From Pyropia yezoensis (lineage: Eukaryota > Rhodophyta > Bangiophyceae > Bangiales > Bangiaceae), in assembly GCA_009829735.1 (NCBI GenBank), contig CM020620.1, forward strand, positions 26,630,951 through 26,694,950: a stretch of DNA of 64,000 bases, read 5' to 3'. Below are positions 1-64,000 of the stretch, piece by piece. The notes beneath the pieces were generated by a model, which did not search any database, was not told where the DNA came from, and worked only from the letters and a program-made list of their open reading frames with translations. Position 1 is the stretch's first letter. Each line of letters opens with the position of its first letter. A program made the translations under genes and the position numbers.

Positions 1-639
1 CTTGAGGTGCACAGCGTCACCTGGGCGCGCGGAAAGTTGGGAGTTCTTGTCCGCACGCCCGACCAGGATGCTGATGTGGACTCTGAGGATGATGAGTTGG
101 GGCAGGGGGATGACGAGTTCGAGGACGACGAGGACGTTAACCTGGCGGACGAAGCAGAAGCAGCCGCGGACGGAGTGGACGATGCTGCGTGGGACACTGC
201 GGACCTTGGCGACGCTGAAGAAATCGACCTGGGCGTCGAAGACGCTGATGCCGGCGCCTTGCCTGAAGATGACATCGACGACGACAACGACGCGGGCGGC
301 CACGGCGCCAGTCTCCGCCAGTGTCAGCGACTAAGCACCGCCCTTGAAGCTCTCCTCGACGGGGGTGCCATCCCCGTGCCCGCCGACGCGTACACACTGG
401 AGGTGGGCACCCCCGGCGCGCCGTCGGTGCTGACGCGAGACTTTGAATTTGAGGTCTTCAAGAGCTTCCCCGTCACTGTCCGGACGACCGAAGTGTGGCG
501 CAAGGCCGATCGCTTCTCGGGAACCCTCCACAGCCGCACCGAAGCAGCGGTGGTGTTGAACCTCAAGGGGCGGCTGCTCAAGATTCCGCGTGAGCTTGTC
601 GCCGAAGTGCGGCTGCCGAAGGCAGGGGAGGAGCCTTAA
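1..639 (+). CDS. rimP: RimP-like ribosome maturation factor (DUF150), 5' partial
   Basis: The frame is open to the left window edge, so the true start lies outside. The C-terminal part from about residue 105 reads like the RimP core: a Cys-containing helix followed by YTLEVGTPG (family usually YxLEVSSPG), then LTRDFEFEVF, FSGTL and a final small beta barrel ending KIPRELVAEVRLP. RimP binds the 30S subunit and aids its maturation; eukaryotic copies are usually plastid (cyanobacterial) in origin. The first visible residues (LEVHSVTWARG) match the end of the N-terminal alpha/beta domain strand. Between the two halves lies an acidic, Asp/Glu-rich insert of roughly 80 residues that bacterial RimP lacks. 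The stop is TAA at 637-639. The plastid location is inferred; no transit peptide is visible because the start is missing. Confidence 0.75.
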   Translation, partial: LEVHSVTWARGKLGVLVRTPDQDADVDSEDDELGQGDDEFEDDEDVNLADEAEAAADGVDDAAWDTADLGDAEEIDLGVEDADAGALPEDDIDDDNDAGGHGASLRQCQRLSTALEALLDGGAIPVPADAYTLEVGTPGAPSVLTRDFEFEVFKSFPVTVRTTEVWRKADRFSGTLHSRTEAAVVLNLKGRLLKIPRELVAEVRLPKAGEEP

Positions 640-1040
640 AGAGACAAGGAAGCGGACGTTGAAGACGTGCTTGTGGGGGAGGCAGAAAAGGTGTGGGGGG
701 AAGCAGTAGTTGCTACCACTGGTGTACCACAGTGCCATAAGGCAGCGCGGATGCTGGGGGTGGCCGCCAAACTGCGCTACTGACTGGAGCTCGTGGCAGG
801 GACCTTGAAGTTGTGCGCAGTATGATGACCAGACCGACACTCCTCGCTCGCAGAACGATTGCACAATACCATCCAACAAAAAATATGAAAGAGAGAGGGG
901 TGGCAGAGAGAGCGTACCCCTCGCGTTCCTGATACCAATACACACAGCCCCCGGCAACGAAACGAAAGGGAAAAAACAAGAAACCAACGGCCAGTGCACA
1001 GGACGACACTCTGGGCCGATACAAGAACGTGAGACACCGC
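640..1040. other. Convergent intergenic spacer
   Basis: This spacer separates two genes whose 3' ends face each other. It is lower in GC than its surroundings and holds A-rich stretches near 865-900 and 955-985 that could serve as 3' processing signals for either gene. I see no convincing coding frame. Confidence 0.5.
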
Positions 1041-3010
1041 TTACGTGATAACCGTCGGCGAAGAACGCCCCGTGATCTCTGTCAGGTTGGAGATCTTGAG
1101 TGCCAGGTCGATGAGTGGCTTGAGCGCCACCTGTGCGTCCTCCCCCTGCTTCGCCTCATCCGTTTCGTACTGCTCGGCATACAACCGGATGGTGGCGCCC
1201 GAAGAGCCGGTGCCGCTCAACCGGAAGACCAAACGGCTGTGGTCAGCAAAAACAAAGCGGAGACCCTGCCCCTTCGCAACGCTCCCGTCGATGGGGTCCG
1301 TGTACGAAAAGTTGTCAGCGGTGGTCACCTTCACAGGGAAATCGCCCAGCGTCATCGAGCCAGAGCTGTCCGCCGCCGCGGCCATATCTTCCTGCACCTT
1401 GGTGACGGTGGCCATCAGTTGCGCGCCCGCCTCGCTATCCACCTCCTCGTAGTCGTAGCGGGAGAAGAAGTTGCGCCCGTACACCTTCCAATGGTCAGAG
1501 ACGATGGACTCAATGGAGATGAGCTCGCCCTCCTTCGTGCTCGCGTTCTCGTGTGCGAGCACCGCCAACCAGCACAGCACCGCAAAGATGCCGTCCTTCT
1601 CGCGCACGTGGAAGGCACCAGTGCCAAACGACTCCTCGCCACAGATTTGGGCATTGCCCGCATCAAGAAGGTTGCCAAAGAACTTCCACCCGGTGGGCGT
1701 CTCAAAGCACGAGATGCCCATCTTGGTTGCCACGTGGTCCACCGCGCTGGCCGTCGGCATGGAGCGCGCCACGCCCGTCAAGCCGTCCTTGAAAAAGGGA
1801 ATAGCCACCTTGGCCTTGGCCGCAATCACCGCCAGGGAGTCAGAGGGGGTCACAAAGAAGCCGCGGCCCAAAATCATGTTGCGGTCGCCGTCGCCGTCCG
1901 ATGCCGCGCCCATGGCGGGCGCGCTGGATGACTTCTTCGGGTCACACGACGCCACAAGGTCCGCCGCGTAAGTGAGGTTGGGGTCGGGGTGCGCACCGCC
2001 AAAGTCCTCCAGCGGCTCCCCGCGCATCACACAGTCGGCGGGTCCGCCCAACAGCTCGACGAAAATGCGCTTCGCGTATGGCCCCGTCACTCCCGACATG
2101 GCATCGAAGAGAAAAGAAAAGTCTGAGCGTGCAAACAGCGCCTTGAGCGCCTCAAAGTCAAACATGGACTGCAGCAGCTCCACATAGTCGGCCGCCGAGT
2201 CCACGACGTCAATGGTGAACGCGGCACCGTCGATGGATTTGAACTCAGTCGTGCCAACCACTGAGAGGTCGACGGACGCAAACGGGTCTGCCTCTGTGCC
2301 TGCCTCGGCGCCCTCCACACAAGCCATCCCGTAAGTGGAGATGGTCTTGGTGTTGGTCAGGATCTTATCGGTGACCGACTCGGGGGCGGGTCCCCCGTTG
2401 GACACATTGTACTTGATACCGAAGTCCGCATTGGGGCCGCCGGGGTTGTGCGACGCAGTCAAGATGATGCCACCAAGCAGCTCCCGGCGGCGCACAATCG
2501 CGCTGAGTGCGGGGGTGCAAAGGATACCATTCTGGCCAACGAGAACCTTGGCAACACCGTTGGCGGCAGCAATGCGACAGATGATGCGCACAGCGTCCTT
2601 ATTCCAATAGCGGCCGTCGCCACCAAGAGCAATAGAGGAGCCTGGCAACAGGCGAACGCGACATCCAGAGTGGACCAAAACGAGACGCAAGCCAGAACAA
2701 AGGCGCCACACCCCAAACAATACCCCAGCTCTGGTCAGCTTGGCTGCTTCAACCCCCCAGGTCGGCACGCCGCTCACGCAACCAAGCGGCCTCCCCTCTC
2801 ACCCAGGAAGTCAGCAATGCAAACAAAGAGCCGCTGTGCGCCACACGTACCCTTCAGCCCATCAATGGAGGAGAAGAGCGACTGCACCCAGTTGGCCAGG
2901 TAGTTGGGCTTTTTGAACTCAGCCACCTTCTTACGGAGGCCAGACGTTCCCGTCTTTTGTCCGTCGATCGGAGAGGTCTTGACGTCGACCACGCGGAAGG
3001 CGCCTGCCAT
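1041..3010 (-). CDS. PGM: Phosphoglucomutase (two exons)
   Basis: This enzyme interconverts glucose 1-phosphate and glucose 6-phosphate, linking starch/floridoside and cell-wall sugar metabolism to glycolysis. Exon 1 runs 3010 to 2851 and exon 2 from 2641 to 1041, joined in phase 1 across a 209-base intron (GTACGTG donor, CAG acceptor). The product is 586 aa, close to the 560-580 aa of animal and plant PGM. Visible family hallmarks are [13 protein letters not shown] at the N terminus, the phosphoserine loop [10 protein letters not shown], the metal loop SDGDGDRNM, the sugar-binding CGEESFGTG and the C-terminal phosphate loop [16 protein letters not shown], ending with the typical [10 protein letters not shown] short Ser/Ala insert (about 8 residues) precedes the metal loop. 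There is no obvious transit peptide, so a cytosolic form is likely. It shares an upstream spacer with the divergent CRAL-TRIO gene. Confidence 0.96.
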
Positions 3011-4127
3011 GGTGGATGGTGGATCGTCAAGGGATGGACTTGACCGGCGGAGAGGAGAGCCGGCGACAGGTGGGGTAGCGACAGGTGGGATGGGCCGACA
3101 GCGGCTGGTGGCTGTCGTGGGGGAGTGGGGTAGACCAGACGGAAAGTGGACGACACTCGCGGGCTGGACAGGCTAGCAGAGATACACAACAGGCCGCCAA
3201 GCGCGGGCCAGCAGCATCGCCGGGGCCAGGCACTGCCAGCAACTCTGCACTCTCAGTCACGCGACGGGGGACAATGCGAGAGGGTCCCGTCGTGCGGCGT
3301 GTGGTGATCCACCGATGTGACGACTGTGATTCAATGGAGCGGCCCGCCACCGACGTGTGGCCCGCAGACGCCGCAGGGGTGCGGGATCATTGCCAGGGTG
3401 GACGTGCGGCGCAGCAGGCGGCATCCAGCAGGAGGCATGGAACAACTGGCCCTACCAATGGAAGCTGCGAAACTCTCTCCCCACACTGCAGTAGTCTATG
3501 TAATTATGTATTCACATGAACACAACCACCCCTCGCGGTCCTGTGGACAAATCTCGAGTCGCACTGTTGCAAGCTCCATTGCATTGTAAATTCGTAGATC
3601 CGGGATTTCACCTTTGCAAAGGACCTCAACGACTTGCACACACCTAGTCAAGGGCGGACATAGCATACTCGACGGAGATGTAGCCCCCTCTTTCACCCCT
3701 CGCTGACGACGTCATCCGCAGCGCTGTAAATCGCCAAGTTTGGAGTGTTTCAGATTCTTCCAATGAGAAGCCTCAGTTCCATCGACCCTCCAACCAGGTG
3801 GCGAGAACCCTATGTCCGCTCTCTGGGGGTTTTGGGGTGGTGTCGCGCGAACTGTGAGCTCTCTCGTCAGCCCGCCAAAGGGTGCCTCCCGCGCCCCTCC
3901 GACTGTGTAGCAAGCTAACTGATTGCATCCTTTCCAGCTCGGTGCCCTTCGCCGAGCCCTCTCCACGTTGGCTTCATCCCCGTTGGCTTCCCCCCCCCAG
4001 CACCGTCAATCCTCCTCCCACCTTCCCCCGTCGCCTCGCCCCCCAGCACCGCCCGCCCTCCGGCACCGCCCGCCCCCCGGCACCCCCCGACCCCTGGCAC
4101 CCTTTGCCCCCCTCCCACGTTTCCTTC
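3011..4127. promoter_or_regulatory. Divergent promoter spacer (PGM / CRAL-TRIO)
   Basis: This 1.1 kb spacer separates two start codons pointing away from each other, so both promoters should lie here. The centre (about 3450-3880) is clearly AT-richer than the genes. The last 200 bases before the CRAL-TRIO start are a C/T-rich leader, and the bases just above PGM are pyrimidine-rich on the minus strand. A 66-codon minus-strand frame at 3496-3696 is not low-complexity, but I do not recognise it and treat it as unproven. Confidence 0.45.
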
Positions 4128-5006
4128 ATGGCGCCCCCCCTCGACGGGGACTATCTGCACCTTCGGCCGCCGCCTCACCTGCTGGACCGAGCCCGCGAGG
4201 AGCTGGGCGAAACCGACGAGACCCGCGCTGACGCCCTGTCCACCCTCACCCGCACGCTCACCGAGCAGGCCGCGGCGGGCCACACGGCGGCGGCGGCTGT
4301 CCTCGGCGGCCTCGCCGCCGACGCGCCCTTCCTCCTCACCTTTCTCCGGTGGGCCAAGTTTTCCCTCCCCGTCGCCACGGCGCGCCTCGCGTCGTTCGCA
4401 GCGTTTGTGGGCGCCCACGAGTGGGCGGCCGCGCCAGACGAGGCCACCCTCCGGCGGGTGTACGAGCACGGAGCTCTCAGCTTTACGCCCCACACCACCA
4501 TCGACGGGCGAGTGGTGCTGACGCTCCTCGCGGGGCCCCTGTTGGGCCTCATTGAAGACGTGGGCCTCGACGTGATAAACCGGGCGGCCTTTTGGGCGTT
4601 TTGCGCCCTCCTCCGAGACCCCGAAGTGGCCATCTCCGGAGTCGTGTTTGTGGAAGACCTCCGCGGCTGCATGGACACCCGGATGGTGGCGGTGGTGCGG
4701 TCCAAGGAGAATGCATTTGGCTGGCGCATGATGCAGCAGGTCCTGCCGCTCCGCCTACAGGGCGTTTACTTTCTATACCAGCCCCCCGGGGTGGGGGTGC
4801 TGTGGGCGGTCCTCGCGCGGCTGTTTGCGCCCAAACTCCGCCGCCGGGTGCGGATGCTGGGACGCAACAGGGCGGCGCTTGAGGCGCTGATGCCGCCGGC
4901 CTCGCTTCCTGTGTCGATGGACGGGGAGGCGGTGGAGGAGTTGACCTACTCGAGCGAGCTCGCCCTGGCGGGGCTCCGCGCCACCCCCTGGATGGGACGC
5001 GTGTGA
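4128..5006 (+). CDS. CRAL-TRIO (Sec14/alpha-TTP-like) lipid transfer protein
   Basis: This 292-aa protein should bind a hydrophobic ligand (phosphoinositide, tocopherol or retinal-type) and move it between membranes. Residues 1-95 form a CRAL-TRIO-N-like helical part with LPPHLLDRAREELGE-type wording (here RPPPHLLDRAREELGET), as in animal alpha-tocopherol transfer proteins. The lipid-binding domain follows: VINRAAFWAFCALL, VVFVEDLRGC, the PLRLQGVYFLYQPPG strand that matches the family 'P.r...i.fiN.P' motif, LWAVLARLFAPKLRRRVRMLG, and LPVSMDGE in the place of the usual LP.eyGG. I chose the ATG at 4128 because homology begins a few residues later and the upstream in-frame extension is a Pro/Ser-rich leader. 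The C terminus after the CRAL-TRIO fold is short, and no GOLD domain is present. The ligand cannot be told from sequence. Confidence 0.85.
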   Translation: MAPPLDGDYLHLRPPPHLLDRAREELGETDETRADALSTLTRTLTEQAAAGHTAAAAVLGGLAADAPFLLTFLRWAKFSLPVATARLASFAAFVGAHEWAAAPDEATLRRVYEHGALSFTPHTTIDGRVVLTLLAGPLLGLIEDVGLDVINRAAFWAFCALLRDPEVAISGVVFVEDLRGCMDTRMVAVVRSKENAFGWRMMQQVLPLRLQGVYFLYQPPGVGVLWAVLARLFAPKLRRRVRMLGRNRAALEALMPPASLPVSMDGEAVEELTYSSELALAGLRATPWMGRV

Positions 5007-6511
5007 GACGTTCCGGCCAGGGGGGGGCGGGGCTGCCGGGCAGTGGGAATGCGAGGAGGCGGGGCGGCGGGGCGGCGTGGGGGGGGGGGGGAGGGGGAGA
5101 CGTCGGCGGGCTCTTGCGCAGAACCGCCCCTGCGTCTGTTGGGTTGGACCGGCGGGATGCAAGGCCGCCGCGCGTGCGCGTTTGGAAGGGGGGGACAGGG
5201 AAGGGGGGTGGATGCCCTCCACCGTTCACGGCGGCCACGCCCCTATCCCAGGGTACGGACGTGAGCCACCACGCTTAGCCGCCGTCGCGCCCACGAGGCC
5301 GCGCGGCCCCCCGCAGGCCCTCTCCCGGGACGGCGCACCTGCCGGCCGCGGCCGCGGGGCCGTGCCGCGGGGCATGCGTGGGAGGAAAAGAAAAAGTCGT
5401 TATCCCAGGCGGACCGCAGGGGACGGTCAAGTACGGGGGGGCTCCGACGCCGTCGAGGTCGCCCCTGTAGTGCGCCGCCCAGGCTGGCGGCAGGCAGCAA
5501 GCCCCACCACGAACCGTCGTCGTGTCACGACCCGTGTGATGGTCGGCATCAGGTCTGGGCGGTACCGTGCGTATCTCTGGGTAGGAAGGGGAGCGCCCCG
5601 GGGGGTCCTCAACGCGGACATCATCCGCGTCTATTCTGCATCCGACGCCATGAGGTGCCGTGCGAAGGGGAAGGTGCGCGCGCTGATCCATGCGGCGGGA
5701 GAAGGGAGAGGACGGGGGCGGGTGCAGCGGTGGCGGTGGCAGTAGCAGTGGGAAGGGGGGAGGGAGTGTCGCTCCGATGCCACAGCCTTCGCCGTCGGCA
5801 GCAACATCCCGCAGGCAAGCAACGACGGCGAAGCCGCCACCAGGCCCGGATGAGCTCGTCATCGACACGGCCGTGTGAAAAGGGGCGACGCCGGCGACGC
5901 CGGCGACGCCACTGGTGTTGGGCCTTCCATATCGGGGAGGGAGGTCGCGGGGGGGGGGGGGAAGGGCGGCGCTGACGGCGACGACGACAGGCCTGCCGGC
6001 GGGGGCGTCCGACCCGCTCCGTGTGGTCACTCACGACCGGCCGCCGCGAGCGGCGGGCCGGAGGCGTCCCCCAGCAGGTGACGTTGACACCGACACTAGA
6101 CCGGCGGGGACACGGACGTCGTCCATGGACAGCGACCCAAAAAAGGGGGAGAGGAAAGGTCAAGGGCGGGGATTTCTGCGAACGGCACCAACCGTGGGGC
6201 CGTGTGGGGTTGGCGATTCCCACCCACTCCGGAACAGCGCGGCGGCTGATGACCAGCGGGGAAAAAGCGGCCAACGACACCGAGCTGGTGCGGCGTTGCT
6301 GTCCCCCACCCTAAAAAACAATGGGCCAGGAACAAACAGTCAAAAAAAAAGTCATGGGCGCGGGGCGCGGGGCGCGGCCCGCGCCCGCCTGCCATAGAGG
6401 CTCCCCGCAGGCGTGGGGCACGCGGTGCACCCAAGGCACCTCGTGGCACTCTCCTCCGCCTGCAGGCCCTCAGCCCGCAGCGCCGCTGCCCCCCCTGTGT
6501 GCCCCGCGCCT
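5007..6511. other. Convergent GC-rich spacer
   Basis: This 1.5 kb spacer lies between the 3' ends of the CRAL-TRIO and SNARE genes. It contains G runs (5082-5096, 5950-5961), a GGCGACGCC nonamer repeat near 5883-5910 and many overlapping Arg/Pro frames on both strands that look like composition artefacts. I find no recognisable product. Confidence 0.5.
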
Positions 6512-7744
6512 TCACCTCCCCCTCCCCCCAGCACGCCGGCGCGCCACAAGCGGCGCGAGAGGTGGGGGCGCCCCCACCCCCCCTCCGACACCCCACCCGC
6601 CCCGTGGCCGCCTGACTACCACCTCCACCCCCGGTGGCGCGGCGGCGCGGGCCACCACCACCGCCTGGGGCGGCGGCGTCTCTTCCCCCGCCGGCTTAAA
6701 AATGTCGCCCGATGACACGCTGTCCGCCGCGTCCTTGCCCGCCTTGATCGCCTTGGGGATGTAGATGATCCCAAGTGGCACCAGGACAACCGCGAGGATG
6801 GCAATGACCAGCACAATGATGCAGCACTTCTTTTTGCCCGCGCTCTTTTGGTGCGCCCGCGCCTGCACCAGCTCCACGTGCGCAGCCTCGGTCTGCTGCA
6901 CCGTCTCAGCCACGTTGTACTCGATGTTGTCGAGGAGCTCCCCCTGCGTCTGCACCAGCAGCTGCATGTCCACAAACATCTGGTGGAGGGCAACGATGCT
7001 CGCCTCGACCTTTTGGAGGTCCGCATTGCGGGCCGAAAGGTCCTCCAGCCCCGCCCGCAGGCGGTGCTGCTCGGCTGGCTCCAACGCCGCCAGCGTCGGT
7101 GACGCGTCCATCACCGCCGCCACGTTGCCCGTCCGCACCGCGTCGGCAATCGCCGCGTCCGACGCGGCCGGGTTGGCCGCCCGCAGCCGCCGCGCAAGCG
7201 CCGTCTCAACATCGTCCCGGTGCTTGTCCTGCGTCGCCTCGAGGCGCTGCATGATGGCCATGTACCGCTTGGTCAGCGCCTGATGCTGCGTCACCCGCAC
7301 ACGGATCTCGCCAACGGCGTGCGCGTAGCTCGCCGCAAATGCCTGGTTCTCATCCCCAATCCGCTTGAGGCGCGTCCGCACGGCGTTACTGCGCTTGTCC
7401 GTGCCTTCGAGGAGCGCCGCAATCTCCTCCTCCCGCCCGCGGGTTGTCGCAGCGTCCCCATTGCCGCCACCGCCTCGTTGTTCGTCAAGGGAGTCGCCGT
7501 ACCGGGTGTCGAGGGTGGTAATGGACTCCTCCATCTTCGTCAGAGCGGTGCCAATCGCCTCGGTTTCCGAAAAGAACTTGGCAAGCGCGGCCTTGCCGGC
7601 CGCGTCGAGCGCGGCACCCGACGAGGCGGCGGCGGGGTCCTCCAGGTCGGGGTCCCGCTCTACCTGCCCATAGTCCTCAGGGTCCTCAGAGGAAGAGGCG
7701 TCGGACGAGAGACCCGCCTTGAGTTCTGCTAGCCGGTCCGTCAT
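6512..7744 (-). CDS. Qa-SNARE, syntaxin-like
   Basis: This 410-aa tail-anchored SNARE would drive membrane fusion. After an acidic N terminus (residues 1-45), residues 50-190 form the Habc-type helical bundle. The Qa-SNARE helix sits around residues 260-325 and contains LHQMFVDMQLLVQTQGELLD, with Gln at the zero layer and the DNIEYNV wording typical of plasma-membrane syntaxins. It is followed by a Lys/Cys patch (GKKKCC) and one hydrophobic anchor, IIVLVIAILAVVLVPLGIIYI. Unlike most syntaxins, which end within a few residues of the anchor, this frame goes on for about 70 residues of Pro/Gly/Arg-rich sequence. That tail may be real or may mark a missed splice. The ATG at 7744 gives MTDRLAELK, a normal syntaxin start, and is preceded by a pyrimidine-rich leader. 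Confidence 0.9.
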   Translation of the reverse strand: MTDRLAELKAGLSSDASSSEDPEDYGQVERDPDLEDPAAASSGAALDAAGKAALAKFFSETEAIGTALTKMEESITTLDTRYGDSLDEQRGGGGNGDAATTRGREEEIAALLEGTDKRSNAVRTRLKRIGDENQAFAASYAHAVGEIRVRVTQHQALTKRYMAIMQRLEATQDKHRDDVETALARRLRAANPAASDAAIADAVRTGNVAAVMDASPTLAALEPAEQHRLRAGLEDLSARNADLQKVEASIVALHQMFVDMQLLVQTQGELLDNIEYNVAETVQQTEAAHVELVQARAHQKSAGKKKCCIIVLVIAILAVVLVPLGIIYIPKAIKAGKDAADSVSSGDIFKPAGEETPPPQAVVVARAAAPPGVEVVVRRPRGGWGVGGGVGAPPPLAPLVARRRAGGRGR

Positions 7745-9791
7745 GTTGGCCGTACAGCGGGAAGAGAGAGGTGAATATGACAAAAAGCACCTCAAAAGGA
7801 CACGGAGAACGAAGGGGGAGGAAGGGGACACAGCAGCAAGGACCTGGGGGACGGTCACGTGCAGCAGACAGGCGCCCCGCACCAAAGCGCCACCTGTCCC
7901 ACGCGCCGCCCCCACCGGCGTCGAGCACGAGCCCGCACTGCTGCACCCCCACCCACGGGTGACCCGAGGGTGGGCACCCCCCCCGTCACCCACCCAACTA
8001 TCGGCCACACCCGCCGTTCGTCCCGCCGCCGACGCACAACCGTGGGCACGCCCGCTGAGACAGCAACGGCGACGGCGGTGGAAGCAAAAGCGGCAGCGGC
8101 AACAACAGCGGCAGCAACAGCCACAGCGGCAGAGACAGTGGCAGCGGCAGAACAAGCGAGAGTGGCAGTGGCGGCAGCGGCGGGTGCAGCAAACGTCAGC
8201 GGCGGCGGCGGCGACCGCGGGACGGCAGAGACCGAGGCGGAATTCAGCCCTCGCGCACGGATGGTGGTGGACGCGCACCGGGAGGGCGGGAGAGGGGGGC
8301 TCGCGAGGGGGGCGCCGCGGCTCCGCTGGGAACCCCCTCTGGTCGCGGCGGCAGGTGAGAGGCGGGCAGGCGGCGGCCACCCGCAAGGCCGCCCCGGGTA
8401 CGCCGCGAAAAAGCCACCCCAGGCGTCTGGCCAGACAGTCTGAGCAGGCACGCAGTCAGGCCAGCTCGCTCCGCACCCCGTGCGCAACCCCTCCAGCTCC
8501 CGCCAACCCAAGACGAGTTTGGCGGGTCCCCTCCCGCCGCCACCCCCGCCACAGACCCCCCAAGGTGAAAGTCGGAGGGCGGACGGGCGGGGGAGGGCGG
8601 GGGGTGGCACCGCCCACCGCCTCGGGCGAGAGCACGCGCGCGCGCACGCGCGCGCGCGGTCAGCCGACCGCCCGTGTGGGGGGAGGGGGGCCGTGCCGCC
8701 GCGGTGCGCCCGGCCAGCAGGGGGGGAGGGCAGGCCCGCCACCCGCCCAGCCACCTTCCCCTTCATAGATGCCCCAGCGTCACAGGGGGGGGGGGGGGGG
8801 GGGGGGCCGGTGCCAGCGCTGCGCTCGCCGCCGGTCACCCCGCGGTCAACTCCCCCCCCCCGCCCCGGCTGGTCGCCACGCGCCGTCGGCGGCGGCGCGC
8901 GCAGCGTACAACTGGCGCGCCGCGCTGTCGATCCTACGCGCCCCACCCCTCCTCACGATACCATGGGGACCCAGGCGGCGGGGAGGAGGAACAGTCAAGG
9001 CGTGAGGGGGGGTCTCCGTAATAAAGGGGAAACCGCTGCTAACCTCCCCCACAGCCCCCCCAACGCCGATGCCCGGAGACATCGACCATGGAAAGTGCCG
9101 AAGGGGAAGCGCCGCGAAAACAGGGACAACCGGGGGCAGGGAAAGGATGCACCAGAGCACAGAAGGGGCGGGGGAAGCCGAGCAAACGGGCGACGCTGCC
9201 GCCGCCGCCGCCGCTGCCGCTGCGGGAACGGGGCGGCCAGGGCAGCCGCCACGGATGATGGCGCGCCGGGGAGGGAAGGAGGAGGAGGGAGGTAGGTGGT
9301 TGGGGCACCATCCGCGTGCCGTGGGGGGGGGGCGTACAATCGGATGGGGATGACGGTGGCGGGGTCGAGGTGGGGGGGGGGGTGCGAGAGGTGGGTCGCA
9401 AGGAGGGTGGTGAAGGGCCACGTGGCTGTGGGAATTATATCGGGTCGCGGGCACGCATCGGCTCGTCGCGAGCGCGCCTTGGGGCGTCGGCGATAATTTC
9501 CATGTTGCGCGCGTGCCGACGCCGTCCCGTGTCGCGCCGCAAGGCACGGTTGCTGCGGATTCTCTGCAAACCAAGCTCCCCCACCCCCCCCTTGCCCCCA
9601 CTCCCAATCTCCCGCACGCCTCTGTTTCCCCGGGGCGTCCCACACGCCGTCCCCCTGTTCGAGCGGTCTCTACCTCTAAACCGTCACCCATACTCCCCAT
9701 AGTACCACACTTAACCCCCCCGCCCGCTTCCCCCCCCTCCTCTCCTCCCGCCCTTTCGCTCCATTGTGTATATCCCCCCCCCTTCCCCATA
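7745..9791. promoter_or_regulatory. Divergent promoter spacer (SNARE / mL41)
   Basis: Two kilobases separate divergent starts. The spacer holds CAG/GCA-type repeats (about 8080-8170), an alternating CG stretch (8635-8660), a G run (8786-8806) and several more G/C runs. A TATA-like TGTATATCC stands at 9767-9775, 17-25 bases before the mL41 start. Every long frame here is Arg/Pro-rich and overlaps others on both strands; I support none of them. Confidence 0.45.
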
Positions 9792-10100
9792 ATGGGCCCC
9801 CTCGGCCGCGCGCTGGCTGCGGCGGCCACCCGCGGCGGCCAGGGGCTGGCGCGCAAAAAGTCCCCCTGGCTCCACCCCAAGCACGGCCCCGTGGGCTACT
9901 ACAAGGGGGTGGGCGCTCGGCGGCTTGGCCGGCACACCCGCAAGGGCGGCTACGTCCTCGACTGGGAGCGGCATGTGCCGGCTTATCAGGTTCCTGCGTC
10001 GGCGGCGGTGGCGGGGGCGACGCCGGGCGGGTTGCTCCCGTATGTATCGATGCGGACGCCGCTGGTGACCATGCCGCCGCCGCCGGGGACGGGCGGGTGA
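9792..10100 (+). CDS. MRPL41: Mitochondrial ribosomal protein mL41 (MRPL41; yeast MRPL27 family)
   Basis: This 102-aa basic protein belongs to the large subunit of the mitochondrial ribosome. The match to plant and animal mL41 covers the segment TSKRGP-like KKSPWLHPKHGP, then YYKGVGARRLGRHTRKGGYV (family: GxxxTGxhTxKGGYV) and the VPAYQVP...LLPYVS stretch that corresponds to the conserved 'P.fvVPdL..f.LkPYVs'. The N terminus (MGPLGRALAAAATRGGQ) is Arg/Ala-rich and suits a mitochondrial presequence. The protein is at the short end for the family, as in plants. The stop codon lies inside GGTGAGTGCGG, which also looks like a splice donor, so a further 3' exon is possible. Confidence 0.85.
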   Translation: MGPLGRALAAAATRGGQGLARKKSPWLHPKHGPVGYYKGVGARRLGRHTRKGGYVLDWERHVPAYQVPASAAVAGATPGGLLPYVSMRTPLVTMPPPPGTGG

Positions 10101-11247
10101 GTGCGGTTTTTCTTTGATGTCTTAGGCCTGGTGGCGGGGGGTGGGGGCAGGGCGTTGGGGGTTTGGGGCTGGGGTGTTGGGGGGGGGGGGGGGGGAGGGG
10201 GACGGGGGAAGGAGGTGGGGGTCCAACGATTGTTGGGAGAGAGGCGGGTGGGGTGGGAGGGGTGGGCGTGCGGTGGGGGGAGGGGGCGGCGCGGGTGAAG
10301 GGTAGGAGATAGAGGGGGGGGGGGGGGGGAGGTGAGGGTGTGATGTCGCAAACGGGGTGGGGGTAAGGGGGCACGGCGGGTGCCAGTCGTCCCAGGTCGG
10401 CCCCCCCCGACGCGGCGGGGGCGGGCCTGTATGGGACAGGGCTGAGCTGCCGGTGATGACCGCTTGCCGCTTCCCTTCTACCTGCTCGTAGGACTGGCGG
10501 CGGCGGCTGCGGTGGCCATGGTGGCAATCGCAGTAGTGTCGGTGGTGGTGGTCGTGGAGGTGGTCGCGGTGGGGTCGTGACCGCGTACCCTGTTGGGCAG
10601 TGTGTTAGCACACACCACCATTGCGGTGCCATGTGGAGTCCATGATGCGCGATGTAAACTGGAAAGGAAGTAAAGAGAAGCACAAGAAACACATCACAAT
10701 AAAAGGGACAGTACATGTGTATCTAGATGCATGGTGCGTCCATTGATGGGGTTTCTTTCTCTCTGATGCGGCTCTTACTCTTACTTCCGTACTACTACGC
10801 GCATGGTCGTGTTTGTCTCTCTTCTGGTGATTTCATTGGTCGAGGAGCTCGTTGTTACATATAAATTTCTGACTCGGCTGCGCTAAACTAAATTTAGACG
10901 TCGGCCTCGGATAACAAGCAGGCAAGTGACGTTTTTTTCTGGATACGTTAAGCTGGTATTTAGTCTCTTCTTCCACGTCGCCGATGAGCACGCTGCGGCT
11001 CGGAACAAACTTAAACCGCTCCAGAGATCACCAGTTCGCCAGCTGGTAGCTTGTCTGCCCCAATAACCAACCACTGCCCCTAAACCGACAAAGCCACGTG
11101 GCCCACGTGTACCCCGAAATTGACCCCTCAAGCAACGATCTGTCGCACTTGGTCGCGGTACGCGCTGTACTGGTCACCCGTCTGTGTTGTTCTCCCCCCA
11201 CTGTACCACACATACCCCGCGCCCCGCACCGCCCCCCCCACCCAACA

Positions 11248-11676
11248 ATGTCGCCTACCCGTGGCGGAGCCGGCCATGTAGCTGGAACTTCCTCAGGACC
11301 TGATGCGGCGCGGCTGCAGGCGGTTTCTCCCAGCGAGGGGGGGGGGCATGCGTCGTCGCCAGGGAGGGAGCCTCCCCCTGTGGAACCGTCTGCGCGGGCC
11401 TGTGAGCTTTTTCCTTCTCTATCTGGTAAAAAACTGGCTTCCCAGTTGATGTTGGCCATCCCCGGTCTGTCTCGTATGACTGAGGATGCTCATAAGCTCG
11501 AGGAGGCGGCGCGCAAGGTGGTAGAGAAGAAGCAGCGCGCGGATAACCGCGCTCGAGAAGCCCTCGTCACCAGGGACCGGAGGGTGAGGGGACCAATCAA
11601 ACCAGTACAAAAACAGTGTCTCCTAGGTTGTGCGCGCCGCCAGCGGACGCGCTTGAGTTTGGCAGTGCTTCCGTAG
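11248..11676 (+). CDS. Unrecognised 142-codon frame in AT-richer island
   Basis: From the ATG at 11248 the frame encodes a Gly/Ser/Pro-rich N terminus and then a helical, charged part (EDAHKLEEAARKVVEKKQ). The latter is non-repetitive and reads more like real protein than the surrounding frames. It follows a C-rich leader of the sort seen before other starts in this window. I do not recognise the sequence. It could be the N-terminal stub of a retroelement gag, a small host gene, or chance. No downstream pol-like sequence follows. Confidence 0.22.
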   Translation: MSPTRGGAGHVAGTSSGPDAARLQAVSPSEGGGHASSPGREPPPVEPSARACELFPSLSGKKLASQLMLAIPGLSRMTEDAHKLEEAARKVVEKKQRADNRAREALVTRDRRVRGPIKPVQKQCLLGCARRQRTRLSLAVLP

Positions 11677-11935
11677 GGCAGAACGGTTCGAATTCGCGAG
11701 GGAAGAGTAAACACTGAGCCGTACTGGAATTCTCTTGACACGTATCGTACTCGAGATGGGCCTTGAAGGCCCATGGCAGAGCTGGTTGATTTAGGGGCAT
11801 TACACGTGGCAGCCACATATTGGGGGCCGCGCTACGAGATGCTCACTCACAGAGGACAAAAAAAAACAACAACATCGGACTGAGCTCACTCTCCTCTCTC
11901 CAGCGTTTTTTTATTTTTATTTCTTTGAGGAGCCG

Positions 11936-12006
11936 TAGAGAACCACCTCGTCTGGTGAGGTGGTTAGTTGTTGGGGCAGACAGGCTAGTGTCCGTACGGT
12001 TCTCTA
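11936..12006. ncRNA. Possible structured RNA: nested inverted repeats
   Basis: A perfect 9-base pair, TAGAGAACC (11936-11944) with GGTTCTCTA (11998-12006), closes a 71-base segment. Inside, AACCACCTC (11941-11949) pairs perfectly with GAGGTGGTT (11957-11965) across the loop GTCTGGT, and GACA/TGTC can form a second small hairpin. The two long stems share four bases, so they compete or form a junction. No tRNA or snRNA consensus fits. It may be an RNA or a transposon foot. Confidence 0.3.
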
Positions 12007-14288
12007 GGCCAAGACCTCTTGCTTGATGTATTGGCCCGCCGTCACGGCCATTGTCATGCCACGCTACACATATCGTGCTCGGTGTGCACTCCGTGTGTAT
12101 GTATCTATGCATGCTTCACAGTCGTTTCTTATCATGTAGGTATTGTGCTTGTGCTTGTCTCTCCAGTGCGTCATCGTGCATGGGCCTACAGAGCGTTAGT
12201 CCGCAAGAGAAGACTTCGAACTCCGTCTCCACCAAGCCACCCACATTCGCCAGTCCACGGCACTGTGCTGGTGTCCCAAGTGCTGTCCGCCAGGTCTCGC
12301 GGCATGGCGGCGGCAGCGGCGGCAGCGGCGGAGACAGCGGTGGCGCTGGCGACCGGGGCTGCACCATCAGCGCCGGCCACTGACGTCCGCTTCCGGCCGT
12401 CCTTTTCGTGGTCTCTCCGAGGCACCGCAGGGACAACAGCAGCGGAAGACGGGAGTCGGCGACCAAAGTAGTCGCGGGGCGGTGGTCGCTTCGTGGCATG
12501 ACCTCCACACCCAGGCTTTGTCTATGGGGCACTGTGAGCGAAGGAAAGAGGAAGAGAAGTGCATAGAGAAGGCATGGAAGCATTGCCAGAGGAGCTGTCC
12601 GGACAGAGAGAAAGATTAAAGCAACTCAAAAATAGAGGATTACGTCAACGACGGTGCGCATCGCGCAGGCGGCCTGTACGGACCAGTGCCCGCGGGCCGC
12701 TGCCCAAGACTGGGAAGGACACGTCGTGGAAGGCAACGGTGACCAAGATTGGTTGCTTGAGGAGGGGAAGACCCCCACGTTCATTGCAGTGCCTCTTCGC
12801 CGCCGCCCCGCGGTGGCGGCCGCGTCTGCGCGGCGGGCGACGAGGCGGCCGCGTCGGCACGCTAGGCGGGTTCCTGCTCTATTTTTCCCCCGGCACCAAG
12901 GTCACGAGCGAAGGGACGCCTGAGAGAGGATCATGTCACCCCTCGTCTTCCCTGCACGCGAGACACATGTGGCGACGGCGGGTGGCGGTGGAGGTCTCCT
13001 CACCCTACTCTCCGTGTTTCTTTCTTTCTTTCTTCTTGCCCCTCTCATCTCTTTGTTACACCCACCGCGCCCCGCCCCGTCCCGCCAGCCGCCACGCCGT
13101 GCCGCATTCTCGTATGGCATGGCGCCTGCTTCGCCACGACCACCACCGCCGGGCCGCGCCTCCTTCGCGTCGACTAACGCACCGCTGCATGTACAGTATC
13201 TGGCAGGTGTAGCCGACCACCGAGCGCGTCCGCGCCCCGCGCGGGGAGCCGCATGGGCGCAGACAGGATGCGCGGGCCGTGGGTCCGCCGCAGTGGCGGC
13301 GCAGACATTGGGGCAGCGTCGCGCTTTCTGGTGCCGCGTGCTGGGACACCCACCCCATCAGAGCGAGCGGTTCGCGCAGGGTGCCGCCCCCCCCCCAGCA
13401 GCCACCCTCAGGGAGAGCGGGGCTCGCCACGACTGTAAAGAAGCGTCGATGGGCCCATCTTCTGATGGGTGACCACTGTCTGAATGGAATCAGAACACGT
13501 TTTCATTGTATAGTTTGTCAATCATCATTTTATTCGCATTTTCCACGAGACCTAGCTCTCCTTGCGGATGGAGTCCAATGATTGGCCAGTTCACTGACAA
13601 TCACCGTAATATATCTCATGATTTTGAATGTTACGTCCAGTTTTGGAACTTTATCAAAAATAGTGCTGAAAGCACCTGCCCGAGACTGGCCAATTGGAAG
13701 GAAACGCCTACGGGGCTGCCTGCAGCTTGGCCACGCACGCGCGTGTCTGTCGCCGCCGCGGTTTTTACCACAAGGCGCGCCGTGACGGGGGGGTGTGTGC
13801 GAGTGCGCGCGCGCATGGAGGGCGCACCACCAACCATACCGGCCAGTAAACCCCCCTCTCCCCCCCCTTGCTGCCGCGGCAATCCCTCGCTCCCCCCGCG
13901 CGCGTGGACGTCGGACCACCACTACGCCACCTCCCGCGCTCCCGCGCACGCGCATGCGCGTGCCCCGCAGCGGCGGCGGTGGTGGTGGTGGTCGCCTGCG
14001 GTCACAGCGGGTGTTGACGTGGGGGGGGGGGGGGAGGGGGGGGGAGGCGCGGCAGACAGACGGCGGGCCTGTTGACGGCGCGGTCAGGGCCCCCGCGGTC
14101 GGGTCTTTTCACTCCCTCGGTTGAGGCACGGCGCTACCTACGGCGTGAGTACCACTACCACCTGGTGGGTGCGGTTAAGTGACGGCGGGAGGGGGGGGGT
14201 GTGGCGGTCGCGGTGGTGGTCGCGGTGGTGGTCGCTGTGACGCTCGACCCGGCGGTGGCCGCCGTTGCGCGGCGGCCGCGCCCCCGCC

Positions 14289-17200
14289 ATGGGTCTCCTT
14301 GCCGCCTGCTTTGGCCGCAACGCTGGCCGGCATGACGATTGGGATGACGCGCCGCCGTCACTGTCGCAGGGCGCGGCGGTCCTGACGGCGCCGCCCACGC
14401 TGACATCTGCGGCGCGGCCACCGACGGGCTTGCCGCCTTCTGGCGGTGGCGGTGGCGGTGGCGGTGGCGGGGTTGGGGGTGGGGGCGGCGCCCACCTGCA
14501 CCTGTTTGCCAAGGCGCAGCCGCTGACGCGGGAGGCAACCAAGGATAAGCTGCGTAAGCTGCTCAAGGAGCGGCTGGACCGGCGGAGCCGTTCGGCGGTG
14601 CCGCTCGTAGATGACCTTGAGTTTGTGGTGCTGGCCAAAATCTACGCTGACGGCGACGCGGACGAGGACTTTGACGCGGACCTCCGCGGCCTGTCGTCCT
14701 CGTCGGTTGCGCACCTGCTGCCGCTGCTGCTCAACACGCTGCTGTATGGGCTGTCCTCGAGTCCACGGGGGGGGGGGGGCGGCGTGGGTGGTGGCGCCGG
14801 CGGCGCTGGCGGCGCTGGCGCTGGCGGCGTTGGCCTTGGCGCGTCGGCACCGGCGGCGTCGCGTTTTTTCGGCGGCTCCTCTTCAGCGCACGCGTTGAGC
14901 AATGGAATTGGTACGCTGGTGACAACGACAACGGGCATGAGCCGGACGAGCTCGACCGCGTCGGCGACTGCGCCGGTGCTGCCGACGCTCAACTCGGCGC
15001 AGATGCTGGTGCGGAGCGCGCTTGAGTCGAAGCTCGAGTCGTTTATCTTTGAGCGCTGCCTCCGCGACGTGCACCTTGCGCTGGCGTGCAGCTGGTTCCT
15101 GACGTCCAGCCTGTTTCTGGGACCCCCAGAGAAGTACCACCGCACCATGACACTCCTGCTGTCTATGGAGTCGGTAGTGATGATGAACCGGGACCCGGGC
15201 AACCTCTTTCGACAAACGTGCATCGCTCCGCCGGGGCGGGGCTCGAGCGGCACCATCGGGGGGGCGGGCGGGGGGGAACGGGGGGAGCCACCAGACGTGG
15301 GCGGCTCGCCGCTGACCGAGACGGACCCATCGGCGGACCCGTCAGCGCGCCCCCCCGCCGCCGGCCCCTCCGCCGGTCCCGCTGCCACCGCCGCTTCCGC
15401 CGCCGTCACCGCGCTGGCGACGACCGCGGCGAGTTCTGGCAGCGCACAACCCCCTGCCTCCATTCCCCCCCCTGTGGTCACTTCGGTAGCGGTGGCTGCC
15501 ACCGCCGCGGCGGCTGCGTCGGCTACCCCCGCCTCTGTTGGTCCCGCGCTACCCGCCTCCACTGCGAACAGCATCGTCCATGCGTCTTCGGCGGTGATGT
15601 CGCTGGATACGACGGGCGACGGCCAGGCCAACGTGGACGTGCAGTTTAACAACCTGCGGAACGGCGACGCGGCCAGCCTCCGCCAGTGGATGGTGTTGCG
15701 CAAGGAGCGGGCGAACATGTTCCACGCGGAGCTTGACATGATCAAGTGCCTCACGGACATTTCGTATGGCCTGTTTACGATTGGGCCGGACGAGCGGCGG
15801 GACGTGCTGCGGCGCGAGCTGGACAAGCTCAACGACCACATCCCCGCAGGGGTGTACATCCCCACAGACTCGGCGCCACACCGGGTGCTGCGCGTGGTGC
15901 CCGAGGAGGCGCACGTGTTTTCCACCAAGGAGCGCGCGCCCTACCTGCTCGTCGTCGAGGTACAGGACGCGGAGCCACCACCGCGCCCGCCGTCGCCTCC
16001 AGGCTCGCCAGTGCACCGCAAGGGCGGGCTCCACCATCGCCGCCGCTCGTCGGTGGCGGTGATGTCGGGCCGTTCCACAGCAACCGTGCCGTCGGGGAGT
16101 GGCACAAGTGCAGATGCGGGGGGGCTATCCCCGACTCAGTCTCCGTCGGCCGCTGACGGCAGCGGGCCTCCCGCGCTCTCTCTGGGTAGCAGCGCTGGGA
16201 AGAAGCCTGCGGCCGGTGTGGGTGGCGGCATCGACGCCGCCGGCGCTGAGCAGCAGGCCGCCTTTAACTTTATGCCACGCATGAATTCAACGGTGAGTGC
16301 GCCGCAGGGGCGTACGGATACGGGCGGCGTTGTGGAGCAGTCTCCCCCTCATTCTCCCCCGCCTCATGAGAATTCCGACTCTGCCTTCCTGGATGTCGAG
16401 GACGGGGACCCTGCCTCTGAGTCGGACCGCCGCCCCCCAGACGAGGAGCTGCTCAAGGCGATGGGTGAGCCGTGGGCGGAGAAGTGCGAGCGTATCCGCG
16501 CACAGTCCCCGTACGGTCACCTCCCTCGCTGGCGGCTGACGTCCGTCATTGTCAAGGCGCGGGATCAGCTGCGGCAGGAGATGTTTGCTCAGCGTCTGAT
16601 TGCCGAGTTCTCGCACATCTTTACCGCCGCGGGTCTTCCGCTGTGGTTGCGCCCGTACAACATCCTGGCCACGTCCCAAGACTCGGGACTGATTGAGACG
16701 GTCACGGACGCCAAGAGCATTGACGGCATCAAGAAGGCGGGTGTTGTGACGCTCGAGGACTTCTTTGTGCGCAAGTTTGGGGGCCGCGGATCGGCGCCGT
16801 TTAAGAAAGCCGTCCGCGCCTTTTGCGCGTCCATGGCGGGGTACTCTGTGGTGACCTACCTTCTGCAGATGAAGGACCGGCACAATGGGAACCTGCTGTT
16901 GGATGCGGAGGGCCACGTGGTTCACATTGACTTCGGGTTCCTGCTGTCCAACTCGCCTGGCGGTAATATTGAATTCGAGCGGTCGCCCTTCAAGCTGACT
17001 CGCGAGATGGTGGCGGTTATGGGCGGTACCAAGAGCGGCTACTTCAAGTACTTCCGCAAGCTTTGTCTGCAGGGCTACGTGGAGGCCTGCCGCAACGCCA
17101 ACAAGATCATGCTCATGGTAGATACCATGTACACGGGCAACGAAAGCATGCCCTGCTTTCTACACGGCCGTGAGTACGTGCTTGATGGCCTCCGGGAACG

Positions 17201-17330
17201 GTTTGCAGTCAACTTGTCACGGCGGGACCGGGCGCACAAGTTTGCGGGTCTGATCGAGGTGGCGAATGACCACGTGACAACCAGCTTGTACGACCGGTTT
17301 CAGCGCAGTACGCGGGGAATCCGAAGGTAG
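14289..17330 (+). CDS. PI4KB: Phosphatidylinositol 4-kinase type III beta (Pik1/PI4KB)
   Basis: This 1013-aa lipid kinase makes PI4P, mainly at Golgi/TGN membranes. The C-terminal 300 residues carry the catalytic domain: GEPWAEKCERIR near residue 726, LPLWLRPYNILATSQDSGLIE, the catalytic loop MKDRHNGNLLLD at about 861-872, the metal site VHIDFGF at about 878-884 and the closing TTSLYDRFQ. The wording (SNSPGGNIEFE, FKLTREMV, GYFKYFRKLCLQGY) is specific to the type III beta branch rather than alpha. Residues 70-300 hold the PIK-accessory (LKU) helical segments, broken by Gly- and Ala-rich inserts; residues 330-440 and 560-690 are disordered Ser/Pro/Ala linkers. The start at 14289 gives MGLLAACFGR, which could be N-myristoylated at Gly2 and palmitoylated at Cys7. 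This differs from animal PI4KB. The gene has no intron, and the stop is followed by a second TAG. Confidence 0.95.
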   Translation: MGLLAACFGRNAGRHDDWDDAPPSLSQGAAVLTAPPTLTSAARPPTGLPPSGGGGGGGGGGVGGGGGAHLHLFAKAQPLTREATKDKLRKLLKERLDRRSRSAVPLVDDLEFVVLAKIYADGDADEDFDADLRGLSSSSVAHLLPLLLNTLLYGLSSSPRGGGGGVGGGAGGAGGAGAGGVGLGASAPAASRFFGGSSSAHALSNGIGTLVTTTTGMSRTSSTASATAPVLPTLNSAQMLVRSALESKLESFIFERCLRDVHLALACSWFLTSSLFLGPPEKYHRTMTLLLSMESVVMMNRDPGNLFRQTCIAPPGRGSSGTIGGAGGGERGEPPDVGGSPLTETDPSADPSARPPAAGPSAGPAATAASAAVTALATTAASSGSAQPPASIPPPVVTSVAVAATAAAAASATPASVGPALPASTANSIVHASSAVMSLDTTGDGQANVDVQFNNLRNGDAASLRQWMVLRKERANMFHAELDMIKCLTDISYGLFTIGPDERRDVLRRELDKLNDHIPAGVYIPTDSAPHRVLRVVPEEAHVFSTKERAPYLLVVEVQDAEPPPRPPSPPGSPVHRKGGLHHRRRSSVAVMSGRSTATVPSGSGTSADAGGLSPTQSPSAADGSGPPALSLGSSAGKKPAAGVGGGIDAAGAEQQAAFNFMPRMNSTVSAPQGRTDTGGVVEQSPPHSPPPHENSDSAFLDVEDGDPASESDRRPPDEELLKAMGEPWAEKCERIRAQSPYGHLPRWRLTSVIVKARDQLRQEMFAQRLIAEFSHIFTAAGLPLWLRPYNILATSQDSGLIETVTDAKSIDGIKKAGVVTLEDFFVRKFGGRGSAPFKKAVRAFCASMAGYSVVTYLLQMKDRHNGNLLLDAEGHVVHIDFGFLLSNSPGGNIEFERSPFKLTREMVAVMGGTKSGYFKYFRKLCLQGYVEACRNANKIMLMVDTMYTGNESMPCFLHGREYVLDGLRERFAVNLSRRDRAHKFAGLIEVANDHVTTSLYDRFQRSTRGIRR

Positions 17331-19641
17331 TAGTAGGGTATGTGGTGTGTTGTTCTCTTTTTCTCGTCGAGGGGCGAGGGGTGGACAACCGACTACATTA
17401 TTTCTCTCCATGAAGCACACTTCAGTCAGGCTTCCTACATTTAGATGCGCAGGGATCTGTATCCGTAGGAAACCGTGGACATGCAGCGAGAATGCGGAGG
17501 CATATCGCCCCATCCGTTTCTTGCGTGGAAGTAGCCCCCTCCCCCATATTTTTTCATACACGACTCACGTTGGCCTCGCCCGTAAATTACTCGTGTACTG
17601 GTTGCGAACGTCTGGCTCACTCGTCTCCTGCCACGTGTTGGAGCCTCGTGATGAACCCCGCGCTGGTCGGAGAGACGTTGAGCGGGCGAGCGGTGCAAAT
17701 CCCCGGCTCTTGATGTCGACCACCTCGCGTCCACCGGATGGGCGTTGCGTCGAGCGCCGACGACATCCCGATTCTCTCGGCTCGCCGTCCCTCCCTTTGT
17801 TCTGTCTAATGCGGCGGCCAACCAAGAGCGCCCACTTTGCCCCGCCTCCTCACCCGCCGAAGGTGGCCTTCCCCGCCAGACCCATCCCACGTCGACGCTG
17901 GCAAGCACAGACCCCCCCGCTCTCCCGCCCCTCGCGAAGAGAAACTAGTCCTGGCTTGCCGCGTGTGCACCGCGGGCGACGGCACCTTCCTGCCAGCCGG
18001 TCCCTGGTCGCGCGGGATTTCACCGCAAGCGCTCAGCCGGCCACAGCAGACGGTGACACCCGTGTACTTCTTCGCGCCCCACCTCACCTTGAGGCCACGA
18101 CCCGACATTGGGCCTTGGTGTTGGCCCTCTTTCCTACTGCTGCCGCCACGCGTGTCCCCCCGCGGTGTCTGTTCCCTCTCTATGGTCCACAGCACGATAT
18201 GGAGGGTTGGCGGCCCCGTGGTCACAGATGTGTGCACGTGTCGGTCGCCTGCGGGCCCCGATGGGGGGGCCATGAGCTAGCGCACCTGCGGCACGGGGGT
18301 GTCAGTCCCGCCACGACCTTCCCGCGCTCCCTTTGACCCCCCCCGCCTCCGCGCAAGCTGCCAGCGGCCCAGGTCGTCGACTAGTTTTTTTGGTCACGCC
18401 TACACTGCCGCCGCCGCGCTGGCTTGGCACCCGCGCCGCGGGGAGGTAGCGTGGCCCAGAGAGTCAGAGCGCGCGCGCCATATCGGGTCGGCCTCGCGGG
18501 GACGCGTGCGACCCGTGGGGGCTCCTCCGCTCCCCCCCCCCTCCCCTTTCCTCAGCCTCCCCCCCCTCTGGGCAGGTCAGCGTGGTCAAGCCTTGACGGG
18601 TTCCCCCGCGCGGTGTGCCCCCCCGCGCGTAGGTGTCGCGGCAGGCACGGGCCAGCCCAGCTGTTCGGCGGGCCGAGCCAGCGGGCTGCGCGCGGCACTG
18701 GCCAGCAGGTGTGGACCTGTTGCTGTTGGGTCCGCGGTCTTGGCTTCTTGCACAGCCACGTCGGGCGCGGGAGTCAAGGGTGGCTTGAGAGAGTGAGCGG
18801 GAAAGGGGGTGGGAGGGGGGGGGTGAAGTGCGGCGGGCGGCGGGGGACGGCCTCTTTGGCGACTCGTCCGCGCCCGCCGGTGGGCCCTGACCGCGCCGTT
18901 CTTGTCGTGGGGCGGCAGGTTCTTGGCCGCGTGTCGGAGCGGCCGCACCCCCCAGCCAAGGGAGCCAATCAGTCGCCTGCACTGAGGGAGCGGGCGCTCA
19001 AGTCGGCCAAGTGTGGCCGTTGGGTCCAGGTCACCAGCCTGCCTGCCTACAGCCCACACCTCCCCGTCGGTCGGGCGAGTAGAACCGGGGCCAGGGGGGT
19101 CCCTCCGCGGGTCGCTTTCCCGGGGCACCGATATGGTCGGGGCCCAAAGGGGGTCATCCCACCCCGCGACATGGTGTGTCTGCCGGTTCGAAACACCATC
19201 CACGCTCAGCATGCAGGCGCACGCCAGTCAGGCCCCCTTCATCCCCCCACCGCGATGGTTGTCAACTTGACCACCCGCCTCTGGCGGTTGTGTCCACCGC
19301 AGGTGCAAGCGGCGTTCGAGGTGGTGTGTGCACGTGTGACGGTGTGAGCCGGCCGACACTTCCGGATGGTGCGGGGGGTGGGAGGCGCGACAGCACCCTA
19401 CGGGGGACGCTGCGCGCGGCGCACTTGCGCGTCCAGCGCCCCTACATTGCGCCAGAGAGGTCATAAAGCGGCCGCTCCGGGGCCCAGCCAGCGGCGAACC
19501 GTTTGCACCTTCCACACAACTGGCTTGCATTCTCGTCGAGTGAGCACCTTGCCCCCGTCCACTTCCCCTCCTTCTCTACAAAAGAGGCGCCATCCTCTTC
19601 CCCTCTCCCTCCACCCCACTCCATCCGCCCACCTCACCCCA
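17331..19641. other. Spacer between PI4K and TALE genes
   Basis: This is 2.3 kb of sequence between two plus-strand genes. 17330-17650 is AT-richer and probably contains the PI4K 3' UTR and terminator. The rest is GC-rich with many overlapping Arg/Pro frames and no recognisable domain. The final 100 bases before 19642 form a C/T-rich leader. The TALE frame is open upstream to about 19366, but that extension lacks domain content and looks like leader. Confidence 0.45.
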
Positions 19642-21858
19642 ATGCAGCCCGCCGTGAGCATGCAATCACGCCGGTGGTCCGCCATGGAGCGTCCGCTCGG
19701 TCACTGGGTCCCTGGCTCCGCCTCTGCCACCGTGTCAGCAGTGCCACCTCTATGGGGTGCTGGCTCCATGCCGACGGTAGCTGCGGGTGAGGCTGCACCC
19801 GTGACTTCGCCCTCAACCTTGTCGCCCATGACGATGACGCCCACTCTTACGCCGTCGGGGTCGGCCAGCACCATTGGCTCAACGACGACTGGGGGGCTCA
19901 CTCTGCCACGCCTTCCGCCGCTCCACTGGGGGCGCCGACATCCCGCAGCGCCGCTACCGGCTGCCTCAGAGGGCAGACTATCCCAGCCACCGCAGGTGGC
20001 CTCGACGTCGTCGGGAGCTCCCGCGCTAGCGCTTCCCCGACCCATCCTGACGCTTCCACCTCTCGGCCGCGTTGGAGGAGGAGTGGGACTTGGGGGGGGC
20101 ATGCAGCCATTGTCCCCACTGAGTTCGCTTCCTACCACACCTGTGGGCGTGATCGGGGGGGCGTCGCGGGCTCCTCAGCTCCCCCCCCTGCGACCCGTAC
20201 TGCCTTCAATGACGCGTACGGTTGAGGGCATGTCGACGACCAAGGACGGGACCTCTCGGAGTGGGGATGACCGCCTTGTGGCAGGCAAGCGACCCAGGAC
20301 GTTGGGTCCTCCACTCGAGCAACCCAGGCGTCAGAAGGCTACTGAATCGACAAGACGACCGAGTGAACCCGCTCGACCACCCCAGCCGAGTGGTCACCGT
20401 CAAGGCAGCAATCCCAAGCCTACAACGGAGCGGCCAACCAAGAAGTCTCGCGTGGCGTACCAAGTTCCCGCGCCGCCACCGCCGCGATTCGAACGGGCTC
20501 CCACCAGGAAAGCCTCTGAAGCTGTACTGGCGAGCCCGTGTGTGGCGCCAGCCATCCAGCATTCGGAGATGTCGTCCTGTGCTGACCCACCGTCTCCGCC
20601 ACCTCCGCCCAAGGCAGGCGCGCCGCTTACGCCGCTCGACCCGTTCCCTCAAGAGCTCGCTAGAGCTGCTCGCGACGCCGAGCTTGCCGTCCACAAGTGC
20701 GCACTTGCCGGATCGTGGGGCCAGTTTAGCGGCCTGCCTCTTTCACGAGGGATGCGCGACGACGCCAGACAGCAATCTACTGCTGCAGCGGTCACTGCCA
20801 AAGCAATGACGCCTCCCGTCCCCCGTGATGTCGGGGATGCCGGCTTCCCCCCCAACGAGGAGGTCGACCTTATGCATCTCGCCGACAGTCTCAGCACTGT
20901 TCTTCCCGCTGAGCGGGCCACCATCCTCTCTGCGGCAGCTCAACAGCTTGGCGCCATCCGCGCCGCATATGCTGCATACTGCGGTGCGGCTGCGCTGGAG
21001 GAGCTATCCCAGCGAGCATACCGCTTCGTTCCTCCTGCCGAGGTGGCTGGGCGGCGCCGATGGATCACGGAGCGTTTTGCCGCTGCCCGCCGGCGGGTGC
21101 TGGGCAAGTACGCCGCGTACGCGCGGGTGGGGCGTTTCTTTCTTGGCAACGCTGCCGCTGCTCCATCCTCACCCGGTCTGTCGGGTGCCGGGTCAAGCAG
21201 CACCGGAGGTGGGGCGATGGGGGCCACAGGCCGCAAGGCGCGACCCAAGGGAGGCGTCCGCCGCGGCGGCCTCGATGCGCGAGTAGCGGGGCGGCTCAAG
21301 TGCTGGTTGCTTGACCACATTGAACACCCTTACGCCAGCCGCGCAGAGAAGCAAGCACTGTCCGCCCTCACGGGCTTGACTGTTCTGCAGATATCCAACT
21401 ACCTCATCAATGCGCGCGTACGAGTGGTGTCACCTCTGACGGCTGACTTGATGGGCTCGACGGGTGGGCCTGACGAGGAGGGGGACGACAGTGATGGTAA
21501 CAAGGGGACCAGCGACACAACCGACGGGGAAGAGGCGCCCGACCGGGCGGCGCGCGGTGATCCAGAGCGAGTGGACGGCAGCCGCAGCGGCAGCACCGCA
21601 GACGACGCTTGTGGCGGTGCCGGCCCGTCAGTTGGGACAGGTGCTGCTCGACGCAGCCGTCGAAGTGCACCTGCTTCTGCTACCTCGCCAACGTCAGGCC
21701 CCGACGCGCGGTTTGTTGACGAGCACAGTCGACTGTTGCTGCGGCTATTTACTAGCTCATTGGCGTCGGCGAGACCCTGCTTGCCGCCAAAGAGCAGCGG
21801 TGCAGCGGTCACGCTACCAAGTGGCATCTGGACGCCAGGCGTACCACGCCACTGCTGA
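19642..21858 (+). CDS. TALE-class homeodomain transcription factor, atypical helix 3
   Basis: This 738-aa protein has a three-residue-extended (TALE) homeodomain at about residues 540-600. The HPY triad of the TALE loop is present in LLDHIEHPYASRAEKQALS, followed by TGLTVLQISNYLINARVRV. TALE proteins normally have SNWFINARRR here. Asn51 and Arg53, which contact DNA, are kept, but the near-invariant Trp48-Phe49 is Tyr-Leu. A Lys/Arg patch (TGRKARPKGGVRRGG) just before the domain could be a nuclear localisation signal. Residues 1-330 are Pro/Ser/Thr-rich, and residues 400-520 are Ala-rich and helical but do not match KNOX or BEL domains that I can recognise. The C-terminal tail is acidic. In algae, TALE proteins control the haploid-diploid transition as heterodimers; that role is inferred. 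ATG 19642 was chosen after the C-rich leader. Confidence 0.85.
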   Translation: MQPAVSMQSRRWSAMERPLGHWVPGSASATVSAVPPLWGAGSMPTVAAGEAAPVTSPSTLSPMTMTPTLTPSGSASTIGSTTTGGLTLPRLPPLHWGRRHPAAPLPAASEGRLSQPPQVASTSSGAPALALPRPILTLPPLGRVGGGVGLGGGMQPLSPLSSLPTTPVGVIGGASRAPQLPPLRPVLPSMTRTVEGMSTTKDGTSRSGDDRLVAGKRPRTLGPPLEQPRRQKATESTRRPSEPARPPQPSGHRQGSNPKPTTERPTKKSRVAYQVPAPPPPRFERAPTRKASEAVLASPCVAPAIQHSEMSSCADPPSPPPPPKAGAPLTPLDPFPQELARAARDAELAVHKCALAGSWGQFSGLPLSRGMRDDARQQSTAAAVTAKAMTPPVPRDVGDAGFPPNEEVDLMHLADSLSTVLPAERATILSAAAQQLGAIRAAYAAYCGAAALEELSQRAYRFVPPAEVAGRRRWITERFAAARRRVLGKYAAYARVGRFFLGNAAAAPSSPGLSGAGSSSTGGGAMGATGRKARPKGGVRRGGLDARVAGRLKCWLLDHIEHPYASRAEKQALSALTGLTVLQISNYLINARVRVVSPLTADLMGSTGGPDEEGDDSDGNKGTSDTTDGEEAPDRAARGDPERVDGSRSGSTADDACGGAGPSVGTGAARRSRRSAPASATSPTSGPDARFVDEHSRLLLRLFTSSLASARPCLPPKSSGAAVTLPSGIWTPGVPRHC

Positions 21859-23506
21859 GGTTGGCGACTGGCAACGCGGCGACATGGAAGATGCACAGGA
21901 TGGCATTTGCAAGTGGGGATGAGCTTGCTTTTCGATGGCTGGGCAGCCAGCTGTGGGTGGGATGGCCATGCGTCTTGGACTGGGAAAACGGTGTACACTT
22001 GCACTACCTGGGCTTCTGAACATACCGCGACCCGGTGTTTCCCTCCTACAAAGGCTGGAGCGTCACCCTCCCGCCATGCTTGACGCACGCTGAGTGCTGC
22101 GGCGCTTCCTGCAATGACTTCACTGGTGGCAACTCCTAGGTGCCTGAAATGCCAAAGGCGACTCAATAAATTTGTGCATATTCAACTAAGCGACACGGTC
22201 GGTCGAAAATCCGGTCGTGCACTGTCTGGCTGGGTGGCACTGCAGCGCCACCACCCTCGAGGCCTCACGCGCAAGGCACCGGTCGGCCATCAAGCAGGGT
22301 GCCACGTCACCGCCACAATGCTGTCAGATATTGGATAGCGGGCGCAAGTGGGCGTTTTCGAGAGGCCCCGCCCCCCCCACGTTGAACAGTCTGCAGCGCC
22401 TCTCTAATGTGAGCAGGGCGGGCCGCGGAGGACCCCTCATTGAGGCATTGGCCGGGTTTGTTCGGATTGTTGGGAAAAGTTCTCCGCACGAGCAGGGGCG
22501 GGGCGGTGGGAGGTGGGAGGGGGTGGTCGCCCCTCGACAGGGCCGCTCCAGTGGGGGGTACATAAGTACAGAAAGAAAACGAGGCCCACCGCAGGCACAA
22601 CCTGAATCTCAATGTCAATGGGTCTGCCCCGCGCAGTGCCTGCCTCCCGCCAGCCACTGGCAGGACCTCGTGCCACATCGCGCCTGTCCTGGTGTCCAAG
22701 CAGTGCGTACAGTATCTGTTTACTGCATCTCAGTTGGGAAGATGGGCGGCTCTTGTGCTGTACATACATACATACTGCTGCTATCGGTGCCCTGCCTGCG
22801 CAATTGCCTTCTGATCTTCACACGCATCAGAGAGTGCGCGCGCAAAATGCGCCCGCCCCGCGCTCCATTTGTCGGAAGAGCGACACCAAGAAGTGTGCGC
22901 GCTTTTTTCGTCTCCTACCAGAAGCCGACAGTCGAATTGCACCAATGAGAGATCCGAACGGACGTCGCTGGACTCGACGCACGAAAATCTGCTTGCGGTG
23001 TGACACTCCAGACACGCGTTCGCGCGGGTCGTGCCGGTCGCAGAGGGTCATCGCGGCAGGGCAGCGATGAGACCGCGATACCCCTAAACGCGGCCTCATC
23101 GAGAGGCCTCGAGGTACATCGAGAGGGCTCGATGGGCCGTGATGAGACCTCGATGCAAAAACATGGCCTTCTGACGATGGAAAAAAAAAAAAGGAAAAAA
23201 AAGAGTGAAGGAGCAAGGCCGCGAGAGCGCCCCACCCCACGAGGGACACAGACGAGAAACAAAGCAGAAACCCCAAAGAGACAACACAAGCAACCCACAA
23301 GAACAAAGAGAGACAAAACGGCAGGGGGGGGGGCAGGGGAGGGGCGCGATCCCCCACCCCGCCGCCCCCCCTACCCGACAACACATGCACGCGCTAAGCT
23401 CACGGCGAGCCACCGGGACCCCCCGCCCGTCACCTCACTGCACGCGTGCGCAGCGACGGGGGGCGCGCGGCGATGGCCTCTAACCGGGAGATACAGGCCG
23501 TATCCG
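21859..23506. other. Spacer between TALE and ARID genes (tail to tail)
   Basis: An AATAAA at 22165-22170 is a candidate poly(A) signal for the TALE gene. 22100-23200 is AT-richer. 23066-23154 carries two copies each of a GATGAGACC-type and an ATCGAGAGG-type motif (listed separately). 23180-23330 is A-rich. No frame is convincing on either strand. Confidence 0.45.
23066..23154. repeat. Interleaved short repeats around ATCGAGAGG and GATGAGACC
   Basis: GATGAGACC[G/T]CGAT occurs at 23066-23079 and 23141-23154. Between them, ATCGAGAGG[C/G]CTCGA occurs at 23098-23112 and 23118-23132. The inner motif is nearly self-complementary (GAGGCCTC). The outer pair frames the inner pair symmetrically. Confidence 0.5.
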
Positions 23507-25956
23507 TCACCGGCCGCCAGGCCGCCCCCCCCAGAGGGTGCCCAGAAAGTCCGCAACGGTCTTGCGCTCCTCCCGCAGCGGCGCGTCGAGGGTGGAAAAG
23601 TGGTGGCCGACCGCCGCGACGAGCGCCGCTTTGGCCGCCCCGCCCCCGCCGCCGCCTGCCGCCCCCTCACCGCCACCGCCTCCCCCGCCTCCGCCGCCGC
23701 CACAGCCGCCTCCACCGCCGCCGCCGCCGCCGCCGCCGGTGCCCACCGCCAAGCCATAGGCGGTGGCGTAGCGGCGGAGGGCGGGCTCACCGAGGCGCGA
23801 AAAGTCCACCCCCGTGGCCCCCGTGGTTGGCGACGGAGACGCCACCGCCGACGACGGCGGCGGTGACGGCGGCGGTGGCGACGGGGATGGGGTTGGCTGC
23901 GAGGACGGCGGGGGTGACGGCGGCGACCGCAGCGGCCGACGCGGCGGCGGCACCGTGGCGGTCACCGTCACGGGCGCCGCCGCGTCGGCGGTGGCAGCGG
24001 CGGCGGCAGCGGCGGCGGCAGTGGCGTGGGCGCCACCGCCCGCCCCGCTGCCGCCAGCGGCGGGCCCAAACGCCGCAACGATGAGCGGCGAGTGGCGGCG
24101 GGCGGCGCCGCCCTTGGGCGCCCCCCCCAGGGCGCCGACCGGAATGTCCGGGGTAATGGGCGAAAAGAGCAGCCGCAGCGCCGAGGCAGCGCCGCCGCCA
24201 CCACCACCACCACCACCACCACCTCCCCCACCGCCACCGCCGCCACCACCCCCACGACCGACATGCCCACCACCACCACTACCACCCCCACCACCCCCAC
24301 CACCGACCCCTTGCCCGCCACCGCCACCGCCACCACCACGTGGCCTGGCACGGCCACCCCCCCCTCCACCCCCACCGCCACCGACACGGCCGCCACCATA
24401 CTTGGTCCGCTTGGCCGCCGACGGCAGCGCCGGCGTGCACAGCCCCGCCATGGCCGCCGCCGCCGCCGCCGCCGACGCCGATGGCCGCCCGCCGCCGCAG
24501 CCACCGGCAGTCGTCGGTCCCCCGGGGGCGGGGGTGACGAGGAGGGGCGTCGGCACCCCACCGCCGCCGCCGCCAATGTAGGGGGTGCAAAAGGTGGCGC
24601 CGCCGGTCGGGTCAACCAGCCGGGGCGTGGCGGGGGGCGGCGCACCCGCGACGGGTGCCGCCGCGGACGCCGCCACGGGAGGGGGCGGCGGCGGCAGCGG
24701 TGGGGCTGTGGCGTCCACCGCCATCGCCAAAGGCGCCGCCGCCGAGGCCACTCCCGACGACGTCGACCCCCCGTGGCCTGCCGCTACCGGCAACGGCGGC
24801 GGCGGCGGCGGCGGTGACAGTGGCGGTGGGGACGGCGCCTCTGGTGCCGCCGCTGGCACCACCGCCGCAGCGACGGGCGCCGCCGCCAGAGCTGGCGTGT
24901 CGGCCACGTCGACCGGCGCGCCCGCACCCGCCGCCGCCGTCGTCGCTGTCGCCGGCGTAGCCGCCGCGGCGGACCCTTTCCCACCCCCCCGCGCCTCTGT
25001 CGCCGCCGCCGTCGCCATTGGCGCCGACTTTGCCGCCGCCTTTGCCGCCGCCTTTGCCGACGGCGCGGCGGGTGCGGCGGCGGGTGCGGCGGCGGCGGCG
25101 GCGGCGGCGGCGGTCGCGGCGGCGGAGGGTGCGGCGGTCGCCGCCGCCGCACCCTCCGCCACCGCCGCCTTTGCGTCGGTGGCACCCCCCTCCCTGCCCC
25201 CCCCCCCCCCCCCCCCCCTCCGTCCCGCTCGCGGCCAAAGTGGGCGGCCTCAAAGTCGGCCAAAAACTTTTTGTAGTGCAGCCGCAGCCGGAACCCCGAG
25301 TCGGTACACGTGGCCGGCAGGTCGAGCGCCTCGGCCACCTCCTTCCACAGCTTGTTGGCAATCACCACCGCCAGCCCGCCGCGGGCGGTGACCTGCTCGT
25401 ACAGCACCGCCAGGTCCAGCTCCTTAAAGCCGAGCGTCGGAAAGCGGCTGATGGGCGCGCCGCGGGCTTCGTAAAAGCGGAGGAGGCGCGCGTAAAAGGC
25501 GTCTTTGGCGGCGCGTGCCGCCGCGTCGGCGGGGGGGGGGGGGGGGGCGCGCCGCGGCCGCCAGGGCGGTGGCCCGGGGGGTGGGGGGGGGGGGGGGGCC
25601 GCCCGCGGTGCCCCCGCAGGGCCCCGCGGGGGGGGTGGGCCGGCCGGCAGTCGCGGCGGGCCAGCCGCCATTGCCACTGCCGCCGCCGCCGCCGCCGCCC
25701 CCAGCCGACAGCCGCCGCTTGACCGACCGCCCGCCCACGGCCAACGTGCGGGCGGCGGCGGCGGCGTCTGGGCCCCGCCTGGCAGCGGCGGCGGCGCCGC
25801 CCGTCGGGCGGCGCCCCCCGCCCGCCACCCCATCCGCGTGGGGGGAGGAGGAGGAGGAGGAGCGCGGCCGCCGTCGCCGTCGGCTCGCCGCCGACGGCGC
25901 CCCCGCCGCTGTCGCCGCCTTCGTCGTTGCCGTCGCTGCCGCCGCGGGGGCCCGTG

Positions 25957-25990
<34 letters not shown>

Positions 25991-26502
25991 CGGGGGCGTC
26001 TGGGCAGACGGCGGAGGGGGTGGGGGCGGCGGCGGCGGTGGCTGGGAGGCAGGCGGGTAGCCCGATGGCGGCGGGTGGTGGGGGTGGCCCATGGCCATCA
26101 GGGCGGTCGGGTAGAGCGGGTGGGGGTAGCCCAGCGGCAGCGCCATAAACGCCGGGTAGGCCATTGGGTAGCCCCCCGCGGCGGCGGCGGCGGCGGCAGC
26201 GGCGGCGGCGGGGCCACCCCCAGCGGGGCCGCCAGCCCCCCCGTCCCCCCGCCAACCGCCCAGCGGCAGGTGGGGCGATAGCGGCGGCTGCGGGTGGCCG
26301 CCGGCCATGCCCAGCCGGTAGTCGTGCAGCGGGTGGCCGGCCATGCCGGCGTAGAGGAAGTGGGCGGGGACGTGCGGGAGGGGGAGGTGCGACGGCCCCG
26401 CGGGGGGGGGGGGGGGGGGGTCGGCGGCGGGGGGGCGTGGACGGCCGTCGTGGACGTTGCCGTCGTCGGCGGGTCCGCCGCCTCCTTCATCGTCGTGGGC
26501 AT
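23507..26502 (-). CDS. ARID/BRIGHT protein with C-terminal SAP30-like Sin3-binding domain
   Basis: This reads as one chromatin protein of roughly 950-1000 aa, broken into frames at long G/C runs (26402-26420, 25531-25598 and 25197-25218). The N-terminal third is Pro/Gly/Tyr-rich (for example PHVPAHFLYAGMAGHPLHD). The ARID domain lies at about 25252-25500: FYARLLRFYEARG, LDLAVLYEQVTARGG, NKLWKEVAEALDL and FRLRLHYKKFLADFE, matching the DNA-binding helices of ARID proteins. After the 22-base run, a different frame carries an Ala- and Gly-rich linker and then DFSRLGEPALRRYATAYGL, a poly-Gly insert, and AALVAAVGHHFSTLD...VADFL (23507-23810). That pattern matches the Sin3-binding region of SAP30 (LRRY...L..V..HF). 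Joined function would be DNA-targeted Sin3/HDAC recruitment. The start at 26502 (MPTTMKEAADPP) is tentative. Confidence 0.7.
25197..25218. repeat. 22-base C run inside ARID gene
   Basis: The coding strand reads 22 consecutive G. The ARID frame upstream and the Ala-rich/SAP30 frame downstream differ in phase across this run, so a length change of one or two bases would join them. Similar runs at 25531-25547 and 25583-25598 separate the N-terminal frame from the ARID frame. Confidence 0.8.
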
Positions 26503-29500
26503 CAGGGGGGGGGGGGGGGGAGGGGGGCACTTCACAACAGCGGGGAAGAGGGATGCGGAACAAGGAGGGGGGGGGGGGGGCAAGGGGGAAGGAGGGGTGG
26601 GGGGGGGGGGAGGAGGAGGAAGCCGAGTGTGTGGGTGAGAGCCGGCGCGTGGGGCGGAAACAAAAAGAACAAGACCAAAAACACCAGGCACCGCGAGCCC
26701 GCCCAGCTACACAATCCCCCGCAAGGATAAGCGGGGGGGAGATACAAAGTGGGGGGGGGATACACAGACACAAGCAACAACCGCGCCGCCCGCGCGCACT
26801 CTGCGCGGCGCGGTGCGGGGTGGCCGGGTCGGGGTGGTGCGGGGATGGAGGGGGGGCGAGGGGGGAAAGGATGGGGAGAGGGCCGCTCGGTCGGCTGCCA
26901 CGCCCCGCCGCCACCGCGTCACGTGCAGGGCGCGGCCGATTCCCGGAATCAGCGTGGTGCGGGCGGTGGCTGTGGTGGCCGGCACACCCCTGGCCCCGCC
27001 CCCCCACACCAGGCGTCGTCGTCGACGTGGATGCCTGTGTTCCGCACAGCACTCCCGCCCCCCCCGACCCCCGCCCACCGCTGCGACGCCCTCACAAAGC
27101 ACGGGGGCGGACACGGCCCCACTCACCCTCACTACACCTACAGAAAAAAACGGTTCACATCCCTCCCAAGGGGGGGGGGGGCCGGAGGGCGTCGCCGGGG
27201 GTGCGTCTTGAGGGGCGCGTCGTTGCTCCGTGCACGTCGACGGATACGAACAATCCATGTGATATGGATGGGCGGCGGGAGGAGGGGGGGAGGGGGCGCT
27301 GGGCGGGCCCATTGCGGGGGGGTCATGATGATGGAGGAACAAATGTACTGAATGTTGTTTGGGGGGGGGGGTGAATGCTGCTCTCTGAGGGGGGGGGTGG
27401 TTCCGCGTGGTGAACGTCGTTTTACATCTGAGACGGTCACGCGATCCAAACCCTCAACTCGCGCGGCCGCGACGGCCACCCTCCTCACTGTGTGCAGGCA
27501 GCAGACGGGAACCGTGGGCGCGGGGGTGGGGTGTGACCTCCCGGACGCATTGCATCTCATCGGCGGGCCCGCGCGCCAACGTGTGGCAAGGGGCGGGCGG
27601 CGGGCCGCCGCAGCGGGTGCCGGTTCTGTCCAACCGGCCGCCGGGAAGGAGGCTGGCGGCGGCGGTACAAGAGCCGATTTAGTGTCCTTGACGTTGTATG
27701 TGATTCGCAAACGCTGTGAAGCGAGACTGGGCATGCGAGATGTGTGACCAGCAAGGCGGGCGCCCGTCGTGTCTTTCCCTCTCTCTCTCTCTCTCTTTCT
27801 CTTTTTGCCATAGGGTTTTTTGTCGATAAGGGATATCCATAGGCGCCACTACCTGCGCATCGCCGCGGCGCGCCGCCGTCATCGCCGTTGTCGGTCGCGG
27901 CGGAGGCATGACCGTCCGCCATCGTGGCTTTTTGCTTGCTGCGAGCAAAAAGACGGCGGTGGGTTTGCGTTTTTGTCTCGGGTCGCCGGTGAATGGGCCG
28001 CGGGGATGTGTAGAGGACAAGACGCAAATGCGCGAGTAAGCGACCTGCATCGACCGCTTCGCAGGTGAAGCAAAAAAAAAAAATAATAATAAAAAAAATA
28101 GGGCGAGCGGCGCCCGCGCACTGAACAGTACGACTCGACGACGGTCCTGTGCTGTGTATTATCCGGCGCGCCGGAAGCTGCGCGCCCTCATAGGCCGCGT
28201 CCTCTATCTCCGAGCTTGCGAGGAACCGGGCCTGGGGTGCAGATTTGATCACGGCAGGAATCGGGGCGGGATTGGGCGGGCGGCGCAGATCACAACCCCA
28301 CGACCCGCGGCAGGGGCGTGTGGGCCAGGCAGTAGGGAAGGGAAAAAAATCTGCGACGGGTGTGGGGCGTGTGCGAGACAAGTGAGGTGAGGGGAGGTGG
28401 GGCGCCGACAGACAAGCAGAGGTCGTCGCGCTTCCTCACTGCTCGCTCGCGCCTCGCGTCGGGCAGCGTCCGGGCCCCACCGGCGGCGGTTTGTGGACAG
28501 GTTTGCCTCGGGCGGTGCGTGCAAGGTTTGCCTTGGGCGGTGCGTGCCACCAGACATCGACGGCGGAGGCTGGCCATCCCAGATTTTTTTTTACTGTAGT
28601 GCTACATACGTCGCATTGCCAGAACAGGCGCGCTGTCTGGCTCGTGGCCACACGTCGGGTGGTGCAGCACTCTGTTGAAGGTGTGCTGCCGAGCAACCGT
28701 CAACTGGGACCTGCTAGTCTGGAACCATCTACCAATGGTGGTGGACTGCTGCAAACCGCCACCCACGTAGGCGCCCAATGGATGGGCGGGATGGATCCTT
28801 TGGCGGCGATCCACGCGGCGTTTGTGGTCGCGAGGACCGCAGTGAGCGCCCAGGTCCGAGTGAAAAACGAAATCACCCCTCTTTCAGTGGCGTAATCCAG
28901 GCGAGCAACGGGAAAGAAATATATAGACCTTGCTCGAGGCGCTTTAATGCGTTGCGCTCCATGGCATGAAGGGGCGTCGATCGTGGGCGCGAGGACGACC
29001 GCCCTACGAGTGCAGCGCCGCTCCAAACCACAGCACAAGGGCTAGAGAGGCAACAGAGCAAGTCAATGAAGAGCCACTCACGGACAGCCGTTGCGCACGC
29101 GTGCTCGCCACCGGCATACAAGCGTGGTGGTGGTCATGCGCGCCCCACCCCGGGAAAACCCAACCGACCGCCCGCCGGCCCGACCGGCCGCCAGCCATTC
29201 CACCTGCGCCAGACCTCGGCGAGGAGGTCCATGTTTGTTTTCGCAAGATAGGCGCTACACTGGCGGCGTCGCGCGAGAGAGCTGCGCGCTTCCCGTACGG
29301 CGAAGCGCCGCCCGCGCAGCCATCCACGCTGCCACAGCGGTCACGCGGCGCGTGTGGCGGGGCGGCTGGCGCGCCGGGCCCAGCGCGCGCGCCACCGACG
29401 GGGTAGAGCGGCGCGCAAACGCGCCCCGCACACGGCCCCCCCTCAGCCGGCTTCCCCCCCCCCCCAAAACGCCTCTCCCACCACTCCGCCACAAAACAGG

Positions 29501-29670
29501 GCATCCTCCATTCATAGCCACCGCCCAGGCCCCCCCAAAAAACGGTCATCCCATTCCCTGCCCCACCGTTAAAGTACTGTAGTCATCCATACATACCAAC
29601 GACCCCGTCGCCCCCACCACGGGGTTGTGGGTGGGGACGGGTGACGGGCGCCCCCCCCCCCCCCCCCCCC
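26503..29670. other. Spacer between ARID and DHX37 genes
   Basis: This is 3.2 kb of sequence. 26503-27400 is full of G runs and is likely the ARID promoter and leader. A CT microsatellite lies at 27778-27806. 27700-29060 is AT-richer, with an A/T block at 28070-28100. A plus-strand frame whose last 65 codons (28690-28895) look protein-like ends at a TAA-flanked GC drop; I do not recognise it. No RNA gene is visible. Confidence 0.4.
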
Positions 29671-32600
29671 CTATCCCCCCCCACGCGCCGTCGGCGGCCA
29701 CGCCGACCGTAGGCGGCGGCGCCCCCCCCCCCCCCCACACCACGCCGACAGCTCGGGCCACAGCCAGTCGGGGTTGGCGGCCCAGGCGGCGGCGGCGGCC
29801 GCGCGGCTCGCCACCCCCCCCCCTCCCCCCCCCCCCGCAAGAAGGGCGGCAACGAGCGCAACGGCGCGGGCCCCCCCGCGGAGCGGGTCCGCCACCCCCG
29901 CCGCGGCGCCGCCGACAAAGCAGGCGCGCCAGCCCGCCGCGCCGAGGCCGCCCGTCGCCACGTCGCCGCGCAAGAGGGCGGCCGCAAAGAGGCGGCCAAT
30001 CGCCCGGCGGGCGTCGGCAGCGCCGCCGGCACCGCCGCTGCCGCCGCCGCCGCGGCTGCCGCCGCCGCCGCCGCCGGCTGGCGGCAAGCCCCGGGTGACA
30101 ACCACCCGCCCCAGCGGCCAGCCGCCACCCCCATACGACGCCCGTACCGTGGCCGTCACCGCGTCGGCGGCAGCGTCGTAGGCGGCGGGGGGGTTGGCCA
30201 GCGGCGCCGAGTGCCGCACCAGCCCCGTGCGGGGGGGGACCGCCGCCAGCAGCGCCGCCCGTGACACGGCCGTTGCGCCGCGCATGTACATGCGCGGCGC
30301 GGGGGGGGGAAGGGCGCCGTGGGCGGCGGCGGCCACGCCGGGCGCCACCGCGTCAGCGGCGTCGGCGGCGGCGGCGGCCGCGGCGGCGGCTGTCGCGGCG
30401 GCCGAGACGGTGAGCTCGGTGAAGAGGAGGAAGGGGGTGTCGACGCCGGGGCCTGCCGCCGACGGCCCCAGCGGGGAGCGCCGGCGGAGAAAGACCGGGT
30501 GCCCCACCGCGGGGGTGGTGTAGGCGTGCCCGCGGAGGGCGGAGGGGATGGACGGGTGCGCCCGCGCCTCGGCCCGGTCCAGCCGCCGCGCCACGTGGTC
30601 GGGGAAGGCGGCAAGGAGGCAGTGGATGAGGGTGGACTCTTGGGCGGCCGTGGGGGGGGGGAGCGGGGGGGGGGGGGGGGGGCGCCGCCGCCGCTTGCGC
30701 ACCGCCGTTGGCGCGCCGCCGCCGCGGCCGGCATTGTCGACGCCACCGCCCCCGTCGTTGCCGACGCCACCGTCCCCGCCCTTGCCGACGCTGCCACTGG
30801 CGGCGGCGGCGGCGCCGTCGTCACTATCGCTGCCCCCCCCCCCCTCCCTCCCCTCGTCCGCCCCCCCCCCTCCGCCGCCGTCACTCGCCGAGCCCACCCC
30901 CCCGTCCTCCTCATCCGGGTCCCCCTCCCCTCCCCCCCCACCCCCCCCAGCCGTTGGCACCAGGCGCAGCGACCGCTCCAGCTGCGCCACCCCCGCCAGC
31001 ACCTCCCGCACCGCCTTGGGCGCCAGCCCCAGCCGCCGGCAGCCGCCGGCCAGGCCACCCGGCGAGCTGGCGGCCACCTCGTACTCGACCGCGCCCAGCG
31101 CGCGGAGGTCGCCCAGCAGCTCGGAGCGGGGGTGGGCGGTCAGGGCGGCGGCAACGTCGTCGCCGCCACCGCCACCCCCGCCACCGCCACCGCCACCGCC
31201 GCCGCCACCGCCGCCGCCGCCACCCGACGCGACAATGGGGCCAACGGCGAGCCCCGCCGCTAGCCGGACCGCGTAGCGGCCGACACCCGCGTCGACGCCC
31301 GCCAGCACCAGCCGCCCAAGGCGGGGCGGCAGCGGCAACCGCACGAGGCGGCGGCCGAGGCGGGTGACCCCCGCAATGGTGCCCTCCCCATCACCGCCGC
31401 CGCCGCCGCCGCCGCCGCCGTCGGGCCCGTCGGCGAGGGCGCCCAGCAGGGTGAGCGTCGCCTCGGCGGCGGCGACCGCCGCGGCGGGCAGCGGCGACGG
31501 GAGGGGAAAGGCGGCCACGTGGCGGATGCCCATGGAGCGGAGGCGGAGGACGACCGCCTCGGGGGGCAGGGCGGCCATGGCCGGCGGCTCGGCGGCGGGA
31601 AAGTCCCGCCCCATCACCGCCGCCGAGTAGAGGCGGTACACGTGGCCGGGGGCGGTGCGGCCGGCACGACCCGCCCGCTGGGCGGCGCTCGCCACAGACG
31701 TCCACGTCACTACGTAGGCGGACACAGCGGGGGGGGGGAACGGGTTGACCACGGGGGAGGGGGGAGGGGGGAGCGGGGGTGCGGCCGCACCCGCGGCGGC
31801 GGCCCCGCCGGCACTGCCGTCGGCCGCGTCGGCGTCGGGGTCGGCATCGGCCTCCGCGTCGGCGTCGGCGTCGGCCGGCAGGGGCGTCCGCGACACCCGC
31901 CGCTTGACCCGCCCCGCGTCCACCACGTAGACAATGTCGGGGATGGTGACGGATGTCTCGGCCACGTTGGTCGCGACAATGACCTTGCGCACGCCGGGAG
32001 GGGGGGGACGGAACGCCGCGGCCTGCGCGGCGGCTGGCAGTGCCGCGTACAGGGGGAGCACCAGCAGGGGCGGGGGGGGGGTGGGCGGGGGGGCGGGGGG
32101 GGGAGCCCCGTCGGCCGCGTCGGCCGCCGTGCCGCCAGCCGCCGCAGCCGCAGCGTCGGTGGGGGCCCCACCGGCTGGCGCCGCGACATCGTCGGTGGGG
32201 GCCCCACCTGCTGGCGCCACCGAACCGTCGGTGGGTGCTGCCACAGACGCTGCTGCCGACGCTGCTGTTGCCGCCGACGGCTCATTGTCAGCGGGGGGGG
32301 CCGCGTCGGCCGGCGTCGTTGTCAACGTCGTCGGCGACGGCGGCGGGGGTGGCACGTACGCACGTGACAGGGGGTCGGTGACGGAGCCCGTGTCGCTGTC
32401 CTCCCCCTCCTCCTCCCCCTCCCCGGCAGAGGCGTCGCCATCGTCGCTGCCAGCACCGCGGGAGCCATCCCCCCGCGAGCTGCCGTCGTCGTGGTCGTCG
32501 TCAATGGCCGCCCACCCACCCCGCCCGTCATCGCTGGACGAGTCTCCCCCGCCCCCACCAGCCGCCACCGCCGCCGCCGCCGCCGCCTTGAGGTGCCGCC

Positions 32601-33878
32601 GCCCGTCCAAGCCGCCGCCCCCCTCTTTGCGCCGCCGCTTTGGCGGCGCCCCCGCCGCCGCTGCTGCCGCCGCCGCCGCCGCTGCCGCCGCCGCTGCCGC
32701 TTCTGCTGCAGCCCGCGCAGCCGCCGACTTGCCAAGCCGTCGACGCCGCCCCCCTACCCCCCCCCCCCCCCCCCCCCCCTGCCCATCCGGCCGTCGGGCC
32801 CCGGAAACGCCTCCCGCAGCTGCCGCACCAGCTCCTCCACCTCCCCCGCGGACGAGAGGAAGACGAGCACCCCCCCGGGGGGCAGCCGCCGCGCAATCGC
32901 CGCCGTCTTGCGGTACGCCGCGGCGAGGTAGTCGGAGCGGGTGACGCGCGCAAAGTGGGGCGTCACGGGGTGGGCGCGCCCGTCAATGGACACCAGAGCC
33001 GCGCCGGGGAAGAGGGGCGGCCGCCGCCGCGGCCGCGTGCCGCCAGCACCCCCGCCGCCACCCTCCCCATCAGCGCCGTCGCCGCCGTTGTCGTCGTCAC
33101 TGTCGGCGCGCTGTTCCCTCCCCGCCTCGTCCAGCGGGCGGAGGCGCGGCCCCGCAAACGCCGCGACGCCCAGCGTTGCCGACATGATGACCACCTTGAG
33201 CGGCCCCTCCACGCCCGGCGAGCCGCCGCCCGCCTCCCACGCCGCCCGCCGCAGCCGGACGCCCACGCTCAGCAGCCCACACAGCAGGTCCGTCGCGACC
33301 GACCGCTCGTGCGCCTCGTCGACAACGACGGCGGACCAGCCCGCCCACGTCGGGTCCGCCTCGGCAAACCGTACGGCCAGGCCGTCGGTGAGGAAGACGG
33401 CACGGGAACGCGGCGGGGAGGGGGCGTCATCGCCGCCGTCGCCGCCTTCACCGCTGCCGCCGCCGCCGCCGCCGCGGCCGCGACGGCGCCGCATGCCCCT
33501 TCCTCCCCCATCCACCCGCTCATGCCGGATGTGGTAGCCGACGAGCTCCCCCCCCACCTCCCCCCCCACCTCTTCCGCCACCCGCCGCGCGCACGCGGTG
33601 GCGGCCAGCCGCCGCGGCTGCGTGATGGCCACGCGGCCGCCATAGGCGGGCTTGAGGGCGGGCGCCCCAAAGCCCGCCTCGAGGAGCATCTGCGGCAGCT
33701 GGGTGGTCTTTCCGCTCCCCGTCGCGGCGGCCAGCAGCACCACATCGTGGGTGACGAGGGCGTCGAGGATGGCCGCCTCAGAGGCAACGGTGGGGAGGGC
33801 ACGGCGGGCGGCGGCGAGGGTGGCCGGCCGGGGGGGATGAAAGACGGTAAGGGCGAGGTTGTCGGGGGGGGGGGGCAT
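29671..33878 (-). CDS. DHX37: DEAH-box RNA helicase, DHX37/Dhr1 (Ecm16) type
   Basis: This helicase should act in the SSU processome, releasing U3 snoRNA from pre-18S rRNA. From the ATG at 33878, RecA1 carries ATGSGKTTQLPQMLLEAGF (Walker A, residues about 52-58), ITQPRRLAA, VVVDEAHERS (DEAH about 187-190) and VIMSAT (about 233). RecA2, in a second frame after a 23-base C run at 32757-32779, carries VIVATNVAETSVTIPDIVYVVD and WTSVASAAQRAGRAGRT.PGHVYRLYS; this WTS(Q/V)ASA wording and KMYMRG-like PRMYMRGATAV near the C terminus are DHX37 hallmarks. The two pieces total about 1350 aa. Unlike yeast Dhr1, there is almost no N-terminal extension before RecA1. A large Ala/Gly/Pro insert with APAGGAPTD repeats precedes RecA2. 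The extreme C terminus is uncertain because another C run lies at 29651-29671. Confidence 0.88.
32757..32779. repeat. 23-base C run splitting the DHX37 frame
   Basis: RecA1 (upstream on the minus strand) and RecA2 (downstream) are in different phases across this run. Both halves carry intact helicase motifs, so an indel in the run, not gene decay, is the simplest reading. Confidence 0.8.
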
Positions 33879-35316
33879 CGTGGCGGCCACTCTGCCCCCA
33901 GGGTGGGGGCAAGATGCCGGGGGGAGGAGAGGGGGGAGGGGCAAGAGCTGGCACTGTGTTTGTCGCGGGATGAACGGAGAACGGGGTTGTGGTTTGTGGC
34001 TGTGTCGCCGACGACGTCCCGCCCACGCCCTGCGGATCACAGCATGTATGTACTTAAATCTCCTGTAGACTTCATAGAAGCGCCATGCAGAGACCGTGTC
34101 TTTAGGGGGGCCACATTGTGACATGCCATGATCATATACGGAGATGATGCGTCTTGCTCATCGACTCCGCCACAGGCACGCCCCTCCCTCCGCCCGCCAA
34201 CCTGCCGCCCTTCCCCCCCCCGGCCGCGCGCGCGCCCCCGGCCGGTGGAGGAGTCCCTGCCCGGCCCCCACCCCGCCCCCTCCCCACCCTATTCCTTGCC
34301 TACTCGCCACGAGCGCTCCCGGTGCCACGCCACGGGCTCCGTACCACCCCCCCCCACCTCCGCGCCGGCTGTTGCACTTGTTCCCCTATACCGGCACTGC
34401 CCCCGCCCACGTAGTGCGTCCGCCCTCCCCCCCTTCCCCCCCTCTCCTGACACTGCGGCTGCCTTCTGCCGCGCCTGCTGAGTGGTGGCGGCAGGCGGGG
34501 GGGTGGGTCGTCGACGTGGCCACTGCCGGCATCGGCGACGGCCCGTCGTGCGGCGGCGCGCTGCACCACTGCCACCATTCCTCCTTCCCACCCCTCCTCG
34601 CCAGTCTCTCCCCTTTTTCTCCCATGCGTTCTTGCCTCGCATCAGCTCTCCCCCCCCCTCCTCCCATCACCCCTCCCCCTTGTCCCTGCTCCGTTCCCGT
34701 GAGCCCGCCCCCCCCCCCCCCCCCGCCGCGCAGCCAGCCTGACCGGCTGCGTTTTCATGCCATGGCCATAGGCAGCCACGGGGCACGCCAGGCCACGAAA
34801 TAGGCGTGGCCACGGCGCCCTGTCTGTCCACCGGTCCACCGGCTCGTCGGTGCCTCCTCCCCGCCGGCTGAGGGCGGGAGGGGGGGCGGTTGGTGGATTG
34901 CGTCCTGCGCGTCTGTAGGGCCGGTAGAGCTCTAGCCCCGCTCCCCCGAGCAGTACCCCCTGCGTCCGTCTGCCGACCGGGGTGCTCTGCAACGCCGCTC
35001 GGGGGCGGCGTGCGTGCACCGCCCGAGGGGCGCCGCCTCGCGGCGGCGGCTGCACCGCCGCCGGTGTGGGTGGGACGCTGGCGAAGGGGGTGAGGGGGGA
35101 GTGGGGGGACATAAGAGGGGGGCGTCGGGTTCTGGAGCAGTGGGCGGTGCACCCCTGTCAACATTCGCGCCCCACAGTTGGCAGAGCAGCGCAGCCTGAA
35201 CCGGGAACAGCCTCTCCCACCCAACGCCCTCTTTCCTCTCCGCCTTTCCACCTGCCCCCCCCCCCTTTTTCGCTTCCTTCCCTCTTCCTTCGTACGCTCC
35301 CCCCTCCCCCCACAGG
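33879..35316. promoter_or_regulatory. Divergent promoter spacer (DHX37 / CAP-Kazal)
   Basis: This spacer lies between two divergent starts. 33990-34150 is AT-richer. The 140 bases before 35317 are an almost pure pyrimidine tract ending CCCCCCACAG just before the ATG, which resembles a 3' splice site. A 5' UTR intron or trans-splice acceptor is possible. Frames in 34144-34803 and 34667-35431 are Pro/Arg artefacts. Confidence 0.45.
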
Positions 35317-36396
35317 ATGGTGGCTCGTACCGTGACGTTGGCCGCGTCGATGTCGCTGCTGCTCGCCGGTGCCGTTGCCGGCGCGGCTGGCGCCCCCGCC
35401 GCCGTCTCTGAATACGCCTCCCGCGCGGCACCGTCGGTACTGCTCGGCACCGCCACGGCGTGCACGCCCGATGGGGACTGCGTCCCCCCCCCCCCCGTGG
35501 CCAATGGCACGACCGCCGACGCGGTGGCGCTGTCGGTCGCCGACGGGGTGGCGGCGCTGGCCGAGTGTGACGGCTCGGCCGACGCCGAAGCGTGCTACGC
35601 CGCCCACGCGTTCACGCTCACCAACGCGTACCGGGCGCAAAACGGGCGGGTGCCGCTCGCCTTTAACCGCTACCTCTCCCGCCTGTCGCTCGCATGGTCC
35701 CGCAAGATGGCCGCGGGGGGGCCCTTTGAGCACCAAGACATTGGCAGTATCCCCGGCCCGCCGGGCACCTACACGTCGGCGGAGAACATTGCGGGCGGCA
35801 GCGGCGGCTCAGAGGCGCCGTCGGCGGTGGCGGTGCGGCTGTGGATTGGGTCAGCGGGCCACCGGGCCAACCTGCTGGGGGGCGCCACCCACGTGGGGCT
35901 GGGCCTCACCCGCACGGCGGCGGGGAAGTGGCGCGCGACCCAAATGTTTGCGACGTGCAACCCGCGGGGCAACGCGGCGTGCCCGGCAGATGAGTCGGGG
36001 GCTGCGCCGGCGCCCACCGCTGCGCCGGCACCCACCGCTGCGCCGGCACCCACCCCCGCCCCTGGCAATGGCGGCGGCAATGGCGATGATGGCGACGATG
36101 CCGCCCCCGAGCCGACCACTGTTGGCTGGTTCAACCGCCCGTGGGTCCAGATGTGCAAGGTCAGCAAGTGCACGCGCAGGGGGGCGACCAAGCCTTGCTG
36201 GTTCAAGAACTGGATGCGCTGCTCCGAATTTGCCACCCGCATCCCATGCTCGGCGGACAAGTTTTGTGAGGCGGGCGTCCCCGCCGCGCCCGTGTGTGGA
36301 AGCGACGGCGTCACGTACGACACCGAGTGCCTGCTCAACGTGGCAAGCTGCAAGGCGGGCTTCTCCATCTCGGTGGCTAAGTGGGTGGCATGCTAG
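35317..36396 (+). CDS. Secreted CAP/SCP (PR-1-like) protein with Kazal-type domain
   Basis: This 359-aa secreted or cell-wall protein begins with a signal peptide (VTLAASMSLLLAGAVAGAAGA, residues about 5-25). The CAP fold spans about 100-225: LTNAYRAQNGRVPLAFNRYL, LAWSRKMAAGGPFEHQD, TSAENIAGG, AVRLWIGSAGHRANLLGG and HVGLGLTR. The usual CAP motifs HNxxR, GENxA and HxxN are recognisable as TNAYR, AENIA and HRANLL; the first His is Thr here. An 18-base tandem repeat (36001-36058) encodes APAPTA units that form a linker. The C-terminal third has many Cys and ends in PVCGSDGVTYDTECLL...C, the signature of Kazal serine-protease inhibitor/follistatin modules. The role is likely extracellular (wall, defence, or protease control). 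The combination of CAP and Kazal in one chain is uncommon. Confidence 0.85.
   Translation: MVARTVTLAASMSLLLAGAVAGAAGAPAAVSEYASRAAPSVLLGTATACTPDGDCVPPPPVANGTTADAVALSVADGVAALAECDGSADAEACYAAHAFTLTNAYRAQNGRVPLAFNRYLSRLSLAWSRKMAAGGPFEHQDIGSIPGPPGTYTSAENIAGGSGGSEAPSAVAVRLWIGSAGHRANLLGGATHVGLGLTRTAAGKWRATQMFATCNPRGNAACPADESGAAPAPTAAPAPTAAPAPTPAPGNGGGNGDDGDDAAPEPTTVGWFNRPWVQMCKVSKCTRRGATKPCWFKNWMRCSEFATRIPCSADKFCEAGVPAAPVCGSDGVTYDTECLLNVASCKAGFSISVAKWVAC
36001..36058 (+). repeat. 18-base coding tandem repeat (APAPTA units)
   Basis: Three near-identical 18-base units (GCGCCGGCRCCCACCGCT) encode the Ala/Pro/Thr linker between the CAP and Kazal parts of the secreted protein. Confidence 0.85.
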
Positions 36397-37012
36397 AGTG
36401 GTGGCGGTGGCGCCAACGGGCTCTGCGAGCCCCGCGCCGCTGTTGTTGAGTGGGGGCGGGGTCCCCTTTTAACTCGAGTATACTGTTGTTTATTGTGCAT
36501 GTAGCCGCGAGACACCATGTCACGACGTCGCGGGTGCGGAGTCGACGGCCGCATCAGGCGCGTGTGTGCAGCCGTGGACTCGGGCCGAGTGGTGCCGATG
36601 CGTAGGGCGCCCGGCAGGCTCGTCGTGAAGGTGAAGGTCAATTGGTCAACGGATGGGCAGATCATTTGGGGATGTTACCCCTTGATCTTGCAAGCAGAAG
36701 GGGAGAGCCTTCAACGAGACTTGGTATTGAAAGTCTCTGGGATGAGGAATTGTGCGGATCCAGTATTCCCTCGTGTGATGCCCTCGCTCCCTATTTGCAC
36801 CTTCCAGCTCCCCTGATTGTCGACAGAGCCCAGCTGGAAGCAGTCTGCTGTTGTGAGGGCTCCTAGAAGAAGCTACCGCTCACTGACTCACCTTGCAGTG
36901 GATGTACACGAATGCGATTCCATCCACCGCGTTTCACACTTCTCCGCTGTCACCTTGTCTTTCCTTCGTCCCCGCGTTCCGTCCCGTCTTGTCGCCGCCC
37001 ATCCTTGCTGAG
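36397..37012. promoter_or_regulatory. Spacer and promoter before MsrA
   Basis: This spacer is AT-richer than either neighbour. 36480-36510 (ACTGTTGTTTATTGTGCATG) may hold the 3' end of the CAP gene. A 99-codon plus-strand frame at 36517-36816 is not low-complexity but matches nothing I know. The last 90 bases before the MsrA start are C/T-rich. Confidence 0.4.
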
Positions 37013-37996
37013 ATGCACGCCGCCTTTACCCACAGTGCTGCCGTGGTGCGCCTGACCTCTGGCCTCCCGACGGCCGTCACCTCTACATCTTCCCCGTTCC
37101 TTTCCTCACTGCGCGCGCCGCGGTCTGTGGCGGTTGCGCCGTTGCCAACGCGTCGGGCGGTGGTCACCACGTCGGCACCCGTCATGGGTCTGTTTGACGC
37201 CATCAAGAATGCGAGCGCGTCGATGTTGTCGCAGTCGGAGCCGATGCAGGTGGTACGTGGACGGGCGTCGTCGCATGTGTGGTGGTCTCGTTCTGAGAGC
37301 AACGAGGCACTGAGCTCGCGGCGCTGACCCAGCGACTGACGGATTTCTTGGTTGCTGTGCCTTTCTTCCCCATGTTGTATCCGCGTCTGTGTTTGTCGGA
37401 ACTCCTTTTCTTGATGACTGCAGCCTGACAAGCACCGCGTTCTTGGTACCCCTCTGAAGGACGATGGCACGTGGGCGGCCAAGGGCTATGAAACGGCCTA
37501 CTTTGCGGGTGGCTGCTTCTGGGGCCTGGAAAAGACGTTTTGGACGACCCCGGGTGTTGTGTCCACGGCGGTCGGGTACCAGGGCGGGGAGATTGAGAAC
37601 CCCACGTACCGGGGCGTCTGCACCGGCGGCACGGGCCACACAGAGGTGGTCAAGGTGGTGTTTGACACCGCCGCCACCTCCTTCACCAAGATGTGCAACG
37701 TCTTTTGGTCATCCCACGACCCCACCACTGCCAACCGACAGGGCAACGACGTTGGCACCCAGTACCGCTCGGCAATCTTTTACACGAGCCCCGCTCAAAA
37801 GGCCGAGGCGGAGCGCACCATGGGGCACTTTAACGAGTGCGCCAAGGGTCGCCGCAACGGCGCCACGACGGAGATCAAGGACGCGGAGGCGGCATCGTTT
37901 TACTTTGCTGAGGCCTACCACCAGCAGTACCTGGATGCCAACCCGGGGGGGTACTGCCCCAGCCACGGCACGGGGCTGTACACCCCTGTTGAGTGA
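37013..37996 (+). CDS. msrA: Peptide methionine-S-sulfoxide reductase MsrA (two exons)
   Basis: MsrA repairs oxidised methionine (S-sulfoxide) in proteins. Exon 1 is 37013-37252 and exon 2 is 37424-37996, with a 171-base phase-0 intron (GTACGTG donor, CTGCAG acceptor); a donor three bases earlier would drop one Val. The product is 270 aa. Residues 1-60 are Ser/Thr/Ala/Arg-rich without acidic residues, then VVTTSAPVMGLFD, which looks like a plastid transit peptide and its cleavage region. The enzyme core has the catalytic motif GGCFWGLEKTF, then GYQGGEIENPTYRGVCTGGTGHTE, FWSSHDPTTANRQGNDVGTQYRS and AEAYHQQYLDANPGGYC. These are all strongly conserved MsrA blocks, including the Glu and Tyr that help bind the sulfoxide. 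The C-terminal GYC could supply the recycling Cys. Plastid location is inferred. Confidence 0.95.
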
Positions 37997-38428
37997 AGCC
38001 GTGCGCTGTGGGGTGTCTCGAGGGGGGTTGCTTGTTAGAGGGTGTTTTGTGTAAAGATAATTCGGGGGGCACACTAAGAGCGGCGTCCGAGGTGATGCTC
38101 CGGTCGCTGCGGATGATTGAAAATATGAGCGGCCTCGAGGGCGACGCCGGCGGCGGCAGGGGCGGGCTGTGAACGCGCCGGCACGCCGATGACGTTGGGG
38201 GGTGGGGGGGCGAGCGGATGGCTGAGGGGGCGGCTAGCGGATCCCGGGGGTGTGTGTGGCGTAAAGTTTAGGGGACGACGACAAGGAAGGGGGGAGGGGG
38301 GATGGACACTGGGGCTGGGGGGACGTTGAATGCGCTCGTCGGACTGGCGGGACAGGTGGGCGGGCGGGCGGGTGGGCGGGCAGGCGGGCGGGATGCAAAA
38401 GAAGAAGGTTGAAGCCACGGCTGTGGTG
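37997..38428. other. Spacer after MsrA
   Basis: This G-rich spacer carries a short GGCGGGCGGG repeat (38354-38392). No frame is supported. Confidence 0.5.
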
Positions 38429-38539
38429 CTTCCCGACGCCTTCCCGACGCCTTCCCGACGCCTTCCCGACGCTTTCCCGACGCCTTCCCGACGCCTTCCC
38501 GACGCCTTCCCGACGCCTTCCCGACACCTTCTCGACGCC
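38429..38539. repeat. 11-base minisatellite, about 10 copies
   Basis: The unit CTTCCCGACGC is repeated head to tail about ten times, with one C-to-T variant in the middle and two changed bases in the last copies. The period is not a multiple of three, so it cannot be a normal coding repeat. Confidence 0.9.
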
Positions 38540-38559
38540 GGTACTCATCATTTACCGCC

Positions 38560-39153
38560 GTGGCCCCGACGGCCGAGTCGCTTGCCGACTTGCTCGGCGA
38601 CGACCGTGTGGGGGGGTGCTCGCCAGACCGGGCCAGCAGAGGAGGAGGCGGCGGCGGTGGCGGCGGCGGCGGTGGGGGAGGCGGTGGCGGCAAAGGGACA
38701 GCCGCTCCCCGCGGCGGCGGCGGCGGGGGGCCACGCTGGGACCCGGCGGCTGCGCTGGCGGCGGTGCGCAGCGGGCGGGTGGCGGCGGCGGCGGCGGTGG
38801 CGGCGCCCGCCCCCGAGGCCACCCCCGCCGGCCTGGACCGCACCGTCGCGCGCGTCTTTTTGCGCTTCCTCGCCCTCTTGTCGGGCGACACCACCGACGC
38901 CGACGACGCGTACGGCGGCGGCGGCGGCGGCGGCGTGCGCATCATTGGCTGGGACGCCCTCTACGTCGCGTCGGTGGCCATGGTGGCGGCGCCGCCCCTG
39001 CCGGCGGCGGGCCGGCCGCTGATGGTGCTGGACCCGGCGCTGCCGTCGGTGGACGTGGCGGCAGAGGTGAGCGACTGGGAGCCCCTGCGGGCGGCCGCCC
39101 GCCGCACCGCCGCCCTGATGGCAGGGGGGGGGATGGGCGGCGGCGGCGGCTAG
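38560..39153 (+). CDS. Unrecognised 197-codon frame beginning with GTG
   Basis: The frame begins GTGGCCCCGACGGCC (VAPTAESLADLLGDD), which reads like a normal N terminus with the first A of ATG changed; no in-frame ATG lies upstream, and the frame is open through the minisatellite. After a poly-Gly block (38636-38692) comes an Ala-rich but structured part: LDRTVARVFLRFLALLSGD, RIIGWDALYVASVAMVAAP, LDPALPSVDVAAEVSDWEPLRAA. Codon use (GC-ending) is like the real genes nearby. I do not recognise a family. It may be a later exon of a spliced gene, a start-lost pseudogene, or a gene whose start was misread. Confidence 0.35.
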   Translation: MAPTAESLADLLGDDRVGGCSPDRASRGGGGGGGGGGGGGGGGGKGTAAPRGGGGGGPRWDPAAALAAVRSGRVAAAAAVAAPAPEATPAGLDRTVARVFLRFLALLSGDTTDADDAYGGGGGGGVRIIGWDALYVASVAMVAAPPLPAAGRPLMVLDPALPSVDVAAEVSDWEPLRAAARRTAALMAGGGMGGGGG

Positions 39154-39412
39154 GATACACACGTTGTCTCGTCGCCAAAGAGGAGGGGTGCTGCAGCCGC
39201 ACGCGACGCGATGGTCTGGGAGTACATCCCAGGTGGTAAGCGATGACGCTGTGGCCTACCCCGTCAACCGCGCTGTCGGCTACCGCGTTATCGACTCTGT
39301 TGGATGCCCCGCCAACCGCGTCGGCCGAGGTGCTCTTGGCCTGTCACGCATTGCACGGCTGGGCCGCCAACCGAGGCCAAACCGGAAGCCCAAAACAAAA
39401 CCGTGCGCGGCC

Positions 39413-41018
39413 CTACTCACCCTCCACACCCCTTTGGTGCGGCCGCTCAGCCGACGACGGCGACGTCGGTGGGGGCGACAACGGGACCGGCTGCTGCTGC
39501 TGCGGTGTGGTCGTCGGCAGCGACCGCCCCACGTCCTTGGCTACGCCAAATGGCGGCTGAGGTTCTGTCCCCGGCGGCACCGTGGCGGTGCGGAGGATGT
39601 CACGGACGCGGCCACCCTCTGCCCGCCGCTCCGCTTCCTTCTCCTTGGCAACGTCGTCTGCCGTGGCGGGCGAGCACAGGGAGCGCGGCCACCAAGAGGG
39701 CCGCGACGGGGGGAGGGGGGGGGGAGGACATGCCAAAGCGAAGAAATGAGAGATGGGCATGGCAGGAAGGGGGGGGGGGGGGGGAAGGCAAACCACGGGA
39801 AGTAAAAAAATGTCAGGCCAGCGTCCAGAGGGGCAGCGGGAGCCGCGTCAATCGGGGGGGGGGGCGGGAAGCGGGGAAGGCACGGGTGAGGTGTCGACGC
39901 GGGGGTCCGCACCGCGGCGGAGGCACCCCGCTCCGCCACGACGGCGGGGCCCTCCCTCCACCCGTGGTGCCTGCGGTGGGCGGCACGTACAAAACGTTCG
40001 ACCGCCAATCGGCACGTAGATCATAAACGCTGCGGCCGGCGCGGGCCGTCAGGCGGGCACACCAGGTGCGCAGACGCGGGGAGCGGGAAGGAAGCGCATC
40101 ACCGACGAAGGACACACACACACACCAAGCAGACATAAAACAAAAACAAAACGGCTGGGCGTCAGAAACAGAGGAAGCGCGCAGACAAAAGCCCGGCATC
40201 CGGGCAAGCCACGCGCAACAAACGCCCACCGTGCGGGCACGAGCGCCCAGGGTTGGCCCCCCCTTCCCACCGCCGGCCCGTCAACGCCGCCACCCCATCC
40301 CCTCCACACGGCCGGGCGCGCCCGTACCTTCCATAGCGGCGCCGGCCAAGAACAGCTGCACCCCCCTCCCCCCCCGCCCCCCACCCCCACCCCCACGGAA
40401 CGACAGGTCCCGCGACGGCCACGCGGTGCGATCAGCCGCCGTAGCACACAACCCCACCCCACCCCCCCACACAGCGGCCAAGCCACGAGCCGTCAGCACC
40501 AGGGTAGACCGCCGCCGACCGGGGAGCAACACCCCACCGCAGATGAGGAGCACACCGCACAGCGGAAAGCGAGAAAGGGGGCGGCCAAGGGGACGGATGC
40601 ACACACGACACGTCAGTCACAACCGCCTCCCCCACCCTCCCCTCCATGCAGAATAAGAACAAAATCCGCAAAGTGTGTGACGCCTCTGCCACGCAAGGGG
40701 CGTTCCCCCCCTGGTGGAGCCCACGTCACCCACGACAGCCCGCCCCACCACAATCTACACTGCCCCCCCCCCACCCCAAATCGACACCCCCCGCCCCCAC
40801 CGGACCATTCCCCGCCTGCCACCGCGCACGCCCCCCATCTCGTCCAGCCTCGCGCCGTCCTCTCCCCCCCTCGCATCGCGCCGTCCCCTCCCCCCCCCCC
40901 CGCATCGCGCCGTTCCCCCCCACCCACCACCGGCGCAGACCCCCGGCGCACGTACCGACGGGACGACGCGGCGGAGGGAGCGGCGCAGCAGCACCGCATC
41001 GGCGGGGTGCATGAACAT
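39413..41018 (-). CDS. SMIM4: SMIM4/UQCC5-like mitochondrial inner-membrane microprotein (four exons)
   Basis: I assembled this small gene from four exons on the minus strand: 41018-40956, 40355-40328, 40029-39991 and 39657-39413. Phases agree (0, 1, 1), and donors are GTACGTGCG, GTACGGG and GTACGTGCC, each with a CAG acceptor. The product is 124 aa. An Arg-rich N terminus (VLLRRSLRRVVPS) leads into one hydrophobic segment and then GAAMEAFMIYVPIGGRTFYD followed by VAKEKEAERRAE. Human SMIM4 (UQCC5, a complex III assembly factor) has the same arrangement: hydrophobic segment, GGTMEW.MIK, G.ETFYDV and a Lys/Glu/Arg-rich stretch. The C-terminal Pro/Gln/Ser-rich tail is extra. The stop codon sits in GGGTGAGTAG, which could be another donor. 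The family assignment rests on my memory of the animal protein and needs a search. Confidence 0.7.
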
Positions 41019-42032
41019 GGTGGCCACCGATGGCAGCGTGCGGGACAAAGGTGGGGGACGGGGGGGGAGAGGGGAAAGGAAACGGCGGCCCCGCGCGCTG
41101 CAAGGCGTGCGCGTGTGGCTGTGGGGGAGGAGGCTGGGTACTGCCTGTGTACTTGGACCGTGACACTTGGACAACAGACTCACACCCGGACGGCTGCCGC
41201 GTCGCCCGTCGGCTGTGACGGAGGCGGGATCAAACGGGCCTCCGGGTGATGTCACTGGGGCCAAGCGACACCACTGGCCCGCCTCGCGTTGCCGACCCCA
41301 AAGGTGCATGCAGTCTTGTCCCAATCTCCCGCCCCCCCCCCCCGACCACCACGGCCGTCCCTCTGCCGGCCACAAGAAAGTGGGGAGCGCGCGGGTGGGG
41401 GCAGAGGCGGGCAGGTTCAAAATAGCTCTTGGCGCCCACTACCCTTGCCCCGTTCCGTGCATGCCAGCCCCTTGCACGCAATGTGGGGGGGCCGCACTGT
41501 GGACCCCCCTCCACCCCCTACTGCGCTTGCCGCCTGGCTGCACCGAGGCCCCGGGGGGGGGGGCGGGTGGGGGGGGGGGCGGGGCGGGGGCGCGCTCTGC
41601 TTCAAGCATCCCCCCACCGGCCGGTAGATCTTGGCGCCCGCGAGTTGGCGCGCGTGGACAAACGGCCGCGGTCGCGCCAACGAACTCGATCCTCGCAGAC
41701 CGCGGTGCCAACGGATATCCCATCGCCCCCGCACGGGCCACGGGCGGGGCGATAACATCGCGTCGTGTCCCTACCTACGGCTCGTCGGCCCCCACTCCTC
41801 GCCCTCCCTGGCCCCTCTCTCAACCTCCTCCTGTACCGCCCCACCGCCCTTTGCTGTTCCCTTGCCTCCACCCCTTGCTGTTCCCTTGCCTCCACCCCTC
41901 GCCCCCCTCCCACCCTCCCCGGCTCCTGTCTCTCCTCCTTTACCGCCCCACCGCCCTTCGCTGTTCCCTTGCCTCCACCCCTCACCCTGCTCCCTCCCGC
42001 CCTCCTTCCCCCCACCCACCCCCCTCCAAACT
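41019..42032. promoter_or_regulatory. Divergent promoter spacer (SMIM4 / DEG-ENaC-like)
   Basis: One kilobase separates divergent starts. 41820-42030 is a nearly pure pyrimidine leader built from repeated blocks. Pro/Arg frames on both strands are composition artefacts. Confidence 0.45.
41834..41990. repeat. Duplicated pyrimidine-rich leader blocks
   Basis: A block containing TACCGCCCCACCGCCCTT and then TGCTGTTCCCTTGCCTCC occurs twice about 100 bases apart, and its second half is additionally doubled at about 41865-41905. All copies lie in the C/T-rich leader just before the ATG at 42033. Confidence 0.75.
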
Positions 42033-42471
42033 ATGGCCGTTCGCTTCCGTGACGCCCCCCTGCTACACGCCGTCGAGACCGCCCTCATCGCGGCCGAGGC
42101 CCGCCTCGACGTGGCCGCCGCCGTCGCAAACGCCATTGTCGACGCGATTGCAGAGGTGGCGGCGCTCTCCGACGCGGCTTTTGCGGCCGACCGGGCCGCC
42201 GACTACGCTATCGGTGACGCCACCGACGTCGACGATGCCGACGACGCCGACGACGCCATCCTCGTTGACGACAACGTCAACGCCGCCGACGCCTCCGACG
42301 TTGACGACGACGATGCTGCTGCCGTTGTGGTTGCCGACGCGGCCGACGGCGTGGGCAGCCCAGACGACCCGACTCTTGCCACCGCTGCCACCCGGGCCGC
42401 CCGACCTTGTCATGCGACAGCGGGCAACAGCGATGTTGCGGCAGGCGAGGTGGCGGCCACCGGGGGGAGCA

Positions 42472-42508
<37 letters not shown>

Positions 42509-43019
42509 GCCATCCTCTGGAGCTTACCCCCCCCCCCCCCTTCGCCCCGCGTTCCGCTACGCCGCAGACACCCCCCCGCCCCCCCGTCACTTCCATGGGG
42601 ACAGGGAGGCCACCGTGGAGCTCATCATGTCTGCTTTCCAAGCACTTTCAACCGTTGCCATGGCCGAGAACGCGCTCCGTGACACGCTGGCGCTGTCGGT
42701 CGGTGCTGTTGACTCGGCGCCACCGCTGACCGCCATTGCCAACATCCGTCGTGGCATCGCCGCGGCGTCCGCGGACCTCGGGGCCAAACGCCGCCGCGCG
42801 CGGCTCGGGGCGGCAGCAGCGGCAGCGAGCTGTCATGCGTGTGGCGGCGCTGCCGCCGCCCGCCCTGTCCCGTCCTTTTCGTCGACCGTGTCGCCGGGCG
42901 CCAGCCCTGCCGCCACTGCCGCCGTGAGGCCGCCGCCGGTGCTGCCACTGATGCCCGGGGGGCGATTTGAGGTGGCCGACGGGCGGGGGGGGGGGGGGGG
43001 GGGGGGCCTCGTTGCCGGG

Positions 43020-43051
<32 letters not shown>

Positions 43052-45432
43052 GCGATGCTGCTGCCGACGGGGGCCTGGGCTGTTGTGGCGGGCTGGGGCT
43101 CCTGGCAGGGGGGGTCTCCCTGCCACTCTCGCGGCGCGTAAGTGTGGTGACCGCCACTAGCAGCGGGGATGGGCGCCTTCGGGGGAATGGGGGGTCGGCG
43201 CACAATGGCGCTCCGCCTGCCGGCGGCGGCGTCGCTGGCGGTGAAGGCAACGGTGGCAGAGGCGGCGACGGCGTGCCGGCTCCTCCCCCTGCCGGCCGTG
43301 CGGCGCAGCGGGTGGGGGAGTGGGTTGCTGGCCTTTCCCTCCCCCCCCGTGACCGACGACGGTCGTGGCGGCAGCGGTCCCGGCGGCGGCGGCCGCCTCC
43401 CCCCCCACCCCCGCCCCCAACGCCGGCCGCGGCGGCCGCGGCGCGCACCCGCACTGCTACCACTGCCGTCGTAGTGGCGTCGGCGGCCACGTGGGCGGCC
43501 GCCCTGACGGGCATGACAGCCGCGTTGGTGCTGCTCTGCCGCGCCTACGCCGACGGCGTCGCGCACCCTGTGCTGGTGCGGGACGTGTTTATTGCGCCCG
43601 CCCTGCCGCTGCCGGTACTGACGCTGTGCTCCTCTGTGCTTGGCATACCCGCGTTTTCGAGGTACCCCACCGCCACCCACCCGGGTGACCCGCTGTTTAC
43701 GGTGCGGGCAGTGATTGGGCCGGGCGCGGGGCCCGACGAGACCGCCGTCTACCCCGAAAGCCTGGACGCCGTTGAGGAGCTGTCGCTGGGGCCAGCTGGC
43801 GCGCGCTGCGAGGAGGGCGGCAGCGGGGTGGACCTGATGGACTCCGCCGCGATGAACCGCTTCACCGGCGTGCCCAGCGGGGTGACGTCAGTCCGCCGTC
43901 GAGGCGGTCGCAACGAGACGACGGCGCCCCCGCGGGGGGACGGGCCTGTCCCCGGTGAGGTGCCTGGCCTGGAGCTGGGCGCCCTTCGCCCGCCCTCCGC
44001 CTCGGCGGGCCTCTGTGCCGCGTGCTTCCGGCTGGGCCGCTCCCCGCAGCTGGTGCTCAACGGTACCGCCGCCGCGGCGGGCGCCGACATGACCGTGCGA
44101 GTGGAAGTCGTGGCCTCCCAGGCGGTGGAGTCGTGCATCTTCCCCACCCAGGATATGCCCCTCACCAGAATAATGGTCTTCATGGAACTGATTTACGCGC
44201 ATTCTGAGGGGCTCGTCGCGGCCGGTGTGCTCAACTATAACGGCGCACCACGGTTTCCGCGGGATTCGGAAAGGGTGTACCACTGGTTGACACCGCCGAA
44301 GAACCCCATCCTAGATGAGCTGAAGCTTCTCGCTGGCTACGAAGGCTACCTCAGCTTCCTCTGCAACACCGTACTCTTTTCTGGCTACTTTTACCCGGCA
44401 GTACCGGGCATCGACATCCGCTACCGCCTCGACTGGCGGGGCGACCAGTATCCGTGTGAGTTTGACCTGGAAGAGGAGGCCTTGCTCCTGTCACCCGGTG
44501 CTATTAACGAGTCGGAACTGCCATTTCTACGGTGCAGATACCCCGTCTGGAGGGCCCTCGGCAGCGGGCCCCACTTCCAGCCCGAGTCGTCGCTGCGGGC
44601 GGGGCCGACGAAGGCGCTGTCGACCCGCTCCGACGCGGCAGTACTGGACCTGCTCGTCGGGCGGCAGCCCTCGCAGCTCGGCACCGCCCCCGACCCGTAC
44701 ATTGACGTAGACGGGTTTCAGCTGTGGCGCCAGGCGACCTTGTCCACTGTGTACGGGCACTTTGTGAGTGTCTACGCGCAGGACCAGGGGGATGTGGCGG
44801 CGGGGGGGGCGCAGGGGAGGCTCCGTCTCCCCAACCGGGAGGACCTGGTGCGGCGGGTGGAGGTGGGGCCGGCCATCGTGCGGCTGTCGTTGAAGCGGGT
44901 GGCGGGCTATGGCAACGGCACGCAGCTGGGGAGGGGCCCTCTCCGTGGGGGGGGGAGCGGGCGCCGCCGTCGCCCGCCCGTCGTCACGCCTGGTACCGAC
45001 GCTGCCGCCGACGACGAAGACGTGCAAGCGACTACCACGACGGAGACGGAAGCGGCAGAGGCGGCGGCTGCCGCGGCTGCGGCAGACGACGATGTCCCTC
45101 TCCTTCGTGGCGGTGCATACGTGGCGGAGCGGATGGACCGGTTGCTGTTGGAGCAGCCCAACGATATGGGCCGCGCCACCAACACGAGCTACGTAGGGTG
45201 GCTCCTCGAGTTTACCCTGGAATCGTACGTGGTCGAGTCGTACACGCGGCGGGTGGCGTGGGGCGCCAGCCTCTTCGTCGCCGACCTGTTCAACGTGATC
45301 GGCGTGTTCACGGGTATCAGCGCCTACACGCTCGTCGTGCTGCCAGGCACGCTGATACTTGCGCGGAGCGTGCGCGCGCGGCAGCGGGCGGCGAGGGCGG
45401 CGCGGGGGGTGGAGGGGGCGCCGCGCGGCTGA
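42033..45432 (+). CDS. Two-pass membrane protein with DEG/ENaC/ASIC-like topology
   Basis: The gene reads in one frame from ATG 42033 to the G runs at 42985-43006 and 43023-43052, then in another to the TGA at 45430; neither half has a start or end of its own, so I join them (about 1,100 aa). The N-terminal third is acidic, Ala-rich and probably cytosolic. TM1 is at about 43465-43545 (AVVVASAATWAAALTGMTAA). Right after it comes APALPLPVLTLCSSVLGIPAF, which resembles the FPAVTLCN motif after TM1 of acid-sensing/epithelial sodium channels. A 570-residue extracellular part with scattered Cys and N-glycosylation sites (NGT, NES, NTS) follows. TM2 is at about 45280-45360, with FNVIGVFTGISAYTLVV; GIS (45313-45321) fits the GxS selectivity filter. 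The C-terminal tail is short and Arg-rich. The channel identity is a hypothesis from motifs and topology. Confidence 0.55.
42985..43052. repeat. Paired 22- and 30-base G runs inside the gene
   Basis: G runs at 42985-43006 and 43023-43052 lie where the reading frame of the two-pass membrane protein changes. Confidence 0.85.
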
Positions 45433-45889
45433 CGGACCGAAGTCGGAGGAAGGATGCCGAAAGCGCACGGAGCTAGCTAGATACGATAGCACCACGTGCA
45501 AGGAGAGCTAAATACCAGAACTGAAAGACCACTAAAAAACTTACTGGATCAATTGGTGTTACACACCCTGCCTGTGCTGCTGAACACGTGTCACAGAGAG
45601 CGTGGGGGAGCGATGTATCGGCGGCGTCGCGGTCGCCGCCTCCGCCGACTCCGCCGTCTACCACACTGCTTCCGCCACCCATCGTCTTCGAGTCTGTCGC
45701 CCCGCAGAGCTGACTTCACTCGCCATTCCCTCCCCCCTACTCCTGATCACCGCCACCGCCATCTCCCACTCCCGCCACGGCCACCTGACCATTGTCACCT
45801 GTCCACAAACTTGGCCACACTTGTTCCCCCGCTTCTCCCCCCCCCCGGCCCCGCTCCGCCTCCCCTGTCCCTCTCTCTCTCCCACCACC
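45433..45889. promoter_or_regulatory. Spacer and leader of RPC5
   Basis: 45450-45600 is AT-rich (ACTAAAAAACTTACTGGATC) and should hold the 3' end of the membrane-protein gene. 45640-45889 is C/T-rich leader ending CTCTCTCTCTCCCACCACC before the ATG. The RPC5 frame is open upstream to 45602 but without domain content. Confidence 0.45.
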
Positions 45890-47608
45890 ATGGACGCCGA
45901 CGCCGCCGACGATGACCCCATTGTCGAGACGCACCCCGTGTACCTCTCGCTCCCCCCCCCTGGCTCGCGGTCGGTGCTGCTGCAGCATGTCCTCCGGGCA
46001 GCGGCGGTCCCGGTTGGCAGCGACCGCCCTGTCGTGGCACTGCGCTTCCGCCCCACCTCCACCACCTATGAGATGGACCTCCGCCGGCTCCCGTCACCCG
46101 TCACGTTGTCGACACGGGGGGCGGGCGGTGGGGACACCTCCCGCCGCTCGTTCGACCCAGACCGGCTGGCGTCGTTGGGGGGGGGGGTCCAGACGCTCTC
46201 CTCCTCCCTACCCCCAACGACGCGCGCCAACCACATGGCGGCGGTGTTCCTGCCGCCCCCGGCGTCGGCGGCGGCGGGGGAGGGGGGTGGTGGTGCGGGG
46301 GTGGTGGGAGGTTCTGCTGGTGCTGCTGCCGCGGGAGGGGGGACAAGAGGAGGAGCAGGCGCCGCCGCCGGTGGTGGGCGCCTCATCCTCACCCCCCTCC
46401 ACACCGTTGCACAGATGCGCCCATCGTTTGCCTATGTGGACGAGCGCATTGAGGGGGAGCGCTCCCGCGTCCTCTCTGCCCGCACCGAGTCGCGCCGTGG
46501 CGCCGGCGGCGGCATTGGCGACGTCAAGGCCGAGCCGGGCACCCCCGCTGCCGCCGCCGCGGCGGCGGCAGCGGCAGCCGCCGCGGATGGCGGGGAGGAC
46601 GCGGACCTCGTTGCGGTGGGGGTGAGCTTTAAAAAGCGTGAGACCGCCCGTGCCGCCGAGCGCCGCGCCGCCAGCCACACCACCCTCATGGCGGTGGTTG
46701 ACGCGGAAGCGTGGCGGGACGCCGCCTACTTTCCCGCCACCGCCCCGGCCGCCGTCGCGCGGCGGCGGGCGCTGTTTGCTCCTCCCCCTGGGGGGGGGGG
46801 GGGCTGCGGCACCGCCGCTGCCGCCGCCGTGGATGTCGACTCGGTGCCGTCGGTGGCGCTCGAGGAGCCCGCCGTGTGGGCGGGCCGCTTCCGCCTCACC
46901 GACGCGTCGGTGGGCCTCTCCCCCGCCGCCGCCGCGGCGGCCACCCCCGGAAGCACCGCCACTGCCGCCGCCGCCGCCGCCACCGCCGCCGCCGCGTCTG
47001 CCTCTGCCGCGGCGGCGGCGGTCTCCCCCGGGGCCCCCCCCTTGGCCCGCCGGGAGCTGCTGCGTCTGCCCCTCGGCGCGGCCATCCGCCACGTGGTTGC
47101 TCGCGCGCGGCTGGTGGAGCACGGCGCCCTCTCCCGCACGGTCCTAGGTGCGTCCCCGTCGGCGACGGCCGCCGCCGCGCTGGCTGACGCCGCCGGCGAT
47201 GCCGCCCTCCACCTCCGCGGCTGCTGGGTTGCCCGCGCCCGCACGGCGGGCCCGGGTGGCGCGCCCCTGTCATCTACCGCCGCCGCCGCGCGGGCGGTGG
47301 TGCTCGGCGCCTTTCTCTCCACCCGCACCGTCGCGGCGGCGGACGTGGCGGCTGCGGTGACCGCGGCTGCCGACGGGCTGGCGGTGGTGGACAGCGCCGC
47401 GATTGAGGGGTGGCTGGGAGAGGTGGCCGTGCAGGTGCGCCGGGTGGGCTGGGAGTTCAAGGTGCCCGACGGGACGGCATTTGCAGAGGGGCACCCGCGG
47501 CTCGCCGCGGCGCACCGGGCGGCGTGGGAGAAGCGCGTCGCATCGGCGAGGGGGGTTCTCCAGAAGAAGGCAGCGGCGGCGCGGGCGGCCGCGGGGGGCG
47601 CCCTCTGA
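45890..47608 (+). CDS. POLR3E: RNA polymerase III subunit RPC5 (POLR3E / yeast Rpc37)
   Basis: This 572-aa protein is the RPC5 partner of RPC4 in the TFIIF-like subcomplex of Pol III, which works in initiation, termination and reinitiation on tRNA and 5S genes. The N terminus DDDPIVETHPVYLSL matches the family opening 'DDPvv.eipVyL', and ALRFRPTSTTYEMDL is the beta strand of the RPC4-dimerising barrel. Around residues 245-285, VSFKKRETARAAERRAASH...AEAW.DAAYF matches the conserved 'V.FkR.Es.ra..rr..Sy..l....EeW..L.Y' block. C-terminal winged-helix-like parts follow (LLRLPLGAAIRHVVARARLV, AAIEGWLGEVAVQVRRVGWEF). The inserts are Ala- and Gly-rich, as usual here. The ATG at 45890 sits in a good context after a pyrimidine leader. 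No intron is seen. Confidence 0.85.
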   Translation: MDADAADDDPIVETHPVYLSLPPPGSRSVLLQHVLRAAAVPVGSDRPVVALRFRPTSTTYEMDLRRLPSPVTLSTRGAGGGDTSRRSFDPDRLASLGGGVQTLSSSLPPTTRANHMAAVFLPPPASAAAGEGGGGAGVVGGSAGAAAAGGGTRGGAGAAAGGGRLILTPLHTVAQMRPSFAYVDERIEGERSRVLSARTESRRGAGGGIGDVKAEPGTPAAAAAAAAAAAAADGGEDADLVAVGVSFKKRETARAAERRAASHTTLMAVVDAEAWRDAAYFPATAPAAVARRRALFAPPPGGGGGCGTAAAAAVDVDSVPSVALEEPAVWAGRFRLTDASVGLSPAAAAAATPGSTATAAAAAATAAAASASAAAAAVSPGAPPLARRELLRLPLGAAIRHVVARARLVEHGALSRTVLGASPSATAAAALADAAGDAALHLRGCWVARARTAGPGGAPLSSTAAAARAVVLGAFLSTRTVAAADVAAAVTAAADGLAVVDSAAIEGWLGEVAVQVRRVGWEFKVPDGTAFAEGHPRLAAAHRAAWEKRVASARGVLQKKAAAARAAAGGAL

Positions 47609-47990
47609 GGATGGCGGCGGCGGGGTTTCCGGTGATGAGGATGGCGGCCGGGGGGGGGGGCGTGTGTGGGTGGGGTGGAGGGGGGGAAAGACGCTCGAGC
47701 GCGGCACTGCAGCGGCCGCTTTTCGTCCCGCCACTACAGGGGGGGGGTGGCGACTGGGGCTGGACGCGCGCGGGGCGATGGCGGCGGCGGCGGCGTGTCC
47801 CGCTTTGGTTTTTTTTTGTTGTTGGGGGAGAGCAAGAAAGACTGGGGAGGAGGTGCCCCCACCCGCCCTGCAATTGCCCTGCTGCTACTCTTGAGGTTGC
47901 TCCACAAGAGGATGAGAGCGTACTGTACACCCGAGGAGCCCATTCACCCCACACCCATCCCCGCAGTCCGTCCCCTGGCCTTGCGGTCAT
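47609..47990. other. Convergent spacer
   Basis: This G-rich spacer lies between two 3' ends, with a T run at 47809-47818 and a CTACTCTTGAGG segment near 47883. No gene is seen. Confidence 0.5.
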
Positions 47991-50045
47991 TCATGCCCGC
48001 ATCCACGTACAATATACTTTTAGTGAGTCACCACAGCGGGGCCATTTTGCCCACACGCCCTCCCCCTCCCCCGCCTCCCAACGATGCCACAAACTGGGCC
48101 ACCAGGCCGCCGCGCTCGACCCGCAGCCATCGCCGCCCCACCCCCCCCCCAACCGCCCGACGTGCCGCCGCTCCCATCCGCCCCGCGCGGCGGGCCCCGC
48201 GCCGCGTCCCACCAGCACCACATCCGCCAGCCGCCGTGCGCGGCGGCGGGCGGTCACGGCCGCCACGAGCGCGGCGCGCGCCTCGGCCACCCCGCCCAGG
48301 CCCACCGTTGCCGCGTCGACAGCGTCGGCAAGGCCCACTCCCGCCGCGTTGGCTGCACTCTCCCCCACCGCCCCCCCCTCTCCGCCCCCGCCCCCGCCCC
48401 CGGCGGGGCGTCCCTCAACGGTCTCAAACCAGGCGAGCAGCGGTACAGCAAACGCCGACACGCCCGCCACCAGCTCCCCCACGGTGGCGGCCCACACAAT
48501 GCGCTTCCGCGCGGCCGCGATGGTGGCCCGAAGCGCCGCCCGGGCGGGGGGCGCCAGCGCCGGTGGCAGCGGAATGTCCTGCGCCTCGAGGTAGGTGTAG
48601 AGGACCGACTCGGCCAGGTCCAGTTCTGCCGACACCAGGTCGTAAAAAGTGTCCCACCAGGCGCGGAGGGTGGGCGACGCGGGGGTGGGCGCCCGTGGCG
48701 GGTGGCGGGCGGTCAGAGCGCGGAGCATGGTGTAGAGGTCCGCCAGCTCCAGCCGCACCGCATTGTGGCCCACCACCCACAGGTCGTCGGTCCAGCGGGT
48801 GGCTGGGTCGTACGGTTGAACTGTCAGGTCCGGGGGGGGCGGGTAGGGGGGAGCGCCCCCGCGGTTGTGCACAGACGGGCCCCGCGGTCGCTTGGGCACA
48901 TCCACCGACGCCCGGCGTGCCGACGCCGCGGCGGCCGCCGCGGCAGCGGCGGCGGCGGCAGCGCCCGACACAGAGATCCGGGTGGGCATGACCGACAGGG
49001 AGCGGGGGGAGTTGGCGGTCGCGGCGGCCGCAGCAAAAGCGGCGGCAGTCGCGGCAGAGGCGGCGGACATGCCGGCGGGGGGGGGGACCGCGGCGGCGGG
49101 GCCGCCGGGGGCGAGCCGGCGGCCCGTCGGGGCGGGCGGCGCCGACCGCCGCGGCGACCGCCGCCGCCGGTCGCCGCCGACGCCCCGCCTGTCCCCCCCG
49201 CCGCGCGCCACCACGGCGGTAGCGGGCGCGCCAGTCGGGGACGGTCGGCCGGTTGCTGCCGCCGTCGCACCCGGCAGTGGCAGCCCCCATCGCAATCCGG
49301 GCGACGTGGTGGAGCGGCGCATGTGGTCTGGGGCGAGCAGCCAGCCGCCGCCGTCGAGGCCACCACCACCACCATCATCCCCACGGCCACCCCTACCGTC
49401 CCCACCGCCACCACCGCCGCCACCGCCACCGCCACCGTGGTCCCTCAGGGGGCTCCCCACCCCCAACCCGTGCCGCGGGGTGGCCGCCCCCGACGACGCT
49501 GGTGACCCCGCTGACGGCATCGCCGGCGGCGGCAGCCGCCCCGGCGGCGGCAGCCACCCGTGGCCACCAGGGGCAGCCGGCAGGGAGGCCGGCCCGTCGG
49601 CGGCAGCCACACCATGCACCCCGCCATCCTCATCGTCTTCCCGCACCACCCGCGGCGGGGGGTGGAGCGTCGGCAGGGGCAGCCACCCTGCCGGGACGGG
49701 GGGGGACGAAGACATGGAAGACGGCGGTGGCGGCGGGAGCGTTGCGCCGGCGGCTGCGGGGGACACCCCTGCCCAGGCAGCCACCCCCGGTGCCGCCCCG
49801 CCCGCCCCACCCCCCGCCACCGCCGCCGGCCACCCAACACCCCCCACGCCCAGGGGGAGCAGCGGCGGTGGTGGTACACCCGCCGCTTCCGCCGCCTCTT
49901 CCGCGCGACGGGCCGCCACCGCCGCCGCCGACGTCATGCGGTTGGCGGTGGGGGCGGGGGGGGTGGGTGGCCGCGGGGGCGGGGCCCGCCGCAGCAGGGC
50001 GGTGAGCGACCGGAAGGACAGCGTGTCTTGGAACTTGGATTCCAT
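47991..50045 (-). CDS. Unrecognised protein with helical, hemerythrin-like C-terminal domain
   Basis: From ATG 50045 (MESKFQDTLSFRSLTALLRR) the frame runs 684 codons. Residues 20-410 are low-complexity (Pro, Gly, Ala, Ser). From about residue 430 a compact helical region appears: DDLWVVGHNAVRLELADLYT, then LRAWWDTFYDLVSAELDLAE and SVLYTYLEAQDIPLP, then two more helices (ATIAAARKRIVWAATVGELV, FAVPLLAWFETVEG). Spacing recalls a four-helix HHE/hemerythrin bundle, with a His in helix 1 and the WW..F..L...E...E..LY..LE pattern, but the His ligands of helices 2-4 are not where a metal-binding member needs them, so iron binding is doubtful. The last 90 codons are Trp/Gly/Arg-rich and probably not the true C terminus. 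The ATG is followed by normal coding and preceded by a pyrimidine tract. Confidence 0.5.
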   Translation of the reverse strand: MESKFQDTLSFRSLTALLRRAPPPRPPTPPAPTANRMTSAAAVAARRAEEAAEAAGVPPPPLLPLGVGGVGWPAAVAGGGAGGAAPGVAAWAGVSPAAAGATLPPPPPSSMSSSPPVPAGWLPLPTLHPPPRVVREDDEDGGVHGVAAADGPASLPAAPGGHGWLPPPGRLPPPAMPSAGSPASSGAATPRHGLGVGSPLRDHGGGGGGGGGGGGDGRGGRGDDGGGGGLDGGGWLLAPDHMRRSTTSPGLRWGLPLPGATAAATGRPSPTGAPATAVVARGGGDRRGVGGDRRRRSPRRSAPPAPTGRRLAPGGPAAAVPPPAGMSAASAATAAAFAAAAATANSPRSLSVMPTRISVSGAAAAAAAAAAAAASARRASVDVPKRPRGPSVHNRGGAPPYPPPPDLTVQPYDPATRWTDDLWVVGHNAVRLELADLYTMLRALTARHPPRAPTPASPTLRAWWDTFYDLVSAELDLAESVLYTYLEAQDIPLPPALAPPARAALRATIAAARKRIVWAATVGELVAGVSAFAVPLLAWFETVEGRPAGGGGGGGEGGAVGESAANAAGVGLADAVDAATVGLGGVAEARAALVAAVTARRRARRLADVVLVGRGAGPAARGGWERRHVGRLGGGWGGDGCGSSAAAWWPSLWHRWEAGEGEGVWAKWPRCGDSLKVYCTWMRA

Positions 50046-50597
50046 GGTGTGTGTGGCGACAAAGAGGGGGGAAGGGGGGGGGGGAGGGGGAAAGGCGAGG
50101 TAACTGGGAAGGTCAATGGGTTGGGGGGGGGTAAAGAGGGAGGTGATCGGGGACAGCGAACGGAGGACTAGCTGGTGGAAGGAGGGAGAGAGGAGGGGGT
50201 AGGGGGGGGGGGGTGCCGTCACTGCCACCAGCGATCGTCGCTGGCGCAATCGCTCAGGTTGCCGTCCTTGCCGACACCGCGTATGCCGGCGCAAGGGCAC
50301 GGCAAAAGGGCGACGGGGGGGTCGCAAGTTCGCGTGCACCCGCCCCCTCCCTCCCCTCTCCCCTCCCCCCCGTCTACCCCCCCCCCACAGGTGACAGCGG
50401 CGGCAGGGGGGGGGGGGACGGGGAGGAGGGGGGCGGCGGGAAGCGGGAGGCACGACGTGATACGGCTCGCCACGGGCACCACCTACCCAAAGAAAAAAAA
50501 AGATAGCAGGGAGGCAGGCACGCCAGCGGGCGGGCGGGCGGGCGAGGGGGCAAGAAGGCAGGCAAGCAGTCACTGCAGGCGGTGACGACCCGCCGGG

Positions 50598-50639
<42 letters not shown>

Positions 50640-52166
50640 CGCGGCAGTCGTGGCGGTGACGACGTCCGCGGTGCCGTGGCCAGCACGTCCGGGGGTGGGA
50701 CGGCCGGCGGCTGTCTCGGGGAGGGCGCACGATACCCGGCAGACGGGCAGGTGCGAACATCAGCGTGGGGGCGAAAAAACGGTGGGGGGGGGCGGTAGGG
50801 GGTGGGGGGGGGACGCAGCCGGGTGGGCTGGTCGGGTGGGAGGGGGTGGGTGTGGAAGGCAGCTCATCAGGCAGGTATGGACTGGGCGCGTCGCAGACGG
50901 CCACGGGGTGGCGACAGGGTCGGCGACGCAACCCCCACGTGGCCACCGCCGGTTTGGGGGACGTGGGTGGGGAGGGGGGGGAGAGGAGGGGGTGGGTGAT
51001 CGCGTGCCGCCTGGCCGGGGCGGTTGGGCGTGAGTCCCTGCGTGAGCGCACGGGGGGGCTGGCGCGGTGACGCGCGCTGTGGGGTGTCAAGTTGACGACG
51101 GCCAAGGCAGCGCGGCAGGGGCGGCCGCGGGCGGTTGCGGGCGGGCGGGAGGACCGCCGGCCCCGTGGCGGATCTTTCCGGCCGCCGGCCGCCGCCTGCT
51201 TCCCGCCAGCAGAGGCGGGGCGGTGCGGCGGGCCCGATGCGATGACGACCTCGGGGGACAGCAAAAACCGGCTCATCCCCTCTCCCTGGCCGCCACACCC
51301 CCCCCGCCCACTGCAGTGCCCCACTAGTGGGGCGATGAGGGGGGGGGGGGTGGCCGGCCCGTGTTCTGTTTTTTTTCTTCTTGGCGTGCCTTTCGTGCTT
51401 CTCTCTTTTTTTTGAAATCACGAAACAAGAACAACCACAACACCCCCCACAACGCCCATCGCAGGCGTAGAGTCATACCTACTGTACGTAAGAGGCGGGC
51501 AGCGCGCCGCGTCGCCATGCCACCCCCCATTCTCCCACCCGAGCGCCACCGCAAACAAACCTTTGTTTTTCCCGTCGGCCCGTCGGTTGTGGCCCTGTGG
51601 CGCGTGGCGGTTGGTGCTTTTGCTTCTTCTGGGCACAGTGGTGGTTGCAGAGGTGTTGAGCACGTGCTGCTCTGGCGCGCGACTCGCGCACTACGTGGGG
51701 TGCGGCCCACCTGATTGGGCGAAAGCCCTCGAGGTCACCGGGGCGGGAACTGCAAGGAAACAAGACAGCGGAGGGTCCAGAGGCGTCAGATCAAAGAGTG
51801 TCATGACAGAGATTTCACTGTCAGCATGCATTAAGGCGAGCACCCCCAAAGCTCAAGGCCGACGGAGACGTAAGTCCATTGTGAAGCGGTGGTGTTCGGT
51901 GGCGGTCGCGCGGGTTCCATTAAATTGCCAGGGCAGCACAAACGCGAATTTCCTTCTTTCTATGTGGCACGATCTATGTGGTTCGACTGGTATCGAGTCT
52001 AATGTAAGGAAGATGAAGCGGGAGCCACGGCCTTCGAACCGACCGGGCAATTGCACAGAAGGTGGCCGACGTCCGAGCGCACCTAAGCACGAGTGTATCC
52101 AAAGAGTCCCACTTGTCTTTTTCTCCCGACTCCCTCCTCGCTACTCGATGCGAGGGAGCGTACATA
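50046..52166. other. Spacer upstream of the helical protein
   Basis: 50046-51350 is GC-rich, with G/C runs and a GGC repeat at 50600-50640; it should contain the promoter of the minus-strand gene. 51360-52160 is AT-richer. A 64-codon minus-strand frame from ATG 51518 encodes an Arg-rich start, a short Trp/Leu-rich hydrophobic stretch and a Lys/Arg/Glu tail, like a small single-pass mitochondrial protein, but I cannot name it. A plus-strand frame at 51563-52183 is not convincing. Confidence 0.4.
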
Positions 52167-52168
52167 TA

Positions 52169-52287
52169 TTGTGCGTCCCGTAAAAAGTGGACGTGCATGG
52201 GTCGTGCAGTGTGGGTTTGATTGGTCCAGTGGCCGATATTTGACCTGATCATGACATGAGCACGTCCACTTTTTACGGGACGCACTA
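52169..52287. mobile_element. Stowaway/mariner-like MITE
   Basis: Perfect 26-base inverted repeats lie at 52171-52196 and 52260-52285, only 63 bases apart, each containing GTCCCGTAAAAAGTGG on its outer-to-inner strand. The next outer bases match with one mismatch, and the dinucleotide TA flanks both sides (52167-52168, 52288-52289), as expected for a Tc1/mariner target-site duplication. The arms resemble the CCGTCCCATAAAAAGTG wording of Stowaway MITEs. There is no coding capacity, so it would depend on a transposase elsewhere. Confidence 0.7.
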
Positions 52288-52289
52288 TA

Positions 52290-52850
52290 GGCGCGGAGCC
52301 GCTCGCCACACGCACGCACACGGCACTCCAGACCCCACACGGACAGCAAGACACACAACACAAAACAAGCACACAACGCAGCGCGAGGATTCAGCGTCAC
52401 TCACCAGCGCGCCGGCGTGTGCCAGCGGGGCTGATGAAATGTGATGGAGCCGCGCGATTCGCCCATCACGTTCCATCACCTCACAACGATGGAGCGCCGT
52501 CACGAAATGGCCAGTATGGAGCCCACGTGGCATTGCTGTTAGCAACAATCACAACATCCGGAACCGTCTGGAACCGCGCCGCCGCATCGGATGACATTGG
52601 TGACGTCAGCCCCGTCAGGCACGGATTCACACTCCCACCTTTTCCTTATCCGAGCGCTGCGCTTCCGCTACTCTCGGCTTCCGGATGATCCATTGCTCCA
52701 CCCGTTTCCGGTCCACCGAGGTCCGCAGCATTGCGTCCAGACTCTAGCAGACGCCCGGCTTGGTCAGTCCGTCCGCAAGGTTGTTCGCCGACTTAACCAG
52801 GCCGACGTTGCAAATCTCGTTGCAGTTGTAGGCCCCCCGGGCAGCAGCGA
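52290..52850. other. Spacer between MITE and LTR relic
   Basis: Moderate-GC sequence without a recognisable frame or RNA. CA-rich stretches occur at 52310-52380. Confidence 0.4.
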
Positions 52851-53212
52851 TGTGTAGCAATATGGATGACCGTATTGTGGCCCTTATAGGGGGACTACTT
52901 CTAACCTTTAACTTTCAATTTGGGAGTCCGTATTGGTCACGGTATCTATACGTTACGTATGACCAGAGGGACTTACATCTTGGGGTGGAGGGTAGTTAGT
53001 GGTGTCTCCGCGTGTTTATAGCGAGGGGGCCGGCGGCGATTCCACCGCCGGCCATGGTAGAACAACAAACCCCCCCCATTTGGGCTCCCATCTTGGTCCC
53101 GTGGCTTGCGCTCCAAGGACAGCAACCTTGGCCTCCCGGTGACGTTGGTGCCGATCCCCCTTGGTGAGTGTTCCCTGAGAGTGGACGTGCGACGGATCCC
53201 TATTGTGCTACA
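52851..53212 (+). repeat. LTR of truncated element (362 bp)
   Basis: The LTR begins TGTGTAGCAATAT and ends GTGCTACA, right before TTGGTGGAGCAGCAGGGGAC. The boundaries were set by comparison with the second element. The internal hairpin GGCCGGCGGCGATTCC/ACCGCCGGCC near 53028-53054 is also visible. No second LTR copy is found downstream in the window. Confidence 0.65.
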
Positions 53213-53213
53213 T

Positions 53214-53232
53214 TGGTGGAGCAGCAGGGGAC
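53214..53232 (+). other. Primer-binding site
   Basis: TGGTGGAGCAGCAGGGGAC starts with the TGG expected opposite a tRNA 3' CCA and is repeated at 58209-58227 in the second element. The matching tRNA would end CTGCTCCACCA. It is not the initiator-Met PBS common in Ty3/gypsy. Confidence 0.65.
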
Positions 53233-53438
53233 TGGTTTCCGTCACCCTTGTGGTGACGCCGTCTTCGGCCCTGGCACACGGATAGGGATCCTGTCCTTTT
53301 CTTGAACTCGTGGTGTTGCGATCTGGTTGATTGTGTTGAGTGGTTACGTTTCACTGCGATCTACTGTTACTCTCCCCCAACCTACCCCGTCGCTCTCTTA
53401 TTCGTGGTGACCGTTACGTCGGTTGACTGATAGTGACT

Positions 53439-54335
53439 ATGTCTAGCCAAGAGACGGGGAACGTTCAAGATGACGGATCGGCGTCGACGCCGACCCCGGA
53501 GGTGAACACGGGAACCGGGATCGGTAACCCGATCGATAACATTGTAGACGCCGATGGTCTCCGGTGCCGGATCGACGTTTGGTACGGCGCGGACGGCCGG
53601 GGGCGGCGGACCGCCTCAATCGTCTTCTGCCGACCTCACTCCGCCGCCACCTTCACCAGGGGATTCCCTGATGGCGTCATTGGCTCGCATCGAGGCCCGG
53701 TTCACCGGACTCGACGCCCGTCAATAGCGTACGGAGGACGCAATGGCAGTGCTGATGTCAACACGCCATACGACGGTACCCCGTCGTGTTCCTCCCACAA
53801 CGGTACGGTTCGAACCGGCCGGACTACTTTCGGAGTCTACCGGGGTCGACCCCGGTGTTGCTACTCCTAGACAACCCCCGGACACGGCGGGTTATGGATC
53901 CGACTCGTCAGCCGAGTTGGAACGCAGTCACACGGAGCGCTACGCTCGGAACACCCAGAGCGGACTCCGCGGACACTGTCCGGCGGATACTTACGCCGGA
54001 ACAGAATCGGCAATGGGGGGGGGCGGTACCCTATCGCAGTACCCCCACGACGACGGAAGCCCAGCAACTCGGGTACCCGAGGTGCCGACGCCGGAAGTTC
54101 CAGCGTCACTGGTGCGAGCCATGACAGCGCAGGTTACTGCGAGCGTACTGAAGCCGATGGAGTCCGATGAGTTTACTCATCAACTGGGCAAGCGACTCGA
54201 TATCCAGGACGCTGACACGGAGATCGTCAACGAAGTCTTCCGGTCGGTACTGACTCCTGAACGTTCTCGTTTGGAGGACCGATCCACTACCACCACTCCT
54301 GCCGCTGCTCGCGCCGCGGATGGGGGTACCCGCGG
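53439..54335 (+). pseudogene. Gag N-terminal fragment, frameshifted
   Basis: ATG 53439 opens a Ser/Thr/Gly-rich Gag N terminus (MSSQETGNVQDD). Protein-like sequence then moves to the next frame near 53560 (SLMASLARIEARFTGLDARQ), meets a TAG at 53725-53727 and continues to EVPASLVRAMTAQVTASVLK and LGKRLDIQDADTEIVNEVF. No capsid core or zinc knuckle is left because the element ends there. It is therefore non-functional. Confidence 0.6.
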
Positions 54336-54625
54336 AAAAGGCTGCCAGGCCCGCCGACACCGCCGCCGACGTGCCGCCGCCGCCGGCCGGCTGGCCGGGC
54401 ACCGCGAGCGACCGCCCCCCCCCGCCCGATGACAGCCGCATCGGCGGCGGGCGCGGCGGTGACACGGCGAGCGGGGGGAGCACCGGCAGCGGCGACGCCG
54501 CCGCGCCGGCCGGCGTCAACGCCGACGGCGGCGGCGGCGGCCGTGAAGGCAACACCGGCGGCGGCGCGACCGCCAGCCGCGCGGGCGCCCGAGGGGGTGG
54601 GCCCGTTGGCCGAGCCGCCGCCGCC

Positions 54626-54656
<31 letters not shown>

Positions 54657-54957
54657 TCCCGCCGCTTCCGCGGCCGCTGCCAGCAGCCGACGACGACCGG
54701 TGGTGAGCCGCCGCGCGGTGGGCGCCGCCCCGCGGGCCGTGCCCCGCGCCCGTCGACGCGGGCGGCCGCCCCGTCGGGCGGTTGCCGTTCATTGTGGCCG
54801 CCGCGGCGCCCGGCAGCGGCGACGACGGCGTCACTGGGCAGCACGGCCGCGCGTGGCGGCCGGGGCTGCCGGTGCCGGTGCCGCCGACGTGGCCAATTCC
54901 GCCGCTGGGGGACGCAGACCGAGACGAGGGTGTGTCCCGATACCCAGCAGACGCCAT
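54335..54957 (-). pseudogene. N-terminal piece of an unrecognised host protein, cut by the retroelement
   Basis: ATG 54957 (MASAGYRDTPSSRSASPS) opens a Gly/Pro/Ala-rich frame with host-like codon use. It continues into the antisense of the retroelement and stops at 54106. The switch from host-like to element-like sequence is near 54300-54345. A poly-Pro/Gly tract is the only other feature, so no function can be given. It may be the first exon of a gene truncated by the insertion or by a rearrangement. Confidence 0.35.
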
Positions 54958-57735
54958 ACTCTGTCAACGTTGACAGCGGGGGGGGGGCGGGGGATGCCGC
55001 CAACAGCGCAGAGGAAAAAGACCAAACACTCCGAGCGTGAAAGGGCAAGGGGAAAAAGGGCGGGTGGGGGGGGGGGGGGGGGGGGGGAGGGGAATGGGGA
55101 GGAAAAGGGGGAGAGAGAGGCAAACAAACAGACCGAAAGGGTGCTTGCCAACGCACAGTGGCAAGGCGACCACCACCCACAACGAGGGAGCGTCCAGCAC
55201 GCACGCACGCGGGCTGGCGAGTGCGCGCACGGCAGAAGACAGTTCCGGTAGGGTGCCCACAGCACAGCGGTAATGGTGACAAAAGCAGAGGGGGGGGGGG
55301 GGGGGTGCCAGGGAGCAGAGGCACACGACGCGGACGCAGGTGCGGACGCCACGGCGGCGGCGGTGGCAGCGACGGCGGTGGCGGCGGCGGTGATGGCGGC
55401 CAGGTGGTGTGGGGCCGGTCGGCGGGGGGGTCTACGCTGTGACCGGTCGGACCCGGCGGGCACGCTGCGTCGCGCAGTCGACGGCCGCCCCGACGCGCGC
55501 GGCTCCCCCCCCCCCGCCGCGCAGCAGCGACGGGCGGCTGCAAGCGGATCCCCCGCGGGCGACGCGGCGCACCCAGGCGAACCAGGGGGGGGTGGGGGCG
55601 GTCGGCCAGCCGCCAATGCGCCAGCGGCGCAACGCGCACAGGCGGCGCGCGCGCGGTTGCGGCCAAGTCGGCACTCCGCTGCCCCCGCCCCACCCCTGGC
55701 CCCCCCCCCCTCGCTGGCCGTCCCGCACCCCCCCCCCTCGACAATCACACGACGCACAACACCGCCGCGCAGGCTGGGCACGCCTGGCAGTGGCGGCCAG
55801 CCAGCGAGGCGGCTGCAAGGCAACATCCCCGCACGAGGGGGATGGTGGTGCTGCGGGGGGGGGGGGGGCGCACCCCCCCGTGCAAGAGACAGGCGCGTAG
55901 GTGGGTGGAAGGCGCGCGGGCGCCAGCCCGGGCGTGGTGTGGTGTGGGGAAACAGCGTCTGGCCACCCTCCGTCACACCCCCCCCAAAATACCGCCCGAG
56001 CAGCGCACCGGGCGCGCGCGCGTGCGGGGGGCGCAGTCGCGGCGGCGAATTCCACGCGGGGGGGTGGGCGGGGGGGGGGCCCTGCGGCGCAGCCCGGCCA
56101 GGCAGGTGTCCTTTCCGGCCGCCCGCCCCACACCGGGGTCACGCTCCAGACACCCCGGCTGACGTTCCGTTCTGGAGGGGAGGTGGGCCGCAGGGCGCAC
56201 GACTGCTTTTCGCCGCCGCCGTGGGCTGCTTGCGTGGGGAGCGAGGGGGGTGACCAGGCACGTGACTGGGGGGGGGGGCCGTGTGCGGGGAGGAGCGCCC
56301 CGGAGGGGTGGGGGTATCTGACCGTGCCACCCAACGAGGCACCCATCCCCGCCCTTTAGCGCGCCGGCCGCGGAGATAGATAGACAGCAACGCCAGCGTA
56401 GCCGCTTCAGGGGACGTCGGGGGGGGGGGGGGGTGAGGGCCTCCTGGCGTGTGGTTTAAGACTAATATTTCTTCAGAGATAGAGAAAGGCTGGGGGCGCC
56501 CGCCATTGGCTGCGCCCCGCGATCCCGGGCACACTCCCGGAACCGGCGCACGCGACTGGCAGGCGCGTGGGGGTCAAGACGGAGTGGTGGCGGCGGCGTG
56601 GCCTGCTGCCAGGTTGGGAGCGGTTCGTTGTCGAGGGGGTGGGGGGGGCGCTGTGGGGTCGGGGCGGGGGCTCCCCCCCCTAATGAATCCCCGTTGCGGC
56701 GACGCGGCCGCCAACCCCCGCCGACTGGGTGCAGGTGGCACGTGGGCGTCGGCAGTGAGCTGGCCTCCGATTCGCTGCATGCAAACTGGCAAAAACCGCA
56801 ACAGTGGGGCGGGGGGGTGGGGGGGTGGGTCGTGACGGGACAGGCGCCGCGCTCGTCCAGCGGGGCCACGCTCAGCGCCGCTTGGAGGGGGCCACCCATG
56901 TAGTATCTCAGTATCCCAAACACAATGCAAAATTTTTGCAGTGGAGAGCCCTCTGAAGCTCTGAGAGTGCTCGGTTGCCGTCGTCGCACCACATCGTCGG
57001 CGACCGGAACCACTGTATTTCACTGCATGTTTTCCTGTATTTCAACGCCTGTTTGAAATGCAGTAGATACAGGCAGATGCTTGCAACTCAGGCACCGAAA
57101 AAGGGCAGCAAGAATGGTGTGATGCACCATACACCACGTGTATTGCATCCCGTAACACACCTCAATGCAAGCTAGATTGCAATGTGAAACACATAGAGTT
57201 GAATAGGCCACTACAGTGCGTATCCGGCACAGTCCGGATGACGCCGGATGACGGCCCCTTTTATTCCGGTCCTTGTGGAATCGCTCATCCATTTTTGTTC
57301 ACTTTAGTAGTTACTTAGCACCTTCTCGAAGCATTTGGACACGTGTTACAGAGGCGGGCCACCTGGAGCTGCCTGATCAGGTGAGTAGACACAGGCACAG
57401 ACACACACCAGAGACAGACACAGTCACAGCCACTTGCCGCATCGACGTCAATGCCTCGCCGCAGTGTCTGCACCGCCCCAGACACCCGCCGTCCCTGACA
57501 CAGTGGGACACACCGTTCAACGGATCCCGCCAGACACTCCGCACGCTTGCTGGTGCTCCCACGCGCGGCCGCCTGTACTTGCTGTCACCCGACGCACACA
57601 ACTACGCCCGCGGCCTCCCGCCCACATGTCCTCCCGTACCACAGCAGACGCATTCACCCGCCGACGCACGAACCTAAATCACCATAGCAGCTGCGTCCGG
57701 CTCATCCATCCACATGCACCACTCACGGCATACTC
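54958..57735. other. Spacer between the two retroelements
   Basis: 54958-56440 is GC-rich, with G runs (55067-55087, 55290-55304) and frames open on both strands at 55270-56250 that I cannot tell from composition. 56880-57735 is AT-richer; it has CCGGATGACG repeats at 57234-57253 and a good donor-like CAGGTGAGT at 57379-57387, but no identifiable gene. Confidence 0.4.
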
Positions 57736-58206
57736 TGTGTGGCAGTATTGACCCCCAGGTAGGGGGGCAACACGTGCCATGCAAGGGGCGGCAGGCCACT
57801 AGCCTGGTCCGTTCCTCCCCCTGCATTTGGGTCCATACTCCCTAAGTTTGGGATAGTTAGCTTAGTAGTAAATCCAACTTGGATTTGAGGGTTTTCTGCA
57901 TTTATCGTCTTGAATTTTCGTGTGGCCCGGTGGGCAGGTGCTGGGGTGGGAGATTCTGAGTGGCGAGATTCTGAGGGGACCCTGGGGGGATAAGGGGAGG
58001 GACAGCGGGGCTTTGCCCTGCGTCCCCGTCCCGACCAAGAAACTGTGGGACCACACACCATCCTCTTGTTTGTTAGTGGTGGGTTTGCCCCACAACAGGG
58101 ACAGAGTGTGTGCGACTTGCACTTCTTCCGGTTCCCCCGACACGGGAGGCAGCCCTTGTACACCGCCCCAACTTGGGTGTCGTGTGTGCAAGTGGTTTTT
58201 GCCACA
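57736..58206 (+). repeat. 5' LTR of Ty3/gypsy element (471 bp)
   Basis: It starts TGTGTGGCAGTATTG and ends TTGCCACA, directly before TTTGGTGGAGCAGC. The left boundary was fixed by its likeness to the LTR start at 52851. The 3' copy would be needed to confirm the ends. Confidence 0.65.
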
Positions 58207-58208
58207 TT

Positions 58209-58227
58209 TGGTGGAGCAGCAGGGGAC
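58209..58227 (+). other. Primer-binding site
   Basis: TGGTGGAGCAGCAGGGGAC, the same 19 bases as at 53214-53232, standing two bases after the LTR end. Confidence 0.7.
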
Positions 58228-58325
58228 AGAGGTAAACTTTACCTCCGGGTGCACCCAGGTGTAGGGGGCCCTCTGTCTCAGAGGAACGGTGGACTTGGAC
58301 CGTGTCATACGGATCGTCAGCCAAC

Positions 58326-60305
58326 ATGGCTAGTTCGGACCCCCCGTCGTCCGGGGAGTACACGGGTGACGCACGTACTTCAGTGCCTTTGAATACTGGT
58401 GAGACACAGGTGGGTTTACCTGGGGTTGCGGAGGGACTGGAGGTCCCTCAAGCCAGCAGGACTGGAAGTGCGGGCGGGCAACAGGCCACCCCGACTCAGT
58501 CGGGAGTTCACTCGGGTGACACTTCTGATGTGGGTGGGCCGAAGTCTGGCCACCGTGTGGTATACTCAACGGGAACGTCCCAAGGGGTGAGGACTGTCCC
58601 CGCGGGTTCCACTCGGGTTGGAGCCAACTTTGGCTTGGAGCCGTCGCCAGCTAGGCTTTCGGAGGACGGCGGACCTCCGTTGGTCGGCGATGGGCTCGCG
58701 CCCATGCCCCCGGTTGAGACCCCTGAGGAACGTGGTTACCCCTCAGGTGGACTCCCGGAGGCGGACCGAGACTCAACTGGAGTCGATAATCCACTCCTCC
58801 CGGAAACTGTCCGTCGGGAGGCGACCAATGTGTTGCGGCAGACTTTGCCGGACCTGGTGGTCACGATGACGAATACTATTCTGAATCAGATTGTGGCGAG
58901 TTTGCCAGATGGCCTTAATGTCCAGACCGGATTGGGGCTTTCGAGCCCGCAGGCGCAGGGGGAATCCCTCCTTACGCCTATCTCGGGTCGCCCCATACAG
59001 GGGGCGACACCTTTGACTCCCAACGAGGGAGCCACACCATACTCGGTGGGGCATGTGGCAGTATCGCGACTGCCACGTATAACGGACCCAGCGATCGGTG
59101 CTGTAAGGATTTGGGCTGAAAAGCCCATATCTGGCCCAAGATGTCAAGGATTCAACCCGTGGCGCAGTGGTCCACAACGCCTGGTTAACATATGTTCCAT
59201 GGCGTGGGTTCGATTCCGGGCATCCAACATCGATTTTTCCGGCGATTTCAAGGTGACTTCTGCTACAGGGCATGCGCCCTTCATGGGGGAGTTCTCCCCG
59301 GCAACGCCGGCGGCTACACCAAGCGCGCCGCGCCGGACTACAGGCACTGAGGGTGAACTTACCCCAGTGCCACAGCGGCTATTCCCTCAACGTGAGGTGC
59401 CGCCCAAGATCCAGGTAGCCAACCCGGTCTACCAGAGGATCTTTGATTGTGAGACCTACGCCCTCCACAACAAGTCGGTGGCGTATGGTCCTGACCAGGC
59501 CCGAGCCATGGGCCGTGCCAAGAAGAATGCACTTCACTCTTTTGGGCACAAAGCGGAGTGGGATGGAACTCCCCCACTCCGTGTCTTTGAGTTCCTACGT
59601 CGTTTCACAAAAGCCTGTGACGACAATGCCATAAGTGATGGCATGGCTTTTTACATGCTACAGGAGTTTACGAAGGGCGACCTGCAGACAGAACTTATGT
59701 CCGTCATGCCCAGCTCCTCAAGTGGAGGCGCTGGGGAGGTGACGTCCTATTTGGAGCTCGTGAACTGGTTGTTGAGGGCCATGGTTGATGAAGCGGCGTT
59801 GGCTTCTCAAGTCGAGGAGTTTACGCAAGCCCATCAGGAAGAGGCGGAGGACGAGTTGTCCTTTGCGGAGCGAGTCCGTAAGCTCAACAATCTTTGTGGG
59901 TTTCTTCATCCACAAGCTGTGGTGAAGAGTCGGTTTGTGGAGGGACTCCATTGGTCAGTCCGGATGGAGACCCGGGAGCATAACACTGTTCGGGCGACCC
60001 TGGCCGAGTTGGCTAGGTTCGCCTACCGCAGAGGCGAGGCCTACCGCAAGTTGCGAGAGGAACAACGCCAGGAGCGTCAAGCCGAGTTGGCCAAGGAACG
60101 GGAGGAGGCGCGCCAGGCCAGAGAGTTGAGAGAGGCACGCCGAATCCGCAAGGAGAGGGTGGTAGCTGCCGTGGGAACTTCCCAGGGTATCTCTTCGTCT
60201 TCCCCAGTTGGGAAGACCCCTCCGGGAACTGACAATCGGTGTTGGAACTGCAACTCCGATGGACACTGGGCATATGATTGCCCTATGTTGAGTAAACGCA
60301 TTTAA
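58326..60305 (+). CDS. Gag polyprotein (capsid and CCHC nucleocapsid)
   Basis: The 659-aa Gag starts at ATG 58326 (MASSDPPSSGEYTG). Residues 1-250 are Ser/Gly/Pro/Thr-rich; an odd segment at about 59100-59240 carries tRNA-like promoter boxes (listed separately). The retrotransposon gag/capsid core lies at about residues 370-560 (FEFLRRFTKACDDNAISDGM, AFYMLQEFTKGDLQ, ERVRKLNNLCGFLHP, RFVEGLHWSVRMETREHNTV). A Lys/Arg/Glu-rich coiled stretch (REEQRQERQAELAKEREEAR) follows, then one zinc knuckle CWNCNSDGHWAYDC, a perfect CX2CX4HX4C. The TAA at 60303-60305 is followed in frame by 61 further Lys/Ser/Asp-rich codons to a TGA at 60489. Confidence 0.9.
   Translation: MASSDPPSSGEYTGDARTSVPLNTGETQVGLPGVAEGLEVPQASRTGSAGGQQATPTQSGVHSGDTSDVGGPKSGHRVVYSTGTSQGVRTVPAGSTRVGANFGLEPSPARLSEDGGPPLVGDGLAPMPPVETPEERGYPSGGLPEADRDSTGVDNPLLPETVRREATNVLRQTLPDLVVTMTNTILNQIVASLPDGLNVQTGLGLSSPQAQGESLLTPISGRPIQGATPLTPNEGATPYSVGHVAVSRLPRITDPAIGAVRIWAEKPISGPRCQGFNPWRSGPQRLVNICSMAWVRFRASNIDFSGDFKVTSATGHAPFMGEFSPATPAATPSAPRRTTGTEGELTPVPQRLFPQREVPPKIQVANPVYQRIFDCETYALHNKSVAYGPDQARAMGRAKKNALHSFGHKAEWDGTPPLRVFEFLRRFTKACDDNAISDGMAFYMLQEFTKGDLQTELMSVMPSSSSGGAGEVTSYLELVNWLLRAMVDEAALASQVEEFTQAHQEEAEDELSFAERVRKLNNLCGFLHPQAVVKSRFVEGLHWSVRMETREHNTVRATLAELARFAYRRGEAYRKLREEQRQERQAELAKEREEARQARELREARRIRKERVVAAVGTSQGISSSSPVGKTPPGTDNRCWNCNSDGHWAYDCPMLSKRI
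59160..59217 (+). other. tRNA-like A-box/B-box pair inside gag
   Basis: TGGCGCAGTGG at 59160-59170 fits the Pol III A box (TRGCNNAGYNGG), and GGTTCGATTCC at 59207-59217 fits the B box; their starts are 47 bases apart, as in a tRNA gene. Three of four D-stem pairs can form (GCG with CGC), but the T stem and anticodon stem cannot, so this is not a working tRNA. The D-arm is preceded at 59112-59127 by a GGGCT-GAAA-AGCCC tetraloop hairpin. It may be a tRNA-derived SINE head caught in frame in gag. Confidence 0.5.
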
Positions 60306-60487
60306 CAACTCGTTAAGAATGCGACTAAGAAGTCGGCTACGAACGAAGTACGTTCACGCCGCGATGGTGGACCTCGACCGGTGGTGGCGGTCGCCACACC
60401 CTCGACGAAGGGGGCGGACACGTCGTCCTCGGACTCGTCGTCTTCCCCTTCGTCCTCAGATTCGGACGCCAAGTCGGCGGGAAACGA

Positions 60488-61357
60488 ATGACCGTTGGAG
60501 CTGGCCGTCCGAAGCTCACAACGGCAGCCTCGGCCAAGTGGGCCAAGAGGACGAATCAACCGTGCCGGATACTGCGGCGACCTAAGGGAGTCCGCCCACC
60601 TCGGGTAGGACTCCCCAAGATTGTAAACCCACGTCGGGTCATCGCGGTGCTGACGGGTGAGAACTTCCAGGTGGCTGGACGGGTGCAACTTGCCCCCGGC
60701 CGCGCCTGTTGTGCCCGTATCGTACTTGATACCGGGTCAGGAGCCTCCTTGATACGCAAGTCGCTATTACCAAAGGAGATGAAGCTCCAACGCTGGAAGT
60801 CTAAAGCTGACCATCTGACTGATATCAATGGTGGGGTACTTCCCATTGTTGGTGCCGTGACCCTACCAACTAGGTTGGGGACCCATGAGGTCGACGTGAC
60901 CTATGGTGTAGTTGAGAATATATCGGTACCCCTGCTTCTGGGTACCCCTTATGTCGTAACACAAGTGCATTTGATTTGTGGCCCTGAGTACTGGGTCAAG
61001 TTGATGAATGGGGAGACTATCCCCATCCTTGGTAAGGGAAAGTCTGTGGCTCCTGTGACAGTCTCACAGTCGAAGCCTGTTTGCTCTGTGAGGGAAGGGT
61101 TTACTGCTACCCTGCGTTTAGCCCGTAAAGTCACGTTGCCCCCCAACTCGGTGGCGCACGTTGATGTTGTAACTGATTATACGGGGAACGGGTTGGTGCA
61201 CCCTAACCCCCGTCTTGCTCGCAAGCACCAAGTGCATGTTGCCCTTTGCACGACGGACTCCAAAGCCGGAGCCCCGTGGAGGATCCAGGTGATGAACCTG
61301 AGCTCGTCGCCCAAGTACTTCAAGTCGGGAGCCAAGTTCGGCTATATCGACCAATAA
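60488..61357 (+). pseudogene. Pol protease region
   Basis: The ATG at 60488 overlaps the TGA that ends the upstream Gag-frame extension (ATGA), one base back in phase. A basic linker leads to the aspartic protease: IVLDTGSGASLIRKSLL (active-site D-T-G), VDVTYGVVENISVPLLLGTPYV (flap and second strand). The region then goes on about 130 residues (VAHVDVVTDYTGNGLVHPNP) and stops at TAA 61355-61357, after which the same frame continues into RT. In intact members this is one polyprotein. Confidence 0.75.
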
Positions 61358-62167
61358 GAGGGACCGGTAGTAGCGGTCACCCTCAACGCGGGCGCAAGTA
61401 GCGACCCGAAGTCCGGAAAGGAGAAGCACCAAGCCAAGCCGGCCGCCTCTCCTCGGCCCCATGTGAACATGGAGGGTGTCCCACCCAGGTTGAGGGTTCA
61501 AGTTGAACGCCTCTTGGACCAATATCACAAGTTGTGGGATGGCCAATTGGGACTCATGAGAGCTACCCAACACCGGATCGAGTTGAAAACCGGTGCACCC
61601 CCTATACGCCAACAACCGTATAGGGGAGGGCCCCGTTCAAGGGCCCTCGTTAAGGAGCAAGTTGCTCGCATGGAGGCCCTTGATGTGATCGAGGCCAGCA
61701 ACGCCGAGTGGGCGAGTCCGGTGGTTATCGTCCCCAAAGTTGATGGGACCCCCCGGTTCTGTATCGACTACCGTAAGCTCAACGAGAGCACGGTGAAGGA
61801 CAGTTATCCCCTACCTAGGATGGACGACTGTCTGGACTCTCTGGGGGAGGCAAACGTGTTCTCTACCCTGGACTGTATCGCGGGGTACTGGCAAATTCCC
61901 ATTGCCCCGGAGGACAGGCATAAAACTACCTTTACCTGTCACTGTGGTACCTACCAGTGCAAGCGTCTACCGTTTGGTCTGTGTAACGCGCCGGCAACTT
62001 TCCAGCGCGCTATGGATATGATTCTGGCCGGAGTACGGTGGCAGATCTGTCTCGTGTACCTAGACGATATCATTGTGTTCTCCCGAAGTCCGGAGGAACA
62101 CATTGGCCATCTTGGCCAGGTGCTCAAGCTACTTGCTGACGCCAGGGTGTTACTGAAGGCGAGCTAG
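61358..62167 (+). pseudogene. Pol reverse transcriptase, fingers and palm
   Basis: In the same frame as the protease, the RT entry segment (HRIELKTGAPPIRQQPYRGG) is followed by the family blocks: ASPVVIVPKVDGTPRFCIDY, KLNESTVKDSYPLPRMDDCL, FSTLDCIAGYWQIPI, TTFTCHCGTYQCKRLPFGLC, NAPATFQRAMDMIL and the catalytic CLVYLDDIIVFS with the YLDD box. The frame ends at TAG 62165-62167 in the thumb, just where the conserved KCHFF..EVEYLGH block should begin; that block continues right after the stop. Confidence 0.85.
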
Positions 62168-63343
62168 TGCCACCTCTTCACTCAAGAGGTGGAATACTTG
62201 GGACATGTTGTCCGTCCGGGGCGTCTCAGTGTCAACGAGAAAAACTTGAGGGCCATCCGTAAGGCTCAGTACCCCCGGACCCAGACCCAGATGAGGAGCT
62301 TCCTCGGGATGTGTAACGTGTACCGACGTTTCACCCAGGGCTTCGCCAAGGTGGCTAAACCGTTGAATGAGTTAGTGAGCTCAACGCTACCGAAGAACCT
62401 GCCTCCCCCAAGTAGGGTGGAGCAGGAATCCTTTGAGACTCTTCGGGACCTTCTGCTGAAGCCCCCTATCCTGGCTATTCCCAGGTTGGGAGGCCACTAC
62501 ATCCTGGATGTGGACGCTAGCTACGACCAACTTTGTTGTGTGTTGCTTCAGCAGCAACCGGACAAGGAGTACTTGCCGGTGGGATACTTCAGCAAGGGGC
62601 TGAACTCGGCCGAGAAGAACTACGGAGTCACCGAGTTGGAAGGACTCGCAGTGGTATGGGCGGTGACGTCACTTCTTCACTACCTAGAGGGTGAGAAGTT
62701 CCTCATCCGCTGTGACCACCGCTCGTTGCAGTTCATCTTCAAGACGGACTGTACGAACACTCGTCTCAACCGGTGGAGGGTGCGACTGGCGCCCTTCAAC
62801 TTTCATATTGAGCACCGACCTGGCAGGCAACATGCCCTTGCCGACGGCCTCTCTCGGGTACCTACCGAGGGGCTGGACACTAACCCAGTCGATGAGGACA
62901 TCCCCATCGGGGGGGTAGTCACGCGCTCGGGTCAGGCGTTGAACCCCGAGGCGCCAGGGAACAAGAAGTACTTGCCCCTGTCCCTGGACGAGGTGGTGAA
63001 GGCCCAGGCCGAGGATCCCTTCTGCAAGTCGCAGAGGGATACACTGGATACAGTGGCAGAGACGCGGTTCTTTCTGGGAGACGATGGCCTCCTCATGAGG
63101 AGGGGGGTATTCCAGGGGACCGAACAACTTGTCGTCCCCGCATCCCTCAAGGACAGTATCCTTGAGAGGGAGCTCAACGCTCCCACGGGTGGACACCTGG
63201 GGTCTAGTAAACTGTACCAGACCCTGAGGACCAGGTACTACTGGCCGTCCATGGTGGTGGACATCTACAGTTGGGTGGGTGCCTGCACAAGTTGTGCACA
63301 GAACCGTTTGATGGAACGGCGGCCTACTACGGCTATGCTATAG
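62168..63343 (+). pseudogene. Pol RT thumb, RNase H and integrase zinc domain
   Basis: EVEYLGHVVRPGRLSV and TQMRSFLGMCNVYRRF complete the RT thumb and connection. RNase H shows its catalytic acids in YILDVDASYDQLCCVLLQQQ, YGVTELEGLAVVWA and RCDHRSLQFIF. The tether FNFHIEHRPGRQHALADGLSR is typical of Ty3/gypsy. The integrase zinc domain follows: GGHLGSSKLYQTLRTRYYWP...CTSCAQNR has the second His and both Cys, but the first His is replaced (ELNAPTGGHLG). TAG at 63341-63343 ends this stretch. Confidence 0.85.
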
Positions 63344-64000
63344 TTCCCGGCCAAGGAGCCCTTCGCCGCGTTGGCGATGGACATCCTTGGGCCCCTGCCA
63401 GTGACCGAGGAGGGCAACCAGTACCTCCTGGTCATCTGTGACCGCTTCACGAAACTTACGCGAGCGATCCCACTGGCGGAGATCACGGCCATGTCGGTCG
63501 TGTCAGCCTTCCTAGATCACTGGGTTGCCGCGTATGGCATTCCGGATAGTACACTATCGGACAATGGACCGCAATTTGCGTCTGTACTGTTTCAGGGAGT
63601 GCTGGATATGTTGGGGGTTAGGGCAAACTACGCTACCCCCTACCACCCACAAACTAATGGGCAGGTGGAGCGCTTCAACAAATCTATTGTTCGGCAGCTG
63701 CGTTACTATGTGAGTGAGCATGTGAAAACCTGGGACCAATACATTTCTATTCTTACCACTGCCTACAATTCGCAGGTTTACTCATCTACCGGGGAAGTAC
63801 CCCTCGCTTTTGTGACCCCCCGTCGCGTGCGGTCTATTGCCGTGCGGCGGCCGCTCCCAACTAGGGAGGATGGCGGCAGTACGCCTACTCCTACTGAGAG
63901 TAAGGCGGAGTTTGCTGCTAGGCTTGAAAACCTCATCCCTAAAGTCAGGGCTGAGATGGACAAAGCACAAAAGCGCTACAAGCGTACCTTTGACAAAAAG
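63344..64000 (+). pseudogene. Integrase catalytic core, right partial
   Basis: Directly after the TAG the same frame encodes the integrase core: LAMDILGPLP (first Asp), STLSDNGPQFASVLFQ (second Asp), NYATPYHPQTNGQVERFNKS (Glu of the D,D-35-E triad). It continues through RQLRYYVSEHVKTWDQY to a Lys/Arg-rich stretch at the window edge. Whether a chromodomain follows cannot be seen. Confidence 0.85.

Follow-up and report, generated by a model that had tools for sequence, protein, structure and literature searches.

The DNA analysed here, which we call the window, is a stretch of 64,000 nucleotides of Pyropia yezoensis (contig CM020620.1). It holds a candidate channel gene among genes recognized by Pfam, laid out as follows (positions counted from the first letter of the window).

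1044-2327, minus strand: phosphoglucomutase (Pfam match)
6515-7744, minus strand: syntaxin/SNARE (Pfam match)
14289-17327, plus strand: PI3/PI4-kinase (Pfam match)
19366-21855, plus strand: KN homeobox (Pfam match)
42033-42980, plus strand: probable cytosolic N-terminal region, Ala/Asp/Gly-rich, with co-linear similarity to the N terminus of the paralogue L013 (MA-RF-D start)
42981-43052, plus strand: poly-G tract, 72 copies of period 1 by tandem repeat finder, in which the ORFs of the N-terminal and transmembrane (TM) parts overlap
43459-43563, plus strand: predicted TM1 helix, residues 2-36 (AlphaFold models), with an Arg-rich stretch upstream
43564-45264, plus strand: predicted extracellular loop, residues 37-603, with ectodomain strands and low-confidence Gly/Ala-rich inserts (AlphaFold model, alignment)
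43603-43629, plus strand: post-TM1 motif LPLPVLTLC, counterpart of FPAVTLC of ASIC1 (alignment; Pfam ASC profile)
44362-44397, plus strand: conserved ectodomain block CNTVLFSGYFYP, residues 303-314 (Cys303 in 24 of 24 rows)
45265-45408, plus strand: predicted TM2, one helix at 604-619 and a second at 623-651, separated by a break (AlphaFold models)
45283-45285, plus strand: Asp610, 12 residues ahead of the Ser of the filter motif, like Asp434 of human ASIC1 (alignment)
45313-45321, plus strand: G620-I621-S622, counterpart of the GAS belt or selectivity filter, at the TM2 break (hhalign register; VIA alignments)
45890-47608, plus strand: RPC5 match, the next gene downstream (Pfam PF04801, E 1.9e-27)

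Further downstream on the plus strand, one ORF (58326-60305) has a zinc knuckle and another (62291-63343) has RT-RNaseH and integrase zinc-binding domains; by these domains, both are probably part of a retroelement. RPC5 is a family of RNA polymerase III subunits.

The membrane part of the candidate gene is carried by a single ORF (42952-45432, plus strand), whose 826 open codons include TM1, LPLPVLTLC, the loop and a TM2 with GVFTGIS. We call its product the window protein and number residues along the translated segment 43456-45429. The ATG at 42033 opens an ORF (41628-43160) in a frame different from that of the TM part. This N-terminal frame has no match in the Pfam scan. It resembles the N terminus of the uninterrupted paralogue L013 in two blocks, one scoring 83 (shuffles 51.6 +/- 6.5, with a maximum of 84 in 500) and the other also 83 (shuffles 48.8 +/- 7.2, maximum 78). 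Because of this resemblance, 42033-45432 is likely to be a single gene, and the change of frame at the poly-G tract may stem from an intron or from a length error in the assembly. The earlier note spoke of a joined protein: the similarity to L013 favors one gene, but we infer the joining itself, across two ORFs in different frames. Relatives of the protein also have a sizeable N-terminal region, with 165 to 263 residues before the post-TM1 motif where measured (P0012-P0028).

A multigene family in red algae

The genome searched (107.5 Mb, 11 contigs) contains at least six further loci (L013-L018), giving a family of at least seven. L013-L017 align with the window protein at 25-50% identity. 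L018 is split into exons, the downstream one of which reads GYIGLFTGAS. The P. yezoensis protein I4F81_005904 (P0007) matches L017, with a best stretch of 100% over 122 residues. We dropped a further locus, L019, with a weak match (E 0.126) and highly repetitive ORFs. Close to L013, the region L020 (C1:30213000-30219000) has fragments of another family copy, one of them with an internal stop; judged by this sequence it is probably a pseudogene, and we did not count it as a gene.

A block query built from pieces of the paralogues found 31 relatives in the protein database, including proteins of Pyropia vietnamensis, Porphyra umbilicalis and Gracilaria domingensis. Two earlier searches had returned three, probably because low-complexity words crowded the candidates. 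The nearest pairs join the window protein with P0002 (P. vietnamensis), L018 with P0011 (P. vietnamensis) and L017 with P0015 (P. umbilicalis). Since these proteins pair with different nori copies, the copies are older than the split of the species. We rejected contamination by animal DNA as a source, given the 29.4 Mb contig on which the gene lies, the 34 and 44 Mb contigs of its paralogues, the RPC5-like neighbor and the relatives in other red algal genomes.

Conservation was assessed in an alignment of 24 rows, i.e., the window protein and 23 of the 31 relatives. Left out were P0001 (a near-copy of the window protein), four short sequences (P0007, P0009, P0029 and P0031), P0015 (post-TM1 region unrecognizable), P0030 (no TM2 among its aligned residues) and P0027, all 535 residues of which match exon 1 of L018. 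A separate alignment of the TM2 segment uses 22 of these rows, omitting the close relatives P0002 and P0025.

Membrane passes, pore motif and outer loop

The earlier note described two membrane passes around a large loop that contains cysteines and many glycosylation sites, and this description holds. Both AlphaFold models place long helices at TM1 and TM2; other predicted helices, e.g., at residues 288-308, are inside the loop. The hydropathy profile has a further peak over the strand that follows TM1 (residues 39-50). The predicted topology is that of DEG/ENaC channels, with two TM segments, cytosolic termini and a large outside loop. Its signs are Arg-rich stretches that precede TM1 and follow TM2, and the position of the five N-x-S/T sequons of the TM segment, which are all in the loop. 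Five is well above the 1.25 expected there (2000 shuffles, P 0.002).

The likeness of LPLPVLTLC to the animal FPAVTLCN, also proposed in the earlier note, is upheld by the family: Pro53 and Cys58 are invariant in all 24 rows, and positions 22-74 of the Pfam ASC profile match residues 10-59 of P0003, covering the motif site. In ASICs, TM2 is broken at G-x-S. The G-x-S of the window protein (GIS) is in register with the conserved Asp and with the TM2 break, and the VIA alignments put model residue 621 on residue 445 of ASIC1a as an end point. Hence, the reading of GVFTGIS as a GxS match stands, but the motif is in the middle of TM2, at the helix break of residues 620-622, and not at its end as had been noted. 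Gly616, Gly620 and Pro630 are invariant (24/24) and Asp occupies position 610 in 22 rows; residue 622 is Ser in 8 rows, Cys in 15 and Leu in one.

In the TM frame, the 168 residues ahead of 43456 contain no HG motif, and L013-L018 have none in the 70 residues that precede TM1. The N-terminal frame has one HG, far upstream at its residue 188. Among the rows of the 24-row alignment, 19 can be tested for the motif and two have it; the window segment is too short and is outside the 19. The available text of PMC12714832 describes PDPNaC1, a conducting member of the superfamily from a centipede, without a canonical HG motif, and for this reason we do not take the motif as defining DEG/ENaC channels.

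The loop spans 567 residues and has eight cysteines (58, 118, 187, 190, 227, 303, 334 and 360), the first six of which are invariant in all 24 rows, the window protein included. In the block at 303-314, F308, S309, G310, F312 and P314 are each conserved in at least 90% of the rows; its CNxxxFSG and the CYTFNSG of ASIC1 are alike by eye, with spacing that differs by one residue. Between Cys303 and TM2 there is no cysteine in 22 of the 24 rows and two in the other 2, whereas ASIC1 has 11 cysteines between residues 275 and 367. This is where the thumb-domain disulfide ladder lies in animal ASIC sequences. The ladder of animal ASIC, ENaC and degenerin channels was not found in the red algal rows of the 24-row alignment; hence, we do not file the family in any of these animal subfamilies.

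Kinship with DEG/ENaC channels

Taken singly, the window protein has no ASC (PF00858) match in the Pfam scan, where the curated cut-off, a limit of detection more than a biological trait, is not reached, and the longer ORF has only a subthreshold match to PRIMA1 (E 0.068). A search of its own genome with PF00858 gives no match, and a search of PDB sequences gives one row, a subunit of the snRNA-activating complex (E 0.73), which is not significant. The plain profile search proposed in the earlier note thus finds nothing, but homology to the ASC family is detected through intermediates, from the window protein to Gracilaria P0012 and from there to PF00858. P0012 scores above the curated cut-off (31.1 vs 23.6 bits, E 1.7e-7) and is the only family row shown to do so. 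It aligns with the window protein from the post-TM1 motif to beyond the CNxxxFSGxFYP block (22% identity of 287, E 3e-17), and again in TM2 (E 6e-6). Among 14 control genomes, PF00858 exceeds its cut-off in one, that of the bacterium Thermotoga maritima.

Other members point the same way. When nine further family sequences were scanned singly, ASC was the sole family reported, in four of them and below the cut-off; two match the TM1 end of the profile and two its TM2 end. ASC appears at E<=1 in 14 of the 24 rows, and seven other Pfam families appear in one row each (best 0.004), with places and cut-offs not shown in that scan. The earlier note had held that a different family over the ectodomain would speak against a DEG/ENaC channel; no rival family recurs, against the 14 rows of ASC. 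There are weak single matches in the N-terminal regions of two relatives, RH1 in P0016 and SYCE1 in P0017, the latter outscoring ASC.

Profiles built from the family rank DEG/ENaC chains first among PDB sequences, in support of the channel type first proposed. With 8 rows, four PDB rows are returned at E<=10, two of ASIC5 (0.88 and 1.1) and two unrelated. With 24 rows, BRTNaC1 and ASIC5 lead the list (E 0.0072-0.023), and three unrelated chains come after them (E 0.12-3.4). With the 79-residue TM2 segment (22 rows), all 14 matches at E<=10 are DEG/ENaC chains (ASIC5, ASIC2, ASIC1, BRTNaC1 and Pickpocket 26), the best at 2.4e-4. Aligned with ASIC1 by hhalign, the family shows 49 columns without a gap, D610 falling on D434 and GIS on GAS; the probability given is 7.6% with the whole profile (P 0.0046) and 30% with the TM2 segment (P 0.00054). 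Direct comparisons with named channels score weakly beyond TM2, where the divergence from animal channels is too great for a joint tree of the sequences used.

The predicted fold is consistent with this kinship. Model confidence is moderate (pLDDT 68, pTM 0.65), neither fold search gave a match at E<=0.001, and TM-scores are low. The earlier note had named a lack of fold similarity to ASIC/ENaC or P2X as evidence against its reading; the matches listed include ASIC, ENaC, FaNaC, BRTNaC1 and PDPNaC1, in addition to PAC, and the comparison of the models suggests a DEG/ENaC ectodomain. P2X is absent among the best 50 matches listed per comparison, an absence that excludes nothing.

ASIC1, ASIC2 and ASIC5 (PF00858; PDB 9e4a, 6l6p, 9mkz) share with the window protein two TM segments, a large ectodomain and the overall fold, as well as [FL]P-x-x-T-x-C after TM1, an Asp placed 12 residues ahead of the G-x-S serine and the TM2 break. 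They differ in that identity is 11-15% in the VIA alignments, and in that the window protein has no HG motif, none of the late loop cysteines as conserved positions, a much longer ectodomain with Gly/Ala-rich inserts and a long N-terminal region. BRTNaC1, from the centipede Scolopendra, is the best PDB match of the whole-family profile (E 0.0072), and its GIC filter resembles the G-x-C of many red algal members. PDPNaC1, also from Scolopendra, shares with the red algal family the missing canonical HG motif (PMC12714832, as far as its text was available). Both are animal channels with shorter chains (421-431 residues), and there is no sign of special kinship. The candidates from Cafeteria, Tunicaraptor and Symbiodinium also come from outside animals; they were found with animal queries and are compared here by their description in the accessible part of PMC10507113.

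A putative cation channel and its implications

We think it very probable, from sequence comparison and predicted models, that the gene encodes the pore-forming subunit of a trimeric DEG/ENaC cation channel of a distinct red algal branch. Two other readings are improbable, each to a similar degree. The protein could be a chloride channel of DEG/ENaC fold like the proton-activated PAC/TMEM206/ASOR (two TM segments, trimer), or a third branch of the fold. The VIA Z scores for PAC (14.0 and 13.9) are near that of ASIC (14.4), and some PAC alignments span 245 residues (rmsd 4.5). Yet no PAC chain is among the PDB matches of the sequence profiles at E<=10, ASC is the only recurring Pfam family, and ASIC1 has the same TM2 signature, an Asp 12 residues ahead of the Ser. 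Alternatively, the protein could be a homologue that does not conduct, such as a cell-surface receptor or a wall-linked adhesion protein. The variation at residue 622, the long low-complexity inserts and the missing HG motif would fit such a role, but the invariant glycines and proline and the Asp of 22 rows are as expected of a constrained pore, and PDPNaC1 conducts without a canonical HG motif (PMC12714832, available text). Finally, a two-pass membrane glycoprotein of other origin with coincidental GxS and P-x-x-T-x-C would explain why the window protein alone lacks significant Pfam or PDB matches, and is most improbable given P0012 above the Pfam cut-off, 14 of 14 PDB matches within one superfamily and the same register from sequence and fold.

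If the gene encodes a DEG/ENaC cation channel, how could it work? By analogy with known members, we infer a trimer in the plasma membrane that selects cations. TM1 would be the anchor, with both termini of the subunit in the cytosol, and the glycosylated outside loop would act as sensor and gating domain. TM2 would line the pore, and the Gly-Ile-Ser belt interrupting it would narrow the pore and select small cations. The ectodomain would move and open the pore on a stimulus from outside, in all likelihood a change in pH, salinity or mechanical strain such as occurs in the intertidal zone, and the resulting Na+ influx would depolarize the cell. The Na+ gradient could be upheld by an animal-type Na+/K+-ATPase, which is described in intertidal Neopyropia/Neoporphyra and in Pyropia haitanensis (PMC9846634 and PMC12066774, in the parts available).

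DEG/ENaC channels, which include the acid- and touch-sensing sodium channels best known in animals, are regarded as mainly metazoan, with few protist exceptions. We take the first author of the survey most relevant here to be Elkhatib. That survey (PMC10507113, 2023) lists Rhodophyta as one of the groups searched by BLASTp, and the candidates in its accessible text come from holozoans, a single alveolate (Symbiodinium) and a single stramenopile (Cafeteria), with no red algal member reported; it also cites a paper on the dinoflagellate channelome and presents the origin of DEG/ENaC channels as debated between gene loss and lateral transfer. Hence, the suggestion that a photosynthetic member would be new was too strong, given the Symbiodinium candidate. 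No title on a red algal member was found in the literature searched (mostly open-access, part of the results), where a red algal (Archaeplastida) family is new. Gracilaria P0012 carries a precomputed PF00858 label, so that one red algal protein is already recognized by automatic annotation.

At least seven nori loci, with relatives in Porphyra and Gracilaria, extend DEG/ENaC channels to Archaeplastida, and since the gene family is common to several red algae this channel type reaches well beyond animals. The family also suggests why single-query and Pfam searches miss such members. More tentatively, and with somewhat less than even confidence, we propose that red algae have a multigene branch of DEG/ENaC channels that is old and separate, gated from outside by intertidal stimuli and driven by the gradient of an animal-type Na+/K+ pump, as a sodium-based sensory and electrical system in a seaweed. 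If true, DEG/ENaC channels would be older than animals, or would have arrived early in red algae and diversified there. The red algal channels are a testable set for asking which gating stimulus was ancestral, and a candidate route of Na+ entry in algae for which an animal-type Na+/K+-ATPase has been reported.
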